DNA of 64,000 nt from positions 649,760 through 713,759 of the forward strand of contig NZ_CALPBY010000003.1 in the NCBI RefSeq assembly GCF_943181405.1. Reading direction: 5' to 3'. The number at the start of each line of letters is the position of its first letter. Positions within the stretch are counted from its first letter, which is position 1. Below the pieces are notes generated by a model. It made no database searches, was not told where the DNA came from, and saw only the letters and a program-made list of their open reading frames with translations. The stretch comes from Cellulosimicrobium sp. Marseille-Q4280. GTDB lineage: Bacteria; Actinomycetota; Actinomycetes; Actinomycetales; Cellulomonadaceae. Positions 1 through 64,000 of this stretch are shown here, one piece after another. The translations under genes were made by a program, and so were the position numbers.

Positions 1-264
1 GTACTCGGGCTCGATCGCCTGGAGCCACGGCTGGTCGGCCGGCCCCTCGGGCTCGATGTCGCGCTGCGCGAGCTGACGGTCGTAGTCGGCCTGGACGAAC
101 CACTCGGAGTCGGCGCCGCCGGTCTCCTCGCCGCCCTCGGTCTCCTCGGCCGAGGTCTCGCCGCCGCCCTCCGGCGCGTCCGTCGGGGTGTCGGTGGTGC
201 AGGCGGCGGTGAGGAACAGTGTCGCCACTGCCGCGCCGGCCAGGAGTGCTCGTGTACGTCGCAT
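1..264 (-). CDS. Sugar ABC transporter substrate-binding lipoprotein (partial, 3' end beyond window)
   Basis: Only the first 88 codons are in the window. The reading begins MRRTRALLAG and has a hydrophobic signal segment ending in the lipobox LTAAC, with the lipidated Cys at about residue 22. An acidic Gly/Glu/Thr-rich linker follows, as in actinobacterial solute-binding lipoproteins. An AAGGAGAG-type ribosome binding site lies just upstream of the ATG. It is the fifth gene of an oxidoreductase-ATPase-permease-permease-binding protein operon, about 110 bp after the last permease. A small hairpin (CCGCCG/CGGCGG, 351-365) lies in that gap. The binding-protein assignment rests on lipobox and context, because the ligand-binding domain is outside the window. 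Confidence 0.85.
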   Translation of the reverse strand, partial: MRRTRALLAGAAVATLFLTAACTTDTPTDAPEGGGETSAEETEGGEETGGADSEWFVQADYDRQLAQRDIEPEGPADQPWLQAIEPEY

Positions 265-375
265 GTCCTTCTCTCTCCTTGGTGAGACGTCGTCGTCCCG
301 CGGGGTGCGGGGGAAGGGGTGGTGCTGGGTGACGTGGTGGTGCGGGACTGCCGCCGCGTCGGCGGAACGGGTGCG

Positions 376-1458
376 TCAGGCGTGGGCGGGGGCGGGCTCC
401 TTCGGCTCGGCGGACGGCCCGGCGGCGGTCGGGGTGTCGCCCGAGGTGGCGCGGCGCCGGCCCCGGCGGGGCATCGCCGCGTACGCGACGGCGGCGATGA
501 TGATGACGCCCTGGACGGCGGGCCGGATCGTGGACGGCAGGCTCAGCTGGTTGAACAGCGTGAACAGCGCCTCGAGCGTGAGCGCCCCAGCCATGGCGGC
601 GACGACGGTCCCCCGGCCCCCGCCGAGGACGACGCCGCCGAGGACGACGGCTGTGATGGCCATGAACTCCAGGCCCTCCCCCACCTGCGCGGTGACACCC
701 GCGTACCCGCCGATGAGGACGGCCGCGACGGTCGCCATGAAGCCCGAGAGCAGGAAGGCCCGCGTGCGCACCCACCACACCGACGAGCCGGCGTACCCGG
801 CGGCCACGTCGTTGTCGCCCGTGGCGACGAGCGTGCGGCCGAACGGGCGGCGCATGAGCAGCGCGGCGAGCACGCCCAGCACGACGACGACCATCAGTGC
901 CCACGGGACCTGGAACTGCCCCGGGTTGTCGGGGACGCCCCCGCGACCCCACTGCCGGAAGCCCTCGGTGAGGGCACCCGTCGGCGCGCCGCCGGTCCAG
1001 AGCCGGATCGCCCCGTACAGGACGAGCATCATGCCGAGCGTCGTGATGAACGACGGCACCTTGAGCAGCGTCGTCACGAGGCCGTTGACGAGTCCGACCG
1101 CGAGGCCGAAGAGGAGCATGAGCCCCATGACGGGCCACGTCATGGAGTCCTCGCCGTCCATGAGCTTGGCTGCGATGACGACCTGCGCACCCACGAGGGA
1201 GCCGACCGAGAGGTCGAACTCGCCCGACACGATGACGAAGTACTGCCCGATCGCGAGGATCACGAGCGGCGCGGCCTTCTTGACGAACGCCATGAGCGAC
1301 GTCGGCTCGCCGAAGGACGGGTTGATCACGAGGATCGCGACGAACACGAGGACGAGCAGGGCGAAGACCGTCCAGCTCCCGCCCGCGGTGAGCCGCTCGA
1401 CGAGGCCCGCGCGAGGTGCGCGCGCGGGGATGGTGCGACGCGGGTCGACGGTGGTCAT
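376..1458 (-). CDS. Ribose-type sugar ABC transporter permease (second of pair)
   Basis: A 360-residue, multi-spanning membrane protein of the RbsC/BPD_transp_2 family. It shows the family hallmarks FVIVSGEFDLSVGSLVG, LLKVPSFITTLGMML and VVLGGVVLGGGRGTVVAA. The short cytoplasmic N-terminus runs into the first hydrophobic helix near residue 28. The start was chosen because its ATG overlaps the stop of the upstream permease (ATGA, 1455-1458); the open frame continues upstream only as a shadow. The C-terminus has a charged RRGRRR stretch. It probably pairs with the neighbouring permease as a heterodimer served by the double ATPase. Substrate unknown. Confidence 0.93.
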   Translation of the reverse strand: MTTVDPRRTIPARAPRAGLVERLTAGGSWTVFALLVLVFVAILVINPSFGEPTSLMAFVKKAAPLVILAIGQYFVIVSGEFDLSVGSLVGAQVVIAAKLMDGEDSMTWPVMGLMLLFGLAVGLVNGLVTTLLKVPSFITTLGMMLVLYGAIRLWTGGAPTGALTEGFRQWGRGGVPDNPGQFQVPWALMVVVVLGVLAALLMRRPFGRTLVATGDNDVAAGYAGSSVWWVRTRAFLLSGFMATVAAVLIGGYAGVTAQVGEGLEFMAITAVVLGGVVLGGGRGTVVAAMAGALTLEALFTLFNQLSLPSTIRPAVQGVIIIAAVAYAAMPRRGRRRATSGDTPTAAGPSAEPKEPAPAHA

Positions 1459-2555
1459 GCGGACGCACCTCCTGCGGTGGTCGTCGGGGTGGCGGGTCGG
1501 GACGGCTCGGCGCCCGGTGGCGCCCCGCGGCCGCCCGACCGGAACCGGGCGCGGCTGCTCGCCGGGTCGATCTGGCGGCGGGCGTAGAGGGCCACGGCGG
1601 CGATGATCACGACGCCACGCAGGACGTCCTTGAAGAACGGGTCGACGTCGAGCACGTTGAACACCGTGTCGAGCACGGCGAGGATCAGCACGCCCCCGAC
1701 GGTGCCGACGACCGATCCACGACCGCCCAGCAGCAGGGTGCCCCCGAGGACGACGGCGGCGATCGAGTCGAGGTCGAGGCCGTAGGAGTACACGAGCGCG
1801 TTGCCCGTGCCGAAGCGCGCGGCGATGAGCAGCCCCGCGACCCCCGCGCACACCGAGCAGAGCACGTGCGCGAGGATCAGCGTCCGGTCGGTCCGGATGC
1901 CCGAGAGCCGCGCCACGTCGGCGTTCCCGCCGACGGCGAACATGTGGTAGCCGGGCCTGGTGCGCGTGAGCAGGACCACGCCGACCGCGGCGACGACGAG
2001 CATGACGATCGTCGAGACCGGGACCGGACCGACGCGCGTGTAGCCGAACATCTGGAACGACGCCGGGACCTCCCCCGCCGGACCCTTGAACTGGGTGTCG
2101 AGGTAGCCCTTGACGATCAGCCCGACGCCGAGCGTGGCGATGAACGGGTTGACGCGCAGCTTCGTGATCACGAGCCCGTTGACCAGCCCGACGAGGGCCG
2201 CGACCCCGAGAGCCGCCAGCACCCCGAGCCACACGCGGGACGGGTCGCCGGCCATCGTCGTGGCGCCGACGATCGAGCACAGCGCGACGACGTAGCCGAC
2301 GGACAGGTCGAGGGAGCGGCACAGGATGACGAAGGTCTGCCCGATCGCGACGAAGCCGAGCAGGCTCGTCTGCGTGAGCATGTAGGCCGTGTTGGCCGTG
2401 CTGAACAGGTTGCCGCCGCCCGCTGCCACGAGCACGCCGGCGATCACGAGGATGCCCACGAGGGCGAGGTAGACGATCTCCGTCGACCCGATCCGCCGCC
2501 GGCGTCGTGCGGCGGGGCGGGTGGTGGGGGCGGCGGTCGCGACCGCGGTGCTCAT
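1455..2555 (-). CDS. Ribose-type sugar ABC transporter permease (first of pair)
   Basis: A 366-residue RbsC/BPD_transp_2 permease. The conserved segments are FVILCRSLDLSVGYVVAL, KLRVNPFIATLGVGLIVKG and AVVLGGTLLLGGRGSVVGT. The first membrane helix starts near residue 27 after an Arg-rich cytoplasmic N-terminus. The ATG overlaps the ATPase stop by four bases (ATGA, 2552-2555), and its own stop overlaps the next permease start, so translation is probably coupled through the operon. Two different permeases with one double-domain ATPase is a recurrent arrangement in this transporter class. Confidence 0.93.
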   Translation of the reverse strand: MSTAVATAAPTTRPAARRRRRIGSTEIVYLALVGILVIAGVLVAAGGGNLFSTANTAYMLTQTSLLGFVAIGQTFVILCRSLDLSVGYVVALCSIVGATTMAGDPSRVWLGVLAALGVAALVGLVNGLVITKLRVNPFIATLGVGLIVKGYLDTQFKGPAGEVPASFQMFGYTRVGPVPVSTIVMLVVAAVGVVLLTRTRPGYHMFAVGGNADVARLSGIRTDRTLILAHVLCSVCAGVAGLLIAARFGTGNALVYSYGLDLDSIAAVVLGGTLLLGGRGSVVGTVGGVLILAVLDTVFNVLDVDPFFKDVLRGVVIIAAVALYARRQIDPASSRARFRSGGRGAPPGAEPSRPATPTTTAGGASA

Positions 2556-4234
2556 CGGTCCTCCTTCGGGCCGTCGGAGCCGGTCCTGGTGCCGGTCGGT
2601 GCGCCGTCCCGGGTGCTCGCCCCCGGTGCGGGCTCGTCGTGCCCGGGAAGGTCGTCGGTGTGCACGACGGCGTCGAGGTCGACCGCGACGTGCTCCGCCG
2701 ACTCCTCGCCCGCTCCGGTCGCGAGCGCCATGACGGTCTCCTCGTCGCTGCCCGCGGGAAGCTCCCCGGCGAGCCGCCCGTCGCGCATCACGAGGATGCG
2801 GTCGGCCATGGCGACGACCTCGGGCAGCTCCGAGGAGATGACGAGGACGGCCACGCCCTGCGCGGTGAGCTCGCGCATGAGGTCGTACACCGCGCGCTTC
2901 GCGCCCACGTCGATGCCGCGCGTCGGCTCGTCGAGGACGATGACCTGCGGGTCCGTCACGAGCCACTTGGCCAGGACGACCTTCTGCTGGTTGCCGCCCG
3001 ACAGGTACTGGACCTCCGCCTCCTGCGAGCTCGCGACGAGCTCGAGCGAGGTGAGGATGCCGGGGATGCGGCGGGCGCGACGGTCCGCCGAACCCGGCAC
3101 CACCGCGTCCAGCACGAGGCGCGCGTTGGCGAGGATGGACTGACCGAGCGCGAGGCCCTCGGCCTTGCGGTCCTCCGTCACCAGGGCCAACCCGGCCCGG
3201 ACGGCCTGCCGCGGCGAGCGGACGTCGACCGGCTTCCCGCCGACGAGCACGCGGCCGCGCGTGAAACCCGCGATCCCGAAGATCCCGTGCGCGATCTCGG
3301 TGCGCCCGGAACCCTGGAGGCCCGCGAGCGCCACGATCTCGCCCGCGCGCACCTCGAGGGAGACGCCGTCGACCTGGGCGTTGCCCACGTCCTCCAGCGC
3401 GAGCCGCACCTCGCCCGGCACGGTCGCCGGGTCCTTGTCGGGGAAGTACCCGGCGAACTCGCGGCCCACCATGGTGCGCACGAGCCCGTCGGGGTCGATG
3501 TCCGCGGTGGGAGTCGTGAGTACGTGGTTCCCGTCCTTGAGCACGGTGATCGTGTCGCAGAGGTCGAAGATCTCCTTGAGCCGGTGCGACACGTAGAGGA
3601 TCGCGACGCCACGCTCCTTGAGCCGGTGGACGAGCTCGTAGAGCAGCTCGACCTCCTGGTCGGCGAGGGCCGCGGTCGGCTCGTCCATCGAGATGATCCG
3701 GGCGTCGTAGGACACCGCCTTGACGATCTCGACGACCTGCTGCTGCGCGACCGAGAGCGAGCCGACGCGCTGGTGAGCCGAGAGGCTCGACAGCCCGAGG
3801 TCGGCGAGGAGCCGGTCCGTGTCGTCGTGCATGCGGCGCCGGTCCACGAGCCCGGCGCGGCGCGGCTCACGGCCGAGGTAGACGTTCTCTGCGACGGACC
3901 GCTCGGGCAGGAGGTTGAACTCCTGGAAGACGGTCGAGACGCCCGCGTGCTGGGCGGCGAGCGGCGACGCGAAGGTCGTGACCTGCCCGTCGAGCTCGAG
4001 CGTGCCGCCGTCGGGACGGTGGACGCCGGCGATGATCTTCATGAGCGTGGACTTGCCGGCGCCGTTCTCCCCGACGAGCGCGTGCACCTCTCCCGCACGC
4101 ACGTCCAGGTCGATGCCGCGCAGCACGGAGTTGCCGAAGAACTCCTTGCCGACGCCACGCAGGCGCAGGAGCGGCTCCGGCCCGCCGTCCCCGGGGGCAG
4201 GACGCTGCGGCTCGTGCGTGGTCGTCGCGGTCAT
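2552..4234 (-). CDS. Sugar ABC transporter ATP-binding protein with two nucleotide-binding domains
   Basis: A 560-residue RbsA/MglA-type ATPase. The first domain has Walker A GENGAGKST (about residues 55-63), a signature region SLSVAQQQ and Walker B IISMDEPTAAL. The second domain has the degenerate P-loop GLQGSGRTE usual for this family, then YLSGGNQQK and VIVLDEPTRGID. The start is the ATG overlapping the stop of the oxidoreductase by four bases (4231-4234). An upstream in-frame extension is antisense shadow. It energises import through the two downstream permeases. Confidence 0.95.
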   Translation of the reverse strand: MTATTTHEPQRPAPGDGGPEPLLRLRGVGKEFFGNSVLRGIDLDVRAGEVHALVGENGAGKSTLMKIIAGVHRPDGGTLELDGQVTTFASPLAAQHAGVSTVFQEFNLLPERSVAENVYLGREPRRAGLVDRRRMHDDTDRLLADLGLSSLSAHQRVGSLSVAQQQVVEIVKAVSYDARIISMDEPTAALADQEVELLYELVHRLKERGVAILYVSHRLKEIFDLCDTITVLKDGNHVLTTPTADIDPDGLVRTMVGREFAGYFPDKDPATVPGEVRLALEDVGNAQVDGVSLEVRAGEIVALAGLQGSGRTEIAHGIFGIAGFTRGRVLVGGKPVDVRSPRQAVRAGLALVTEDRKAEGLALGQSILANARLVLDAVVPGSADRRARRIPGILTSLELVASSQEAEVQYLSGGNQQKVVLAKWLVTDPQVIVLDEPTRGIDVGAKRAVYDLMRELTAQGVAVLVISSELPEVVAMADRILVMRDGRLAGELPAGSDEETVMALATGAGEESAEHVAVDLDAVVHTDDLPGHDEPAPGASTRDGAPTGTRTGSDGPKEDR

Positions 4235-5490
4235 CGGGGCACCTCCACCCAGCCGCCGGACCGCACGGACTCGCCGACGGCCGCGGCGAGCCGTGCGGCG
4301 CGCAGCCCGTCGTCGAACGTGGGCAGCCCGTCGGGGACGGTCCCGCGGACCGCGGCGGCCGTGTCGGCGACGAGCGCGTCGAAGCAGTCCTGGTAGCCCT
4401 GGGCGTGGCCTGCGGGGAGCCGGGAGTACCGCGCGGCGGCCGGTGACAGCGTCTCCGGGTCGCGCACGAGCAGGCGGCTGCCGTCGCGGCGCCCCTCCCA
4501 CAGGGTCTCGGGCTGCTCCTGGTCGAAGGAGAGTGTCGACTCGGTACCCGAGATCTCGAGGTGCAGGCGGTTCTTGCGGCCCGCCGACACTTGGGAGATC
4601 ACGGCCGTCCCCAGCGCGCCGCGGTCCGTCTCGTACTGCAGCGTGACGAGGTCCTCGGTCGCGACGGGACGCGCGACCCCGTCAGCGCCGCGGCGGAGCG
4701 GGTTGACCGTCGCCGACCGGGCGACGAGGCGGGCGATCCGGTGGCCCGTGGTGAACTCGAGCAGGTCGCAGAAGTGGGACCCGATGTCGCCGAACGCGCG
4801 GCTCTCGCCGCCGAGGGCGGGGTCGACGCGCCAGTTGTCGTCCGAGTCGCGCAGGAGCCAGTCCTGCAGGTAGGAGCCGTGCACGAGCGAGACGGCCCCG
4901 ACCTGCCCGGTGCGGACGCGCTCGCGCGCCTCGCGGACCATCGGGTGGAACCGGTAGACGAACGGCACGACGGCGACCCGCCCGTCGGCAGCACGGGCCT
5001 CGGCGGCGAGCGCGGCGAGCTCCTCCGCACCCGCCACGTCGACGGCGAGCGGCTTCTCGCACACGACGTGCTTGCCGGCCCGGAGGGCGGCCCGGGCGAG
5101 CTGGACGTGGAGGTGGTTGGGCGTGCACACGTGCACGACGTCCACCTCGGGCGACGTCACGAGCTCCTCCGCGGTCGCGACGGCCGCCTGGGCGCCGAGC
5201 GCTCCGGCCCCGTCACGGGCCGTCTCGAGGTCGGCGGCCGCGACGAGGGTGACGAAGCCCCCGCCGGTCCGCACGGCGCGGGCGTGGACGCCGCCCATGA
5301 ACCCGGTCCCGAGGATGCCCGCGCGATACCCGGACGCGGGCAGGGCGGCAGGCACGGGCTCAGGGCGTGCGGCGGCGCGGGGGGACGCGGCGGTCGGTGC
5401 TCCGGTGGCAGTGGTCGTCGCTCCCGGGACCCGCGTGCCCGGCACCAGTGCCGGGTCGACCAGGTCCTGCGCGACGTCGTCGGCTCGCAT
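4231..5490 (-). CDS. Gfo/Idh/MocA-family NAD(P)-dependent oxidoreductase
   Basis: A 419-residue sugar/polyol dehydrogenase. The Rossmann motif GILGTGFMGGVHA starts near residue 58, and HVVCEKPLAVDV carries the catalytic-region Lys of the family. The first 55 or so residues are a Pro/Ala-rich extension not usual for the family. The start at 5490 is preferred over an in-frame start at 5526. The latter would put the operator and promoter inside the gene, whereas the -10 box TACGTT ends 7 bases before the 5490 ATG, predicting a leaderless transcript. It leads the first ABC operon, so it probably acts on the imported sugar or its keto/phospho derivative. Substrate unknown. Confidence 0.9.
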   Translation of the reverse strand: MRADDVAQDLVDPALVPGTRVPGATTTATGAPTAASPRAAARPEPVPAALPASGYRAGILGTGFMGGVHARAVRTGGGFVTLVAAADLETARDGAGALGAQAAVATAEELVTSPEVDVVHVCTPNHLHVQLARAALRAGKHVVCEKPLAVDVAGAEELAALAAEARAADGRVAVVPFVYRFHPMVREARERVRTGQVGAVSLVHGSYLQDWLLRDSDDNWRVDPALGGESRAFGDIGSHFCDLLEFTTGHRIARLVARSATVNPLRRGADGVARPVATEDLVTLQYETDRGALGTAVISQVSAGRKNRLHLEISGTESTLSFDQEQPETLWEGRRDGSRLLVRDPETLSPAAARYSRLPAGHAQGYQDCFDALVADTAAAVRGTVPDGLPTFDDGLRAARLAAAVGESVRSGGWVEVPR

Positions 5491-5497
5491 GACTGAC

Positions 5498-5533
5498 AAC
5501 GTAGGGGCACTTCTGACGACCGTCAACCAAAAG
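5498..5533 (-). promoter_or_regulatory. Leaderless promoter overlapped by ROK-type operator O1
   Basis: On the minus strand, -35 TTGACG (5526-5521), a 17-bp spacer and -10 TACGTT (5503-5498) predict initiation at about 5491, right at the ATG of the oxidoreductase. The 24-bp operator 5510-5533 (plus strand CTTCTG...CAAAAG) covers the -35 and most of the spacer. It matches two other copies near the ROK repressor gene, at 17958-17981 and 18240-18263. Binding there should block RNA polymerase. A further 12-bp palindrome GGTGAAGTCACC lies upstream at 5557-5568 and may bind another regulator. Confidence 0.75.
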
Positions 5534-5591
5534 CCGACCGATTGTGGTCTCGTTTAGGTGAAGTCACCCATAAAACAATCACGAACGAACA

Positions 5592-5632
5592 CGCCACCGC
5601 CCCCGGCCGCGAAGCGGACGGAGGCGGTGGCG
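5592..5632 (-). terminator. Hairpin terminator after sugar isomerase gene
   Basis: Perfect 10-bp arms CGCCACCGCC (5592-5601) and GGCGGTGGCG (5623-5632) enclose a second imperfect stem (CCGGCCGC gaa GCGGACGG). It begins 54 bases past the isomerase stop. On the minus strand it is followed by a T-richer stretch (5591 downwards, including TTGTTTT). It separates the isomerase transcript from the leaderless oxidoreductase promoter. Confidence 0.7.
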
Positions 5633-5685
5633 CATCGGACGTCGTGCCCCGGGCGCAGGACCCGGGAGCCGTGCGGCGGCAGGCG

Positions 5686-6687
5686 CTACTTCGTCGAGAA
5701 CGCGGCGTCGAACGCGGCGTCGGGCGCGTCGAACGCGTACTTCTTGACGAACTCGAGGGCTTCGGGGGCGCCGATCAGGCGGTCCATGCCGGCGTCCTCC
5801 CACTCGACGGAGATCGGGCCGTCGTAGCCGATCGTGTTGAGCATGCGGAACGCGTCCTCCCAGGGCACGTCCCCGTGGCCGGTCGAGATGAAGTCCCAGC
5901 CGCGACGCGGGTCGGCCCAGGCGAGGTGCGAGCCCATCCGGCCGTTGCGGCCGTTGCCCATCCGCTTCTTCGTGTCCTTGCAGTCCACGTGGTAGATGCG
6001 GTCCTTGAAGTCCCACAGGAAGCTGACCGGGTCGAGGTCCTGCCACACCATGTGGCTCGGGTCCCAGTTGAGGCCGAAGGCCTCGCGGTGCCCGATCGCC
6101 TCGAGCGTGCGCACGGTCGTCCAGTAGTCGTACGCGATCTCGCTCGGGTGCACCTCGTGCGCGAACCGCACGCCGACCTCGTCGAACACGTCGAGGATCG
6201 GGTTCCAGCGGTCGGCGAAGTCCTGGTAGCCGGCGTCGATCGCCTCCTGGGAGACCGGCGGGAACATCGCGACGTACTTCCAGATCGCGGAGCCGGTGAA
6301 CCCGACGACGGTCTTCACGCCGAGCTTCGCGGCGAGGCGCGCGGTGTGCTTCATCTCCTCCGCGGCACGCTGGCGCACGCCCTCGGGGTCGCCGTCGCCC
6401 CAGACGACGTCCGGCAGGATGTCGCGGTGGCGCTGGTCGATCGGGTCGTCGCACACGGCCTGACCCTTGAGGTGGTTCGAGATGGCGTAGACCTTGAGGT
6501 CGTACTTCGCCAGCAGGTCGAGCTTGCCCTGGACGTACTCCTCGTCGTCCCAGCGCCACGGGTCGAGGTGGTCGCCCCAGCAGGCGATCTCGAGCCCGTC
6601 GTAGCCCCACCCGGAGGCCAGGCGGGCCACCTCCTCGAACGGCAGGTCGGCCCACTGCCCCGTGAAGAGGGTGATCGGTCGTGCCAT
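5686..6687 (-). CDS. Sugar phosphate isomerase/epimerase-like TIM-barrel protein
   Basis: A 333-residue member of the xylose-isomerase-like TIM-barrel family (AP_endonuc_2 fold). Probable metal ligands occur in conserved strand ends: [28 protein letters not shown] and ISVEWEDAG. The start ATG has a strong AAGGAGAA site 6 bases upstream. It lies 37 bp after the small surface-protein gene and is probably co-transcribed with it. In characterised clusters such proteins act after Gfo/Idh oxidoreductases, for example as keto-sugar isomerases or 3-oxo-glycoside lyases. The two Gfo/Idh genes nearby make a similar role likely here, but the exact reaction cannot be read from sequence. Confidence 0.9.
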
Positions 6688-6724
6688 GGTCGTTCTCCTT
6701 CGTCGATCTCGGTTCGGCCCGGGG

Positions 6725-7402
6725 TCACCGGGTGGACGTGCTGGTCAAGGATCGGGCGCGTCGACGTGCCACGACGACGCCGAGCGCACCCACCGCGACG
6801 ACGGCCGCGGCGAGCAGCACCCACAGGAGCGGCCCGGACCCGGAGGACGACGCCCCGTCGCCCTCGCCGGGGTCGGCGGCCGCGTCGGACCCGGCCGTCG
6901 ACCCCTCGGTGGCGTCGCCGTCGGCCGCGTCCGCGGCGCTCCCGTCGCCCTCCGCGGGCGCCGGTGGCTCGGCCGGCGGGACGACGTCGACCTCGGCGCT
7001 CGCGGTCGCCTCGGACGGGTCCGTCATCGTCGCCGTGAGCACCCAGTGGCCCTCGGCCAGGACGCCGGGGTCGGACACGTACCAGCCGACCCCCTCGGAG
7101 GCGGAGCGCAGCGCGATCGGTCCGACCGTCTCCCCCGCGTCGGACTCGGCCGTGACGGAGACGTCGGCCGCCTCTTCGACCGGGTGCCCGTCGATCTTGT
7201 AGGTGAGGTTCGCCGAGACCCCGCCCGCGCCGTCGGTCCCGAGCGAGATGACGATGTCGCCGCCGTGCGCCGTCGCCGGCGCCGTCAGCCCCGCGAGGAC
7301 GAGGACGGCACCGAGCGCAGCGGTCAGCAGCACGCGGACCGCGGTCACGGGCGCCGTCAGGGCCGTCGACCGCCGCGGGGCGGTCCGGGGGGAACGAGAC
7401 AT
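6725..7402 (-). CDS. Predicted surface protein with signal peptide, Ig-like domain and C-terminal anchor
   Basis: 225 residues, not assigned to a characterised gene. A signal peptide (hydrophobic about residues 22-43, cleavage near ATAHGG) leads to a roughly 95-residue beta-sandwich-like domain ([20 protein letters not shown] ...). This is reminiscent of FixH/YtkA-type or CopC-like folds. Next come a 55-residue Ala/Asp/Ser/Gly-rich acidic linker, one transmembrane helix ([22 protein letters not shown]) and a short RRRAR tail. It is probably anchored at the cell surface with the folded domain outside. It lies between the giant secreted ThuA protein and the isomerase in the same direction. A role in sensing or binding is possible but not shown. 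Confidence 0.8.
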
Positions 7403-7419
7403 CGGGTGGTCTCCTCGTC

Positions 7420-7462
7420 GTGTCGGTCGGACGTGTCGTGTCGGTCGGACGTGTCGTGTCGT
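7420..7462. repeat. Short tandem repeat (18-bp unit)
   Basis: Two exact copies of GTGTCGGTCGGACGTGTC (7420-7437 and 7438-7455) are followed by a degraded third (GTGTCGTGTCAGTC). They sit directly upstream of the ribosome binding site of the surface-protein gene, so copy-number change could alter its leader. Confidence 0.8.
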
Positions 7463-7476
7463 GTCAGTCGTCTCAC

Positions 7477-7564
7477 GGGGACCGTGCGGTCCCCGGGGTG
7501 CCCCGGCGCCGGGCCGGAGCGCCCGGTACCCGGGCGCCGGGGCCGAGGACCGCGGACGGTCCCC
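7477..7564. other. Extended GC-rich inverted repeats, 286-bp gap between surface-protein and giant ThuA genes
   Basis: Nested inverted repeats: GGGGACCGT (7477-7485) with ACGGTCCCC (7556-7564), and inside them CCCCGGCGCC (7501-7510) with GGCGCCGGGG (7533-7542). They could fold into one long cruciform-like RNA or DNA structure. Apart from this, the terminator at 7651-7682 and the tandem repeat, I see nothing coding in the gap. Confidence 0.55.
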
Positions 7565-7650
7565 GTCGTGCTCGTCGTGCGGGCAGGGTACGGGCGGTCC
7601 GGCCGATGGACCTCCCGTACCCCTGTGCGCCCGTGCGGCGAGCGCGTCGC

Positions 7651-7682
7651 CCGGCGGGTCGGCGCGTGCGCCGACCCGCCGG
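7651..7682 (-). terminator. Strong hairpin terminator after the giant ThuA gene
   Basis: Perfect 15-bp arms CCGGCGGGTCGGCGC (7651-7665) and GCGCCGACCCGCCGG (7668-7682) begin 6 bases past the stop codon of the 1670-residue secreted protein. The position is typical of an intrinsic terminator in high-GC actinobacteria, which often lack a U tract. Confidence 0.8.
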
Positions 7683-7688
7683 AACCTG

Positions 7689-10600
7689 TCAGGCGCAGCT
7701 CTGAGCGGCGTGCTCCACCGTCTCGGAGAACGTCCTCCCCTCGGCGTCGGTGGCCGTGACGGTCACGGACCCGGCGTCCACCGCGACGGCGCGCGCGGCG
7801 AACGACTGGTACGCGGCCTTGCCCGGCGCGACGTCGGCGAACGACTTCGACCCGTACGGGGTCTCGAGGGTCACCGCGAGCGGCACCTCGTCGTCGTTCG
7901 TCGCCCGCACCGCGAGGAAGACCTTGCCGGCGATGCACCGCGGCTCGGCCGTCACGGTGACCGCGAGCGGCGCCGGCTCGTCGTCGACCACCCGGAAGTA
8001 GTCGAACGACGCCGGAGCACCGGTGTCGGCCGCGGCACCGAGCGCGAAGAGACCGACCTGGGCCCCGGCGGCGGGAGCGTTGGTCACGCTCTCGTCGAAC
8101 GTGGTCCACGTCGTGCCGTCCGCGCTGTACGCACCGGCGAACGTGTCACCGGAGCGCGTCAGGCGCAGGTGCCACACGTCACCCGTGAGGCTCCCCGTCT
8201 GGGGCTGCGGGTTCTGCACCACGCCGCCGACCTCGCTGCGCAGCTCGATCCGGGCGTTCTTGGCCTGGCCCGCCGTGTTGTCGACGACGTAGTCGAGCTT
8301 GACGTAGTTGTCGTCGTCGCCGTAGACCAGCAGGCCGCCCTGCTGGTACTGACGATCCAGCGCCGAGCCGTCGACCACGGTCTCCACCGTCCACTCCTCA
8401 CCCGGCTGGTCCTGCAGCACCAGGTTCGGCACGGGTCGGTTGTCCGTCCCGTAGATGTCGGTCGGGGTCGTGTCGATCTGCAGCGAGCCGTCCGCCACGC
8501 GGTAGCCCGTCGGGTCCTCGTTCACGACCGTCCAGCGGCACGCGTCGAGCGCGTCGCCGTCGAACTCGTCGTCCGGCCCGGGGGCGGACGCCGTGTCGTC
8601 GGGCGTGATGTGGAACCAGTCGAACTGGGCGTCCAGGATCGGCGACGCCGTCCCGTTGCCCTTGAGCGACACGAGGCCGATCTGCGCGTTCTCGAGGTCG
8701 GCGATCGACTTGGTCTGCGGCATCGTCGTGAAGGTGGTGCCGTCGGCCGAGTATGCCGCCTGGAGAGACGCCCCGTCACTGACGAAGCGCACGTAGACCG
8801 TGTCGGGGAACGCCGCGCCGAGAGCGGCGGAGTTGGACTCCCCGACCTCGTTGGGAGCGGCGTTCTCCTCCCGGATGAACTGGAAGATGCGCGTCGCCGG
8901 GTCGGCCGCGGCCGAGCGTCCCTGGATCACCATCTTCGCGTAGTTGTCCTGGTCCTCCCAGATGACGAGGCCCGCCTGCTGGTACTGCTGGCGTGCCGGC
9001 AGCGTCAGCTTGGCCGTGGCCGTGAACGGCCCGTCCGGCAGGTCCTGGAGCACCAGGTTGGGCACCGTCGTGTTGTTCGTGCCGTAGAAGTCGGTCGCCG
9101 TGGTGGGCACCACGAGCTGACCGTCCTCGACCGCCAGGTTCTGGTCGCGGTTCAGGACCGTCCAGCGGTCCTCGTCGAGCTCCGCGCCGAGGAAGTCGTC
9201 CGAGCGGCCCGAGAAGCACATCCCCGGGTCGGTCTGCTCGGCCTCCACCGTCACGGTCGTGTACTCGACCGAGTACGCGCCGCGCTCGTCCGTGGCACGG
9301 ACCTGGAGCCGGTACTCGCCCGGCTCGTCGTACGTGACCTCGAACGAGCCCGTACCGTCGACGAAGCCGTCACCGAGACCGGCGTCCCAGGCGAACTTGA
9401 CCGCCTCGTCCTCCGGGTCGGTGGCCGTCGCCGTCGCCGTGACGGTCAGCGGTGCGGTGCCCGAGGTCGGCGTGACCTCGAACGTGTCGATCGACGGACG
9501 GACGTTGTCCGTGACGCCGCGACCGTTGACGACCATCCAGTTGACGTTCGACTGGCCTGTCGTCTGGACGAAGTACAGCGTGCCGCTGCCCTCCGGGACG
9601 TCGTGCAGCTCGGCCGTGATGTCCGAGTAGGTCTGCCAGGCACCCGCAGGAACGGTGAGGCTGCCGATCTCCGGCCCCTCCGGGTCGTCCCAGCGCAGCG
9701 AGACGGTCCCGCCGGGCTCCGACGCCGCGCGCAGCGTGATCGAGTCGACGTTCGCCAGGGAGATCGGCTCGTGCGCCCACCAGTCGTCCACCTCGATGAA
9801 CCCGATGTTCAGGCCACCGCCCGCGGTGTCGCCCGTGGTCTCGGTCTGCACGCCGGGGTCGCCCGCGCTCGTCGAGCCCTCGAGACGACCGGTCGACGTG
9901 AAGAACTCCGACTGGAGCAGCTTCGGCTGGAGGATCTGCAGGTCGTTCGCCGTCAGCGGGACGCCCACGGCGCCACCGTCGTCGGTGTACATCGCCTCGA
10001 CCACCCAGAAGATGTTCGACTCGATGCCGTGGCCCTCGTCGCGCGCCGTCTGGAGCGTGCCCTCGCAGCCCGTGAGCTCCTCCATCGGGTGAGCGTGCGA
10101 GTCGTGGCCGAGCGACGTGAACAGCGTGACGTTCTCGCACGTGACCTCCCCGTCGGGGTCGTCCACGGCGATCTCGTACCTCACCTGGTCACCCCACTCG
10201 AAGAAGCCGCCGTTCTCCGGGAACGTGATGGAGACGGTCGGTGCCTCGTTGCCGACGACGATCGTCACGTTCGCGACGCCGGTCGCGCCGTTCTCGTCCG
10301 TCGCGACCAGCTGGGCGGTGTAGCTGCCGTTCTCCGTGTACGTGTGCACGGGGTTCGCCTCGGTGGACGGCTCCGAGCCGTCGCCGAAGGTCCACTGGAG
10401 CGTGAGCGGGTCGCCCGCCGGGTGACGGGTGCCCTCCGAGGAGAACTGCACCGTCAGCGGCGCGGCGCCGCTCGTCACGTCCGCGCTCGCGCGGGCGATC
10501 GGGGCGGGGTCGCCCTGGACGTAGTTGACCTTGTAGACGCCGCTGGAGTCGTTGTTCCCGCCGAAGCCGGAACCCCAGTCGATGACGTACAGCGCGCCGT

Positions 10601-12701
10601 CGGGCCCGAAGTCGAAGTCCATCGGACGGTCGAAGCCGACCGACGGGTCGAAGACCCCCGGCAGGACCCGGTTGATGTCGACGAGGTCGTCACGCTGCTC
10701 GCCGTCGAGCTGGAACGAGTACATCCGGCCCTGGTTCCACTCGCCGAACAGTGCCTTGCCGTCCCAGTACTCCGGCCACTTGACGTCCGAGTCGAGCTCG
10801 GGGTCGTAGTCGTACACCGGTCCGCCCATGGGCGCACCGCCGCCGCCGATCTCCGGGAAGAGCGGGTTCGTCTGGTAGCCGTACCAGACCTCGGCCTCGA
10901 TCGCCCCGGGCAGCTGCTGCAGACCCGTGTTGTTGGGAGAGTTGTTCACCACGCCCGCGGCGCAGTCGAAGGCCGCGCCGGACTGCCCCGTGGCGAAGTT
11001 GTAGTCGACGTAGTCGTTGTTCGCGCCGGTGCAGTACGGCCAGCCGTAGAACCCCGGGTCGCTCACGACGTTCCACTCGACCGTGCCGGCCGGGCCACGC
11101 GTCGCGCTGGCGCTGCCCGCGTCAGGACCGTAGTCCCCGACGAGCACGTTGCCCGTCGAGGGGTCGACGCCGATGCGGAACGGGTTGCGGAAGCCCATCG
11201 CGAAGACCTCGGGCTTCGTCTGCGCGGTGCCCGGCGCGAACATGTTCCCCTCGGGGATCGTGTACGTGCCGTCGTCCTCCGGGTGGATCCGCAGGACCTT
11301 GCCGCGCAGGTCGTTCGTGTTGGCCGACGTGCGCTGCGAGTCGTAGTTCTGCCGCCCCGCGCGCTCGTCGATCGGCGCGAAGCCGCCCGACTCGAACGGG
11401 TTGGTGTTGTCACCGGTGACGACGAAGAGGTTGCCCTCGGCGTCGAAGACCATGTCGCCGCCCGCGTGGCAGCACGTCTCGCGCTGGGTCGGGATGACGA
11501 GGACCTTCTCCTCCGACGCGAGCGAGATCGTCCGCGCCGCGGCGTCGTAGTCGAACCGCGAGACCCGGTTGTGGGGACCGTCGGTCCCGACGTCCTGGGG
11601 CGACCAGAAGAGGTAGACCCAGCCGTTCTCGGCGAAGTCGGGGTCGAGCACGACGCCCGTGAGACCGTCCTCGTTGGCCTGCGTGACCGACAGCGTCGCG
11701 GCGGTGGTCGTCTGGTTCGTCGCCGGGTCGATGACACGCACGCGCCCGTCGCGCTCGACGTAGAAGACCGTCCCGTCGGGGGCGACGTCGAGCATCATCG
11801 GGTTCGCGGTGTTCTCGTCGAGCGGCACCATCTCGTAGCTGTCGGACTGCGTGGCGTTGCAGTCCGAGGGCACGACGCCCGCCGCGGTCTGGATGCCGCC
11901 CAGCAGGTGCTGGAGGAACTCCGGCTCCGCGTACGACTCGTCCGTGTGGCCGCCGCCGGTGTACCAGGAGCGGCCGCCGTCGTAGACCTGGCACCACGCC
12001 GTGGGGTGCTCGGCGCCCATCGCGCCGGAGCCCGCGGAGTAGGTGGTCTCGTCGAGGCTCGCGAGCACGTGCACCGTGTCGCGCGGGTTCGTGCGGAAGT
12101 TGTACCACTCGTCGAAGCGGTCCCAGCGCGCCGGGAGGTGCGCCGTGGACTCGTGGACGTGGTCCTCGACCTTGATGGTCGCGTCCTGGTTCTGCGGGTG
12201 CGCGCTGAAGTAGGCGCCGACGAGCTCGCCGTACCACGGCCAGTCGTACTCGGTGTCGGACGCCGCGTGGATGCCCGCGTACCCGCCGCCGGACTGGACG
12301 TAGCGCTCGAACGCCGCCTGCTGGTCGTCGTTCAGCACGTCGCCGGTCGTGGAGAGCCACACCACGGCCTCGTACTGCGCGAGGTTCTCGTCGGTGAACG
12401 CCCCCGCGTCCTCCGTGGCCGTCACCTCGAAACCGTTATCGGTACCGAGCTGCTGGATCGCCGCGATCCCCGCGGGGATCGACCCGTGGCGGAACCCGGC
12501 GGTCTTGCTGAAGACGAGCACGTCGAACGGGACGGTCTCCGCGGCCGCGGCCACGGGTGCTGTCGCGATCGGGCTCGTGGAGGGAAGGGCTGCCGTGGCG
12601 GACGTCGCCGTCGCCAGGGTCAAGGGCAGAGCGACCGCTGCCGCGGCGACCGCCGCGACCGTGCGCCTCCGGGCGCGCGATCCTCCAAGCACGTTTCTCA
12701 C
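7689..12701 (-). CDS. Giant secreted ThuA / glucose-sorbosone dehydrogenase-like / PKD / carbohydrate-binding protein
   Basis: 1670 residues from a GTG with GAGGAG upstream. An Arg-rich signal peptide (about 1-37) precedes a ThuA-like domain (about 57-275; GYAGIHAASDTEYDWPWYGELVGAYFSAHP). Next is a glucose/sorbosone dehydrogenase-like beta-propeller (about 290-725; CCHAGGDMVFD, AMGFRNPFRIGVD, YVIDWGSGFGG), then a PKD domain (about 730-815; LQWTFGDGSEPS) and an Ig-like segment. A CBM6-like module (about 935-1065; SLRWDDPEGPEIGSLTVPAG) and a second PKD domain (about 1075-1157) follow. Two tandem concanavalin-like/DUF1349-type modules (about 1165-1370 and 1375-1575) and an Ig-like tail complete it. 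It is probably extracellular and acts on or binds polymer-linked sugars. The domain order is clear; the reaction is unknown. It is probably expressed apart from the ABC operon, because terminators lie on both sides. Confidence 0.9.
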   Translation of the reverse strand: MRNVLGGSRARRRTVAAVAAAAVALPLTLATATSATAALPSTSPIATAPVAAAAETVPFDVLVFSKTAGFRHGSIPAGIAAIQQLGTDNGFEVTATEDAGAFTDENLAQYEAVVWLSTTGDVLNDDQQAAFERYVQSGGGYAGIHAASDTEYDWPWYGELVGAYFSAHPQNQDATIKVEDHVHESTAHLPARWDRFDEWYNFRTNPRDTVHVLASLDETTYSAGSGAMGAEHPTAWCQVYDGGRSWYTGGGHTDESYAEPEFLQHLLGGIQTAAGVVPSDCNATQSDSYEMVPLDENTANPMMLDVAPDGTVFYVERDGRVRVIDPATNQTTTAATLSVTQANEDGLTGVVLDPDFAENGWVYLFWSPQDVGTDGPHNRVSRFDYDAAARTISLASEEKVLVIPTQRETCCHAGGDMVFDAEGNLFVVTGDNTNPFESGGFAPIDERAGRQNYDSQRTSANTNDLRGKVLRIHPEDDGTYTIPEGNMFAPGTAQTKPEVFAMGFRNPFRIGVDPSTGNVLVGDYGPDAGSASATRGPAGTVEWNVVSDPGFYGWPYCTGANNDYVDYNFATGQSGAAFDCAAGVVNNSPNNTGLQQLPGAIEAEVWYGYQTNPLFPEIGGGGAPMGGPVYDYDPELDSDVKWPEYWDGKALFGEWNQGRMYSFQLDGEQRDDLVDINRVLPGVFDPSVGFDRPMDFDFGPDGALYVIDWGSGFGGNNDSSGVYKVNYVQGDPAPIARASADVTSGAAPLTVQFSSEGTRHPAGDPLTLQWTFGDGSEPSTEANPVHTYTENGSYTAQLVATDENGATGVANVTIVVGNEAPTVSITFPENGGFFEWGDQVRYEIAVDDPDGEVTCENVTLFTSLGHDSHAHPMEELTGCEGTLQTARDEGHGIESNIFWVVEAMYTDDGGAVGVPLTANDLQILQPKLLQSEFFTSTGRLEGSTSAGDPGVQTETTGDTAGGGLNIGFIEVDDWWAHEPISLANVDSITLRAASEPGGTVSLRWDDPEGPEIGSLTVPAGAWQTYSDITAELHDVPEGSGTLYFVQTTGQSNVNWMVVNGRGVTDNVRPSIDTFEVTPTSGTAPLTVTATATATDPEDEAVKFAWDAGLGDGFVDGTGSFEVTYDEPGEYRLQVRATDERGAYSVEYTTVTVEAEQTDPGMCFSGRSDDFLGAELDEDRWTVLNRDQNLAVEDGQLVVPTTATDFYGTNNTTVPNLVLQDLPDGPFTATAKLTLPARQQYQQAGLVIWEDQDNYAKMVIQGRSAAADPATRIFQFIREENAAPNEVGESNSAALGAAFPDTVYVRFVSDGASLQAAYSADGTTFTTMPQTKSIADLENAQIGLVSLKGNGTASPILDAQFDWFHITPDDTASAPGPDDEFDGDALDACRWTVVNEDPTGYRVADGSLQIDTTPTDIYGTDNRPVPNLVLQDQPGEEWTVETVVDGSALDRQYQQGGLLVYGDDDNYVKLDYVVDNTAGQAKNARIELRSEVGGVVQNPQPQTGSLTGDVWHLRLTRSGDTFAGAYSADGTTWTTFDESVTNAPAAGAQVGLFALGAAADTGAPASFDYFRVVDDEPAPLAVTVTAEPRCIAGKVFLAVRATNDDEVPLAVTLETPYGSKSFADVAPGKAAYQSFAARAVAVDAGSVTVTATDAEGRTFSETVEHAAQSCA

Positions 12702-12786
12702 AAGGTCTCCTCGTCGAGATGGGGGAACAGTGCTGCGCTCCGCCCGGGGCGGCGTCGTCGGCCTGCCTGCCGAGTCCCGGGACCGT

Positions 12787-12809
12787 CGGCGGGCCGTGTC
12801 GGCCCGCCG
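12787..12809. other. Hairpin in the 262-bp gap 12702-12963
   Basis: Perfect 9-bp arms CGGCGGGCC/GGCCCGCCG with a GTGTC loop lie 86 bases upstream of the GTG of the giant secreted protein. It could be a second terminator or a leader structure. The rest of the gap shows no coding sequence; the terminator at 12921-12942 is listed separately. Confidence 0.5.
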
Positions 12810-12920
12810 GTCGTCGGCCGCTGCGTCGCGGCCTGCGACCTCCTCTCGTCCGACCGGTCCGCCGGCCCGCACCGTCGCGGGTCCGGCAGCGCCGGTGGTT
12901 CCAGTGGTTCCGAGCGCAGA

Positions 12921-12942
12921 CCCGACGCCGGACGGCGTCGGG
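12921..12942 (-). terminator. Terminator of the second ABC/oxidoreductase operon
   Basis: Perfect 10-bp arms CCCGACGCCG and CGGCGTCGGG, separated by GA, lie 21 bases past the stop of the second Gfo/Idh gene. No U tract follows. It separates this operon from the giant ThuA gene. Confidence 0.7.
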
Positions 12943-12963
12943 CCCGCTCGGGTCATCGCCCGG

Positions 12964-14136
12964 TCAGGGCTCGACCCAGCTTCCGGACGCCGCGCTGCGC
13001 TCCACCGCGTCGAGCACGCGCTGGACCGCGAGACCGTCCGCGAACGTCGGCGACGGCTGCGTGCCCGACGCGATCGCCTCGACGAGGTCGACCACCTGGT
13101 GGGTGAACGCGTGCTCGTACCCGAGGCCGTGACCCGCGGGCCACCAGTTCGCGACGTACGCGTGCTCGGGCTCCGTGACGACGATGCGCCGGAAGCCCGC
13201 CGTCGCGGCGTCCTCGGCCGCGTCGAAGAAGTGCAGGACGTTCATGTCCTCGAAGTCGAACGCGAGCGAGCCCCGGGAGCCGTTGATCTCGAGGCGGATC
13301 GCGTTCTTGCGCCCGTAGGCGAACCGGGTCGCCTCGAAGGTCCCGATCCCACCCCCGGAGAGACGCGCGAGGAAGATCGCGGCGTCGTCGACCGTGACCG
13401 GACCACGCTCGGCGCCGCCCTGCCCGGTGAGACCGGTGAACTCCGTGGCGACGGGACGCTCGGTCACGAAGGTCTCGAGCAGACCCGACACGCTCGTCAC
13501 GCGCTCGCCCGTGATGAACTGCGCGAGGTCGATGACGTGCGCGCCGATGTCGCCCAGCGCGCCGCTGCCGGCCTTGGTCTTGTCGAGACGCCACGAGAGC
13601 GGGGCGTCCTCGTCGGCGATCCAGTCCTGCAGGTACTGGGCCCGCACGTGGCGGACGGTACCGATCCGGCCGTCGGTGACGAGCCGGCGCGCGAGCTGGA
13701 TCGCCGGGACACGACGGTAGGTGAAGCCGACCATCGCGACCTGGCCGCGCGAGGCGGCCGCCTCCGCCGCGGCGACCATCTGCTCCGCCTCGGCGACCGT
13801 GTTGGCGAGCGGCTTCTCGCACAGCACGTGCTTGCCGGCCTCGAGCGCGGCGATCGCGATCTCCGCGTGGGTGTCGCCGGGGGTGCACACGTCGACGAGG
13901 TCGACGTCGTCCCGTGCGACGAGGGACTGCCAGCTCGTCTCCGTGGACTCCCACCCGAGACGCTCCGCGGCGGTCTTGACCGCCTCCGGGTTGCGCCCGC
14001 CGAGCACGCGCATGCGCGGCTCGAGGGGGAGGTCGAAGAACCGGGGGGCGGTACGCCATGCCTGCGAGTGCGCTGCCCCCATGAACGAGTACCCGACCAT
14101 GCCGACGCCGAGCTGCGCGCCGTTGCTGTGTGTCAT
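12964..14136 (-). CDS. Gfo/Idh/MocA-family oxidoreductase (second)
   Basis: 390 residues. The Rossmann motif GVGMVGYSFMG is near residues 10-20, and HVLCEKPLAN contains the conserved Lys-Pro. Conserved C-terminal features include SWRLDKTKAGSGALGDIGAH and GHGLGYEHAF. The ATG at 14136 has AAAGGAAC 6 bases upstream and is preferred over an in-frame upstream start. It is the last gene of the second ABC operon, behind a strong hairpin. Such enzymes oxidise or reduce sugars, inositols or their keto derivatives with NAD(P). It resembles the enzyme at 4231-5490 in family only, so the pair may catalyse successive or opposite redox steps. Confidence 0.92.
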   Translation of the reverse strand: MTHSNGAQLGVGMVGYSFMGAAHSQAWRTAPRFFDLPLEPRMRVLGGRNPEAVKTAAERLGWESTETSWQSLVARDDVDLVDVCTPGDTHAEIAIAALEAGKHVLCEKPLANTVAEAEQMVAAAEAAASRGQVAMVGFTYRRVPAIQLARRLVTDGRIGTVRHVRAQYLQDWIADEDAPLSWRLDKTKAGSGALGDIGAHVIDLAQFITGERVTSVSGLLETFVTERPVATEFTGLTGQGGAERGPVTVDDAAIFLARLSGGGIGTFEATRFAYGRKNAIRLEINGSRGSLAFDFEDMNVLHFFDAAEDAATAGFRRIVVTEPEHAYVANWWPAGHGLGYEHAFTHQVVDLVEAIASGTQPSPTFADGLAVQRVLDAVERSAASGSWVEP

Positions 14137-14154
14137 GACGTTCCTTTCGTGCGC

Positions 14155-14200
14155 GCGCCCACGGTCCGGCCGGGCTCTCACCCGGGCGGACCGTGGGCGC
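14155..14200 (-). terminator. Strong intra-operon hairpin between binding-protein and oxidoreductase genes
   Basis: Perfect 14-bp arms GCGCCCACGGTCCG (14155-14168) and CGGACCGTGGGCGC (14187-14200) surround a smaller stem CCGGG/CCCGG. It sits 30 bases past the binding-protein stop and 18 bases before the next gene. Such hairpins usually protect or partly terminate, giving more binding protein than downstream enzyme. Confidence 0.7.
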
Positions 14201-14229
14201 GGTCCGCGTGCTGCTGTCTGCCTAGGCGC

Positions 14230-15297
14230 TCAGGACTGGAACGCGGTGGGCAGGTACTGCTCGACGTTGTCCGCGGTGACGACCGGGGCGAAGAGCTGGA
14301 CGGTGCGCGGCACGCCGGACGATGCGAGGTCGCTCATGTTCTTCTCGTGCGCGACGAGACGGGCGAGCTTGATGCCGTCCGCGGCCTGGGTCGACGGGTA
14401 GACGACCGTGGCCTGGAGGACCGAGTCGTCGGCCTGGATGTGCTCCATGACCTGCTGCGAGCCGGCGCCGCCGACCATGAAGAACTCGTCGCGGCCCGCG
14501 TTCTCGATGGCCGAGAGCACGCCGACGCCCTGGTCGTCGTCGTGGTTCCAGATGGCGTCGATCTGGGGCTCGGCCTGCAGCAGGTTGGCCGTCGCCGCCT
14601 CGCCGCCCTGGACGGTGAAGTCGCCCTGGACCTGCGTCGAGACCTCGAGGCCGCAGTCGGACAGCGCGTCCGCGAAGCCCTGGCTGCGGTCCTGGGTGAG
14701 CGGGAGCGACGCGATGCCCTGGATCTCCGTCACGACGGCGTCGGGGTTGTCGCCGAGCTCCTCGCAGATGTAGGTGCCGGCGGACACGCCCATGCCGTAG
14801 TTGTCGCCGAGGACCGTGGAGCGCGCGGCGAACGGGCTCGAGAACTCGCGGTCGACGTTGATGACCGGGATCCCGGCCTCCATCGCCTGCGTCGCGACGT
14901 CGGTGAGCGCCGCGCCGTCGAACGGCAGGAGCACGATCGCGTCGACGCCGTCGTTGATGAAGCCCTCGATCTGGCTGATCTGCACGTTGACGTCGTTCGT
15001 GCCCTCGGCGACGCGGAGCTCGACGTCCTCGTAGTTCTCCGCCTCGGCCCTGGCGGCCGCCGTGATGGCACCCATCCAGCCGTGGTCGGCGGCGGGGGCC
15101 GAGAAGCCGATGACGACCTCCTCGCCCGCGGCGTCGTTGTCGGAGACGGCCTGGTTGGTGCCGCCCCCGCCGTCACCGTCCGCCGTGTCCTCGTCGGCCG
15201 GGGTGTTCGAGGTGCATGCCGTGGCGATCAGCGCGATCGACGCGGCGGAGACCGTCGCGATCGTGATGCGGCGACGGAGGGTGGTGCGTGCGGACAT
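14230..15297 (-). CDS. Sugar ABC transporter substrate-binding lipoprotein (periplasmic-binding-protein family 4/ribose type)
   Basis: 355 residues with a lipoprotein signal ending LIATAC (Cys about 28), followed by an Asp/Gly-rich linker. The mature domain begins EEVVIGFSAPAADHGWMGAI and has the RbsB-type features ISQIEGFINDGVDAIVLLPF, IPVINVDREF and WNHDDDQGVGVLSAI. A strong AAGGAGAT site precedes the ATG at 15297, which rules out the long upstream extension of the open frame. It delivers substrate to the permease and double ATPase encoded just upstream. The ligand is probably a monosaccharide, polyol or small glycoside. Confidence 0.95.
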   Translation of the reverse strand: MSARTTLRRRITIATVSAASIALIATACTSNTPADEDTADGDGGGGTNQAVSDNDAAGEEVVIGFSAPAADHGWMGAITAAARAEAENYEDVELRVAEGTNDVNVQISQIEGFINDGVDAIVLLPFDGAALTDVATQAMEAGIPVINVDREFSSPFAARSTVLGDNYGMGVSAGTYICEELGDNPDAVVTEIQGIASLPLTQDRSQGFADALSDCGLEVSTQVQGDFTVQGGEAATANLLQAEPQIDAIWNHDDDQGVGVLSAIENAGRDEFFMVGGAGSQQVMEHIQADDSVLQATVVYPSTQAADGIKLARLVAHEKNMSDLASSGVPRTVQLFAPVVTADNVEQYLPTAFQS

Positions 15298-15389
15298 GGG
15301 ATCTCCTTCGATGCTGTCCTGCTGGGAGCGGGGACTACGGGGGTGGTGCTTGAGGACGGGGTGGGTGGTGCGACGACGACGCCGGGGCG

Positions 15390-16421
15390 TCATGTCCGGC
15401 GGACGAGGCGCTGCTGGAGCAGGACCGCGCCGACGATGATGGCCCCCTTGACGATCTGCTGGACCGAGCTGTCGACGTCGTTGAGGATGAAGACGTTGGT
15501 GAGCGTCGTGAAGATGAGGACGCCCAGGACCGTGCCGACGATCGTGCCGCGGCCGCCCACGAGGAGCGTGCCGCCGACGACCACCGCGGCGATGGCGTCG
15601 AGCTCGAGGAGCAGACCGTTGGTCGAGGCGCCGGCGCTCGTGCGAGCGAGGATCATCACCGCGGCGATGCCGGCCGTGAGGCCGGAGAGCGCGTACACGT
15701 ACATGAGGTGACGCTTGACCTTGATGCCGGCGAGGCGCGCGGCCTCGGGGTTGCCACCGACGGCGACGGTACGACGACCGAACGTCGTGCGGTTGAAGAG
15801 GAACCAGCCGAGCACGGCGACGAGCGCGAAGATCCAGACGATCTTCGGGACGCCGATGAGGTTGCCCTTGAAGACGTCGTCGAACGCCTGGACGTCCACG
15901 ATCTGCGTGCGCCGCTGCGCGATGAGCTCGGCGAGCCCGCGCGCGGCGACGAGCATCGCGAGCGTCGCGATGAACGCCACGACCCTGCCGTACGCGATGA
16001 TCACGCCGTTGATGAGGCCGGCGCAGAGGCCGACGGCGACCGCGCACACGAGCATCACGGGCCAGCCGTACGACTGGGTCGCGAGGGTCGTCGCCCAGAC
16101 CGAGGCGAGCCCGAGGACCGAACCGACCGACAGGTCGATGCCTCCCGTCGTGATGACGAACGTCATCCCGATGCTCACCACTCCGAGGACGGAACCCAGG
16201 CTGAGGATGGTCATGAGGTTGCTGACGCTCGCGAAGCGTTCCCCCCCGGTCGCGAAGCCCACGACGCACAGGAGGAGCAGGGCCACGACCAGACCCACGT
16301 TGCGTCCCGCTGCTCCTGACAGGAGGCCGCTGCGACGCGAGCCGCTCGCCGCGTCCTGCTTCTCGACGCGGGCTGACTCGTCCGCGTTCGGCGTCGACGC
16401 CGACACCCTTTGCTCGCTCAC
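15390..16421 (-). CDS. Ribose-type sugar ABC transporter permease
   Basis: 343 residues, RbsC/BPD_transp_2 family. Hallmarks are FVITTGGIDLSVGSVLGLAS, GRVVAFIATLAMLVAARG and AVVVGGTLLVGGRGTIVGT. The start is a GTG overlapping the ATPase stop by four bases (GTGA, 16418-16421); a longer open frame upstream is shadow. It is the only permease in this operon, so it probably works as a homodimer, unlike the paired permeases of the first operon. Confidence 0.93.
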   Translation of the reverse strand: MSEQRVSASTPNADESARVEKQDAASGSRRSGLLSGAAGRNVGLVVALLLLCVVGFATGGERFASVSNLMTILSLGSVLGVVSIGMTFVITTGGIDLSVGSVLGLASVWATTLATQSYGWPVMLVCAVAVGLCAGLINGVIIAYGRVVAFIATLAMLVAARGLAELIAQRRTQIVDVQAFDDVFKGNLIGVPKIVWIFALVAVLGWFLFNRTTFGRRTVAVGGNPEAARLAGIKVKRHLMYVYALSGLTAGIAAVMILARTSAGASTNGLLLELDAIAAVVVGGTLLVGGRGTIVGTVLGVLIFTTLTNVFILNDVDSSVQQIVKGAIIVGAVLLQQRLVRRT

Positions 16422-17938
16422 GCGACACTTCCTTCCATGACCATGTCGAGCACCTGGTGCTCGTCGATCGATGCGGTGGGTCCTTCGTGCACCACGCGAC
16501 CCTCGGAGATGACGAGGACGCGGTCCGCCAGACCCAGGACTTCGGGGATCTCGCTCGAGACGACGACGACGGCGGCGCCCTCGTCGGCGAGGCGGCGGAT
16601 CAGGGCGTAGATCTCCGCGCGCGCCCCGACGTCCACGCCGCGCGTGGGCTCGTCGAGGAGCAGGACGCGGCACCCGTGGACGAGCCACCGGGCGAGCATC
16701 GCCTTCTGCTGGTTCCCGCCCGAGAGCGTGCGGATGGGGCGGTCCACGCCGGTGGGGCGCAGCTCGAGCGAGTCGGCCTGCTCCTTCGCCGCGCGGCGCT
16801 CGGCCCGCTCGTCGAGGAAGCCTCCCTTGGCGAACCGGGAGAAGGTCGAGAGCGTGACGTTGCGGTAGACCGGCTCGTCGAGGAGGAGCCCCTGGCTCTT
16901 GCGCTCCTCGGGCGCGAGACCGATGCCCGCGTCCACGGCCGAGGCGACCGAACCGACGCGCAGCCGGCGCCCGTCGACCTCGACGCGGCCGGCGGTCGCG
17001 CGGCGCGCCCCGTAGACGGTCTCGAGGATCTCCGACCGTCCCGAGCCGACGAGGCCCGCGAGCCCGACGATCTCCCCGGCACGGACCTGCATGCTCACGT
17101 CGGCGAACGTGCCGCGCAGGGACAGGCCCGCGACGTCGAGGACGACGGGGGCGCCGTCGGGCAGCTCGGTGGCGTCCGGGAACACGTACTCGACGGACCG
17201 GCCCGTCATGAGGGTGATGAGCTTGACCGTCGGCGTCTCGGAGACCGGGAGGTTCTGGGCCACGGTGCGCCCGTCCTTGAGGACGGTGATGCGGTCGCCG
17301 ATCTCCCGGATCTCCTCGAGCCGGTGCGAGATGTAGACGACGGCGACACCTGCGGCCGTGAGCTCCTTGACGACGCGGAAGAGGTTGCCGACCTCCTCGG
17401 AGTCCAGGACCGCCGACGGCTCGTCCATGACGATGACGCGCGCGTCGTGCGACAGGGCCCGCGCCATCGAGACGATCTGCTTCCCGGCGGCCGAGAGGTT
17501 CCCGACCTCCTTGCTCGGCGAGATCTCCGAGTGGCCGAGCCGCTTGAGGATCTCCCGCGTGCTGCGCACCGCCTCGCGGCGCTGGGAGAACCCCATCGTG
17601 GACAGCTCGTGACCGAGGTAGACGTTCTCGGCGACGGTCAGGCCGTCGACGACGTCGAGCTCCTGGTACATCGTCGCGACCCCGTGCCGCAGCGCGGCGA
17701 CCGGGTCGGAGATGTTGATGGGCTCCCCGTCGAGGAGGATCTGCCCTTCGGTCGGCTGGTGGGCGCCGGCGAGCACCTTGATGAGCGTGGACTTGCCGGC
17801 GCCGTTCTGACCGAGAAGGCAGTGGACCTCACCGGGGAGGATCTCGAGGTCCACCCCGTCGAGCGCTCGCGCTCCGGGGAAGACCTTGACGATGCCCTGC
17901 ATCTGCAGGAACGGCTGGTGGGGGTCTGCTCTGACCAT
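16418..17938 (-). CDS. Sugar ABC transporter ATP-binding protein with two nucleotide-binding domains
   Basis: 506 residues, RbsA type. Domain 1 has Walker A GQNGAGKST (about residues 43-51), a divergent signature NLSAAGKQ and Walker B VIVMDEPSAVL. Domain 2 has the degenerate GLVGSGRSE, TLSGGNQQKAML and VLLLDEPTRGVD. The start at 17938 (MVRADPHQ) is preferred over an in-frame start 36 bases upstream. The latter would place operator and -10 box inside the gene, whereas TAGGTT ends 7 bases before 17938, predicting a leaderless message. It is the first gene of the second importer operon and is directly under the ROK-type operator O2. Confidence 0.94.
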   Translation of the reverse strand: MVRADPHQPFLQMQGIVKVFPGARALDGVDLEILPGEVHCLLGQNGAGKSTLIKVLAGAHQPTEGQILLDGEPINISDPVAALRHGVATMYQELDVVDGLTVAENVYLGHELSTMGFSQRREAVRSTREILKRLGHSEISPSKEVGNLSAAGKQIVSMARALSHDARVIVMDEPSAVLDSEEVGNLFRVVKELTAAGVAVVYISHRLEEIREIGDRITVLKDGRTVAQNLPVSETPTVKLITLMTGRSVEYVFPDATELPDGAPVVLDVAGLSLRGTFADVSMQVRAGEIVGLAGLVGSGRSEILETVYGARRATAGRVEVDGRRLRVGSVASAVDAGIGLAPEERKSQGLLLDEPVYRNVTLSTFSRFAKGGFLDERAERRAAKEQADSLELRPTGVDRPIRTLSGGNQQKAMLARWLVHGCRVLLLDEPTRGVDVGARAEIYALIRRLADEGAAVVVVSSEIPEVLGLADRVLVISEGRVVHEGPTASIDEHQVLDMVMEGSVA

Positions 17939-17945
17939 GTGCCTG

Positions 17946-17981
17946 AACCTAGGGCATCTTTTGACGAGCGTCAATCATAAG
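17946..17981 (-). promoter_or_regulatory. Leaderless promoter overlapped by ROK-type operator O2
   Basis: Minus-strand -35 TTGACG (17974-17969), a 17-bp spacer and -10 TAGGTT (17951-17946) put the start site at about the ATG of the ATPase (17938). The 24-bp operator 17958-17981 (plus strand CTTTTG, central ACGAGCGT, then CAATCATAAG) covers the -35. It has the same geometry as O1. Confidence 0.78.
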
Positions 17982-18323
17982 TCGTGGACTTTCACCCGCG
18001 TTACCGGACCGTTACCGTCAAAAGTGCCTCGACGCGCGGCCCGCTGCAGAGCTGGCGCCGCGGCGACCGCTGCAACCGGACGCCGCATCGACGGGGCCGT
18101 GGGACAGGAGCTGAGAGGGAGAGGCGCTCGTGCCTCTCGTGACGGGTCGCGGAGCATCGGCGTGGCCTCGGGGCGGTTCGAACCTCCCGCCGGGAGCGCG
18201 GCGACCTCGCTGTCGCCGTACTGCAGGACGGTAGGGTATCTTTTGTCGATCGTCAAGCAAAAGACGTCAGAGTTGCCGTCGATACGGGGCGGCCGTCGAG
18301 AGGCTTCGTGGTTCACTGTGCTC
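17982..18323. other. Non-coding divergent region between second ABC operon and ROK gene
   Basis: About 340 bp without a convincing gene. It contains operator O3, two short hairpin-forming stretches (GGCGAC/GTCGCC near 18204-18221; CTCCCGCCGGGAG near 18183-18196) and one degenerate half-site (GTCAAAAGTGCC near 18017). The short minus-strand readings here lack codon bias or domains. A plus-strand promoter for the ROK gene could not be placed with confidence. Confidence 0.6.
18228..18263 (-). promoter_or_regulatory. ROK-type operator O3 with embedded minus-strand promoter
   Basis: The 24-bp operator 18240-18263 has half-sites CTTTTG and CAAAAG around a central TCGATCGTCAAG. It again overlaps TTGACG (18256-18251), N17 and TACCGT (18233-18228) on the minus strand. 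It lies 61 bp upstream of the ROK start codon, so it is well placed for autoregulation. The minus-strand promoter would make a 280-nt leader for the second ABC operon. Its centre is 282 bp from O2, so looping is possible. Confidence 0.7.
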
Positions 18324-19505
18324 ATGGAGGAGCTCCTGAAGTTCGCACCGCGTCCGACTGGCGCCGGAGACATGTTCCAGCTGCTCCGGGACGGCCAGCC
18401 GCGCACGCGTGCGGACCTCGCGTCGATCACCGGTCAGGCACGGTCGACGATCGCGGCGCGGATCGACCTCCTCATGTCCTCGGGCCTCATCGCCCCCGCC
18501 GGCGAGGCGAGCTCGACCGGCGGGCGCCCGCCCGTGACCTTCGCTTTCAACCCGGGCGCGCGCATCGTGCTGGCCGTCGACCTCGGCGCGACCCACGCAC
18601 GACTCGCCGTGACGGACCTCGCGTCCAACGTCCTCGCGGAGACCGACGCCGCCCTCGCGATCGCGGACGGACCGGACGTCGTGCTGTCCTGGGTCGCCGA
18701 GACGGGCGAGAAGCTCGTCGCGACGACCGGTCGCAGCATCGACGACCTCGTGAGCGTCGGCGTGGGCCTCCCCGGCCCGGTCGAGCACTCCACGGGCCGG
18801 CCGATCAACCCGCCGATCATGCCCTCCTGGGACGACGTGGACGTACCGGGCATCCTGGCGAAGCGCTTCAACGCGTCGGTGCTCGTCGACAACGACGTGA
18901 ACATCATGGCCCTCGGTGAGCACCGGACGGCCTGGCCGGACGTCACGGACATGCTCTTCGTCAAGGTCGCCACGGGCATCGGCTCGGGCATCATCGCCGA
19001 CGGCGAGCTGCGACGAGGCGCCCAGGGAGCGGCCGGCGACATCGGGCACGTCGCGGTGCCCAGCGCCGCCGACGTGCCGTGCCGGTGCGGCAACGTCGGG
19101 TGCCTCGAGGCCGTCGCCAGCGGGCAGTCCGTCGCGAGCATCCTCACGGCCGCCGGGCTCGACGCCCGCACCAGCGCCGACGTCGTGGCGCTGGTCCGCG
19201 CGGGCGACCTCACCGCGAGCCAGGCGGTGCGCCAGGCCGGACGCGACATCGGCTCCGTGCTCGCGGCGTGCGTGAGCCTGCTCAACCCCTCCCTCATCGT
19301 CATCGGCGGCATCGTCGCCGAGGCCGGAGAGCACCTCATCGCCGGCATCCGGGAGATCGTCTACCAGCGGTCGCTGCCCCTGGCGACGCAGCACCTGCGG
19401 ATCGTCACGTCGCAGGCCCGGGGCCAGGCCGGGGTGCTCGGTGCCAGCGCCATGGCGGTCGATCACGTACTCTCTCCCGCAGCGATCGACGCGCTCGTCG
19501 GCTGA
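18324..19505 (+). CDS. ROK-family transcriptional repressor
   Basis: 393 residues. An N-terminal winged helix-turn-helix (about 18-58; GQPRTRADLASITGQARSTI) is followed by a ROK kinase-like sugar-binding domain. That domain has AVDLGAT (84-90), the ND motif LVDNDVN, GDIGH (238-242) and the zinc motif CRCGNVGC (253-260). The ATG start matches the usual length of this family. Members bind a sugar or sugar phosphate and release operators upstream of uptake and catabolic genes. Three copies of a 24-bp operator in this window, one 61 bp upstream of this gene, are the likely targets. It is followed by a ThuA-like gene and an aldolase gene in the same direction. Confidence 0.95.
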   Translation: MEELLKFAPRPTGAGDMFQLLRDGQPRTRADLASITGQARSTIAARIDLLMSSGLIAPAGEASSTGGRPPVTFAFNPGARIVLAVDLGATHARLAVTDLASNVLAETDAALAIADGPDVVLSWVAETGEKLVATTGRSIDDLVSVGVGLPGPVEHSTGRPINPPIMPSWDDVDVPGILAKRFNASVLVDNDVNIMALGEHRTAWPDVTDMLFVKVATGIGSGIIADGELRRGAQGAAGDIGHVAVPSAADVPCRCGNVGCLEAVASGQSVASILTAAGLDARTSADVVALVRAGDLTASQAVRQAGRDIGSVLAACVSLLNPSLIVIGGIVAEAGEHLIAGIREIVYQRSLPLATQHLRIVTSQARGQAGVLGASAMAVDHVLSPAAIDALVG

Positions 19506-19579
19506 GGCGTCGGTCGTCGGCCGGTGCCGACGTGGGCGACCGCCGAGACGACGAGTGTGACGATGCACGAGGAGGACTC

Positions 19580-20245
19580 ATGACCGAGCGGAACCGTCGG
19601 GCGCTCGTGGTCCGAGGCGGTTGGCCCGGGCACGCGCCCGAGGAGGCGGCGGAGCTGTTCGTCCCGTTCCTGGAGGCGTCAGGCTTCGACGTCACGCTCG
19701 AGGGCTCCCTCGAGGCCTACGCGGACACGCAGTTCATGACCGACCTCGACCTCGTCGTCCAGTGCTGGACGATGGGCGAGATCCTCCCGGACGAGATGCG
19801 TGGCCTGCGCACCGCCGTCGCGAACGGCACGGGCTTCGCCGGCTGGCACGGCGGCATCATCGACTCGTTCCGCCTCGCGACCGACTACCTGCAGATGGTC
19901 GGCGGGCAGTTCGCCGCCCACGCGCACGACCTCGTCGACCACACGATCGACGTGGTGCCCGAGCGGGCCGACCACGACATCGTCTCGGGCCTCGGCACGA
20001 TCGCGCTGCGCTCCGAGCAGTACTGGGTGCTCACCGACTCCTACAACGACGTGCTCGCGACCACCACGATCCACCCGCAGGCCGGCGACCCCTGGCACGA
20101 GCCCGTCGTCTGCCCCGCCGTGTGGACGCGGCAGTGGGGTGAGGGCAGGGTCTTCGTCTCCACCGCCGGCCACCAGCTCGCCGACCTCGAGGTCCCCGCC
20201 GTCCGCACGATCGTGGAGCGCGGCATCCTCTGGGCGAGCCGCTGA
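19580..20245 (+). CDS. Small ThuA-domain protein
   Basis: 221 residues covering one ThuA-like (glutamine-amidotransferase-fold) domain: ALVVRGGWPGHAPEEAAELF, GFAGWHGGIIDSF, GGQFAAH and WGEGRVFVSTAGHQLADLEV. The ATG has an excellent GAGGAGGA site 6 bases upstream. ThuA in rhizobia works with the oxidoreductase ThuB in uptake and oxidation of trehalose-type disaccharides. Here it is encoded between the ROK repressor (74 bp upstream) and an aldolase (16 bp downstream), and is probably co-transcribed with both. A keto-sugar role is inferred from context. Confidence 0.92.
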   Translation: MTERNRRALVVRGGWPGHAPEEAAELFVPFLEASGFDVTLEGSLEAYADTQFMTDLDLVVQCWTMGEILPDEMRGLRTAVANGTGFAGWHGGIIDSFRLATDYLQMVGGQFAAHAHDLVDHTIDVVPERADHDIVSGLGTIALRSEQYWVLTDSYNDVLATTTIHPQAGDPWHEPVVCPAVWTRQWGEGRVFVSTAGHQLADLEVPAVRTIVERGILWASR

Positions 20246-20261
20246 CGTCCCAGCCCGCCGC

Positions 20262-21170
20262 GTGACGTCCTTCCGCGGCCTGCTCGCCTACCTCGTCACG
20301 CCCCTCACGCCCGACGACGTCCCGCACCTCGACGCGCTCGGCCACCTCGTGCACGACGCGGTCCACGAGGGGGTCGACGGCCTGGTCGTCCTCGCGTCGT
20401 CCGGCGCGGGGGTGACGTTCGACGCGGCGGAGCGAGGCGCCGTCGTGCACGCCGCGGTCACGGCGGCAGCGGCCACGACAGGGGCCGCTGCCCGGCGGGT
20501 GCCGGTGCACGTCGCGGTGGGCGGCACGTCGACGCGCGAGGTCGTCGCGCGGGCGCGTGCCGCGCGGGACGGCGGAGCGGACGGGCTCGTGCTGGCGCCG
20601 TTCTCGTACCTGCCTCTCGTCGAGGACGAGGTCGTGGCGATCTTCGACGCCGTCGCGGACGCCGTCGACCTGCCGGTCTGCTACTACAACAGGAGCGTGC
20701 AGACCTCCTACGACGTGACGCCGACGACGCTCGCGCACCTCGCGCGGACGACGACGGTGACCGCGGTCAAGGATCCGGCGTCGCTGCCCTCGCGACCGGG
20801 CGGTCGCGTCGCCGCTCTCCGGTCCGCGGTCGACGGCCTGGGCGTGAGCGTCGGTCTCAGCGGCGACCCCTCGCTCGTCACGGACGCCGAGGCCGCGGAC
20901 GCCTGGCACACCGGTCTGGCGGGCCTCGTCCCCCGGGAGTACGTCGCACTGCGCCGTGCGCGGGTCGACGGCGACGTGCCCGACCCGGACACCGCGGCCT
21001 GGTTGCGCGACCTGACCGGGGTGCTCGCCGGGCTGCGGCCGGTGAGCGGGTTCCACGCGCTCGCGAACCTGCTCGGCACCCCGACCGCTCCCCCGCGCGG
21101 ACCGTCGCTCCCGGTGGACGACGACGGGCGTCGGCGGCTCGCCGAGGTCGTCGCCCGTCGACCTGCGTGA
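20262..21170 (+). CDS. Dihydrodipicolinate synthase/N-acetylneuraminate lyase-family aldolase
   Basis: 302 residues from a GTG, 16 bp after the ThuA gene. The TIM-barrel family is shown by RGLLAYLVTPLTPDD, the Schiff-base Lys in TVTAVKDPAS (K170) and the Tyr in VCYYNRS (about Y142). The usual GTTGE loop is replaced by SSGAG, and YNxP by YNRS, so it is not a standard DapA. These enzymes cleave or form C-C bonds of 2-keto acids, so it may process a 2-keto-3-deoxy acid from the sugar pathway. The exact substrate cannot be told from sequence. Confidence 0.88.
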   Translation: MTSFRGLLAYLVTPLTPDDVPHLDALGHLVHDAVHEGVDGLVVLASSGAGVTFDAAERGAVVHAAVTAAAATTGAAARRVPVHVAVGGTSTREVVARARAARDGGADGLVLAPFSYLPLVEDEVVAIFDAVADAVDLPVCYYNRSVQTSYDVTPTTLAHLARTTTVTAVKDPASLPSRPGGRVAALRSAVDGLGVSVGLSGDPSLVTDAEAADAWHTGLAGLVPREYVALRRARVDGDVPDPDTAAWLRDLTGVLAGLRPVSGFHALANLLGTPTAPPRGPSLPVDDDGRRRLAEVVARRPA

Positions 21171-21212
21171 CGGCCTGACCGGCCGGCACGACGCGGCGCG
21201 CGAGCACGCCGA

Positions 21213-21231
21213 CCGTCCGCCGAGAGGACGG
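21213..21231. terminator. Hairpin between convergent aldolase and ligA genes
   Basis: CCGTCC (21213-21218) and GGACGG (21226-21231) with a 7-base loop lie just beyond the ligA stop and 42 bases past the aldolase stop. It is a modest stem that could serve both directions. Confidence 0.5.
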
Positions 21232-21232
21232 C

Positions 21233-23710
<2,478 letters not shown>

Positions 23711-23718
23711 TCACGCCG

Positions 23719-24315
23719 TCACCAGCCGTGCGACGCGTCGTCGTGCATCTCCGGGCACCCGCCGCCGGGCTCGGTCGCGGCCTCGTAGTGCCACACCTCG
23801 TTGGCGTAGGTCTGGCACAGCCCGAAGTCCGCGCCGTGCTGCTGGAGCCAGTACGCGCCCTCGGTCGGACCGACGTCGATCGCGGTACCGGCGACGTGCT
23901 CCGACGACTCGGGCGGCAGGACCCACCGCCGCGCCTCCTCGACGGACCCGTAGCGCTCGACCGCGTCGTCGACGAGCTGCTGCTGCTCGTCCGCGGTACG
24001 CCACCCCGAGGTGATCCACAGCTCGACACCCTCGGCGGCAGCGGCGGCCCGGGCGTCGTCGAACCGCTGCTGCAGCCCGGGGCCGAGCCCCACCGCCGTG
24101 ACCGGTGCCGCGTCGGTCTGGCGGGTCACCAAGCCCGCGACGTGGTCCGTCGGTGCGGAGACCAGCTGGACGACGGCGACCGCGGACGCGGCCAGGCCCG
24201 CGACGACGGCGCCGGCGTAGACCCGGCGCCCGACGCGTCGCCGTCGCCCGACCCTGGTGGTGACCGACCTGGTCCGGACCGGGTGGGGCGGCGTCGGCGC
24301 GTCCCGCAGCGTCAT
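23719..24315 (-). CDS. M15-family D-alanyl-D-alanine carboxypeptidase, membrane-anchored
   Basis: 198 residues. An Arg-rich cytoplasmic N-terminus and one signal-anchor helix (about 33-53) precede a VanY/D,D-carboxypeptidase domain. Zinc ligands are visible as SSEHVAGTAIDVG (H140, D147) and NEVWHYE (H176), with substrate-site LWITSGWRT before them. It trims pentapeptide stems of peptidoglycan outside the cell. The ATG overlaps the HTTM gene stop by four bases (ATGA, 24312-24315), so it ends a three-gene coupled operon. Confidence 0.9.
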   Translation of the reverse strand: MTLRDAPTPPHPVRTRSVTTRVGRRRRVGRRVYAGAVVAGLAASAVAVVQLVSAPTDHVAGLVTRQTDAAPVTAVGLGPGLQQRFDDARAAAAAEGVELWITSGWRTADEQQQLVDDAVERYGSVEEARRWVLPPESSEHVAGTAIDVGPTEGAYWLQQHGADFGLCQTYANEVWHYEAATEPGGGCPEMHDDASHGW

Positions 24316-25244
24316 CGTCGGACTCCTGCGGTCGGGCTCGAGCGGGGCAGGAGTCGCCGACCCGGGGCGAGCCCGAGCGGCACGGCGACGGCCGCGACGG
24401 TGAGGACCCAGGCCGAGTAGTCGAGACCGAGGAACACCCAGATGCTCGCGTGCATCGTCGCCACCGCGAGGACGAACGGGATCCGGGTGAGCCGCACGGC
24501 GAGCCACACAGGTGCGGTGAGCTCGAGCAGCAGCGCGCCCGTGGCGAGCGCACGCGTGAGCAGCGGCTGGTCGGCGACCACACGCGTCAGCCCGTCGCCG
24601 AACGGCGAGGCACCCTGCCGCAGGATCCAGGCCATGGAGTCCCCCAGCGCCCACGCCGGTCCGCTGTGCACGAGCTTCTGCGCCCCGGTGAGGAAGTAGA
24701 CGCACGCCACGACCGCGAGCGCCGCACGCACCGTCCACCCGGTCCGCGCCGGTTCCTCGCCGTGCGCGGTCCCGCGAGCGGGCGGTGCCGCGAAGAGCAG
24801 GACGAACCCGACCGTCACCGTGAGGACGTCGGTGTGCATCACCTTCCCCGAGCTCCCCCACAGCGCGGTCAGCACGAGGTAGGCGGTCCAGGCGACGGCG
24901 AAGCCGACTCGTGCCCGGATGCCCGCGAGCACGAGCGCGACGCCGAGGATCCCGAGGACCTGGACGGCGAGCAGGGCCGCGACCGAGGGCTCGACCGGCA
25001 GCCAGCCGAGGATCGTCGGGCCGCCGGTGAGCACCGCAGGGCGCTGGGCCACGAGGGTCCAGTCGTGCACCGCGAGCCGGACCCCGACGACCGTCGCGAC
25101 GAGCGAGTGGACCTCGACGAGCCGGTACCAGGGCACGGGCGCGACGAGCCGGCGGTCGACGCCGCGCACGGCCCGGAGCACGTGCGGGCGGGACGACCGG
25201 GCGACGACGACCGGCTCCGGCACGCGCGTCCCCCGCGCGCTCAC
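24312..25244 (-). CDS. HTTM-domain multi-spanning membrane protein
   Basis: 310 residues with several hydrophobic helices. Its pattern (WYRLVEVHSLVATVVGVRLA, ALWGSSGKVMHTDVLT, VYFLTGAQKLVHSGPAW, LELTAPVWLAVRL) matches bacterial HTTM proteins. These are distantly related to the membrane part of vitamin-K-dependent gamma-carboxylase. The function of bacterial members is unknown. A GTG start overlaps the stop of the small upstream gene (GTGA, 25241-25244). HTTM genes commonly come with a small single-helix partner, as here. Confidence 0.85.
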   Translation of the reverse strand: MSARGTRVPEPVVVARSSRPHVLRAVRGVDRRLVAPVPWYRLVEVHSLVATVVGVRLAVHDWTLVAQRPAVLTGGPTILGWLPVEPSVAALLAVQVLGILGVALVLAGIRARVGFAVAWTAYLVLTALWGSSGKVMHTDVLTVTVGFVLLFAAPPARGTAHGEEPARTGWTVRAALAVVACVYFLTGAQKLVHSGPAWALGDSMAWILRQGASPFGDGLTRVVADQPLLTRALATGALLLELTAPVWLAVRLTRIPFVLAVATMHASIWVFLGLDYSAWVLTVAAVAVPLGLAPGRRLLPRSSPTAGVRR

Positions 25245-25666
25245 GGCCGCACCTCGAGGACCGGCTCGCGCGCGACCTCGGTCCACTCGAGCGACGCGGG
25301 GTCCAGCGTGCGCCGCACGCGCTCGAGACGGACCGACGTGACGTGGCCGGGCCGGGTACCCGCGACGCCGAGCCACGCCCGGACCATCGCCTCCCGCTCG
25401 GCGGGCGGGGTGGACGTGAGGTCGGCGTAGCGGTGCGTCGTCGCGGCGAGCACGGGGTTCCCGGTGCCGGGCCGCAGGAGCACGGTGCCGTCCGCGCCGT
25501 CCGCGGACAGCTCGAGGCTCGTGCGTGCGCCGGTGCGCACCTCGCTGAACAGGCGGTACGACGTGAGGGGCCACGCCTCGACCCCCGCCGCGGCCGTGGC
25601 GAGCAGCAGGCCGACGACGCCGTACGTGACGGTCCGGGCGAGGACCGGTTCGGGCATTCTCCGCAT
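25241..25666 (-). CDS. Small single-helix membrane protein, HTTM partner
   Basis: 141 residues, not assigned to a named gene. One N-terminal membrane helix (VTYGVVGLLLATAAAGVEAW) is followed by WPLTSYRLFSEVRTG and an extracytoplasmic region of mixed strands. The WPLTSYRLFS motif resembles the segment seen in small proteins encoded beside HTTM genes. The start is either the ATG at 25666 or the one at 25657; the former is taken because GGAG would be too close to the latter. It is translationally coupled to the HTTM gene. The upstream open frame to 25876 runs across the divergent promoter region and is rejected. Confidence 0.7.
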   Translation of the reverse strand: MRRMPEPVLARTVTYGVVGLLLATAAAGVEAWPLTSYRLFSEVRTGARTSLELSADGADGTVLLRPGTGNPVLAATTHRYADLTSTPPAEREAMVRAWLGVAGTRPGHVTSVRLERVRRTLDPASLEWTEVAREPVLEVRP

Positions 25667-25842
25667 GACCCAGACACTGCCGGGTGCGCAGGCACGCAGG
25701 CATCGGCCCGAGGGGCGGTCGCGACCCTCGACCGAGGGCGTGGCACCGGCCCCGAGCCTCAGCCCTGGGGCTGAGGCGCGGGCGGGCGACGCCCGCCCGG
25801 GGTCTGTCCCGCCGTGCGCGGCCCGCCCGCTACCGTGGGCCC

Positions 25843-27072
25843 GTGCCGTCCGCCCCCCGCGTGCCCGTCTGGGCACAGGACCTCCTGGTCGCCCTCGCGG
25901 CGGGCGCCGCGTGGTTCGCCGTCATCACGGTCATGGAGAACGGGGACTACTGGTACCCGCGGAACCCTGGCTCGTACCGCGTGGCCGGGCTCTGGATCGT
26001 CCTGACGCTCGCGTTGCGGCGCGTGACGCCCGGCCTGCTCTTCTGGACCACGGTGATGCTCTACCCGCTCGCCCTGCCCTGGATCATGCAGACTCCGTTC
26101 GAGCTGCTCCCGCTGATGATCGCCGGCTTCGCGGCGACGCGCTCCGGGGCCGTGCCCTGGCCGCTCGCCGCGGTCGCGGGAGGCCTCTCCGCGTTCTCCC
26201 TGCTCCTCTTCAGCCGTCCGGTCCTCACCTTCCCGCCCTCGGCCTTCTACCCCCAGGACCTCGAGATCGGGCGGTCGCCGTCGGACGTCCTCGTCGCGCT
26301 CGCGCTCGTGCTCGGCGCGGTGGCCGCCGGGGTGTTCTTCCACCGCCTGGCCGTGACGTCCGAGACCCTGCGCGAGCGCAACGCCGAGCTCCAGGCGCTG
26401 CAGGCCGAGCTCGCGGAGCGGGCGGTGCTCGCGGAACGCACCCGTATCGCGCGCGAGCTGCACGACGTCGTCGCGCACCACGTGTCCGCGATCGTCGTGC
26501 GCGCGCAGGCCGCGGACCGGGTCGCGGCGAACCAGCCGCGGGCCCCGCACGAGGCGGTGCGCTGGATCACCGACGAGGGCAAGCGTGCGCTGACGTCGAT
26601 GCGGTCCGTCGTGCACGTCCTGCGCCGGGAGGACGCCCTCGACGGCGGCGTCGCGGCGCTCGCCCCCACCCCGGGGACCGACGACGACACCGCCGACCAG
26701 CTGCGCGCCGCGGCGCGCCGGCTCACCGATGCGGGGCGGGACGTCTCCCTGACCCTGCCCGACCCGTGGCCGACGACGAGCGCCGAGACGGGTCTCGCCG
26801 TCGTCCGCATCACCCAGGAGGCCCTGACCAACGTGCTGCTGCACTCCCTCGCCCCCGACGTCACCGTGACGGTGACCACCACCGGCACCCGTCTCGGGGT
26901 GCGCGTCCACGACGCCGGTCCCCCGCTCCCCGACGACCCGTCGGGTCGCACCGGCTTCGGCCTGTCCTCGATGCGCGAGCGCGCGGCCGCGGCCGGCGGG
27001 CACCTCGGCGCGGGGCCGGACGGGCGGGGCGGCTGGCTCGTCGAGGCGACCCTCCCCCTGGACGTGCGGTGA
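25843..27072 (+). CDS. Two-component sensor histidine kinase (NarL-type, HisKA_3)
   Basis: 409 residues. About five N-terminal membrane segments (10-165) are followed by a dimerisation helix with the phospho-acceptor motif RIARELHDVVAHH (H207) and an ATPase domain (ITQEALTNVLLHS; TGFGLSSMRERAAAAGG). The GTG start lies 6 bases after a -10-like TACCGT (25831-25836), suggesting a leaderless message. Its stop overlaps the regulator start (GTGA). Its signal is unknown, and the membrane part has no large external loop, so it may sense the envelope. Confidence 0.93.
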   Translation: MPSAPRVPVWAQDLLVALAAGAAWFAVITVMENGDYWYPRNPGSYRVAGLWIVLTLALRRVTPGLLFWTTVMLYPLALPWIMQTPFELLPLMIAGFAATRSGAVPWPLAAVAGGLSAFSLLLFSRPVLTFPPSAFYPQDLEIGRSPSDVLVALALVLGAVAAGVFFHRLAVTSETLRERNAELQALQAELAERAVLAERTRIARELHDVVAHHVSAIVVRAQAADRVAANQPRAPHEAVRWITDEGKRALTSMRSVVHVLRREDALDGGVAALAPTPGTDDDTADQLRAAARRLTDAGRDVSLTLPDPWPTTSAETGLAVVRITQEALTNVLLHSLAPDVTVTVTTTGTRLGVRVHDAGPPLPDDPSGRTGFGLSSMRERAAAAGGHLGAGPDGRGGWLVEATLPLDVR

Positions 27073-27803
27073 GCAGCGCGGCCTCGGGCGGGCCGGTCGT
27101 CGACCCCGTGCGCGTCGTCGTCGCCGACGACCAGGCGACGATCCGTCTCGGGCTGCGCATGATCCTCGACAACGAGCCGGACGTCACCGTGGTCGGCGAG
27201 GCGGGTGACGGGGAGACCGCGGTGGCGATGGCGCGAGCGCTGCGGCCCGACGTCGTGCTCATGGACGTGCGCATGCCGCGCCTCGACGGGATCGGGGCGA
27301 CGGCGCGCATCGCCGCCGACCCCGACCTGGCAGGCGTGCGCACGCTCGTCCTCACGACGTTCGACGACGACGAGTACGTCTACGGGGCGCTGCGCGCCGG
27401 GGCTGCGGGGTTCCTGCTCAAGGACGCGGACCCGCAGAGCCTCGTCGACGCGGTGCACCGCGTCCGCGCGGGCGACTCGCTCCTCGACCCGGCGGTGACG
27501 GGACGGATCATCTCGACGTACGTCGAGCTCGCGCGGCACTCGCCGCTCGCGGGCGGCGGGGCCGGGGACCGGGCGGGCGCGAGGGACGGGCTCGACGCCG
27601 TGACGCCGCGGGAGCGCGAGGTCCTGCTCGCGGTCGCGCGCGGGCTGTCGAACCGCGAGGTCGGTGCCGAGCTGCACCTCACCGAGGCGACGGTGAAGAG
27701 CCACGTGCGCTCGCTGCTCACCAAGGTCGCGCTGACGAACCGCGTGCAGCTCGTCGTCCTCGCGTACGAGGCAGGGCTCGTCCGCCCGGGCGACGGCGCC
27801 TGA
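27069..27803 (+). CDS. NarL/FixJ-family response regulator
   Basis: 244 residues. The receiver domain has VVVADDQATIR, the phospho-acceptor VLMDVRMPRLDG (D66), LTTFDDDEYVYGAL and the conserved Lys in GFLLKDADP. The C-terminal LuxR-type helix-turn-helix contains LTPREREVLLAVARGLSNRE-like features (here VTPRERE) and LHLTEATVKSHV. A Gly/Ala-rich linker of about 25 residues joins them. The GTG start overlaps the kinase stop by four bases, so the pair is coupled. Targets are unknown; the divergent membrane-protein/carboxypeptidase operon is a candidate. Confidence 0.94.
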   Translation: MSSAASGGPVVDPVRVVVADDQATIRLGLRMILDNEPDVTVVGEAGDGETAVAMARALRPDVVLMDVRMPRLDGIGATARIAADPDLAGVRTLVLTTFDDDEYVYGALRAGAAGFLLKDADPQSLVDAVHRVRAGDSLLDPAVTGRIISTYVELARHSPLAGGGAGDRAGARDGLDAVTPREREVLLAVARGLSNREVGAELHLTEATVKSHVRSLLTKVALTNRVQLVVLAYEAGLVRPGDGA

Positions 27804-27810
27804 GCCAGGC

Positions 27811-27830
27811 CCGGGCACGACCGTGCCCGG
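27811..27830. terminator. Hairpin between convergent response regulator and adhE
   Basis: Perfect 9-bp arms CCGGGCACG and CGTGCCCGG with AC between lie 7 bases past the regulator stop. It is positioned to end both convergent transcripts. Confidence 0.65.
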
Positions 27831-27884
27831 CGACGCGAGGGGACGCGCGTCGTCGGGCACGGTGTCCTGTGGCCGACGGTCGGG

Positions 27885-30608
27885 TCAGCCGGCCGGCACG
27901 ACCTCCCCGGCCCGCTCGCGGTCGGTCGCGAGGCGCGCGGCCCGGACCTCCTCGCGGCTCGTGCCGCGGTACGCGGCGGCGAGGATGTCGCGCATGTCCT
28001 CCAGCACGGGCATGCGGGGGTTGGCGGGTGCGCACTGGTCCTCGAACGATCGCAGCGCGAGCTCGTCGAGGCGGCTCATGAAGGCCTTCTCGTCGACGCC
28101 CTGGTCGGCGAACGTGGACTCGATGCCGACCTTCGCGCGCAGCTCCTCGACGGCCCGGGCGTAGGACTCGACGCCCTCCTCGGGCGTCGACGCCGGGAGG
28201 CCGAGGTGCTGCGCGATCTGCTGGAAGCGCTCCGGGGCGACGTAGCGCTCGTACTTCGGCCAGCTGGTGAGCTTGGTCGGGACCTGCCCGTTGTAGCGGA
28301 TCACGTGCGGCAGGAGCACCGCGTTGGTGCGGCCGTGCACGAGGTGGAACGTCGAGCCGACGGTGTGCGCCATCGCGTGCACGATGCCGAGCATCGCCGA
28401 GCCGAACGCCATGCCCGCGATGGTCGCGGCGTTGTGCATCCGTTCGCGCGCCCTGGGGGCGGACGAGCCGCGCGTGACCGACTCCTCGATGCTCTCGAAG
28501 ACCATCCTGATGGCCTGCAGGCACAGGCCGTCGGTGAAGTCGTTCGCGTAGACGGACACGAACGCCTCGGTCGCGTGGGTCAGGGCGTCGAAACCCGAGT
28601 CCGCGGCCAGCTTCGCGGGCATGGTCTCGGTGAGCACCGGGTCGACGATCGCGACGGTCGGCGTGAGCGCGTAGTCGGCGAGCGGGTACTTGAAGCCCGT
28701 CGCCTCGTCGGTGATGACCGCGAACGGCGTCACCTCGGCGCCCGTGCCCGACGACGTCGGGACGCACACGAGCTTCGCCCGCTCCCCCAGCTCGGGGAAC
28801 TTGTACGCGCGCTTGCGCACGTCGAAGAACTTCTCCCGCATGTCGGAGAACTCGATCTCCGGGTGCTCGTAGCGCAGCCACATGACCTTGGCGGCGTCCA
28901 TCGGCGAACCGCCGCCGATCGCGACGATCGTGTCCGGCTCGAAGTCGCGCATCGACTCCGCCCCGCGGTTCACGGTGCCGACGCTCGGCTCGGGCTCGAC
29001 GTCGTCGATGACCTGGATCGCGACGCGCTCCTCACGACGGGCGAGGACGTCGAGCACGCGGTCGACGACGCCGATGCGGCTCATCACCTTGTCGGTGACG
29101 ATCGTGACGCGGTGCACGTCGCGCATCTGGGCGAGGTACTGGAGCGAGTTCGGCTCGAAGTACGTCTTCGCGGGGACCTTGAACCACTGCATGTTGTTGT
29201 TGCGTCGTCCGATCCGCTTGATGTTGATGAGGTTGACCGCGGAGACGTTGTTCGACACCGAGTTGGCGCCGTAGCTGCCGCAGCCGAGCGTGAGGGACGG
29301 CAGGAGCGCGTTGTAGATGTCGCCGATGCCGCCGAGCGACGTCGGGCTGTTCCACAGCACGCGCACGGCCTTGACCCGCGAGCCGTACCGCTCGACGAGC
29401 GCCTCGTCCGAGGTGTGGATCGCGGCCGAGTGGCCGAGCCCGTCGAGCTCGACCATGCGCTCGGCGAGCGTGATGCCGTGCTCGGTGTCCCGCGCGCGCA
29501 GCACGGCGAGGACGGGCGTGAGCTTCTCGCGGCTGAGCGGCTCCTGGGGGCCGACGTCGTCGATCTCCGCGAGGATGATCGACGTGTCGTCGGGGACGGT
29601 GAACCCGGCCTGCTCCGCGATCCACACCGGGGACTGCCCGACGACCTTCGGGTTGAGCCTCGCCCCCGCACAGTTCGCGCCGCTCGCCTCGACCCCGAAG
29701 ATCAGCCGTTCGAGCAGCGCCTTCTCCTGCGGCGTCGCGCGGTAGGCGTGCAGGCGGTCGAGCTCGCGCATCGCGTCGTCGTAGACCGCGTCGTCGAGGA
29801 TGAGCGCCTGCTCCGACGCGCACACCATGCCGTTGTCGAACGCCTTGGACATCACGACGTCGTTGATGGCCCGGCCGAGGTCGGCGCTCTTCTCGACGTA
29901 CGCGGGCACGTTGCCCGCACCGACGCCGAGGGCCGGCTTCCCGGCCGAGTACGCGGCGCGGACCATGCCGTTGCCGCCCGTCGCGAGGATGAGCGAGACG
30001 CCCGGGTGGTGCATCAGCGTGCTCGTCGCCTCGATGGACGGGTGCTCGACCCACTGGATGCAGTCGTCCGGCGCGCCGGCCGCCACCGCGGCGTCGCGCA
30101 CGACGCGCGCCGCCTCGACCGAGGAGCGCTGCGCGCTCGGGTGGAAGGCGAAGACCACGGGGTTGCGCGTCTTGAGCGCGATGAGGGACTTGAAGATCGT
30201 GGTCGACGTCGGGTTCGTCACGGGCGTGACCGCGCACACGACGCCGACGGGCTCGGCGATCTCGACGACGCCCGTGAGCGCGTCGCGACCGACGACCCCG
30301 ACGGTCTTGAGCCTCGCCATCGAGTTCGGCACGTGCTCGCACGCGAAGATGTTCTTCGTCGCCTTGTCCTCGAACACCCCGCGGCCGGTCTCGGCGACGG
30401 CCATCTGCGCCAGGTGGCCGTGCTTGCTCAGCCCGGCCACGGACGCCTTGAGGACGATGCGGTCGACGTCCTCCTGGGTGAGGCCCATGTACTGGTCGAG
30501 GGCCTTGCGGGCCCGCTCGACGAGGACGTCGATCTCCTCGGTCGTGCGGGTGCGGACCTCGTCCTGACGGGTCTCGGCGGCCTTCGTGCTCGCGCCCTTC
30601 GCGCTCAT
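27885..30608 (-). CDS. adhE: Bifunctional acetaldehyde-CoA/alcohol dehydrogenase
   Basis: 907 residues, the usual AdhE length. The N-terminal aldehyde dehydrogenase half has VTPVTNPTSTTIFKSL, GVGAGNVPAYV and the catalytic Cys in NGMVCASEQ (C263). The C-terminal iron alcohol dehydrogenase half has AIGGGSPMDAAKVMW, VPTSSGTGAEVTPF, the Fe-ligand region GFDALTHATEAF and IVHAMAHTVGSTFHLVHG. It converts acetyl-CoA to ethanol in two NADH-dependent steps during fermentation. GGAGGGGA precedes the ATG. A Rex-type palindrome lies 87 bp upstream, so expression should rise when NADH/NAD is high. It indicates a facultatively fermentative organism. Confidence 0.97.
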   Translation of the reverse strand: MSAKGASTKAAETRQDEVRTRTTEEIDVLVERARKALDQYMGLTQEDVDRIVLKASVAGLSKHGHLAQMAVAETGRGVFEDKATKNIFACEHVPNSMARLKTVGVVGRDALTGVVEIAEPVGVVCAVTPVTNPTSTTIFKSLIALKTRNPVVFAFHPSAQRSSVEAARVVRDAAVAAGAPDDCIQWVEHPSIEATSTLMHHPGVSLILATGGNGMVRAAYSAGKPALGVGAGNVPAYVEKSADLGRAINDVVMSKAFDNGMVCASEQALILDDAVYDDAMRELDRLHAYRATPQEKALLERLIFGVEASGANCAGARLNPKVVGQSPVWIAEQAGFTVPDDTSIILAEIDDVGPQEPLSREKLTPVLAVLRARDTEHGITLAERMVELDGLGHSAAIHTSDEALVERYGSRVKAVRVLWNSPTSLGGIGDIYNALLPSLTLGCGSYGANSVSNNVSAVNLINIKRIGRRNNNMQWFKVPAKTYFEPNSLQYLAQMRDVHRVTIVTDKVMSRIGVVDRVLDVLARREERVAIQVIDDVEPEPSVGTVNRGAESMRDFEPDTIVAIGGGSPMDAAKVMWLRYEHPEIEFSDMREKFFDVRKRAYKFPELGERAKLVCVPTSSGTGAEVTPFAVITDEATGFKYPLADYALTPTVAIVDPVLTETMPAKLAADSGFDALTHATEAFVSVYANDFTDGLCLQAIRMVFESIEESVTRGSSAPRARERMHNAATIAGMAFGSAMLGIVHAMAHTVGSTFHLVHGRTNAVLLPHVIRYNGQVPTKLTSWPKYERYVAPERFQQIAQHLGLPASTPEEGVESYARAVEELRAKVGIESTFADQGVDEKAFMSRLDELALRSFEDQCAPANPRMPVLEDMRDILAAAYRGTSREEVRAARLATDRERAGEVVPAG

Positions 30609-30694
30609 GCGTCCCCTCCGGAGCCCGGCCTGGCCGGGCGACGGGCCGCGGGTGCTGCCAGGGCCGGATGCCCCGGCTCCTTCAGCGGTCTCTA

Positions 30695-30714
30695 CTTGTG
30701 AAGACTTTCACAAG
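30695..30714. promoter_or_regulatory. Rex-type redox operator upstream of adhE
   Basis: A near-perfect palindrome with 8-bp arms, CTTGTGAA-GACT-TTCACAAG. It closely matches the actinobacterial Rex consensus TGTGAAN-type half-sites with TTCACA. It lies between divergent adhE and prolyl oligopeptidase genes, nearer adhE (87 bp from its ATG). A minus-strand -10-like TAGAGA sits next to it at 30694-30689. Confidence 0.8.
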
Positions 30715-30801
30715 CCTCCTTCGGGAGCAAGACCCCGCAGGTGTCGCGCCGGACACAGGTCTTTGGTCCCGCCGCCGGAGGTCGCCGTAGGGTGGGGTCC
30801 C

Positions 30802-32988
30802 ATGACAGCCGAGCACGTGACGGACGCGATCACCCCTGCGACCACCGACACCGACCCGTACCTGTGGCTCGAGGAGGTCGAGGGCGACGAGGCGCTCGCC
30901 TGGGTCCGCGCCCGCAACGCCGAGGTCGCGGCGACCCTCGAGGTCCCCGAGGACTTCGCCACGACGGAGGCGGCGATCCGCGAGGTCCTCGACTCCGACG
31001 CGAAGATCCCCGAGGTCTCCCTCATCGGCGACCGCCTGTACAACTTCTGGCGCGACGCCCGCCACGAGCGAGGCCTGTGGCGCCGCACCACCGTCGACTC
31101 CTACCGCACCGACGCCCCCGAGTGGGAGACGGTCCTCGACCTCGACGCCCTCGCAGCGCAGGAGGGCGAGAGCTGGGTGTGGCACGGCGCCAGCGTCCTG
31201 CGCCCGACGCCGGAGCGGCTCGCCGCGGGCGAGCCGTGGCGGCACGCCCTCGTCGAGCTCTCCCCCGGCGGCTCCGACGCGGACGTCACGCGCGAGTTCG
31301 ACCTCGTCGAGAAGCGCTTCGTCGACCCCGCCGACGGCGGGTTCCACCGCGCCGAGGCCAAGGGCTCGCTCGGCTGGGTCGATCCCGACACCGTCTACGT
31401 CTTCACCGACTTCGGCCCGGGCACGCTGACGCCGTCCGGCTATCCGCGGGTCGTCAAGCGCTGGACGCGCGGCACGCCGCTCGCCGACGCCGTGACGGTG
31501 TTCGAGGGCACCGACGAGGACATGTACATCTCCGCGTGGCGCTCGCACACCCCCGGCTTCGAGCGCGACTTCGTCCACCGCTCCAAGGCGTTCTACTCCG
31601 ACGAGCTCTACCTCGCCGAGAACCCCGGGACGCCCGAGCAGGTCCTCACGAAGATCGACGTCCCCGACTCCGCCGAGGTCGGCGTGCGCCGCGAGTGGAT
31701 GCTCGTCGAGCTGCGCGACGACTGGACCGTCGGTGGCGCGACCTACGCCGCGGGCTCGCTCCTCGTCACGCGCCTGGACGACTTCCTCGCCGGCGACCGC
31801 GGCTTCACCGTGCTCTTCGAGCCGACCGCGACGACGTCGCTCGCGGGCGCCACGTGGACGCGCCACCACCTCGTCGTCAACGTGCTCGACGACGTGAAGA
31901 ACCGCCTCCACGTCCTCACCCCGTCCGCGGGGACGGCGGAGGACGCCGCCTGGGTGCGCTCCGAGATCCCGGGCCTCCCCGCGCTCGGCACGATCGGCGT
32001 CGGTGCGGTCGACCCGGTCGAGACGGACGACCTGTGGCTCGTCACGACCGACTACCTCACGCCGACGACGCTCTCGCTGCTCCACCTCGGCGATCGTCCG
32101 GGCGAGGCCGGGACCCCCGAGCCGCTCAAGTCGAACCCGGCGTTCTTCGACGCGTCCGGCATGACCGTCGCCCAGCACTTCACCGTGTCCGACGACGGCA
32201 CGCGCGTCCCGTACTTCGTCGTCGGCCGCGCGGACCTCGTCGCGGGCGCCACCGGCGCCGACGGCACAGCCGACGGCACGACCTCGGGCAGCGGCACGGC
32301 GCCCACGCTCCTCTACGGGTACGGCGGTTTCGAGGTCTCCCTCACGCCCGGCTACTCGGGCGCGCTCGGCCGGGCGTGGCTGTCGCAGGGCGGCGTGTAC
32401 GTCGTCGCGAACATCCGCGGCGGCGGCGAGTACGGCCCGGCGTGGCACCAGGCCGCGCTCAAGGCGGACCGGCACCGGGCCTACGAGGACTTCGCCGCGG
32501 TCGCGCGCGACCTCGTCGCGCGCGGGATCACGACGCACGAGCACCTCGGCATGGAGGGCCGCTCGAACGGCGGTCTGCTCGCGGGCAACATGCTCACGCA
32601 GTACCCGGACCTGTTCGCCGCGGTGATCGTCGGCGTCCCGCTGCTCGACATGAAGCGCTACACGAAGCTCCTCGCGGGCGCGTCGTGGGCCGCCGAGTAC
32701 GGCGACCCGGACGACCCGGACCAGTGGGAGTTCCTGCGCACCTTCTCGCCGTACCACCTGTTCGAGGGCGACCGCGAGTACCCGCCGGTGCTCTTCACGA
32801 CGTCGACCAAGGACGACCGCGTCCACCCGGGCCACGCCCGCAAGCTCGCGGCGCTCATGCTCTCCGCGGGCAAGGACGTCACGTACTACGAGAACATCGA
32901 GGGCGGCCACGGCGGCGCCGCGAACAACGCCCAGGCCGCCCACATGGCGGCGGTGCACTACCGCTTCCTCGCCGAGCGCCTGGCCTGA
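30802..32988 (+). CDS. Prolyl oligopeptidase family serine peptidase (S9A)
   Basis: 728 residues. An N-terminal beta-propeller starts with DPYLWLEEVEGDEALAWVRARN, the typical S9A opening. An alpha/beta-hydrolase domain follows, with nucleophile GMEGRSNGGLL (S588), the Asp motif STKDDRVHPGHA (D671/D672) and His in IEGGHGGAAN (H703). No signal peptide is seen, so it is probably cytosolic and cleaves short peptides after Pro or basic residues. The ATG is 8 bases after a -10-like TAGGGT (30788-30793) with TTGGTC 19 bp before that, so initiation is probably leaderless or nearly so. The 67-residue upstream open frame is not coding. Confidence 0.94.
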   Translation: MTAEHVTDAITPATTDTDPYLWLEEVEGDEALAWVRARNAEVAATLEVPEDFATTEAAIREVLDSDAKIPEVSLIGDRLYNFWRDARHERGLWRRTTVDSYRTDAPEWETVLDLDALAAQEGESWVWHGASVLRPTPERLAAGEPWRHALVELSPGGSDADVTREFDLVEKRFVDPADGGFHRAEAKGSLGWVDPDTVYVFTDFGPGTLTPSGYPRVVKRWTRGTPLADAVTVFEGTDEDMYISAWRSHTPGFERDFVHRSKAFYSDELYLAENPGTPEQVLTKIDVPDSAEVGVRREWMLVELRDDWTVGGATYAAGSLLVTRLDDFLAGDRGFTVLFEPTATTSLAGATWTRHHLVVNVLDDVKNRLHVLTPSAGTAEDAAWVRSEIPGLPALGTIGVGAVDPVETDDLWLVTTDYLTPTTLSLLHLGDRPGEAGTPEPLKSNPAFFDASGMTVAQHFTVSDDGTRVPYFVVGRADLVAGATGADGTADGTTSGSGTAPTLLYGYGGFEVSLTPGYSGALGRAWLSQGGVYVVANIRGGGEYGPAWHQAALKADRHRAYEDFAAVARDLVARGITTHEHLGMEGRSNGGLLAGNMLTQYPDLFAAVIVGVPLLDMKRYTKLLAGASWAAEYGDPDDPDQWEFLRTFSPYHLFEGDREYPPVLFTTSTKDDRVHPGHARKLAALMLSAGKDVTYYENIEGGHGGAANNAQAAHMAAVHYRFLAERLA

Positions 32989-33078
32989 GGTCCCGCGGCC
33001 GAGCGAGACGACGGGCCCGCCCTCGAGAAGGTCGGTGACGGGGCGAGCGAGGACCAGGGCGAGGCGACGCCAGGAGGG

Positions 33079-33120
33079 GTGGGCGCCCCCAACCCACCCC
33101 GACGCCCAGGGCGACCACTC
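33079..33120 (-). repeat. G-rich intergenic repeat, copy A (G-quadruplex-capable)
   Basis: Read on the minus strand it has GTCGCCCTGGGCG followed by four G tracts (GGG, GGGG, GGG, GGGGG; 33107-33086) with loops of 4, 1 and 2 bases. A near copy lies at 63930-63966, just past glgB. Here it begins about 50 bases beyond the GH65 stop, in the same orientation as that gene. The GGGGTGGG/CCCACCCC arms (33076-33083, 33093-33100) can also form a hairpin serving the convergent genes. Confidence 0.65.
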
Positions 33121-33168
33121 GTCGTCGGGCGCACGACCGCGGTACCACCTCGGCGAGAGGCGCGCGGG

Positions 33169-35643
33169 TCAGGAGTGCGGGACCGTCGCGGTGATGAGCG
33201 TGCCGTCCTCGCGCCGGTTGCCGGAGAGTGCGCGCAGGCTCGGGCGGCCGGGCCGGACCGGACCCTGGCCGTCGAGCGGGACCCGCACGACGTCGGCCCC
33301 GACCTCGACCTGCTTGCCCCGCACCCCGACCTGCACGGCGTCGCCCGTCTCCACGACGAGCTCGATCGCGTCGGGCAGCACGGTGACCTTGAGCCGTGAC
33401 CCCTGCCACGCGAGGCGGTACGCGAGCGACTCCCAGCCCTGCGGCAGGCGCGGGTCGAACGTCAGCTCGCCGTTGTGGTCCCGCATGCCGCCGAACCCGC
33501 ACGCGAGCGCCGTCCAGGTGCCGCCGGCCGACGCGACGTGCACGCCGTCTGCCGCGTTCGCGTGGAGGTTCGCGAGGTCGACGAACAGCGACGAGAGGAA
33601 GTACTCGATCGCGAGCTCGTGGTACCCGACCTCGGCCGCGATGATCGACTGCACGACGCCCGAGAGCGTCGAGTCGCCGGTCGTCAACGGGTCGTAGTAC
33701 TCGAAGTCGGCGAGCTTCTCCTCCGCCGTGAAGTGCTGGCCCTGGAGGAACAGCGCGAGCACGACGTCGGCCTGCTTGAGCACCTGGTAGCGGTAGATGA
33801 CGAGCGGGTGGTAGTGGAGCAGGAGGGGCCGCTTGTCCGCCGGGGTGTGCGCGAGGTCCCAGATCTCGCGCTCGAGGAAGTGCGAGTCCTGCGGGTGGAT
33901 GCCGATGCTCTCGGCGTACGGGATCGACATGTGGTCGGCGGCGCGCACCCACTCGGCGGGCTCGGTCATGCCGAGGCCCAGCCGGTCGACCATCTGCGCG
34001 TAGTCGTCGGGGAAGTCCTCGCGCATGCGCTCGACGACGAACGCGGCGGCACGCAGGTTGAACCGCGCCATGACGTTCGTGAAGAGGTTGTCGTTGACGA
34101 CCGTCGTGTACTCGTCGGGTCCGGTGACGCCGTGGATGTGGAAGTTGTCGTCGCCGTTGGCGCGCCAGAAGCCCAGGTCCTCCCACATGCGCGCGGTCTC
34201 CACGAGGATGTCGACCGCCTCGCGCCGCAGGAAGTCGGTGTCCCCGGTCGCGCGCACGTACTGCACGAGGGCGTAGCTGACGTCGGCGTCGATGTGGTAC
34301 TGCGCGGTGCCGGCCGCGTAGTAGGCCGACGCCTCCTCGCCGTTGATCGTGCGCCAGGGGAAGAGAGCGCCCTTCTGCGACAGCTCCTGAGCCCGGCGCC
34401 GCGCGGCGTCGAGCATCTGGTAGCGGAACCGCAGCGCGTTCCGCGCGTACCGAGGGCTCGTGTAGGTGAGGAACGGCAGGACGTAGATCTCGGTGTCCCA
34501 GAAGTAGTGCCCGCTGTAGCCGGAGCCGGTCAGACCCTTCGCCGGGACGCCGTTGCCCTCCGCCCGCGCCGTCGCCTGGGCGAGCTGGAAGAGGTTCCAG
34601 CGCACGGCCTGCTGGACCTCGGGACGCCCCCCGACCTCGACGTCGGAGCGCGCCCAGAAGTCGTCGAGCCATGACCGCTGGTCCGCCATCTCCGCCGCGA
34701 CGCCGCGGTCGCGCACCCGGTCGAGCGTGCGCCGGCAGCGGTCCACGAGCTCGCGCGACGGGACCCCGCGCGACGTGTGATAGGCGACGGTCTTCGTGAG
34801 CCGGATCGGTCGGCCCGGCTCGGCGTGCACGCGGAACACGTGCTTGGCGAGGTCCTCGTCGACCTGGGTGCGCACGTCCCACTCGTTCTCGGTCTCGAGG
34901 TGGTCGTCCGCCGCGACGGCGAGCGTCATGCCCGAGTTCGTGCACCGGTAGGACAGCACCAGGCGCTCGTCGTCGCCCCACTGCGTCTGCGGCTGGAGCA
35001 CCCGTCCGGCGAACTGCTCGGCCTTGCGCGGGTCGAACCCCTCCCCGAGGGACGCCGACCGCACGTGGTACTCGTCCTGGCCGTCCTGCCGGTTGAGCAC
35101 CTGCGAGGAGATGGCGACGGGAGCCGCGGCGTCGAGCATCGTCACCTCGAACGTCATGACGGCGAGGTGCCGCTCGACGAACGAGACCATGCGCTCCGAC
35201 CGGATCCGCACGCGCTTGCCGGACGGCGTGCGCCACAGCAGCTCGCGACGCAGCACGCCGTCGTGCAGGTCGAGCGAGCGCTCGTAGTCGACGAGGTCCG
35301 CGACGGGCAGCAGGAGCGGCTCGTCGTCGACGTACAGGCGGATCACCTTGGCGTCGGGCACGTTGACGATGGTCTGCCCGACCTTCGCGAAGCCGTACGC
35401 CTCCTCGGCGTGGTGGATCGACCAGGTCTCGTGGAAGCCGTTGATGAAGGTGCCGTGCGCGTGGGACTCGCGTCCCTCCTCGACGTTGCCCCGCATGCCG
35501 AGGTAGCCGTTGGCCGTGGCGAACAGCGTCTCGGTGACCCCGAGGTCCTCGGCGGAGAACCGCGCCTCGACGAGGCGCCACGGGTCGGCGGGGAAGCGCA
35601 GGCGGTCGACGGTGTGCTGCTCGTCGGAGGTCTTGCGGATCAC
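33169..35643 (-). CDS. Glycoside hydrolase family 65 disaccharide phosphorylase
   Basis: 824 residues, full GH65 length. An N-terminal beta-sandwich (GVTETLFATANGYLGMRGNVEEG) is followed by an (alpha/alpha)6 barrel with YSGHYFWDTEIYVLPFL and the catalytic acid region HGVTGPDEYTTVVNDN. The phosphate site includes GTWTALACGFGGMRD. A GTG start overlaps the beta-phosphoglucomutase stop (GTGA, 35640-35643). Phosphorolysis of maltose, trehalose, kojibiose or a similar disaccharide would give beta-glucose 1-phosphate, which the coupled mutase converts to glucose 6-phosphate. Which disaccharide is used cannot be fixed from sequence. No signal peptide, so intracellular. Confidence 0.93.
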   Translation of the reverse strand: MIRKTSDEQHTVDRLRFPADPWRLVEARFSAEDLGVTETLFATANGYLGMRGNVEEGRESHAHGTFINGFHETWSIHHAEEAYGFAKVGQTIVNVPDAKVIRLYVDDEPLLLPVADLVDYERSLDLHDGVLRRELLWRTPSGKRVRIRSERMVSFVERHLAVMTFEVTMLDAAAPVAISSQVLNRQDGQDEYHVRSASLGEGFDPRKAEQFAGRVLQPQTQWGDDERLVLSYRCTNSGMTLAVAADDHLETENEWDVRTQVDEDLAKHVFRVHAEPGRPIRLTKTVAYHTSRGVPSRELVDRCRRTLDRVRDRGVAAEMADQRSWLDDFWARSDVEVGGRPEVQQAVRWNLFQLAQATARAEGNGVPAKGLTGSGYSGHYFWDTEIYVLPFLTYTSPRYARNALRFRYQMLDAARRRAQELSQKGALFPWRTINGEEASAYYAAGTAQYHIDADVSYALVQYVRATGDTDFLRREAVDILVETARMWEDLGFWRANGDDNFHIHGVTGPDEYTTVVNDNLFTNVMARFNLRAAAFVVERMREDFPDDYAQMVDRLGLGMTEPAEWVRAADHMSIPYAESIGIHPQDSHFLEREIWDLAHTPADKRPLLLHYHPLVIYRYQVLKQADVVLALFLQGQHFTAEEKLADFEYYDPLTTGDSTLSGVVQSIIAAEVGYHELAIEYFLSSLFVDLANLHANAADGVHVASAGGTWTALACGFGGMRDHNGELTFDPRLPQGWESLAYRLAWQGSRLKVTVLPDAIELVVETGDAVQVGVRGKQVEVGADVVRVPLDGQGPVRPGRPSLRALSGNRREDGTLITATVPHS

Positions 35644-36383
35644 GCGGCGCCCCCCTGGCGGGCGGGCGCGTCGAGGACGGCGGCGTCGAGCTCGCCGAGA
35701 TCGCTCACGACGAGGTCCGCGCCGTGCTCGCGCAGCGCGTCGGGGCCCACACCGCGGTCGACGCCGAGCACCAGGCCGAAGTCGCCGGCCGCACCGGCCT
35801 GGACCCCCGAGAGCGCGTCCTCGACGACGACCGCCGCGGCGGCGGGCACGCCGAGGAGCTCCGCCGCCCGCAGGTAGGTGTCGGGGGCCGGCTTGCCGGG
35901 GATGCCCTCGCGCGCCGCGACGTTGCCGTCCACGACCACCTGGAAGCGGTCCGCGAGGCCGGACGCGGCCAGCACGGTCGGCGTGTTGCGCGACGACGAC
36001 ACGACCGCGACCGCCGCGCCCGCCGACGTCACGGCGTCGAGGAACCGGACCGAGCCCGGGTACGGCGCGATGCCCTCCTCGGTGAACATCCGGTTGACGA
36101 TCTCGTCCTTGCGGTTGCCCAGCGCGCACACGGTGCTCTCCCCCGGCGCGTCGTCCGCCGCGCCGCGCGGCAGCTCGACGCCCCGCGACGCGAGGAACGT
36201 CGCGACGCCGTCGTAGCGCGGCTTGCCGTCGATGTGGGCGAAGTAGTCGGCGGACGTGTAGGGCGCCAGGCCGTGCGCCGCGGTGAACGGCGCGAACAGG
36301 CGCTCCCAGGCGCGCATGTGCAGCTCGGCGGTCGGGGTGAGGACGCCGTCGAGGTCGAAGAGCACGGCTCGCAGGACGGGCAT
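35640..36383 (-). CDS. Beta-phosphoglucomutase (HAD family)
   Basis: 247 residues. HAD motif I is LFDLDGVLTPT (nucleophile D9, D11), motif II is AVVSSSRNTP, motif III Lys is in GIPGKPAPDTYL, and motif IV is VVVEDALSGVQAG. The His/Arg cap region TAELHMRAWERLF matches beta-phosphoglucomutases. AAGGACCTCC precedes the ATG. It converts beta-glucose 1-phosphate from the downstream GH65 phosphorylase to glucose 6-phosphate. The two genes overlap by four bases, so the pathway assignment is firm. Confidence 0.92.
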   Translation of the reverse strand: MPVLRAVLFDLDGVLTPTAELHMRAWERLFAPFTAAHGLAPYTSADYFAHIDGKPRYDGVATFLASRGVELPRGAADDAPGESTVCALGNRKDEIVNRMFTEEGIAPYPGSVRFLDAVTSAGAAVAVVSSSRNTPTVLAASGLADRFQVVVDGNVAAREGIPGKPAPDTYLRAAELLGVPAAAAVVVEDALSGVQAGAAGDFGLVLGVDRGVGPDALREHGADLVVSDLGELDAAVLDAPARQGGAA

Positions 36384-36399
36384 GGAGGTCCTTCGCGGT

Positions 36400-36475
36400 G
36401 GGGGGGGGTGAGGAGCGGGGTGAGCCCGGACCGGTCCGGGCGTGGGGGTCACGACAGGTCACGACAGGTCACGAC
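36400..36475. repeat. G9 run and 10-bp tandem repeat upstream of beta-phosphoglucomutase
   Basis: A run of nine G (36400-36408) sits just upstream of the mutase Shine-Dalgarno region. About 40 bp further up are 2.5 copies of GTCACGACAG (36448-36475). Both are slippage-prone. The rest of this 168-bp gap shows no gene; a -10-like TAGGCT on the minus strand lies near 36520. Confidence 0.6.
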
Positions 36476-36551
36476 GCACGAGCACACCCGGGCGGGTGGC
36501 GCCCGCGGCCGGGACCAGCCTACGCACCCGAGGGCGCTCGCGAGAAGCGGC

Positions 36552-37598
36552 TCACCCCTGGGCGCGCTCCGCGAGCACCTCCGCGACGCGGCCGAGGTTC
36601 GCGAGGAGCGCACGATGGTCGTCCGGCGTCCCCCCGACGGTCCGCCCGAGCCCCGCGGCGTGCGTGCGCGACGCGCCGAGGAGCGTCACGTCGTCGAGCG
36701 CGGCGGGCGGGAGACCGATGCGGCGCCAGGGCGTCGCGACGAGGTCCGCGAGCTCGCCGAGCGCCGGGCCGGCGCACTGCGAGGCCTTCGCGGGCGGCAG
36801 CGCGGCCCACAGGCCCACACCCCGCTCGACGGCCCGTGCGACCGTCTCCCACAGGCGCTCGTCCCACGCGCCCAGGGCCAGCCCGACCGCGTCCGCTCCC
36901 GCCAGCACGACCGGCGCGATCCCGACGCGGGCCGACCCCACGTGCACGACCGTCGACGCACCGGCCGCGCGCGCGGCGTCGAGCACGGGACGCAGCCCGT
37001 CGACGAGGTCCGGCCCGGCGACCGCCCGCAGCCGCGAGAACCCCGAGAAGCTGGGCAGCGCCCCCGCCCCCACCGCGGCGAGGAGGGGCTCGTCGACCTG
37101 CACGACGACGTCCGCCCCCGGGACCTGGCGACGCACCTCGGCGACGTGCTCGCCGACGCCCGACGCGAGCGCCTCGACGAGGTCGTGCACGGCGCCGCGG
37201 TCGGACAGCACCCGGTCGCCGCGCGCGAGGTAGAGCTCCGCCGCGAGCGTCCACGGGCCCTGGACCGTCACGGCGAGCGGGCCGGCGAACCCCGACGCCG
37301 CGATCGCGAGCGCCTCGACGTCCTCACGGACCAGGGCCTCGGCGCGGCGCTCGTCGGCGCCCGGATGGTCGGCGAGCTTCCAGCCGTGCGGGCCCAGCTC
37401 GACCGGCAGGCCGGGCAGGAGCGCGGCGGTCCGCCCCGTCGGGTCGGCGCCGGGACCGCGGCCGAGCAGCTGCACGAGGAAGGGGATCCCCTGCACGCCC
37501 GTCGGCACCTCCGCGAGGTCGCCGAGCACCGTGAGCTGCGCCTCGAGCACGTCGGCCTCTCCCCCGGGCCACGGCCCGAGACCCGTCACGGCGGTCAT
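36552..37598 (-). CDS. MetE-like cobalamin-independent methionine synthase family protein
   Basis: 348 residues, similar to the C-terminal half of MetE only: VTVQGPWTLAAELYLARGDR, VVVQVDEPLLAAVGAG, STVVHVGSARVG, and a candidate zinc ligand Cys in KASQCAGPALGELADLV. It lacks the N-terminal MetE domain, as in short archaeal-type and mycobacterial homologues. In mycobacteria a gene of this kind lies between mnmA/iscS and ligA. Here it follows mnmA in the same strand, with one opposite-strand gene between. Methyl donor and true activity are not established for this subgroup. Confidence 0.83.
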   Translation of the reverse strand: MTAVTGLGPWPGGEADVLEAQLTVLGDLAEVPTGVQGIPFLVQLLGRGPGADPTGRTAALLPGLPVELGPHGWKLADHPGADERRAEALVREDVEALAIAASGFAGPLAVTVQGPWTLAAELYLARGDRVLSDRGAVHDLVEALASGVGEHVAEVRRQVPGADVVVQVDEPLLAAVGAGALPSFSGFSRLRAVAGPDLVDGLRPVLDAARAAGASTVVHVGSARVGIAPVVLAGADAVGLALGAWDERLWETVARAVERGVGLWAALPPAKASQCAGPALGELADLVATPWRRIGLPPAALDDVTLLGASRTHAAGLGRTVGGTPDDHRALLANLGRVAEVLAERAQG

Positions 37599-37759
37599 GG
37601 GACCTGTCCCCGGACCGTCGGGCCACCACGTACGTCACGGATCATGCGTCCGTCACCTCTCTCCAGGAGTACTCGAAGGACGGAGCCGTGCCGAGGCCTC
37701 ACCGAGGCCCGGGGGCGCACCTCCGGCCAGGACGGTACCGACCGGAGGACACGACCGAC

Positions 37760-38224
37760 ATGAGGGTTCACGACGACGGCCGTCGCACGACGGCTCCTCG
37801 TGCCACGGCGGCCAACAAGGCCGCCGCGATCACCGTGCACACGCAGGCCATCCCGGGCAACCACGCCGACGTCCTCGCCGCGCTGCTCGCACCAGGGTTC
37901 CGCGACCACGACGCCGGCGGGGACGGCGGGCTCGACTCGCTCGTCGCGACGATGCGCTGGCACGCCGACGCGTTCGACGACCAGCGCGTCGAGGTGCTGC
38001 ACGCCGTCGCGGAGGGCGACCTCGTCGCCCTGCACGTCGAGGTGAGCGCCCGCCACACGGGCTTCTACCGCGGGCTCGCACCGACGGGACGTCGCTTCCA
38101 CGTGCGCGAGATGCACGTCCTGCGCTTCGCCGAGGGCCGCGAGGTCGAGCACTGGTGCGTGCGCGACGAGCCGGCGCTCGCGCGGGCGCTCGCTCAGGAC
38201 GACACCCCCGTACCGGCGGGCTGA
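37760..38224 (+). CDS. SnoaL-like ester cyclase/polyketide cyclase-fold protein
   Basis: 154 residues. A SnoaL/NTF2-like domain is seen: [64 protein letters not shown]. The ATG has GGAGGA about 11 bases upstream. It is the only plus-strand gene inside the iscS-mnmA-metE-like block, and its last 31 bases overlap the 3' end of mnmA tail-to-tail. Substrate unknown. Confidence 0.85.
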
Positions 38225-39393
38225 GCGGACGCGGGGGCGGTAGTGCCACGGGAGGCACGGGAGGCGCTGTCCACGGTGGCCTGGCCGAGCACGCGCGTGC
38301 CCGCGTAGACGACCAGCGACTGCCCCGCCGCCACGCCGCGCAGCGGTGTGCCCGTGAGCTCGACGCTCATCGCCGCGCCCGTCGAACCGTCCGTGGCTCG
38401 TACGCGCGCCGCCACGGGAGTCCCGTGCGCGCGGACCTGCACCTCGGCGTCGAACGCCGCACCCGGTCGGGCGAGCGGCGCCGGTCCGTCGAGGACGCCG
38501 TCGAACCACACGGCTCCGCCGGCCTCGATCCGGTCGACGCTCAGCAGCTCGGCGGGTCCCACGACCACCCGGTTCGTGGCGGGCTGCACGTCGAGCACGT
38601 AGCGCGGTCGCCCGTCGGGCGCGGGGCGGTCGATGCCGAGCCCCTTGCGCTGGCCGACCGTGTACGAGTAGGCGCCGTCGTGCTCGCCCAGCACCCGTCC
38701 CTCGGTGTCGACGACCTCGCCGGGGCGCGAACCGAGCCGGTCGCGCAGGAAGCCCTGGGTGTCGCCGTCGGCGACGAAGCAGATGTCGTACGAGTCGGGC
38801 TTGGCCGAGACCGACAGGCCGCGGCGCGCGGCCTCGGCGCGGACCTCGTCCTTCGACGCGAAGTCGCCGAGCGGGAACATCGCGCGCGCGAGCCGCTCGG
38901 GGCCCATGACCGCGAGCACGTAGGACTGGTCCTTGGCCTGGTTCGGCGAGCGGTGCAGCTCGCGGGACCCGCCGGTCCCGTCCGGGGCCGCCCCGCGCGT
39001 CACGACGCGCGCGTAGTGGCCCGTCGCGACGGCGTCGAAGCCGAGCGCGGTCGCCTTGTCGAGCAACGCCTCGAACTTGATGTGCTCGTTGCAGCGCACG
39101 CACGGGTTGGGCGTGCGGCCCGCCTCGTACTCGGCGAGGAAGTCGGCGACGACCGTGTCCTCGAACCGCTCCGAGAGGTCCCACACGTAGTACGGGATGC
39201 CGAGCACGTCGGCCGCGCGCCGCGCGTCGCCCGCGTCCTCGATCGAGCAGCAGCCGCGCGAGCCGGTGCGGAACTGGTCGCGGTTGCGCGACAGGGCCAT
39301 GTGCACGCCCACGACGTCGTGGCCCGCCTCGACGGCGAGGGCCGCGGCGACCGCGGAGTCGACGCCCCCGGACATCGCGGCGAGCACCCTCAT
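38194..39393 (-). CDS. mnmA: tRNA-specific 2-thiouridylase
   Basis: 399 residues. The PP-loop [13 protein letters not shown] (7-16) binds ATP. The catalytic Cys pair is in [14 protein letters not shown] and in [12 protein letters not shown], and a conserved GQRKGLGI lies in the C-terminal part. It adds sulfur to U34 of tRNA Lys/Glu/Gln using persulfide from the cysteine desulfurase encoded just upstream; the ATG overlaps the iscS stop (ATGA, 39390-39393). Its C-terminal Ala/Pro-rich tail overlaps the SnoaL-like gene on the other strand. Confidence 0.97.
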
Positions 39394-40709
39394 GCCGCAC
39401 CTCCCGACGGGGCCGGCACGGACGCCGTGGCCGGCGCGGGAGCAGGACGGGTCCGGGCGGGCGACGACGCGAGCCCGGCCGCCCGGGCACGGTCCACCGC
39501 GGCGGGCAGCGCGTCGAGGAGGTGCGCGACGTCGTCGGGGGTGGACGTCGCACCGAGCGAGAAGCGCAGGGCGCCGCGCGCGTCGTCCTCCGGGACGCCC
39601 ATCGCGAGGAGGACGTGGGACGGCTGCGGGACCCCCGCCTGGCAGGCCGAACCGGTCGACGCCTGCACACCGGCGGAGTCGAGCAGGTAGAGCAGGGAGT
39701 CGCCCTCGGCGCCGGGGAACGTGAAGTGGGCGTTCCCGGGAAGCCTCGCGCTCTCCTCGTCACCCGCGCCGCGGTCGGGCTCGGGACCGCTCAGGACGGC
39801 GTCCGGGACGACCCGTCGCACGCCGGCGACGAGCTCGTCGCGCAGCGACCCCAGGTGCTGCGCCCGCTCCGCGCGGCGCCCGACCGCCTCGGCGACCGCG
39901 ACGCCGAACGCGCGGATCGCGGGAGCGTCGAGCGTGCCGGAGCGCACGCCGCGCTCCTGCCCGCCGCCGTGCAGCACGGGCGTCAGCGGTGCGTCGCGGC
40001 GCGCGACGAGCGCACCCACGCCCACGGGCCCTCCGAGCTTGTGCCCCGAGACCGTCATCGCGTCGAGCCCGCTCGCCGCGAAGTCGACCGGGACCTGGCC
40101 GACGGCCTGCACCGCGTCCGAGTGCACGGGGATGCCGTGGGGGCGCGCGAGCTGCACGACCTCGTGCACGGGCTGCAGCGTGCCGACCTCGTTGTTCGCC
40201 CACATGACCGAGATGAGCGCGATCTCGTCGGCGTGCTGCGCGAGCTCGGCCCGCAGCGCGTCGAGCTCGACGCGGCCCTGCGCGTCGACCGGCAGCAGCA
40301 CGATCTCCGCGCCCGCGTGCTCCGCCATCCAGAACGCCGGGTCGAGGACCGCGTGGTGCTCGACCGCGGAGACGACGATGCGGCGGCGGCGCGGGTCGGT
40401 GGTGCGCCGACCCCAGAACAGCCCCTTGATCGCGAGGTTGTCGGCCTCGGTACCGCCCGCCGTGAGCACGACCTCGCTGGGCCGTGCGCCGAGCGCCGCC
40501 GCGACCGCCTCGCGCGCCTCCTCGACCGTGCGCCGCGCTGCGCGCCCGGCGGCGTGCAGGGAGGACGGGTTGCCCGTGCGCGACAGCTCGTCGACGAGGG
40601 CGTCCCGGGCCGCCGCGGAGAGGTGCGTCGTGGCGGCGTGGTCGAGGTACGCGACGCCTCGGACGGCGGCTGAGGAGGTCCCGGACGGGGCGCCGGATGG
40701 CTGGGTCAC
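39390..40709 (-). CDS. iscS: Cysteine desulfurase
   Basis: 439 residues, a class V aminotransferase-fold PLP enzyme. [12 protein letters not shown] is near the N-terminus, EHHAVLDPA supplies the PLP-stacking His, the PLP Lys is in [12 protein letters not shown], and the active-site Cys loop is [15 protein letters not shown]. It supplies persulfide sulfur to MnmA, with which it is translationally coupled. The start is uncertain among three GTGs. The one at 40709 is taken because a -10-like TAGACT (40723-40718) ends 8 bases before it, suggesting a leaderless message. The Pro/Ala-rich C-terminal tail of about 40 residues is extra. Confidence 0.94.
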
Positions 40710-40775
40710 GGTCACCCAGTCTACGAACCAGTCGACGAAGCGCCGCCCCGCACCGTTCACCCTGCGGTCCGTCGC

Positions 40776-40803
40776 TGGACAAACGTCCTGGACGCGCTAT
40801 TTT
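40776..40803 (+). promoter_or_regulatory. Putative promoter of kinase-fold gene
   Basis: TGGACA (40776-40781), a 16-bp spacer and TATTTT (40798-40803) form the best sigma-70-like match on the plus strand between divergent iscS and the phosphotransferase gene. It would give a leader of about 160 nt. In-frame alternative starts exist within that leader, so the leader length depends on the true start. Confidence 0.5.
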
Positions 40804-40973
40804 GTCTGAGGTCTGTGCCCGGCCGTCCGCCGGTCCCCGACCTTCGAGCCGAGCCGCGCGCCAACCGTTCCGTCGCGGGCCCGACACCCCGGCAGGACAG
40901 CCCCGTGCAGCGCGAGCAGCACAGGCAGCGCCTGCCGCAGTCCCGTGAGCCGACCAGGGGAAATGGCACCACG

Positions 40974-42026
40974 ATGCCCGACGACGTCGCACCCGCCGTG
41001 GACGAGACCTCCCTCGTCCCGGTCGCCGCCGGCGGACGCCGCCTGCGCTGGTTCGACCTGCCCGTCGCGCTGCGCGACGAGCTCGAGGCGGTCGCCGGGG
41101 GACGCGTGGTCGCGGAGACCTCCGTCGTGTCGGGGTTCAGCCCCGGCCTGGCGTCCGTGCTCGAGCTCGACGACGGCCAGCGCCTCTTCGTCAAGGCGGC
41201 GCGCTCGGCGGACGAGCCCGTCGCGGCCGACCTGCACCGTGCGGAGGCGAGGATCGCCACCCGGCTGCCGCGCCAGATCCCGACGCCCCGGTTCGCCTGG
41301 GGGCACGGTGACGGCGACTGGATCGTCCTCGCGTTCGAGGTGGTCGACGGGCACGTCCCCGCCACCCCGTGGGTGCCCGACGAGCTGGACCGCGTGCTCG
41401 CGGCGCTCGAGACGCTGGCAGCCGTCCCGGGCGCGCGGGACATGCGCCTGCCCCCCACGGGCCCCGACTTCGCTCGCCTGTCCACCGGGTGGCGCGCCCT
41501 GCGCGACGACCCCGACCCCGGGCTCGCGAGCCTCGTGCCGTGGGCGGCCGAGCACCTCGACGCGCTCGCCGAGGCGGAGCGCAGCGCGCTCGTCGCGTGC
41601 GAGGGCGAGTCCTTCGTGCACGGCGACCTGCGCGCCGACAACCTGCTCCTCACGCCGTCGACCGTCTACCTCGTCGACTGGCCGCACGCCTCGCGCGGCG
41701 CGGGGTGGCTGGACCTCGCGATGTTCCTGCCGAGCGTCGTCATGCAGGGCGTCGCGGGCGTGGTCGAGCCCGTGACGCCGCAGGCGGAGACCGCGCGACG
41801 GGCGCGCGGCGGTGCCTGGGCGGCGGCCACGTTCGCGGCGCACCCGCTCACCCGCGACGTGCACCCCGCCGACCTGCGCGCGGTCGTCGCCGGCATCGCC
41901 GGGTACTTCCTCCACTCGGCGCGCAAGCCGGACGTGCCGAGCATCCCGAACCTGCGCCCGTTCCAGCGCGCGCAGGGCGTCGCGGCGGTCGCGTGGCTCG
42001 AGCACGTCGGCCTCTGCGACCACTGA
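40974..42026 (+). CDS. Aminoglycoside phosphotransferase-fold kinase
   Basis: 350 residues. The N-lobe is ETSVVSGFSPGLASVLELDDGQRLFVKAA with the ATP-binding Lys. The catalytic loop is SFVHGDLRADNLLL, followed by the metal-binding Asp in VYLVDWPHASRG. The family phosphorylates small hydroxyl compounds. This one resembles uncharacterised actinobacterial members, so antibiotic resistance should not be assumed. The start at 40974 is chosen for an AGGGG site about 13 bases upstream; a GTG at 40815 would add 53 low-complexity residues. Confidence 0.85.
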   Translation: MPDDVAPAVDETSLVPVAAGGRRLRWFDLPVALRDELEAVAGGRVVAETSVVSGFSPGLASVLELDDGQRLFVKAARSADEPVAADLHRAEARIATRLPRQIPTPRFAWGHGDGDWIVLAFEVVDGHVPATPWVPDELDRVLAALETLAAVPGARDMRLPPTGPDFARLSTGWRALRDDPDPGLASLVPWAAEHLDALAEAERSALVACEGESFVHGDLRADNLLLTPSTVYLVDWPHASRGAGWLDLAMFLPSVVMQGVAGVVEPVTPQAETARRARGGAWAAATFAAHPLTRDVHPADLRAVVAGIAGYFLHSARKPDVPSIPNLRPFQRAQGVAAVAWLEHVGLCDH

Positions 42027-42041
42027 CCTCCTGGAGCGCCG

Positions 42042-42078
42042 GACGGCGCCGGTCCCCGCGGGGGTGACCGGCGCCGTC
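42042..42078. terminator. Bidirectional terminator between kinase-fold gene and phoX-like gene
   Basis: Perfect 12-bp arms GACGGCGCCGGT (42042-42053) and ACCGGCGCCGTC (42067-42078) with a 13-base loop (CCCCGCGGGGGTG) that can itself pair. It is centred in the 71-bp gap between convergent genes. Confidence 0.85.
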
Positions 42079-42097
42079 GGGCGCGAGGAGCCGCGCC

Positions 42098-44230
42098 TCA
42101 GTCCTTCCAGACCTGCACGACCGCGGGCCGCGGGCCGGCGAACGCACCGACCGGGACGGGCGCACCGGGCGTCACGTAGTCGGGGAACGCCGACGTCTGC
42201 GCGTCGTACGAGCCGTTCTCGCCCGGGTGCTGCACGGCGACGTACACCATGCGGTCCTTCGAGTCGATGACCGGACCGCACGTCTCCGCCTCGCGCGGGA
42301 CCGAGAGGAACTGCTGGACCCGGCCGCGCTCGCGACCGCTGAGCGGCACCTTGAACAGGCCGTCGCACTTCTGGATCGTGCTCGGCTGACCGTCCGTGGA
42401 GATCCAGAGGTTGCCCTCGGCGTCGAACGCGAGGTTGTCGGGGCACGAGATCGGCGACACCTTGTCCTTCGGGTAGCCCGCGAAGTACGTCGAGGCGTTC
42501 GTCGCGGGGTCGCCGGCGACGAGGAGGAGGTTCCAGCGGAACGAGCGCGCCGCGGCGTCGTCCCGGTCCTCGACGATCTCGACGACGTGCCCGTCGCGGT
42601 TGGTGTTCCGCGGGTTCGGCTCCGTCGCGGCCTCGGTGCCCGACGGCCCGCGCGAGGTGTTGTTCGTGCACGCCACGTACACGCGACCCGTCACCGGGTT
42701 CGGCTCGACGTCCTCGGGACGGTCCATCTTCGTCGCGCCGACCTTGTCGGCCGCCACGCGCGTGTAGACCAGCACCTCCTCGACCGACATGCCCTCGACG
42801 GCGCTGCGCCCGTCGACCACGAGCGGCAGCCACTCGCCGCGGCCGTCGAACGCGCCGTCGGACGGCAGGGCGCCCGAACCGTCGATCTCGGCGGCCGGCG
42901 AGTCCCCGGTGAACCGCGCGACGTACAGCGACCCCTCGCTGAGGAGCGTCTTGTTGTGGCGGCGGGCCCCGTCGCTGTTCCCCGAGCGCATCGTGCGCGA
43001 GGAGACGAACTTGTACACGTAGTCGAAGCGCTCGTCGTCGCCCATGTACGCCACCGCGTGGCCGCGCCGGGACAGGATGACGTTCGCGCCCTCGTGCTTG
43101 AAGCGCCCGAGCGCGGTGTGCTTCACGGGTGCCTCGCCCGGCGAGTACGGGTCGATCTCGACGATCCAACCGAACCGGTTCGGCTCGTTCTCGTAGCCGG
43201 CGTTGCGCGCGTCGAAGCGCGGGTCGTCGAGCTCCCAGCCGTAGCCGGTCGCCGCGTCGCGCAGGCCGTAGCGGGCGTCGTGCCCGGAGCCCGCGGTGCG
43301 GAAGTAGCCGTGGAAGTTCTCCTCCCCGGACAGCACCGTGCCCCAGGGCGTCGTGCCGCCGGCGCAGTTGTTCAGCGTGCCGAGGACGCGCGTGCCCGAC
43401 GGGTCGGCCACCGTCGTGAGCAGGTCGGAGCCCGCGGCCGGCCCGTCGACACGGAACTCCGTGCCGATGTGGACACGGCGGTTCGAACGGCTGTCGGGCA
43501 CGTACTCCCACGGCTGTCCCGTGCGACGACGCCGGACCTCCACGACCGACATGCCGTGCGCGGCCCGCTCGATCGCGCGCCGGGTCGCGGCGTCGTACGA
43601 CTCGTCGAACATGATGCCGGGGTTCGTGTACTCGTGGTTCGTCACGAGCAGACCGCGCGTCCCGCGGCCGTCGTCCTTGTGCCGGCCCCACCACCACAGC
43701 CCGCGCTCGCGCTCGTAGGGCAGGATGTCGAGGTAGTCGTTGTTGTAGCCGAACTGCAGCGCCTGCTGCTCGGGCGACTGGTTCGCCGGGTCGAACGCGC
43801 GGCCCCCGCGCAGGATCGGGTCGCCCCAGCGGATGATCGGTCGCCACGCGTAGCCGTCGGGCACGACGAGCGCGTCGGTCGCGGCCGCCTGGGGGGCGAT
43901 CGGGCCGAACGACAGCCCCTTGCCCGCGCCGTGGCCTCCCCCGCCCCACCCGCCGTGCGCGGGCACCGCGGCCTGCGCGGAGGGCGCGGTCGCCGTCTGC
44001 GCGCCGACCACGACGACCGCGGCACCGACCGCGAGCCCGCCGAGCAGCGCGCGACGCGAGAGCGCCTGCCCGGCGACGTCGCGGAAGTACTCGTTGTCGC
44101 TCGCGTTGGGTGCGGCGTGCGAGCACGCGTCGGCGCACTTCAGCCGGCAGGTCACCGGGCTGCGCTTGCCGCGCACGTAGGGCGCGAGGGGCAGCATCGT
44201 GCGTTGCTCGGGGGCGGGAGTGATCGTCAT
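42098..44230 (-). CDS. PhoX-family phosphatase, Tat-exported
   Basis: 710 residues. A conserved N-terminal leader SPVTCRLKCADACSHAAPN precedes a twin-arginine signal (LSRRALLGGLAVGAAVVVVGA) ending near AQA. The large beta-propeller region has PhoX hallmarks LLVTNHEYTNPGIMF, NNCAGGTTPWGTVLSGEENFHGYF, KMDRPEDVEPNP and CPDNLAFDAEGNLWISTDG. PhoX enzymes are calcium/iron-dependent alkaline phosphatases releasing phosphate outside the cell, folded before Tat export. GGAGA lies 6 bases before the ATG. No clear Pho box was identified upstream. Confidence 0.93.
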   Translation of the reverse strand: MTITPAPEQRTMLPLAPYVRGKRSPVTCRLKCADACSHAAPNASDNEYFRDVAGQALSRRALLGGLAVGAAVVVVGAQTATAPSAQAAVPAHGGWGGGGHGAGKGLSFGPIAPQAAATDALVVPDGYAWRPIIRWGDPILRGGRAFDPANQSPEQQALQFGYNNDYLDILPYERERGLWWWGRHKDDGRGTRGLLVTNHEYTNPGIMFDESYDAATRRAIERAAHGMSVVEVRRRRTGQPWEYVPDSRSNRRVHIGTEFRVDGPAAGSDLLTTVADPSGTRVLGTLNNCAGGTTPWGTVLSGEENFHGYFRTAGSGHDARYGLRDAATGYGWELDDPRFDARNAGYENEPNRFGWIVEIDPYSPGEAPVKHTALGRFKHEGANVILSRRGHAVAYMGDDERFDYVYKFVSSRTMRSGNSDGARRHNKTLLSEGSLYVARFTGDSPAAEIDGSGALPSDGAFDGRGEWLPLVVDGRSAVEGMSVEEVLVYTRVAADKVGATKMDRPEDVEPNPVTGRVYVACTNNTSRGPSGTEAATEPNPRNTNRDGHVVEIVEDRDDAAARSFRWNLLLVAGDPATNASTYFAGYPKDKVSPISCPDNLAFDAEGNLWISTDGQPSTIQKCDGLFKVPLSGRERGRVQQFLSVPREAETCGPVIDSKDRMVYVAVQHPGENGSYDAQTSAFPDYVTPGAPVPVGAFAGPRPAVVQVWKD

Positions 44231-44390
44231 CGGGGTCTCCACGGGTCGGGGGGCCTCCTCGTGGCGAGGAGTCGGCCCGACGCTAGGAACGGTCCATGAC
44301 GACCGGTGTGCCGGCGGGTGGCGAGCGGGTGAACTCTGGATGCCCACCGGGTGGGACCCCGGTGCCCGCCGTGCGGGACCGGGCGTCCCG

Positions 44391-45434
44391 TCAGCCCTGG
44401 TTGGCCCGGTGCTCCCGGATGACCTGCGCCGCCTGCGGCAGCACGTCGGCCAGGTCGCCGACGACGGCGAAGTCGGAGATCTCGAAGAGCGGGCACTCCG
44501 GGTCGTTGTTCACCGCGACGACGACCTGCGACGCCTGCATGCCGCCCCGATGGTGCGGGGCGCCCGAGACGCCCGCGCCGATGTACAGGCGGGGTGCGAC
44601 GGTGACGCCGGTCTGGCCGACGAACTGGTCGTGCCAGCCCTCGTAGACGGCGTCACGCGTCGCGCCGACCGCCGCACCGAGGGCGTCGGCGAGCTCGAGG
44701 ACGGGCTCGAAGTCGCCGTTCGTCCCGCGCCCGCCGGTGACGACGACCGCCGCCTCGCCGAGCGCGGGGCGTCCCGCCGCGGACGTCGGGTGGACGGTCC
44801 GCGAGACGACGCGCGCCGACGTCGCGGCGGCGGACAGGTCGACGGAGAACCCGACGACCTCGGTGGCGACCGCCTCGGGCGCCGGCTCCGGCGCGACGGA
44901 GTTCGCGCGGACCGTGAGGACGGCGAGGTCCGTGGTCACGGCGCTGCGCACGTCCCACGACCCCGCGAAGACGCTCTTGTCCGCGACGACGTGCCCGGCG
45001 TCCGCGCCGTCGGCGGCCACGTCCAGGGCGGTCGCGTCGACGACGAGGCCGGCGCCGGTCAGGAACGCCAGGCGCGCCGCCGCCTCCTTGTTCGGGAACG
45101 AGGAGGTGAGCAGCACGACGTCGGCGTCGGTCGCCCGGACCGCCGCGGCGAGCGCCTCGGCGACGACGGGCGTGAGGTGCGCGACGTCGCCGCCCACCCC
45201 GTGCCCGTCGGCCGAGAGCTCGGCCTGACGGACGGTCTCGACGCCGTACGCGCCGAGCTGGGCGAGCACGTCGAGGCTCGGCGCCTCGAGCGCGACGGCC
45301 TCGACGCGGCCGACGCCGCGCGCGTGCGTGAGGAGCTCGAGCCCCGGCGAGCGCAGCTCGGTGCCGGGGCTGTCGAGCAGGACGAGGACGGTGCGGTTGC
45401 CCGTGGGGACGGTCGCGGAGGTGGTGGCGGTCAT
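44391..45434 (-). CDS. etfA: Electron transfer flavoprotein, alpha subunit
   Basis: 347 residues. The C-terminal FAD domain is present: VVTGGRGTNGDFEPVLELADALGAAVGATRDA, GQTGVTVAPRLYIGAGVSGAPHHRGGM, VVAVNNDPECPLFEISDFAVVGDL. Two changes from the usual motif are visible: GQTGK reads GQTGV, and IQHLAGM reads PHHRGGM. It carries electrons from acyl-CoA and other dehydrogenases to the quinone pool. The start lies 12 bp after the beta subunit stop, so the two are co-transcribed. Confidence 0.94.
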   Translation of the reverse strand: MTATTSATVPTGNRTVLVLLDSPGTELRSPGLELLTHARGVGRVEAVALEAPSLDVLAQLGAYGVETVRQAELSADGHGVGGDVAHLTPVVAEALAAAVRATDADVVLLTSSFPNKEAAARLAFLTGAGLVVDATALDVAADGADAGHVVADKSVFAGSWDVRSAVTTDLAVLTVRANSVAPEPAPEAVATEVVGFSVDLSAAATSARVVSRTVHPTSAAGRPALGEAAVVVTGGRGTNGDFEPVLELADALGAAVGATRDAVYEGWHDQFVGQTGVTVAPRLYIGAGVSGAPHHRGGMQASQVVVAVNNDPECPLFEISDFAVVGDLADVLPQAAQVIREHRANQG

Positions 45435-45446
45435 GGTGGCGTCCTC

Positions 45447-46262
45447 TCAGACCAGCTCGTTGCGGATGAGGTACTCGGCGAGCGCGCGGCCGCCCTCACC
45501 CTTGTCGACGACGATCTCGACCTCGGGCCGCGGCGGACGCGGCGACGCGGCGAGCACGCGCGTGCGGGCCCCGGCGTCGCCGACCTCCGCGGGCTCGACG
45601 TCGAGGTCCGCGAGGCTCCACGCCTCCACCTGCTTCGTGCGGGCCGCCATGATGAGCTTGAAGTTCGGGAAGCGCGGGTCGTTCGCGTGGTCCGTGACGC
45701 TCACGACGGCGGGCAGGGAGGCCTCCAGCACCTCGTCGACGCCGTCGAGCTCGCGCGTGACGCGCGCGGTGCGGGCACCCGCCTCGCCGTCGAGCTCCAG
45801 CGCGCCGGCGAGCGTGAGCTGCGGCAGTCCCAGCTCCGCGGACAGCAGGGCCGGGACCACGGACCCGAGCCCGTCGAGCGCCGCCATGCCGGTCACCACG
45901 AGGTCGACCGGGGACTCGGCGGCCAGACGGCGCACGGCCGCGGCGAGCACCCGCGCGGTGCCGAAGTAGTCCGAGCCGGCGATCGCGTCGTCGCTCACGC
46001 GCACGCCACGGTCGACGCCGAGCTGGAACGCCTTCTTCACGGCGGCGTCCGCGTCGGGTCCGGCGACCGTCACGACGACGACCTCGCTCGTGGCCCGCTC
46101 CTCCTCCGGCAGGCCCTCGACGACGCGCAGCGCTGCCTCGAGCGCGTTCTCGTCGAGCTCGTTGAGCGTCCCCTCGTCGGAGCGGCGGACGACCCGCCCG
46201 CCCTCGAAGCCCCGGTCGGCATGGATGTCCGGGACGTACTTCACGGCGACGACGATCCGCAT
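45447..46262 (-). CDS. etfB: Electron transfer flavoprotein, beta subunit
   Basis: 271 residues. MRIVVAVKYVPD opens the protein; NELDENALEAAL and the AMP-binding-type loop VVTVAGPDADAAVKKAFQLGVDRGV follow, then VVTGMAALDGLGSVVPALLSAELGLPQ and the recognition-loop-like RFPNFKLIMAARTK. GGGAG precedes the ATG. It forms the heterodimer with the alpha subunit encoded next. It is divergent from glgX, with 110 bp between. Confidence 0.95.
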   Translation of the reverse strand: MRIVVAVKYVPDIHADRGFEGGRVVRRSDEGTLNELDENALEAALRVVEGLPEEERATSEVVVVTVAGPDADAAVKKAFQLGVDRGVRVSDDAIAGSDYFGTARVLAAAVRRLAAESPVDLVVTGMAALDGLGSVVPALLSAELGLPQLTLAGALELDGEAGARTARVTRELDGVDEVLEASLPAVVSVTDHANDPRFPNFKLIMAARTKQVEAWSLADLDVEPAEVGDAGARTRVLAASPRPPRPEVEIVVDKGEGGRALAEYLIRNELV

Positions 46263-46372
46263 CGAGTGCTCACTCCCTGTGCTGGGCGGTGGGCGGGCAG
46301 CGTGCCCGCCCTGCAACGGAAGCGTACCGGCGGCTGTACGACGGGGCCGGTGACACCCGCCACAATGGACGG

Positions 46373-48730
46373 GTGCATGCTCCGTCCGACGTCCCGGCGC
46401 CTTCCCGCGTCGACCGCCACGCGCCCGTCCCCCGGCTCGGCGTCCACCTCGCCGGTGACGGGGTCGACGTCGCCGTGCAGGCCTCCCACGCGACCGCCGT
46501 GGAGCTGTGCCTCGTCGACGCCGTCGACGCCGCGGACGACGGCGGGGATCGCGGTGACGTCGGCGGCGGCGCGGTCGCGTCGCGGTTCCGCGAGCGCCGG
46601 GTGGCGCTCGAGGGGCCGGCGTTCGGCGTCTGGCGCGCGCACGTGCCCGGCGTCCGCGCCGGTCAGCGCTACGGCTTCCGCGTCCACGGCCCGTGGGACC
46701 CCGCGGCCGGCCTGCGGCACAACCCCGCGAAGCTCCTCGTCGACCCCTACGCGCGCGGCCTCGTGGGCGAGCTCGTCGACGACCCGGCGATCCGCGGCCA
46801 CGCGGGCGCCGACCCGTACGGGCCTGCCGACGACCGGGACTCCCTGGGGTTCGTGCCGCACTCCGTGGTCGTCGCGGAGCCGACGGGCCCGGTCGCGCCG
46901 CGGCCGCACGTCCCCTGGTCGGAGACGGTGGTGTACGAGGCGCACGTGCGCGGGCTCACGCAGCGGCTGGAGGCGCTCCCCGAGCACCTGCGCGGCACGT
47001 ACGCGGGGCTCGCGCACCCGGTGACGATCGAGCACCTGCGGTCGCTCGGCGTCACGACGATCGAGCTGCTGCCCGTGCACGCGAACGTCCCGGAGCCCCA
47101 CCTGCTGGCGAGCGGCCGCACCAACTACTGGGGGTACTCGACGCTCGGCTTCTTCGCCCCGCACGCCGCGTACGCGACGCGCGCCGCGCAGGCCGCCGGG
47201 CCGGGCGCCGTCCTCGACGAGGTGCGGGGCATGGTCCACCTCCTGCACGAGGCGGGCCTCGAGGTGCTGCTCGACGTCGTCCACAACCACACGTGCGAGG
47301 GCGGCGCCGACGGCTACCACCTGTCGTGGCGCGGCCTCGACAACGCGGTGCACTACTTGCACGACGGCGCGACGCCCGCCCGGCTCGCCGACGTCACCGG
47401 GACGGGCAACTCGCTCGACTTCCGCCGGCCCGCCGTCGTGCGCGCGGCGCTCGACTCGCTGCGGTACTGGGCAGAGGGCGTGGGCGTGGACGGGTTCCGG
47501 TTCGACCTCGCCGTCACGCTCGGGCGCGGCGAGAGCGGCTTCGACCCCGACCACCCGTTCCTCGTCGCGCTCCAGACCGACCCGGTGCTCAGCGGGCTCA
47601 AGCTCGTCGCCGAGCCGTGGGACGTCGGACCGGGCGGATGGCGCACGGGCCAGTTCCCGCCGCCGATGGCCGAGTGGAACGACCGCTTCCGCGACGCCGT
47701 GCGCCAGTTCTGGCTCGCCGACGCACGTGAGGCGTCGCACGGACGGCCGGGGCACGGCGTGCGCGACCTCGCGACGCGGCTCGCGGGGTCCGCGGACCTG
47801 TTCGGCCGCAGCGACCCGCCGCTCCTGCGCGGCCCGGTCGCGTCGGTGAGCTACGTGACGGCGCACGACGGGTTCACGCTCGCCGACCTCGTCGCGTACG
47901 ACCACAAGCACAACCTCGCCAACGGCGAGGGCAACCGGGACGGCACGAACGACAACCGGTCGTGGAACCACGGGCTCGAGGGTCCGGTCTCGACGCCGGA
48001 CGCGACGACCACCGTGTCGGGTGCGGCGGGAGGCGGCACGGGAGCGGTCCCCGAGGACCCCCACGGTGCGGACGGCAGCGCGCTCGGTCCCGGTGTCGAG
48101 ATCGCGCCGCTGCGGCGACGCTCGATCCGCAACCTCTTCGCGACGCTCGTGCTCGCGGCCGGCACGCCCATGATCACGGCCGGCGACGAGATGGGCCGTA
48201 CCCAGCGGGGCAACAACAACGCGTACGTGCAGGACGGCGAGACGTCGTGGGTCTCGTGGGACCTGTCGCCGTGGCGCAAGGACCTCCTCGCCACCGCCCG
48301 GTACCTGCTCGCGCTGCGTCGCGAGCACCCGGCGCTGAGACCCGACACGTTCTACACCGGGCGTCCCGTACCCGGGTCGCACGTGCCCGGGGTGCCCGAC
48401 CTCGTCTGGTTCGACGCCGACGGCGAGCTGCTCGACCACGCGACGTGGCACGACCCGCAGGTGCGCACGCTCCAGATGCTGCGCACCGCGCCGGAGCCCG
48501 GCGCGAGCGACGTCCTCGTCGTCCTGGCGGGCTCCCTCGACGCCGTCGACGTGACGCTGCCGAGCGTGCGCGCCGCGGCCGGTGAGGCCCTCGAGCGGTG
48601 GTCCCTCGTGTGGGACTCCGACTGGGAGCACCCCGACGACCAGGGCGACGAGGACGCCCGGGCGGGCGACGTCGTCGTGCTCGAGCCGCTCAGCGTGCGG
48701 GTGTACGTCTCCCCCACCCCGCCGAGGTAG
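46373..48730 (+). CDS. glgX: Glycogen debranching enzyme GlgX
   Basis: 785 residues. An N-terminal CBM48-like domain (RYGFRVHGPWDPAAGLRHNPAKLLVDPYAR) precedes a GH13 barrel. The nucleophile is in VDGFRFDLAVTLGR, the acid in LVAEPWDVGPGGW and the third carboxylate in VTAHDGFTLADLV; NLANGEGNRDGTNDNRSWNHG is isoamylase-like. A roughly 30-residue Gly/Ala-rich insertion follows the latter. It removes limit-dextrin branches left by GlgP. The GTG at 46373 is 6 bases after a -10-like CACAAT. The upstream in-frame extension is not supported. Confidence 0.95.
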   Translation: MHAPSDVPAPSRVDRHAPVPRLGVHLAGDGVDVAVQASHATAVELCLVDAVDAADDGGDRGDVGGGAVASRFRERRVALEGPAFGVWRAHVPGVRAGQRYGFRVHGPWDPAAGLRHNPAKLLVDPYARGLVGELVDDPAIRGHAGADPYGPADDRDSLGFVPHSVVVAEPTGPVAPRPHVPWSETVVYEAHVRGLTQRLEALPEHLRGTYAGLAHPVTIEHLRSLGVTTIELLPVHANVPEPHLLASGRTNYWGYSTLGFFAPHAAYATRAAQAAGPGAVLDEVRGMVHLLHEAGLEVLLDVVHNHTCEGGADGYHLSWRGLDNAVHYLHDGATPARLADVTGTGNSLDFRRPAVVRAALDSLRYWAEGVGVDGFRFDLAVTLGRGESGFDPDHPFLVALQTDPVLSGLKLVAEPWDVGPGGWRTGQFPPPMAEWNDRFRDAVRQFWLADAREASHGRPGHGVRDLATRLAGSADLFGRSDPPLLRGPVASVSYVTAHDGFTLADLVAYDHKHNLANGEGNRDGTNDNRSWNHGLEGPVSTPDATTTVSGAAGGGTGAVPEDPHGADGSALGPGVEIAPLRRRSIRNLFATLVLAAGTPMITAGDEMGRTQRGNNNAYVQDGETSWVSWDLSPWRKDLLATARYLLALRREHPALRPDTFYTGRPVPGSHVPGVPDLVWFDADGELLDHATWHDPQVRTLQMLRTAPEPGASDVLVVLAGSLDAVDVTLPSVRAAAGEALERWSLVWDSDWEHPDDQGDEDARAGDVVVLEPLSVRVYVSPTPPR

Positions 48731-48790
48731 TACCCCGGTCCCGCGAGGTCGAGGCTCCCGCCCGTGCACGGTGTGCTCTAGTGTTCGCGC

Positions 48791-50545
48791 ATGGGTGACA
48801 CCGTGGTCGACTCCTCCGTCAGCTCGCACACCGTCGAGAACCCCGATGTCGTCGTCGTGGGGGCAGGCCTCGCCGGGCTCGTCGCCGCGACGGAGCTCAC
48901 CGCCGCCGGTCGTCGCGTCGTGCTGCTCGACCAGGAACCCGCAGCGAGCCTCGGGGGTCAGGCGTGGTGGTCGTTCGGCGGCCTGTTCCTCGTCGGGTCG
49001 CCCGAGCAGCGCCGCATGGGCGTCACGGACTCGGCCGAGCTCGCGTTCGACGACTGGCTCGGGTCCGCGCAGTTCGCCGCCGGCGCCGACCGTGGCGAGG
49101 GACCGGACCGGCACGGGTACGCGTGGGCCCGGGCGTTCGTGGACTTCGCCGCGGGCGACATGAGGTCGTGGCTGCACGCCAAGGGCGTGCGGTGGTTCCC
49201 GCTCGTGCAGTGGGCCGAGCGCGGCGGGTACCCCGTGCTCGCGGGCGCCGACGGCGGCGCCTCGGGGGCGCACGGCAACTCGGTCCCGCGCTTCCACGTC
49301 ACGTGGGGCACCGGTCCCGCCGTCCTCGAGCCGTTCGTCCGCGCCGCGCTCGACGCGCGGGCCGCCGGTCTGCTCGACCTCCGGTTCCGGCACCGCGTGA
49401 CGTCGCTCGTCGTGACCGACGGCGCGGTCACGGGCGTGCGCGCGGAGGTCCTCGCGCCGTCGGACGTGGAGCGCGGTGCACCCTCCTCGCGGGACGTGGT
49501 CGGCGACGTCGAGATCGCGGCGAGCGCCGTCGTCGTGACGTCGGGCGGGATCGGCGCGAACCACGAGCTCGTGCGCTCCCGGTGGCCGAGGGCGGCGGGG
49601 ACGTTGCCGGCGCGGATGCTCTCGGGCGTCCCGGACTCCACGGACGGGCTGATGATCGGCGTCGCGGCCGGCGCGGGTGCCGCGCTCGTGCACGAGGACC
49701 GCATGTGGCACTACCCCGAGGGCATCGCCAACCACTCCCCCGTGTGGACCGATCACGGCATCCGCATCCTGCCCGGGCCGAGCTCTCTGTGGCTCGACGC
49801 CGACGGCAACCGGCTCCCCGCGCCGCTGTTCCCGGGCTTCGACGCGCTCGGCGCGCTACAGCACGTCACGGAGCGCGGCGACGACCACTCCTGGTTCGTG
49901 CTCAACAAGGCGATCATGGAGAGCGAGTTCGCGCTCTCGGGCTCCGAGCAGAACCCCGACCTCACGGGCAAGGACGTGCGCCTGCTCGCGCAGCGCGTGC
50001 TGCCGGGCGCCGTCGGGCCGGTCGCGCGGTTCGCCGAGCAGTCGCCCGAGTTCGTGTGGGCCGACACCCCCGAGGAGCTCGCGGGCCGCATGAACGCGCT
50101 CGTCGACGCGACGCCCGGCTCGCGCGGTCACGTCGACGCCGCGGCGCTCGCCCGGCTCGTCCACCTCCGCGACGAGCAGGTCCGCACCGGGCTCGGCAAG
50201 GACCCGCAGGTCGTCGCGACCGCGATGGCCCGCCGCTACCGCGTCGACCGGCTCATCCGCGTCTCCCCGCCGCGCCCGCTCACGACGCCGAAGGACGGGC
50301 CCCTGCTCGCCGTGCGGCTCTCGGTGCTCACGCGCAAGACGCTCGGCGGGCTGTGGACCGACACGTCGGCGCGCGTCCTGCGCGCGGACGGCTCCGTGCT
50401 GCCCGGCCTCTGGGCCGCCGGCGAGGCGGCCGGGTTCGGCGGCGGCGGGGTGCACGGGCACCGCGCGCTCGAGGGCACGTTCCTCGGCGGCTGCCTCTTC
50501 TCGGGGCGGGTCGCCGGCCGGGCGCTCGCGGCCGAGCTCGCCTGA
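48791..50545 (+). CDS. FAD-dependent dehydrogenase (fumarate reductase/KstD-like flavoprotein)
   Basis: 584 residues. The N-terminal dinucleotide-binding motif is VVVGAGLAGLVAATELTAAGRRVVLLDQE. An FAD_binding_2 body includes SLGGQAWWSFGGLF, SGGIGANHELVRSRWP and SGVPDSTDGLMIG. The C-terminal FAD motif is PGLWAAGEAAGFGGGGVHGHRALEGTF. It resembles actinobacterial flavoprotein dehydrogenases often listed near ketosteroid dehydrogenases. The substrate is unknown, and the nearby ETF genes are only a positional hint. The ATG lies 6 bases after TAGTGT (48779-48784), suggesting a leaderless transcript. Confidence 0.9.
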   Translation: MGDTVVDSSVSSHTVENPDVVVVGAGLAGLVAATELTAAGRRVVLLDQEPAASLGGQAWWSFGGLFLVGSPEQRRMGVTDSAELAFDDWLGSAQFAAGADRGEGPDRHGYAWARAFVDFAAGDMRSWLHAKGVRWFPLVQWAERGGYPVLAGADGGASGAHGNSVPRFHVTWGTGPAVLEPFVRAALDARAAGLLDLRFRHRVTSLVVTDGAVTGVRAEVLAPSDVERGAPSSRDVVGDVEIAASAVVVTSGGIGANHELVRSRWPRAAGTLPARMLSGVPDSTDGLMIGVAAGAGAALVHEDRMWHYPEGIANHSPVWTDHGIRILPGPSSLWLDADGNRLPAPLFPGFDALGALQHVTERGDDHSWFVLNKAIMESEFALSGSEQNPDLTGKDVRLLAQRVLPGAVGPVARFAEQSPEFVWADTPEELAGRMNALVDATPGSRGHVDAAALARLVHLRDEQVRTGLGKDPQVVATAMARRYRVDRLIRVSPPRPLTTPKDGPLLAVRLSVLTRKTLGGLWTDTSARVLRADGSVLPGLWAAGEAAGFGGGGVHGHRALEGTFLGGCLFSGRVAGRALAAELA

Positions 50546-50572
50546 CTCCCAGCGAGCGAGGCCCCGGTCGCC

Positions 50573-50610
50573 ACGGGACGGGACGGGGCGGGACGCGACG
50601 GGACGGGACC
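50573..50610. repeat. Degenerate tandem repeat of CGGGA units
   Basis: About seven units of (A)CGGGA/CGGGG directly after the FAD dehydrogenase stop. G tracts recur every 5 bases. It is probably slippage-generated and lies 70 bp before the next gene start. Confidence 0.6.
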
Positions 50611-50678
50611 ACGATCGCCCCGGATCGGCGGTCTCGCCGCCTCGGTCCCTCGGCACGCGGCCGGTAGGGTCACCGACC

Positions 50679-51875
50679 ATGACCGTGCACGACGACGCGA
50701 GCGAGCCGGACGACGTCGCGCACCCGGAGACCGGCCGGACGCCCGACGTCCCCGTGGACGCCGCCGCGTGCGAGCGGTTCTTCCGACGGAACGGCCTCCC
50801 GCTCCTCGTCGAGGGCCACTCGCTCGACCGTGACGTGTTCGGCCGATCGGCACCGTTCCTCCTCGTCGTGCTGCTCGCCGAGCTGTCCGGTGCCGTCCGG
50901 ATGGGCTGGCCGGCCTGGGCGAACGTGCTCGCGCTGCTCGGGGGCGCCGCGCTCGTGGGGGCGGCCTACGCCGCGCTCAACGTGCTGCGTGGCCGGCGGT
51001 GGACGACCCTGCCGCAGTCCGTCGGTCTTCCCGAGCTCGCGTTCTTCGTCCTCGTGCCGGCCCTGCTCCCCCTGGTGTTCGGCGGACAGTGGGTCGACGC
51101 GCTGGTCACCGTCGTCGGGAACCTCGTGCTGCTGGGAGTCGTGCGCGTCGTCGTGGGCTACGGGGTGCTGTCGTCGCTGTGGTGGGGACTGGCGCGCGTC
51201 GTCGACGAGCTGGGGGCGTCGTTGCTGCGGCTCGTGCGCCTCCTGCCGCTGCTGCTCGTGTTCTCGCTGGTGCTGTTCTACAACGCCGAGGTCTGGCAGG
51301 TGTTCGACCGGACGCACGGCGTCGCCGACCTCGTGCTCGGCGGGTTCTTCCTCCTGCTGGTCGTGCTCTTCGTGGCGCTGCGCGTGCCCGGCGAGGCGCG
51401 TGAGTCGCTCGCCGACGCTGCGGCAGACGTGCCCGACGGCGAGCTCGCCGCCCGCTTCAGCCGGCGCCAGATGGCGAACCTCGCCGCGATGATCGCGACG
51501 AGCCAGCTGCTGCAGGTGCTCGTCGTGAGCCTCGGCATGGGCGTGTTCTTCATGGCGCTCGGCACGCTCACCGTCACGCCGGAGGTCATGGCGCTGTGGG
51601 ACGTCGACGGCGGCACGTGGCAGCGCACCGTCGAGCTCGCGGGCGGCTCGGGCGTCGAGGGCGCGCAGCTCGTCGTCACGCAGACGCTGCTGCGCGTGTC
51701 CGTCGCGATCGCCACGTTCACCGGGCTGTACTACGCCATCTCCGTGCAGGTCGACGCGGTATACCGCGAGGAGTTCGTCGAGGGCATCGGCACCCAGCTG
51801 CGCGACGTCCTGCGCACCCGAGCCCGCTACCTCACCCTCGTCCCTCGCGAGATAGACGCCCCAGCCGCGAGATAG
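50679..51875 (+). CDS. Integral membrane protein of unknown function
   Basis: 398 residues, not recognised. A polar N-terminal region of about 58 residues is followed by around six to eight hydrophobic segments, including FLLVVLLAELSGAV, VLALLGGAALVGAAY, LAFFVLVPALLPLVF, LLPLLLVFSLVLF and LVLGGFFLLLVVLFVAL. A cytoplasmic-looking loop with FSRRQMANLAAMIATSQ separates the last pair. The ATG lies 8 bases after TAGGGT (50665-50670), probably leaderless. Its last residues, REIDAPAAR and the stop TAG, are encoded by a TAGA-type repeat shared with the convergent neighbour. Confidence 0.85.
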   Translation: MTVHDDASEPDDVAHPETGRTPDVPVDAAACERFFRRNGLPLLVEGHSLDRDVFGRSAPFLLVVLLAELSGAVRMGWPAWANVLALLGGAALVGAAYAALNVLRGRRWTTLPQSVGLPELAFFVLVPALLPLVFGGQWVDALVTVVGNLVLLGVVRVVVGYGVLSSLWWGLARVVDELGASLLRLVRLLPLLLVFSLVLFYNAEVWQVFDRTHGVADLVLGGFFLLLVVLFVALRVPGEARESLADAAADVPDGELAARFSRRQMANLAAMIATSQLLQVLVVSLGMGVFFMALGTLTVTPEVMALWDVDGGTWQRTVELAGGSGVEGAQLVVTQTLLRVSVAIATFTGLYYAISVQVDAVYREEFVEGIGTQLRDVLRTRARYLTLVPREIDAPAAR

Positions 51876-51920
51876 AGCTCCCGGAGCCCTTTCTCGCGAC
51901 CGCGCGCTCTATCTCGCGGC
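51846..51920. repeat. TAGA-type inverted repeat cluster, left of the DUF559 gene
   Basis: Three copies of a CGCGAGATAGA motif: plus at 51846, plus in the arm 51864-51878, minus in the arm 51906-51920. The two arms are a perfect 15-bp inverted repeat, GCCGCGAGATAGAGC/GCTCTATCTCGCGGC, with a 27-base loop. The AGATAG of one arm supplies the TAG stop of the membrane-protein gene, and that of the other arm supplies the TAG stop of the convergent DUF559 gene. It probably also terminates both transcripts. Confidence 0.8.
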
Positions 51921-52916
51921 GCGTCGAACGAGCGCCGACCGGATTCTGCGGACGAGCAGATCCGGGTCCGCGAGGTCGCCCCAGGTGACCCGCAGGACGA
52001 ACCACCCCGCCTCCACGAGCGCGTCGTGACGTGCCTTCTCCGCAAGCAGCCGTCCTTGCGGGTCGCCGAACTCGCCGCCGGAGTACTTGACCGCGCCGTC
52101 GAACTCGACGGCGACCCGCTGCTCCGTCCAGGCGAGGTCGAGCCGGTACTCGCCACGCCAGGTCGACACCACGTGGTTCGGCTCCGGACGCGAGAGTCCT
52201 CCGTCGACCGCGATCCACCGGACCGCGCTCTCACCCGGGGACTCCGACCGGCCGTCGGCCTCGGCCAGCACCCGCCGTGCTCGCCGCACGCCTCGCCCAC
52301 CGGCGGCAGCCTCGAGCACCGCCGCGACCCGCCCGATGTCCGCGCCGGCACGGAGGCCGGAGTCCGCGACGACGATCCCGGCCGTGGGCGCGAGATGGCG
52401 TGCGCAGTCGACGATGGTCCGCTCGAGCGACGTGACCGGCAACCCGTCGACCTCACCTCGGTCCGTCACGGGGAGTGGCGTCCAGTGCCGCCGGACACCT
52501 GGATCTGCACGACGCCGCACGGAGGGGTTCCCGAGCTGCGTCACGTGGACCTCCTCGGCGAGGCGCCACGTCCAGAGCCCGTGCAGGACGGCTGCCGTCG
52601 AGTGGCTGAACCAGAAGTCCGTCGTCAGCCGCTCGGCGAGCGCGACGGCCTGCACCACGACCGACTCCCTCCTGCGCTGCGCCGGAGGCGTCCGAGAAGA
52701 GGGGGTGGTCACGTAGATCCCCCGGCGCGCCCGCACGAGCGTGCCGCGACGGAGGTCACCGGCGATCTCCGCGCGCCGCTCCGCGGAGAAGCGCACCACG
52801 GATGGCAGGGGCGCGTTCCACGCGTCGTCGGCACGTCCCGGCGGACGACGTGTTCCTCTCGGAATTCGACCCGCCGCCCGCCGCGCCGCCTCGGCATCGT
52901 GCCCGTCCGTGTCCAT
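51909..52916 (-). CDS. AbiEi-like winged-helix / DUF559 endonuclease-fold protein
   Basis: 335 residues. The N-terminal part resembles the AbiEi antitoxin-like winged helix (DLRRGTLVRARRGIYVT; FWFSHSTAAVLHGLWTW; VTSLERTIVDCARHL). The C-terminal DUF559 domain has a PD-(D/E)XK nuclease pattern: ESPGESAVRWIA, EYRLDLAWTEQRVAVEFDG and LLAEKARHDALVEAGWFVLRVTWGDL. Such two-part genes are common, often multicopy, in high-GC actinobacteria and of unproven function. It is flanked on both sides by TAGA-type inverted repeats. It ends exactly in the left repeat (51906-51920), which provides its TAG. It separates glgP from the membrane-protein gene as an apparent insertion in the glycogen cluster. Confidence 0.85.
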   Translation of the reverse strand: MDTDGHDAEAARRAAGRIPRGTRRPPGRADDAWNAPLPSVVRFSAERRAEIAGDLRRGTLVRARRGIYVTTPSSRTPPAQRRRESVVVQAVALAERLTTDFWFSHSTAAVLHGLWTWRLAEEVHVTQLGNPSVRRRADPGVRRHWTPLPVTDRGEVDGLPVTSLERTIVDCARHLAPTAGIVVADSGLRAGADIGRVAAVLEAAAGGRGVRRARRVLAEADGRSESPGESAVRWIAVDGGLSRPEPNHVVSTWRGEYRLDLAWTEQRVAVEFDGAVKYSGGEFGDPQGRLLAEKARHDALVEAGWFVLRVTWGDLADPDLLVRRIRSALVRRAAR

Positions 52917-53019
52917 GCGGCACAGCGTGGCCGAGCCGGACCGCCGTCGCCAGACCGAGCGGCGGGCCTGTGGACGAGCGGACGACCCGTCGCCGTCACC
53001 TCGCCCTGGCGCGCTGCCC

Positions 53020-53095
53020 GCGACGTAGAGCCCGCGGTCGTGAGGTAGAACGCGGCGGGTTCTACCTCACGACCGCGGCTTCTATCTCGCGATCA
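53020..53095. repeat. TAGA-type inverted repeat cluster, right of the DUF559 gene
   Basis: A perfect 20-bp inverted repeat, 53032-53051 (ending GTGAGGTAGAAC) and 53059-53078 (beginning GTTCTACCTCAC), with a 7-base loop GCGGCGG. It is flanked by outer imperfect arms GCGACGTAGAG (53020-53030) and CTTCTATCTCGCGA (53079-53092). It therefore has four motif copies in two inverted pairs. It begins 8 bases past the glgP stop and 100 bp upstream of the DUF559 start, so it probably acts as the glgP terminator. Confidence 0.82.
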
Positions 53096-53105
53096 CGCCT
53101 CGGTG

Positions 53106-55772
53106 TCAGGCGTTGGCGACCAGGCCGAGCTCGGCGACGCTCGGCAGGCCGGTGTGCTTCGGCACGACGCGCACCGTGTAGCCGAACGGGCCCGACGACT
53201 CGAGCACGACCTCGCCCGCGAAGGCGTGGCGGCCCGCCTCGTACGTCTCCGCGAGCGCCAGCGGCTCCGCGGTGAACTCCTCGATCACGTCGGCCTCGGT
53301 GACGCGTCCGTGCACGACCTGCACCTCGACGTCCTCCGGGCGCAGGTCCCCGAGCGAGACGTACGCGCGCACGGTGAGCCTGTCGCCGACCTGCGGCACC
53401 TCGCTGATGCCGCTCGAGTCGACGTGGTCGACGCGCACGCGCGACCAGCCGTCCCGCACCGACCGCTTCCAGTGCGCGAGCTCGCGCGCGCGCTCGAGGC
53501 CGTCGGCGGCGAGCGCCCGGCCCGCGACGGCGGCGGGGGCGTAGAGCCTGGTCACGTACTCGCCGACCATGCGCGTGGCCTGCACCTTCGGCCCGAGCGT
53601 CGCGAGCGTGTGCCGCACCATCTCGAGCCACCGCTCGGGCACCCCGTCGGCGGAGCGGTCGTAGAACCGCGTCGCGACCTGCTGCTCGACGAGGTCGTAG
53701 AGCGCCGCCGCCTCGAGGTCGTCGCGGCGGTCCGGGTCGTCGACGCCGTCGGCGGTCGGGATGGCCCAGCCGTTCTCGCCGTCGAACCACTCGTCCCACC
53801 ACCCGTCGAGGATCGACAGGTTGAGGCCGCCGTTGAGGGCCGACTTCATGCCCGACGTGCCCGACGCCTCGAGGGGGCGCAACGGGTTGTTGAGCCACAC
53901 GTCGCAGCCCGGGTAGAGCGACTGCGCCATGGCGATGTCGTAGTTCGGCAGGAAGACGATGCGGTGGCGCACCTCGGGGTCGTCCGTGAACCGGACGAGC
54001 TGCTGGATGAGCCGCTTGCCCTGGTCGTCCGCGGGGTGCGACTTGCCCGCGACGACGAGCTGCACCGGGCGCTCCGGGTGCAGCAGGAGCGCCTTGAGCC
54101 GCGCGGGGTCGCGCAGCATGAGGGTGAGCCGCTTGTACGTGGGCACGCGGCGCGCGAAGCCGATGGTCAGCACGTCGGGCGAGAGCACGTCGTCGATCCA
54201 GCCGAGCTCGGCCGGGCTCGCGCCGCGCTCGCGCCAGGACTTGCGCACCCGGCGTCGCGCCTCGTCGACGAGGCGTCCGCGCATCTCGCGCCGGATCGCC
54301 CACAGCTCCGCGTCGCTCACGGCGGGGCCGTCGCCGGCAGGCCCGTCGCCCACACCCTCGCGACCGGTCCGCAGCCAGCCCGACGACGCGTCGTCGGCCG
54401 TGAGCTCGTCGAGCCCGAGCCGCTCGGCCTCCAGGGCCGCGAGCGCCGGGTCGACCCAGGTCGGCGAGTGGACGCCGTTGGTCACGGAGGTGATGGGCAC
54501 CTCGCGCGCGTCGAAGCCCGGCCACAGGCCTTCGAACATCCCGCGCGACACCTGCCCGTGCAGGAGCGAGACGCCGTTGGCCCGGCCGCCGAGCCGCAGT
54601 CCCATGACGGCCATGTTGAACACCGTGGGGTCGCCACCGTCGTAGTCCTCGGCGCCCAGCGCGAGGATGCGGTCGACGGGCAGGCCGTCGACGGCCATGT
54701 CCCCGCCGAAGTACTGCGTGACGAGGTCCCGCCCGAAGCGGTCGATGCCGGCGGGCACCGGGGTGTGCGTCGTGAACACCGTCGCGGCGCGCACGGCCTC
54801 GAGCGCCTCCTCGAACGTCAGGCCCTGCTCGACGAGCTCGAGGATCCGCTCGACGCCGAGGAAGCCCGCGTGGCCCTCGTTGGTGTGGTAGACCTCCGGC
54901 GTCGGGGCGCCGGTGAGCCGCGACCACAGCCGCAGCGCCCGGACACCGCCCACCCCGAGGAGCAGCTCCTGCTGGAGGCGGTGCTCGCCACCGCCGCCGT
55001 ACAGGCGGTCGGTCACCTTGCGCGCCGCCTCGTCGTTGCCCGGCACGTTGGAGTCGAGGAGCAGCAGCGGCACGCGACCGACGGCCGCGACCCACACGTG
55101 GGCGTGGAGCGCGCGCCCGCCCGGCAGCGCGAGCGACACGCGGGCCGGCGTCCCGTCGTCCTCGCGCAGGAGCGTGAGCGGCAAGCCGTCCGGGTCGAGC
55201 AGCGGGTAGGTCTCGACCTGCCAGCCGTCGCGCGTGAGCGACTGCTTGAAGTACCCGGCGCCGTACAGGAGCCCGACGCCGACGATCGGCACGCCGAGGT
55301 CGCTCGCGCTCTTGAGGTGGTCGCCCGCGAGGATGCCGAGGCCTCCCGAGTACTGCGGGAGCACCGACGTGATGCCGAACTCGGGCGAGAAGTAGGCGAT
55401 CGCCGCGGGCAGCGCGTCCGCATCCCCCGCCGCCGCGTCGCCGGTGTCCACGCCACCGACCGCGCGGGAGGCCGCCTGCTGCTGGTACCACAGGTCGTCC
55501 TGCAGGTAGTGGCGCAGGTCGTCGGCGGCGGCGCGCACGCGCTCGACGAAGGCTGAGTCGCCGGCGAGCTCGGCGAGCCGCTCGGGGCCGAGCACGCCCA
55601 GCAGCGCGACGGGGTCCCCGTGCACGGTCGACCAGCACTCGGGGTCGATCCCGGCGAACAGGTCGTGCGTCGGCGCGTGCCACGACCAGCGCAGGTTGTG
55701 GGCCAGCTCGTCGAGGTCGCGCAGCGCGGCGGGCAGCAGGGTGCGGACGGTGAACCGTCGGATCGCTCTCAC
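53106..55772 (-). CDS. glgP: Alpha-glucan phosphorylase (GT35)
   Basis: 888 residues. The sequence includes AYFSPEFGITSVLPQYSGGLGILAGDHLK, VYHTNEGHAGFL, TTHTPVPAGIDRF, SVTNGVHSPTWV, FARRVPTYKRLTL and the PLP-site region EASGTSGMKSALNGGLNL. This is the short mycobacterial/thermophile type, and it releases glucose 1-phosphate from glycogen. In actinobacteria this family can also work on GlgE-pathway glucan or maltose 1-phosphate. The GTG at 55772 (VRAIRRFTVR, the usual family start) lies 7 bases after TAGTCT, so it is probably leaderless. Divergent from glgE. Confidence 0.95.
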   Translation of the reverse strand: MRAIRRFTVRTLLPAALRDLDELAHNLRWSWHAPTHDLFAGIDPECWSTVHGDPVALLGVLGPERLAELAGDSAFVERVRAAADDLRHYLQDDLWYQQQAASRAVGGVDTGDAAAGDADALPAAIAYFSPEFGITSVLPQYSGGLGILAGDHLKSASDLGVPIVGVGLLYGAGYFKQSLTRDGWQVETYPLLDPDGLPLTLLREDDGTPARVSLALPGGRALHAHVWVAAVGRVPLLLLDSNVPGNDEAARKVTDRLYGGGGEHRLQQELLLGVGGVRALRLWSRLTGAPTPEVYHTNEGHAGFLGVERILELVEQGLTFEEALEAVRAATVFTTHTPVPAGIDRFGRDLVTQYFGGDMAVDGLPVDRILALGAEDYDGGDPTVFNMAVMGLRLGGRANGVSLLHGQVSRGMFEGLWPGFDAREVPITSVTNGVHSPTWVDPALAALEAERLGLDELTADDASSGWLRTGREGVGDGPAGDGPAVSDAELWAIRREMRGRLVDEARRRVRKSWRERGASPAELGWIDDVLSPDVLTIGFARRVPTYKRLTLMLRDPARLKALLLHPERPVQLVVAGKSHPADDQGKRLIQQLVRFTDDPEVRHRIVFLPNYDIAMAQSLYPGCDVWLNNPLRPLEASGTSGMKSALNGGLNLSILDGWWDEWFDGENGWAIPTADGVDDPDRRDDLEAAALYDLVEQQVATRFYDRSADGVPERWLEMVRHTLATLGPKVQATRMVGEYVTRLYAPAAVAGRALAADGLERARELAHWKRSVRDGWSRVRVDHVDSSGISEVPQVGDRLTVRAYVSLGDLRPEDVEVQVVHGRVTEADVIEEFTAEPLALAETYEAGRHAFAGEVVLESSGPFGYTVRVVPKHTGLPSVAELGLVANA

Positions 55773-55779
55773 GGGGACG

Positions 55780-55915
55780 AGACTACGCAGCCCGACGACC
55801 CGGCACACCCCGTCCGTGTCACCTCGGCGTAACGCTTGCATGAAATCTCGGCCACCCGTCCCGGCGCGCCGAGAGTGCTCCCCAGGTGCCGGGCCCCCGC
55901 AGGCCTCGCTACGTT
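55780..55915. promoter_or_regulatory. Divergent glgP/glgE promoter region
   Basis: Minus-strand -10 TAGTCT (55785-55780) lies 7 bases from the glgP GTG, and plus-strand -10 TACGTT (55910-55915) lies 6 bases from the glgE GTG. Both predict leaderless messages; -35 matches are weak. Between them is an AT-richer patch, AACGCTTGCATGAAATC (55831-55847). Its TTGCA/TGAAA elements recall LacI/MalR-type operators of carbohydrate genes; this is only a suggestion. Confidence 0.5.
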
Positions 55916-55921
55916 GTCCGT

Positions 55922-57984
55922 GTGACGTCGACCCCGCCGGCCAGCGCCCCCCTCCGCTCGCCCGTCCCCTCGGTCTCCCCCGCGACGCCGATCGGCCGCA
56001 TCCCCGTGCTCGAGGTCTCGCCCGTCGTCGAGGGCGGCCGGTGGCCCGCCAAGGCCGTCGTGGGCGAGATGGTCCCGATCGAGGCCACCGTGTTCCGCGA
56101 GGGGCACGACGCCGTCGCGGCGACCGCGGTCCTCGTCGCCCCCGACGGGACCGAGCGCACCGCGCGCATGGTCGACGTCGCGCCCGGCCTCGACCGGTTC
56201 CGCGCCACGCTGCACCCGGACGTGGAGGGACCGTGGTCCCTGCGCGTCGAGGCGTGGAGCGACCCCTACGGGACCTGGGCGCACGACGCGACGATCAAGA
56301 TCGAGGCGGGGGTCGACGTCGACCTCATGCTCGCCGAGGGCGTGCGGCTCTTCGAGCGCGTCCTGGCCGACGGCGTCCGCGACCCCGACGACGCCCGCAC
56401 GCTCGCCGACGCCGCGGCCGCTCTCGCCGACGCGGGCCGCCCCGCCCTCGCCCGCCTCGCCGCGGCGACGGCCCCCGAGGTGCGCGAGGCCCTGGACCGC
56501 GCCCCGCTGCGCGACCACGTGACGGCGTCGGCCACGTACGCCCTGCGCGTGGAGCGCCCGCTGGCGCTCGCGGGCGCGTGGTACGAGATGTTCCCGCGCT
56601 CCGAGGGGGCGCGCCGGCTCAAGGACGGGCGCTGGCGCTCGGGCACGTTCACGAGCGCTGCCCGGCGCCTGCCGGCGATCGCGGCGATGGGCTTCGACGT
56701 CGTCTACCTCACGCCGGTCCACCCGATCGGCACCACGCACCGCAAGGGCCGCAACAACTCCCTCACGGCGCTCCCGGGCGACCCCGGCAGCCCGTACGCG
56801 ATCGGCTCGAAGGACGGCGGTCACGACGCGATCCATCCCGAGCTGGGCAGCGAGCGCACCTTCAAGGCCTTCGTCAAGGAGGCCCGGCGCAACGGGCTCG
56901 AGGTCGCGATCGACCTCGCGCTGCAGTGCTCGCCCGACCACCCGTGGGTGAGCGAGCACCCGGAGTGGTTCACGACGCGCGTCGACGGCTCGATCGCGTA
57001 CGCGGAGAACCCCCCGAAGAAGTACCAGGACATCTACCCGCTGAACTTCGACAACGACCCCGAAGGCATCTACGCCGAGGTGCTGCGCGTCGTGCGCGTG
57101 TGGATCGCGCGGGGCGTCACGGCGTTCCGCGTCGACAACCCGCACACCAAGCCGCTCGACTTCTGGGAGTGGCTGCTCGCCGAGGTGCGGCGCACGAACC
57201 CCGAGGTGATCTTCCTGTCGGAGGCCTTCACCAAGCCCGCGATGATGCACACGCTCGCGCGCATCGGCTTCCACCAGTCGTACACGTACTTCACGTGGCG
57301 CAACACGCGCACCGAGCTCGCGGAATACCTCGAGGAGGTGTCGGGGCCAGCGGGCGCGTACATGCGCCCGTCGTTCTGGCCGACGACGCACGACATCCTG
57401 CCGCCGTACCTCCAGCACGGCGGGGTGGCCGGGTTCGCGGTCCGCGCGGTGCTCGCGGCGCTCGGCGCGCCGACGTGGGGCGTCTACTCCGGCTACGAGC
57501 TCGTCGAGAACGTCCCGCGACCGGGCGTCGAGGAGCAGATCGACAACGAGAAGTACGAGTACAAGCCGCGCGACTGGGCGGCGGCCGAGGAGATCGGCAT
57601 CTCGACCCTGCTCACCCGGCTCAACGAGATCCGTCGCGACCACCCGGCGCTGCGCCAGCTCCGCAACCTCACGGTCCACCCGACGACGAACGACCAGGTG
57701 CTCGCGTTCTCGCGGCACCTGCCCGCCGAGCACTCCCCGACGGGCGAGGCGGACACGGTGGTCGTCGTGGTGAACCTCGACCCGCACTCGCCGCAGGAGT
57801 CCGACGTCCACCTCGACCCCATCACGCTCGGCCTGCCCGCGCCCGCGGAGGGTCACGATCCGTGGGCGCCGTCGTTCGTCGCGCACGACGAGCTGTCGGG
57901 CGACAGCTACGGCTGGGGCGAGAACGTGTACGTGCGGCTCGAGCCCCTGCGCCAGGTCGCGCACGTCGTGCACGTCAGGCCGTC

Positions 57985-57988
<4 letters not shown>
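55922..57988 (+). CDS. glgE: Alpha-1,4-glucan:maltose-1-phosphate maltosyltransferase
   Basis: 688 residues. GlgE features are GRIPVLEVSPVVEGGRWPAKAV (N-terminal domain), WYEMFPRSEG, VVYLTPVHPIGTTHRKGRNN, the nucleophile in FRVDNPHTKPLDFWEW, the acid in IFLSEAFTKPAMM, and FWPTTHDILPPYL. It extends alpha-1,4-glucans with maltosyl units from maltose 1-phosphate, which the downstream maltokinase supplies. The GTG start is 6 bases after TACGTT. The stop overlaps the treS ATG by four bases (57985-57988), giving translational coupling. Confidence 0.96.
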
Positions 57989-59808
<1,820 letters not shown>

Positions 59809-60142
59809 CCGAGCTCGAACATCGCCGCCTTCTCGACCACGGCGGCGCGCTCGCCGCACGCCTCGCACGTGAACCAGTTCACGATCGAGACGACGTGCCG
59901 CAGGGGCACCGACTCGCTCGTCAGCCGTACGTCGTGGTGCTCGCAGTCCATGGCCCTGTCCTTCGGTCGGTGCTCCTTCGCGGCGCCCGTCGCCACCTGC
60001 GAACCGTCCCACGAGCCACCGACACGGGCACCCGTCCCTCTTCCTCGCGCCGCCCTGGCGGGCGCGGGTCACGGCCCCGGGGCGGCGCGCCGCGCGGACC
60101 CGTGGTGCCATGGGAGGCGACCCGACCGACCGAAGGAGACGC

Positions 60143-61585
60143 GTGGCCCCACGACGGACCGACCTCCCCTCCCCGGCGCTCCTCGCGCTCCTCGACGACT
60201 GGCTCCCCGGGCGGCGCTGGTACCCGGTCAAGGGCGTCGAGGTGCGCCACGTCCCGTGGATCTCGTTCGCGCTCGACGAGCCCGACGGGGCGCCCCGTGC
60301 CACCGGAGGCGCACCGCGCGTCGTGCTCCACCTGCTCCGGCTCGTGGGCGACGGCGTGGAGCTCGTGGTCCAGGTCCCCGTGGTCCTCGAGCCCGACGAC
60401 GCGGCGGTGACCGTCGGCCCGTCCCGCATCGGCGAGGTCGTCGAGGACGGGGTCACCTGGGTCGTGCACGACGGCGCCGCGCACCCCGCGGGCTGGGCGG
60501 CGCTCCTCGCGGCGTCCGCGTGGGACGACGCCGCGCCCGCCGCCGTGGACCTCGAGGGCGGCCGCGCCCTCGCGGTCGAGCAGTCCAACAGCTCGGTGCT
60601 CCTGCCGGGGACGGCGGGCGGCACGATGCTCAAGGTCCTGCGCGCCATCGCGATCGGGCCGAACCCCGACCTGACGATCCCGCGCGCGCTCGCCGCGCAG
60701 GGGTGGGCGGGCGTGCCCCGCCCGCTCGCGTGGCTCGAGGTGACCTGGGGTCCGGAGGACGACGCCGCAGCACGTCCGGAGCGGGCGCTGCCGGGCCCCG
60801 ACCCGGAGGCGGACGGCGGCCCCGGGTCGGCGCCCGAGCGCTCGGCGCACCTCGCGATCCTCAGCGAGTTCGTCGACGGCGCGCGCGACGGCTTCGACCT
60901 CGCGTGCGCCTACGCGGGCCAGGACGCGTCGTTCGCCGACCTCGCCGTCGACCTCGGCCGCGTCCTCGCCGACCTGCACGCGGCGCTGCGCGAGGCGTTC
61001 GGCACCGGGTCTCCGGTGGACGCCCCGTGGCTCGTCGCCGACCTGCGCCGCCGGTCCGACGAGGCCGTCGCGTCGTCGCGCGCCCTCGCCCGCCGTGCCG
61101 AGGCCGTCGCCGCGTTCTGGGACCGCACGGCCGCGCGCCTCGAGGGCGTCACGCGCGTCCCCGACGCCCTCCCCCGGCTCCAGACGGTCCACGGCGACCT
61201 GCACCTCGGTCAGGTGCTCCACGCGCGCCGCTTCGGCTGGAAGGTGCTCGACTTCGAGGGCGAGCCGTTGCGCCCCGTCGCGGAGCGCACGCGACCCGAC
61301 CTCGCGCTGCGCGACGTCGCCGGCATCGTCCGCTCGTTCGACTACGCCGCGGCGGTGGGGCGGGCGACGAACCCCGGCTGGGCCGTGCAGGCACGCAGCG
61401 CGTTCCTCGACGCGTACGCGCGGGCCGACACCGCCGGGGTGGACCGCGAAACGTCCGAGGCGCTCGTGCGGGCGCTCACGCTCGACAAGGCGCTCTACGA
61501 GGTCGTGTACGAGTCGCGCAACCGGCCCGACTGGGAACCCATCCCGCTGGCCGCCGTCGACCGCCTTGTCGCCGGGGACGGCTGA
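60143..61585 (+). CDS. mak: Maltokinase
   Basis: 480 residues. [25 protein letters not shown] is the N-terminal cap typical of maltokinases, and [11 protein letters not shown] follows. The catalytic loop is [31 protein letters not shown], with the Asp in DFEGEP. A family signature [13 protein letters not shown]-like segment lies near the C-terminus. It phosphorylates maltose with ATP to maltose 1-phosphate, the GlgE donor. The GTG has AAGGAGA 6 bases upstream. It lies after treS and before glgB, completing the TreS-Mak-GlgE-GlgB route from trehalose to glycogen. Confidence 0.94.
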
Positions 61586-61661
61586 CGCCGGGCACGACGT
61601 CGGGAGGCCCTCCCGGCGAGCCCGTCATGTGGGGGAAACGGGGACGTGGAAAGGTTGGGTC

Positions 61662-63887
61662 ATGACCGGCCCTGCCACATCGCCCACCCCGCCTCCCGTC
61701 GTCGCACCGCCGGAGGCGCTCGCCGCGACCGCGTCCGGACGGACGTTCGACCCGCACGCGGTGCTCGGCCCCCACCTCGCGCCCGACGCCGACGACGCCC
61801 GCGCCGTCGTGCGCGTGCTGCGCCCCCTCGCGGACGAGGTCGTCGTGGTGACGCTCGAGGGCGAGCACCCGGCCGTGCACGAGCAGGACGGGGTGTGGGC
61901 CGCCGTCGTGCCGGTTCCCGTGGGCGACGACGGTGCGCGCCACGCACCGGACTACCGGGTCCGCGCGCGCTACGGCGACGCGACCACGACCGGGGACGAC
62001 CCGTACCGCTTCCTGCCGACCGTCGGCGAGGTGGACCAGCACCTGATCCGCGAGGGTCGTCACGAACAGCTCTGGACGGCGCTCGGAGCGAACGTGAGGT
62101 CGTTCCCCAGCGTCCTCGGCGCGTCGACCGGCACCGCGTTCGCCGTCTGGGCGCCGAACGCCCGCGCGGTGCGCGTGATCGGGGACTTCAACGGCTGGGG
62201 CGGCACGCACCCGATGCGCTCCCTCGGGTCGACCGGCGTCTGGGAGCTGTTCGTCCCCGGCGTGGTCGGCGGCGCCCGCTACAAGTACGAGATCCTCGGC
62301 CCCGACGGCTCGTGGCGGCAGAAGGCCGACCCCCTCGCGAAGAGCGCCGAGGTCCCTCCCGCCACCGCGAGCGTCGTCGTCGAGTCCTCCTTCGCGTGGT
62401 CCGACGACGCGTGGCTCGCCGAGCGCGCCTCCCGCGACCCGCACGCCGGGCCCCTCAGCGTCTACGAGGTCCACCTCGGCTCGTGGCGCCAAGGGCTGTC
62501 GTACCGGGACCTCGCGGACCAGCTCACCGGCTACGTCGTCGAGCAGGGCTTCACCCACGTCGAGCTCCTGCCCGTCGCCGAGCACCCGTTCGGCGGCTCG
62601 TGGGGCTACCAGGTCACCGGCTACTACGCGCCCACGTCCCGCTTCGGGCACCCCGACGACTTCCGGTACCTCGTCGACCGGCTGCACGCCGCGGGCGTCG
62701 GCGTGATCGTCGACTGGGTCCCCGCCCACTTCCCGCGCGACGAGTGGGCCCTCGCCCGCTTCGACGGCACGCCGCTGTACGAGCACGCCGACCCCCTGCG
62801 CGGCGAGCAGCCCGACTGGGGCACGTTCGTCTTCGACTTCGGGCGCAACGAGGTGCGCAACTTCCTCGTCGCCAACGCGACCTACTGGTTCGAGGAGTTC
62901 CACGTCGACGCGCTGCGCGTCGACGCCGTCGCCTCGATGCTCTACCTCGACTACTCGCGCGGCCCCGGGCAGTGGCACCCCAACGTGCACGGCGGTCGCG
63001 AGAACCTCGAGGCGATCGCGTTCCTCCAGGAGACCAACGCGACCGCCTACCGGCGCACGCCCGGCGTCATGATGATCGCCGAGGAGTCCACCGCGTGGCC
63101 CGGCGTCACGCGACCCACGTCGTCGGGGGGCCTCGGGTTCGGGCTCAAGTGGAACATGGGCTGGATGAACGACTCCCTGCGCTACGTCGCCGAGGAGCCG
63201 ATCAACCGGCGCTACCACCACCACGAGATCACGTTCTCCATGGTCTACGCGTACTCCGAGCAGTTCGTCCTGCCGATCAGCCACGACGAGGTCGTGCACG
63301 GCAAGGGCTCGCTCTACGGCAAGATGCCCGGCGACGACTGGCAGAAGCGCGCCGGCGTCCGCGCGTTCCTCGCCTACCAGTGGTCCCACCCCGGTAAGCA
63401 GCTCCTCTTCATGGGCAGCGAGATCGGCCAGCACACCGAGTGGAACGAGGGACGCTCGCTCGACTGGGACGGCCTCGCCGCCGACCCGGGCCGGGCCGGG
63501 GTCCAGCGTGCCGTGCGCGACCTCAACGCCCTCTACCGCGCGACGCCCGCGCTGTGGGAGCTCGACCACGACCCGTCGGGGTTCGAGTGGCTCGACGCGG
63601 ACGACGCCGGGCACAACGTGCTCGCGTACGTGCGGCGCGGTCGCGACGGCGGCCAGGTGGCCGTCGTCGTGAACTTCGCCGGGACGCCGCACGAGGGGTA
63701 CCGGGTCGCCCTCCCGTCCGGCGGGGCGTGGCGCGAGGTGCTCAACACCGACGCCGAGGTGTACGGCGGCTCGGGCGTGGGGAACCTCGGCGTCGTGGAG
63801 GCGGAGGCCGTGCCGTGGAAGGGCCGCGCGCACTCCGTGACGCTGCGCGTGCCGCCGCTCGGGGCGCTGTACCTCGTGCCGGCGTAG
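61662..63887 (+). CDS. glgB: 1,4-alpha-glucan branching enzyme
   Basis: 741 residues. An N1 beta-sandwich and a CBM48 domain ([22 protein letters not shown]) precede a GH13 barrel. The nucleophile is in [19 protein letters not shown], the acid in [13 protein letters not shown] and the third carboxylate in [36 protein letters not shown] is also present. It introduces alpha-1,6 branches into the GlgE-made glucan. GGAAAGG precedes the ATG. The gap to mak is 76 bp, so it is probably the last gene of the glgE operon. Confidence 0.97.
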
Positions 63888-63896
63888 GTCCCCGTC

Positions 63897-63966
63897 GGTC
63901 GGTCGCCCTGGGTGGTGGGCGCTTCTGATGCTCGCCCTGGGCGGTGGGTGGGGTGGGGGCGCCGGG
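63897..63966 (+). repeat. G-rich intergenic repeat, copies B and C (G-quadruplex-capable)
   Basis: Two direct copies start GTCGCCCTGGGTG (63903) and CTCGCCCTGGGCG (63931). The second continues into four G tracts, GGG/GGG/GGGG/GGGGG (63939-63959), with loops of 4, 1 and 1 bases, then CGCC. It matches copy A downstream of the GH65 gene. It lies just after glgB, in the direction of transcription. The last 34 bases of the window show nothing recognisable. Confidence 0.65.
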
Positions 63967-64000
63967 TCTACCATCCGCCGCTCGTCCCTCGCGGCTCCCG

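Follow-up and report, generated by a model that had tools for sequence, protein, structure and literature searches.

A ROK-family regulator very probably governs two sugar-uptake operons and a remote ebo-like cluster through operators overlapping predicted leaderless promoters in Cellulosimicrobium

The window (the whole stretch of DNA analysed here, 64,000 nucleotides from Cellulosimicrobium sp. Marseille-Q4280) carries genes for two sugar ABC importers, two oxidoreductases and a ROK-family regulator, together with three copies of a 24-bp element. The features are as follows, with the supporting resource in brackets.

376..1446, minus strand: ABC permease BPD_transp_2 of importer 1, start not refined (Pfam)
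1455..2555, minus strand: ABC permease BPD_transp_2 of importer 1, start not refined (Pfam)
2555..4234, minus strand: sugar ABC ATPase 1, downstream of oxidoreductase 1, start not refined (Pfam)
4231..5490, minus strand: Gfo/Idh/MocA oxidoreductase 1, with a proposed leaderless start MRADDVAQ, a variable linker and then the Rossmann fold (Pfam; PDB)
5498..5526, minus strand: promoter 1, TTGACG at 5521-5526, N17, TACGTT at 5498-5503; ATG at 5488-5490, 7 nt beyond
5510..5533, minus strand: putative operator 1, 24 bp, CTTTTG-N12-CAGAAG on the minus strand; orthologous site in 17/17 genus genomes
5686..6687, minus strand: xylose-isomerase-like TIM barrel, relative of 2-hydroxy-3-keto-glucal hydratase
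7689..12956, minus strand: large ThuA / glucose-sorbosone dehydrogenase / PKD / CBM6 protein (Pfam)
12964..14136, minus strand: Gfo/Idh/MocA oxidoreductase 2, relative of levoglucosan dehydrogenase, below the model cut-off
14230..15300, minus strand: periplasmic sugar-binding protein of importer 2 (Pfam; PDB)
15390..16430, minus strand: ABC permease of importer 2 (Pfam)
16418..17938, minus strand: sugar ABC ATPase 2, proposed leaderless start MVRADP (Pfam)
17946..17974, minus strand: promoter 2, TTGACG at 17969-17974, N17, TAGGTT at 17946-17951; ATG at 17936-17938, 7 nt beyond
17958..17981, minus strand: putative operator 2, 24 bp, CTTATG-N12-CAAAAG on the minus strand; orthologous site in 17/17 genus genomes
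18000..18015, minus strand: GlnR-box-like GTAAC-N6-GTAAC, -77 to -62 from the ATG of promoter 2
18228..18256, minus strand: promoter-like sequence over operator 3, TTGACG-N17-TACCGT; no gene start after it, -35 absent in the congener G001
18240..18263, minus strand: putative operator 3, CTTTTG-N12-CAAAAG, half-sites perfect, adjoining the ROK gene
18312..18317, plus strand: proposed -10 of the ROK gene, TGGTTCACT context, 6 nt before the ROK ATG
18324..19505, plus strand: ROK-family transcriptional regulator, 393 aa, proposed repressor (Pfam ROK; Mlc match over residues 10-380)
19580..20245, plus strand: ThuA-domain protein downstream of the ROK gene (Pfam)

The coordinates given for the three elements in the initial annotation are borne out, each copy differing by one mismatch from CTTTTGACGANCGTCAANCAAAAG. 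The elements are real and far above chance; the 24-bp pattern had no match in 100 dinucleotide shuffles of the window, and an extended block derived from the three copies, TTGACGNTCGNCANAAGNTNCCCTANNNT, finds exactly the same three places in the window and nothing in the shuffles. The half-sites had been described as CTTTTG and CAAAAG throughout, and this is true of both half-sites at site 3, but on the plus strand site 1 reads CTTCTG..CAAAAG and site 2 reads CTTTTG..CATAAG. Minus-strand TTGACG-N17-TAnnnT promoters, also described earlier, are present at all three sites with -10 hexamers TACGTT, TAGGTT and TACCGT. At sites 1 and 2 the ATG lies 7 nt past the -10 hexamer, so that the predicted start falls at the start codon, as had been claimed.

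The protein encoded beside site 3 matches the ROK domain (PF00480, 196.3 bits against a cut-off of 22.9), the sole domain listed for it; no separate helix-turn-helix model was found in it by Pfam. Its similarity to Mlc (residues 10-380) and Lmo0178 (residues 18-382) includes the N-terminal part, and matches to named kinases start at residue 77 at the earliest, with the exception of 2hoe, a named kinase matched from residue 25. The translation contains CRCGNVGCLE, which fits CxCGxxGC, the metal motif of the ROK family. Scores against the NCBIfam models for NagC (167.7 of 650 bits) and Mlc (130.7 of 530 bits) are far under the cut-offs. The gene start reads TGATTCACTGTGCCC-ATG in 15 of 16 aligned genus loci and TGGTTCACTGTGCTC-ATG in the genome studied here.

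The initial annotation had taken the element to be the operator of this adjacent regulator, and comparison of genomes backs that prediction. Within the genus, the sites occur in 17/17 genomes and a reversed control pattern in none. Across the family, 98 of the 114 genomes that encode ROK have the operator and none of the 36 ROK-negative genomes does (16 of these 36 having been assigned by subtraction), and the reversed control matches in 5 of 150 genomes. In ten genera that vary for the ROK gene, the operator is present in 33 of 46 ROK-positive and 0 of 29 ROK-negative genomes; within-genus permutation of labels over all 150 family genomes gave 0/20000. At the level of the class, the pattern matches in 27 of 64 ROK-positive genomes, in 23 of these 27 at most 200 bp from the ROK gene, versus 3 of 232 ROK-negative genomes (G173, G196 and G420, which lack ROK at the threshold used); the reversed control matches in 15 of 296 genomes, so some of the 30 class matches may be due to chance. 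No match was found in 16 of the 114 ROK-positive genomes in the family and 37 of the 64 in the class; part of these have distant ROK relatives or a variant with N13 spacing, and others are unexplained.

The T-rich/A-rich dyad is also found upstream of ROK genes. With at most one mismatch and a spacing of N12 or N13, it is present in 56 of 59 loci, and no other spacing from 4 to 22 was found among the 59. In a set of named relatives, CTTTTG-N12-CAAAAG (at most one mismatch) lies upstream of ROK in 69 of 80 loci versus 0 of 77 control stretches; the other 11 loci lack the dyad, and spacings of N9 (3 loci) and N11 (1 locus) occur. The full layout of operator, -10 and predicted leaderless divergent gene is present in 56 of the 80 and missing in 24. 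Similarity is inflated because the pattern and the promoter share TTGAC, and the counts come from related, non-independent genomes, with overlap between the 59-locus and 80-locus sets. Co-occurrence and conservation are unusually strong comparative support for the predicted pairing of operator and regulator.

At sites 1 and 2 the start codon is packed together with operator and promoter, as noted in the initial annotation, and this layout is kept well beyond the genus. Leaderless genes whose TANNNT lies some 12 bp before the start codon are described as common in Actinobacteria (PMC3160421), and sites 1 and 2 both have this arrangement: the gap from the -10 to the ATG is 7-8 nt at site 1 and 6-7 nt at site 2 in 17/17 genus genomes. 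With the -10 thus 6-8 nt from the ATG in every genome, leaderless starts are likely at both sites. Rare codons are fixed in the genus at these starts, CGA at codon 2 of the site 1 gene and GCA at codon 4 of the site 2 gene. Synonymous constraint over the first eight codons ranks 2 of 136 windows for the site 1 gene and just 35 of 267 for the site 2 gene, and we rejected it as a general result. The gene that follows operator, promoter, ATG and first codons (MRADD..) changes from genus to genus, being a Gfo/Idh oxidoreductase in Cellulosimicrobium-like and an ABC ATPase in Promicromonospora-like genomes; behind ATGGTC lies an ABC ATPase or an ebo-like gene.

Site 3 differs from the other two, and the earlier treatment of all three sites as equivalent promoters does not hold, since no gene begins at site 3 and in G001 its dyad remains with the -35 gone; we therefore rejected it as a third leaderless promoter. 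Its TAnnnT persists at a spacing of 18 in G003 and G014, so the -10 has not been lost there. The perfect dyad is found 60 bp from the ROK start in 16/16 genus loci examined, and operator 3, 61-84 bp before the ROK ATG, is off the proposed ROK core promoter. The promoter-like sequence is ∼280-290 bp upstream of the importer 2 gene and is possibly a distal promoter of that gene. Looping between operators 2 and 3 was set aside, as their distance ranges from ∼224 to 310 bp among congeners with no fixed helical phase.

The predicted regulon is larger than the compact set of two importers, oxidoreductase and repressor that was first proposed. The genome contains 5 sites at three or fewer mismatches, where the reversed control pattern has 0, and with a relaxed pattern a sixth appears on contig C6. 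The status of the sites on C4 and C6 is less clear than that of the others; the C4 site, like near-perfect matches in G008 and G010 (L016, L018), was left outside the regulon. On another contig, the element stands before the first gene of an ebo-like cluster in 17/17 genus genomes, and it does so in other genera too. For this comparison 21 of 30 fetched first-gene loci were scored, the nine omitted being congeners already aligned; 16 of the 17 genus genomes come from that alignment and G012 from the scored loci. In a further set of nine loci, 7 of the 8 scored have the dyad with at most two mismatches, L136 (G083) has none, and L137, which lacks the myo-inositol-phosphate-synthase motif, was left unscored. 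In six genomes (G036, G056, G095, G112, G123, G128) a ROK relative is encoded ∼6 kb from the first ebo-like gene. In the genome studied here, the mRNA of this first gene would have a leader of roughly 120 nt.

The content of the cluster was scanned protein by protein in the genome studied here (L006), and its first gene was located by search in the others. The cluster is headed by a myo-inositol-1-phosphate-synthase-like protein (PF07994, PF01658) and contains an EboA domain (NF035938, 152.7 bits, cut-off 50) and EboE (NF035939, 429.3 bits, cut-off 250); the EboA family model NF035937 (63.4 of 320 bits) stays below its cut-off, and EboD had no match among the seven proteins scanned. We call the cluster ebo-like because its UbiA-like protein misses the EboC cut-off (NF035940, 152.7 of 250 bits) and fits instead the SCO3242 family (332.3 bits, cut-off 260). 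The ebo cluster described from cyanobacteria and eustigmatophyte plastids (PMC6282210, PMC5133447), for which an isoprenoid-cyclitol product is proposed (PMC5133447), shares the EboA-domain, EboE, UbiA-like, TatD-like and phosphodiesterase proteins with the cluster here, but differs from it in the head protein and the UbiA-like family. What is new is this predicted regulon membership, with the ebo-like cluster alongside the importers as candidate members by site; a limited text search of openly licensed papers found no report linking a ROK regulator to an ebo-like cluster, which is weak evidence of absence.

The catabolic genes in the window would fit a pathway of oxidation, elimination, hydration and reduction for glycosides or anhydrosugars. 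Both oxidoreductases fall short of the LgdA model (cut-off 650 bits), with 384.1 bits for 12964-14136 and 147.7 for 4231-5490. The lgdA-B1-B2-C cluster of Bacillus smithii, as described, likewise groups a dehydrogenase, a hydratase-like TIM barrel and a sugar ABC importer (PMC7676230), but has a LacI-family regulator where ROK stands here, and the present locus has two importers, extra ThuA/GSDH proteins and a dehydrogenase below the LgdA cut-off. Upstream of promoter 2, a strict GTnAC-N6-GnnAC box, compared with published GlnR boxes (PMC10704036), is present in 20 of 37 loci, always at -76 to -78, and the genome encodes a protein resembling GlnR (E 1.2e-88 to 8hih and 2.1e-27 to 4o1h, named GlnR); the box is a possible activator site of promoter 2.

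Mlc and NagC of E. coli and NagR of Bifidobacterium are alike in being ROK-family proteins with dyad operators, and the Mlc match is near full length; here, in contrast, a predicted leaderless start is fused to the operator, and an ebo-like cluster appears to join the regulon. The operator sequences of the E. coli ROK proteins differ from the one here. For NagR, 10 of 11 predicted operators are described as overlapping the -10 or -35, and several sugar operons as being under its control (PMC9599254). RokB of Streptomyces coelicolor is likewise an actinobacterial ROK regulator, with a bound site, TTTGTTC-N11-GAACAAA, that overlaps a start codon; its half-sites differ, the perfect inverted repeat is described as missing from its sites in the S. 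coelicolor genome, and the regulon described points to amino acids, not sugars (PMC4856308).

We consider it likely that the local ROK protein (18324) controls a glycoside-uptake and catabolism regulon through CTTTTG-N12-CAAAAG dyads at leaderless promoters, plus the ebo-like cluster. A sugar-sensing switch very probably acts on both sugar-uptake operons and the distant ebo-type cluster by means of a DNA block of ∼50 letters that holds its binding site, the promoter and, at some sites, the start codon as well. ROK would bind the dyads; because the dyad spans the -35 (TTGAC) at sites 1 and 2, with the -10 close before the ATG, bound ROK would exclude RNA polymerase. A ligand would free ROK, and transcription would then begin at or beside the A of the ATG, yielding a leaderless mRNA. 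Operator 3 would probably add autoregulation, a second ROK contact or a distal promoter, nitrogen control may enter at promoter 2 through a GlnR-like activator site around -70, and the same ROK would govern the ebo-like cluster on its separate contig. Operon extents, start sites, ligand, binding and repression are thus predictions, set beside an architecture, conservation, co-occurrence with ROK and candidate membership by site that we observed directly.

If the block were just a strong conserved promoter of leaderless genes, the half-sites would be incidental and ROK would bind elsewhere or nowhere. TTGAC and TAnnnT do lie inside the conserved block, and such TANNNT promoters are described as common in Actinobacteria (PMC3160421), but in G001 (site 3) and before the ROK genes of G362, G325, G285 and G437 the dyad persists although TTGAC is missing, and is thus not just a promoter; together with the spacing of 12 or 13 in 56/59 loci and the lack of the element in 36/36 ROK-negative family genomes, this makes a promoter alone very improbable. 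We give as little credence to binding by another regulator, whether of LacI or GntR type or a ROK paralogue encoded elsewhere: the B. smithii cluster is described with a LacI-family regulator (PMC7676230) and some sites are far from the ROK gene, but the dyad is upstream of ROK at 69/80 named loci and tracks ROK within genera, and six genomes place a ROK relative near the first ebo-like gene.

Activators as well as repressors are described among ROK proteins (PMC9599254), and site 3, away from the proposed core promoter, would suit an activator. At sites 1 and 2 and before the ebo-like gene, however, the dyad covers the -35 in one and the same register, and we regard activation, or both modes, at some sites such as site 3 or the ebo-like site as unlikely. 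Slightly less unlikely is that the operators are right but the mRNAs have leaders from other upstream starts, since the start sites are predicted from sequence rather than mapped and promoter-like site 3 lies upstream of importer 2; against this stand the gap of 6-8 nt at both sites in 17/17 genomes, the -10 to ATG gap in 56/80 named loci and the rare codons fixed at both starts.

Repression by ROK at these operators would be ordinary biology, as ROK repressors and leaderless genes are both well known. We suggest more tentatively that in several actinobacterial genera one ROK sensor ties glycoside or anhydrosugar uptake and catabolism to the ebo-like cluster with its inositol-phosphate-synthase-like head, and that the evolving unit is a portable cassette for leaderless genes, comprising operator, -35, -10, ATG and first codons, which stays together as different genes come to lie behind it. 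If an ebo-type cluster shares its switch with glycoside importers and enzymes of keto-sugar type, this offers a directly testable handle on its function, since with one ROK sensor over both, the ROK ligand would point to the product or substrate of the ebo-type cluster. A constant block from promoter to first codons with a changing gene behind it is likewise a natural system for testing what a leaderless mRNA requires at its 5' end.

The three 24-bp elements reported in the initial annotation are indeed present at the positions claimed, and they occur beyond chance expectation: the operator pattern matches three times in the window versus not once in 100 shuffles, and the combined operator-promoter block likewise gives three matches versus none in 100 shuffles. 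The elements and the genes around them are as follows.

5510-5533, minus strand: site 1, CTTTTG-N12-CAAAAG operator
17958-17981, minus strand: site 2, same operator
18240-18263, minus strand: site 3, same operator
4231-5490, minus strand: Gfo/Idh/MocA oxidoreductase 1, the site 1 gene
5686-6687, minus strand: TIM barrel
12964-14136, minus strand: oxidoreductase 2
16418-17938, minus strand: sugar ABC ATPase 2, the site 2 gene
18324-19505, plus strand: ROK gene, the proposed repressor

Sites 1 and 2 carry one half-site mismatch each. As had been proposed, all three sites have a minus-strand promoter of the form TTGACG-N17-TAnnnT whose -35 is overlapped by the operator, and at sites 1 and 2 the -10 is followed by an ATG after a gap of 7 nt. 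No gene starts from site 3. Placement over the -35, as at the window sites, is already known for ROK operators from NagR (PMC9599254), and RokB provides a known case of a start codon overlapped by a ROK site (PMC4856308). A weak terminator-like hairpin (0.2 expected by chance) lies at 5583-5602 on the minus strand, in the stretch that separates operator 1 from the TIM-barrel gene.

The sites are conserved in all 17 genomes of the genus, in which the reversed operator pattern, our background control, has no match. In each of these 17 genomes the -10 of site 1 is kept with the ATG 7-8 nt further, and the TAGGTT of site 2 is kept with the ATG 6-7 nt further. The ROK-adjoining CTTTTG-N12-CAAAAG is perfect in 16/16 genus loci examined, including that of genome G001, in which the -35 inside the dyad is lost; thus, what is kept beside ROK is the dyad and not the promoter. 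Proteins in records named Cellulosimicrobium share 88-96% identity with the ROK protein, so the host very probably belongs to this genus. One record with the title Sphaerisporangium cinnabarinum (L317) holds a ROK protein 96% identical to that of the window, and its title may be a wrong label.

The operator co-occurs with the ROK gene (presence scored at E at most 1e-60) in a family set of 150 genomes: the pattern is found in 98 of 114 ROK-positive genomes versus none of 36 ROK-negative genomes, 16 of the latter assigned by subtraction, while the reversed control matches in 5/150. Comparison inside the ten genera variable for ROK, which reduces the effect of kinship, gave 33/46 ROK-positive versus 0/29 ROK-negative, and when labels were permuted within genera across all 150 genomes, the observed overlap was reached in 0 of 20000 permutations. 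At the level of the class (296 genomes) the operator is found in 27/64 ROK-positive versus 3/232 ROK-negative genomes, against a reversed-control background of 15/296; in 23 of these 27 ROK-positive genomes a match lies at most 200 bp from the ROK gene, which is not expected of chance matches. Of 59 ROK upstream regions, 56 hold a dyad whose spacer is 12 or 13 (one mismatch allowed), and none with spacers of 4-11 or 14-22 was found in these 59. From 403 named ROK loci the best 80 were taken; the N12 dyad is present in 69 of them versus 0 of 77 control stretches, with off-spacings of N9 in three and N11 in one, and 56 of the 80 combine operator and -10 with a divergent gene that is leaderless (an ABC ATPase in 51); the locus and genome sets overlap one another and share ancestry.

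The 4.86-Mb genome of the window has five sites at ≤3 mismatches, compared to none for the reversed control, and relaxing the pattern brings in one more, on contig C6. The site on contig C1 has the same register as the window sites (TTGACC-N17-TAGGGT) and precedes seven same-strand genes:

myo-inositol-1-phosphate-synthase-like
UbiA-family prenyltransferase
TIM barrel
EboA-domain
TatD-like hydrolase
EboE
phosphodiesterase

We call this cluster ebo-like because EboC missed its NCBIfam cut-off while the EboA domain and EboE passed theirs. The full cluster was scanned in the window's own genome and its first gene in the others. That first gene is found in 58/114 ROK-positive versus 0/36 ROK-negative family genomes, and the site before it is kept in 17/17 genus genomes (16 in one alignment, G012 seen separately). 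An element at ≤4 mismatches to the relaxed pattern lies upstream of it in 21 of 30 fetched loci, each with a score equaled in at most 1/200 shuffles; the remaining nine are congeners covered by the genus alignment. Eight further loci were scored, of which seven have a dyad within 2 mismatches and one (L136) has no dyad upstream. A ROK relative lies ∼6 kb from the ebo-like gene in six genomes (G036, G056, G095, G112, G123 and G128). The ebo-like gene itself looks leaderless, with an ATGGTC... start, in the sequences of G112, G128 and G120. We found no report of an ebo-like cluster as a ROK regulon member in a limited search of openly licensed literature. At L006 9635-10533 the TIM-barrel gene reads into the EboA gene with no stop in frame (a fusion, a frameshift or a sequence error); TIM-EboA fusion proteins are mentioned for Actinobacteria in excerpts of PMC5133447.

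The C6 site (L129 3972; G000:C6:157971-157994, minus strand) is weaker but operator-like, with similar matches in 12/17 genus genomes (seven inspected). In the window's genome the gene that follows it, after ∼270 nt, encodes a glucose/sorbosone-dehydrogenase/PKD protein that looks secreted, and its G004 counterpart lies at a similar distance from a TIM-barrel-like protein; the C6-site gene possibly also belongs to the regulon and would then have a long leader. An operator-like site on contig C4 (L007 6931-6954; G000:C4:125930), with TTGACG-N17-TACTTT, precedes a region resembling, by eye, CopC/YcnI-type copper genes, and sites of this type also occur in G001, G003 and G014. Near-perfect matches in G008 (L016 1501-1524) and G010 (L018 1501-1524), before what by eye is an uncharacterised membrane-like protein, have no counterpart among the sites of the window's genome.

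Three features of sequence argue for transcription starting at the ATG at sites 1 and 2: the -10 and the ATG are separated by a short distance that does not vary much, the promoters have the TANNNT form described for leaderless actinobacterial genes (PMC3160421), and rare codons are fixed. The site 1 gene has CGA as its second codon in 17/17 genomes (by an operator-anchored alignment) and the ABC gene has GCA as its fourth in 16/16, although among 14 coding sequences of the site 1 gene from the genus 1.6% of Arg codons are CGA and 2.5% of Ala codons are GCA. Behind the cassette with start ATGCGAGCCGA (MRADD or MRAEE) stands the Gfo/Idh gene in G026 and throughout the genus, and by eye a similar oxidoreductase-like protein in G096, but an ABC ATPase in five Promicromonospora-like genomes (G022, G098, G046, G107 and G133) and in G146; the G046 frame behind the MRADD start (L251 1576) is short, at 114 codons, and is described only. 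In G022 there are two or more ROK genes, and each is paired with a divergent ABC ATPase, a single operator lying between the two. A simple history would be that there were two ancestral ROK-ABC pairs, of which the window's genome retained a single ROK to serve both operons, the oxidoreductase gene now lying behind one of the two starts.

We propose that, with no ligand, ROK would sit on the dyad and block the -35, that ligand would release it, and that transcription would then begin at the ATG. Promoter 2 may have a second input: a GTnAC-N6-GnnAC box at ∼-77 upstream, kept in strict form in 20/37 loci, fits published GlnR boxes (PMC10704036), and a GlnR-like protein is encoded in the genome, making GlnR activation under nitrogen limitation a reasonable prediction. 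CTTTTG-like and CAAAAG-like half-sites flank this box at 17989-18024 (spanning 36 bp, with a spacer of 24), and dyad spacings N23 and N24 recur in 9 and 13 of the 59 ROK upstream regions (at most 1 mismatch). These half-sites may form a spaced ROK site or may belong to the activator site.

Importers 1 and 2 comprise ATPases and permeases of sugar ABC systems, importer 2 with a ribose-type binding protein. Oxidoreductase 2 is closest to 4h3v and 6a3f, with levoglucosan dehydrogenase as its best NCBIfam model, below cut-off, and the TIM barrel at 5686 matches 2zds and 8ro4, a 2-hydroxy-3-keto-glucal hydratase. A known levoglucosan cluster (PMC7676230) works by oxidation, elimination, hydration and reduction; it includes an ABC importer and is equipped with a LacI regulator, where the window has a ROK protein. 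Based on the likeness of enzymes and importers to that cluster, we expect that the regulon in the window would serve a glycoside or anhydrosugar route.
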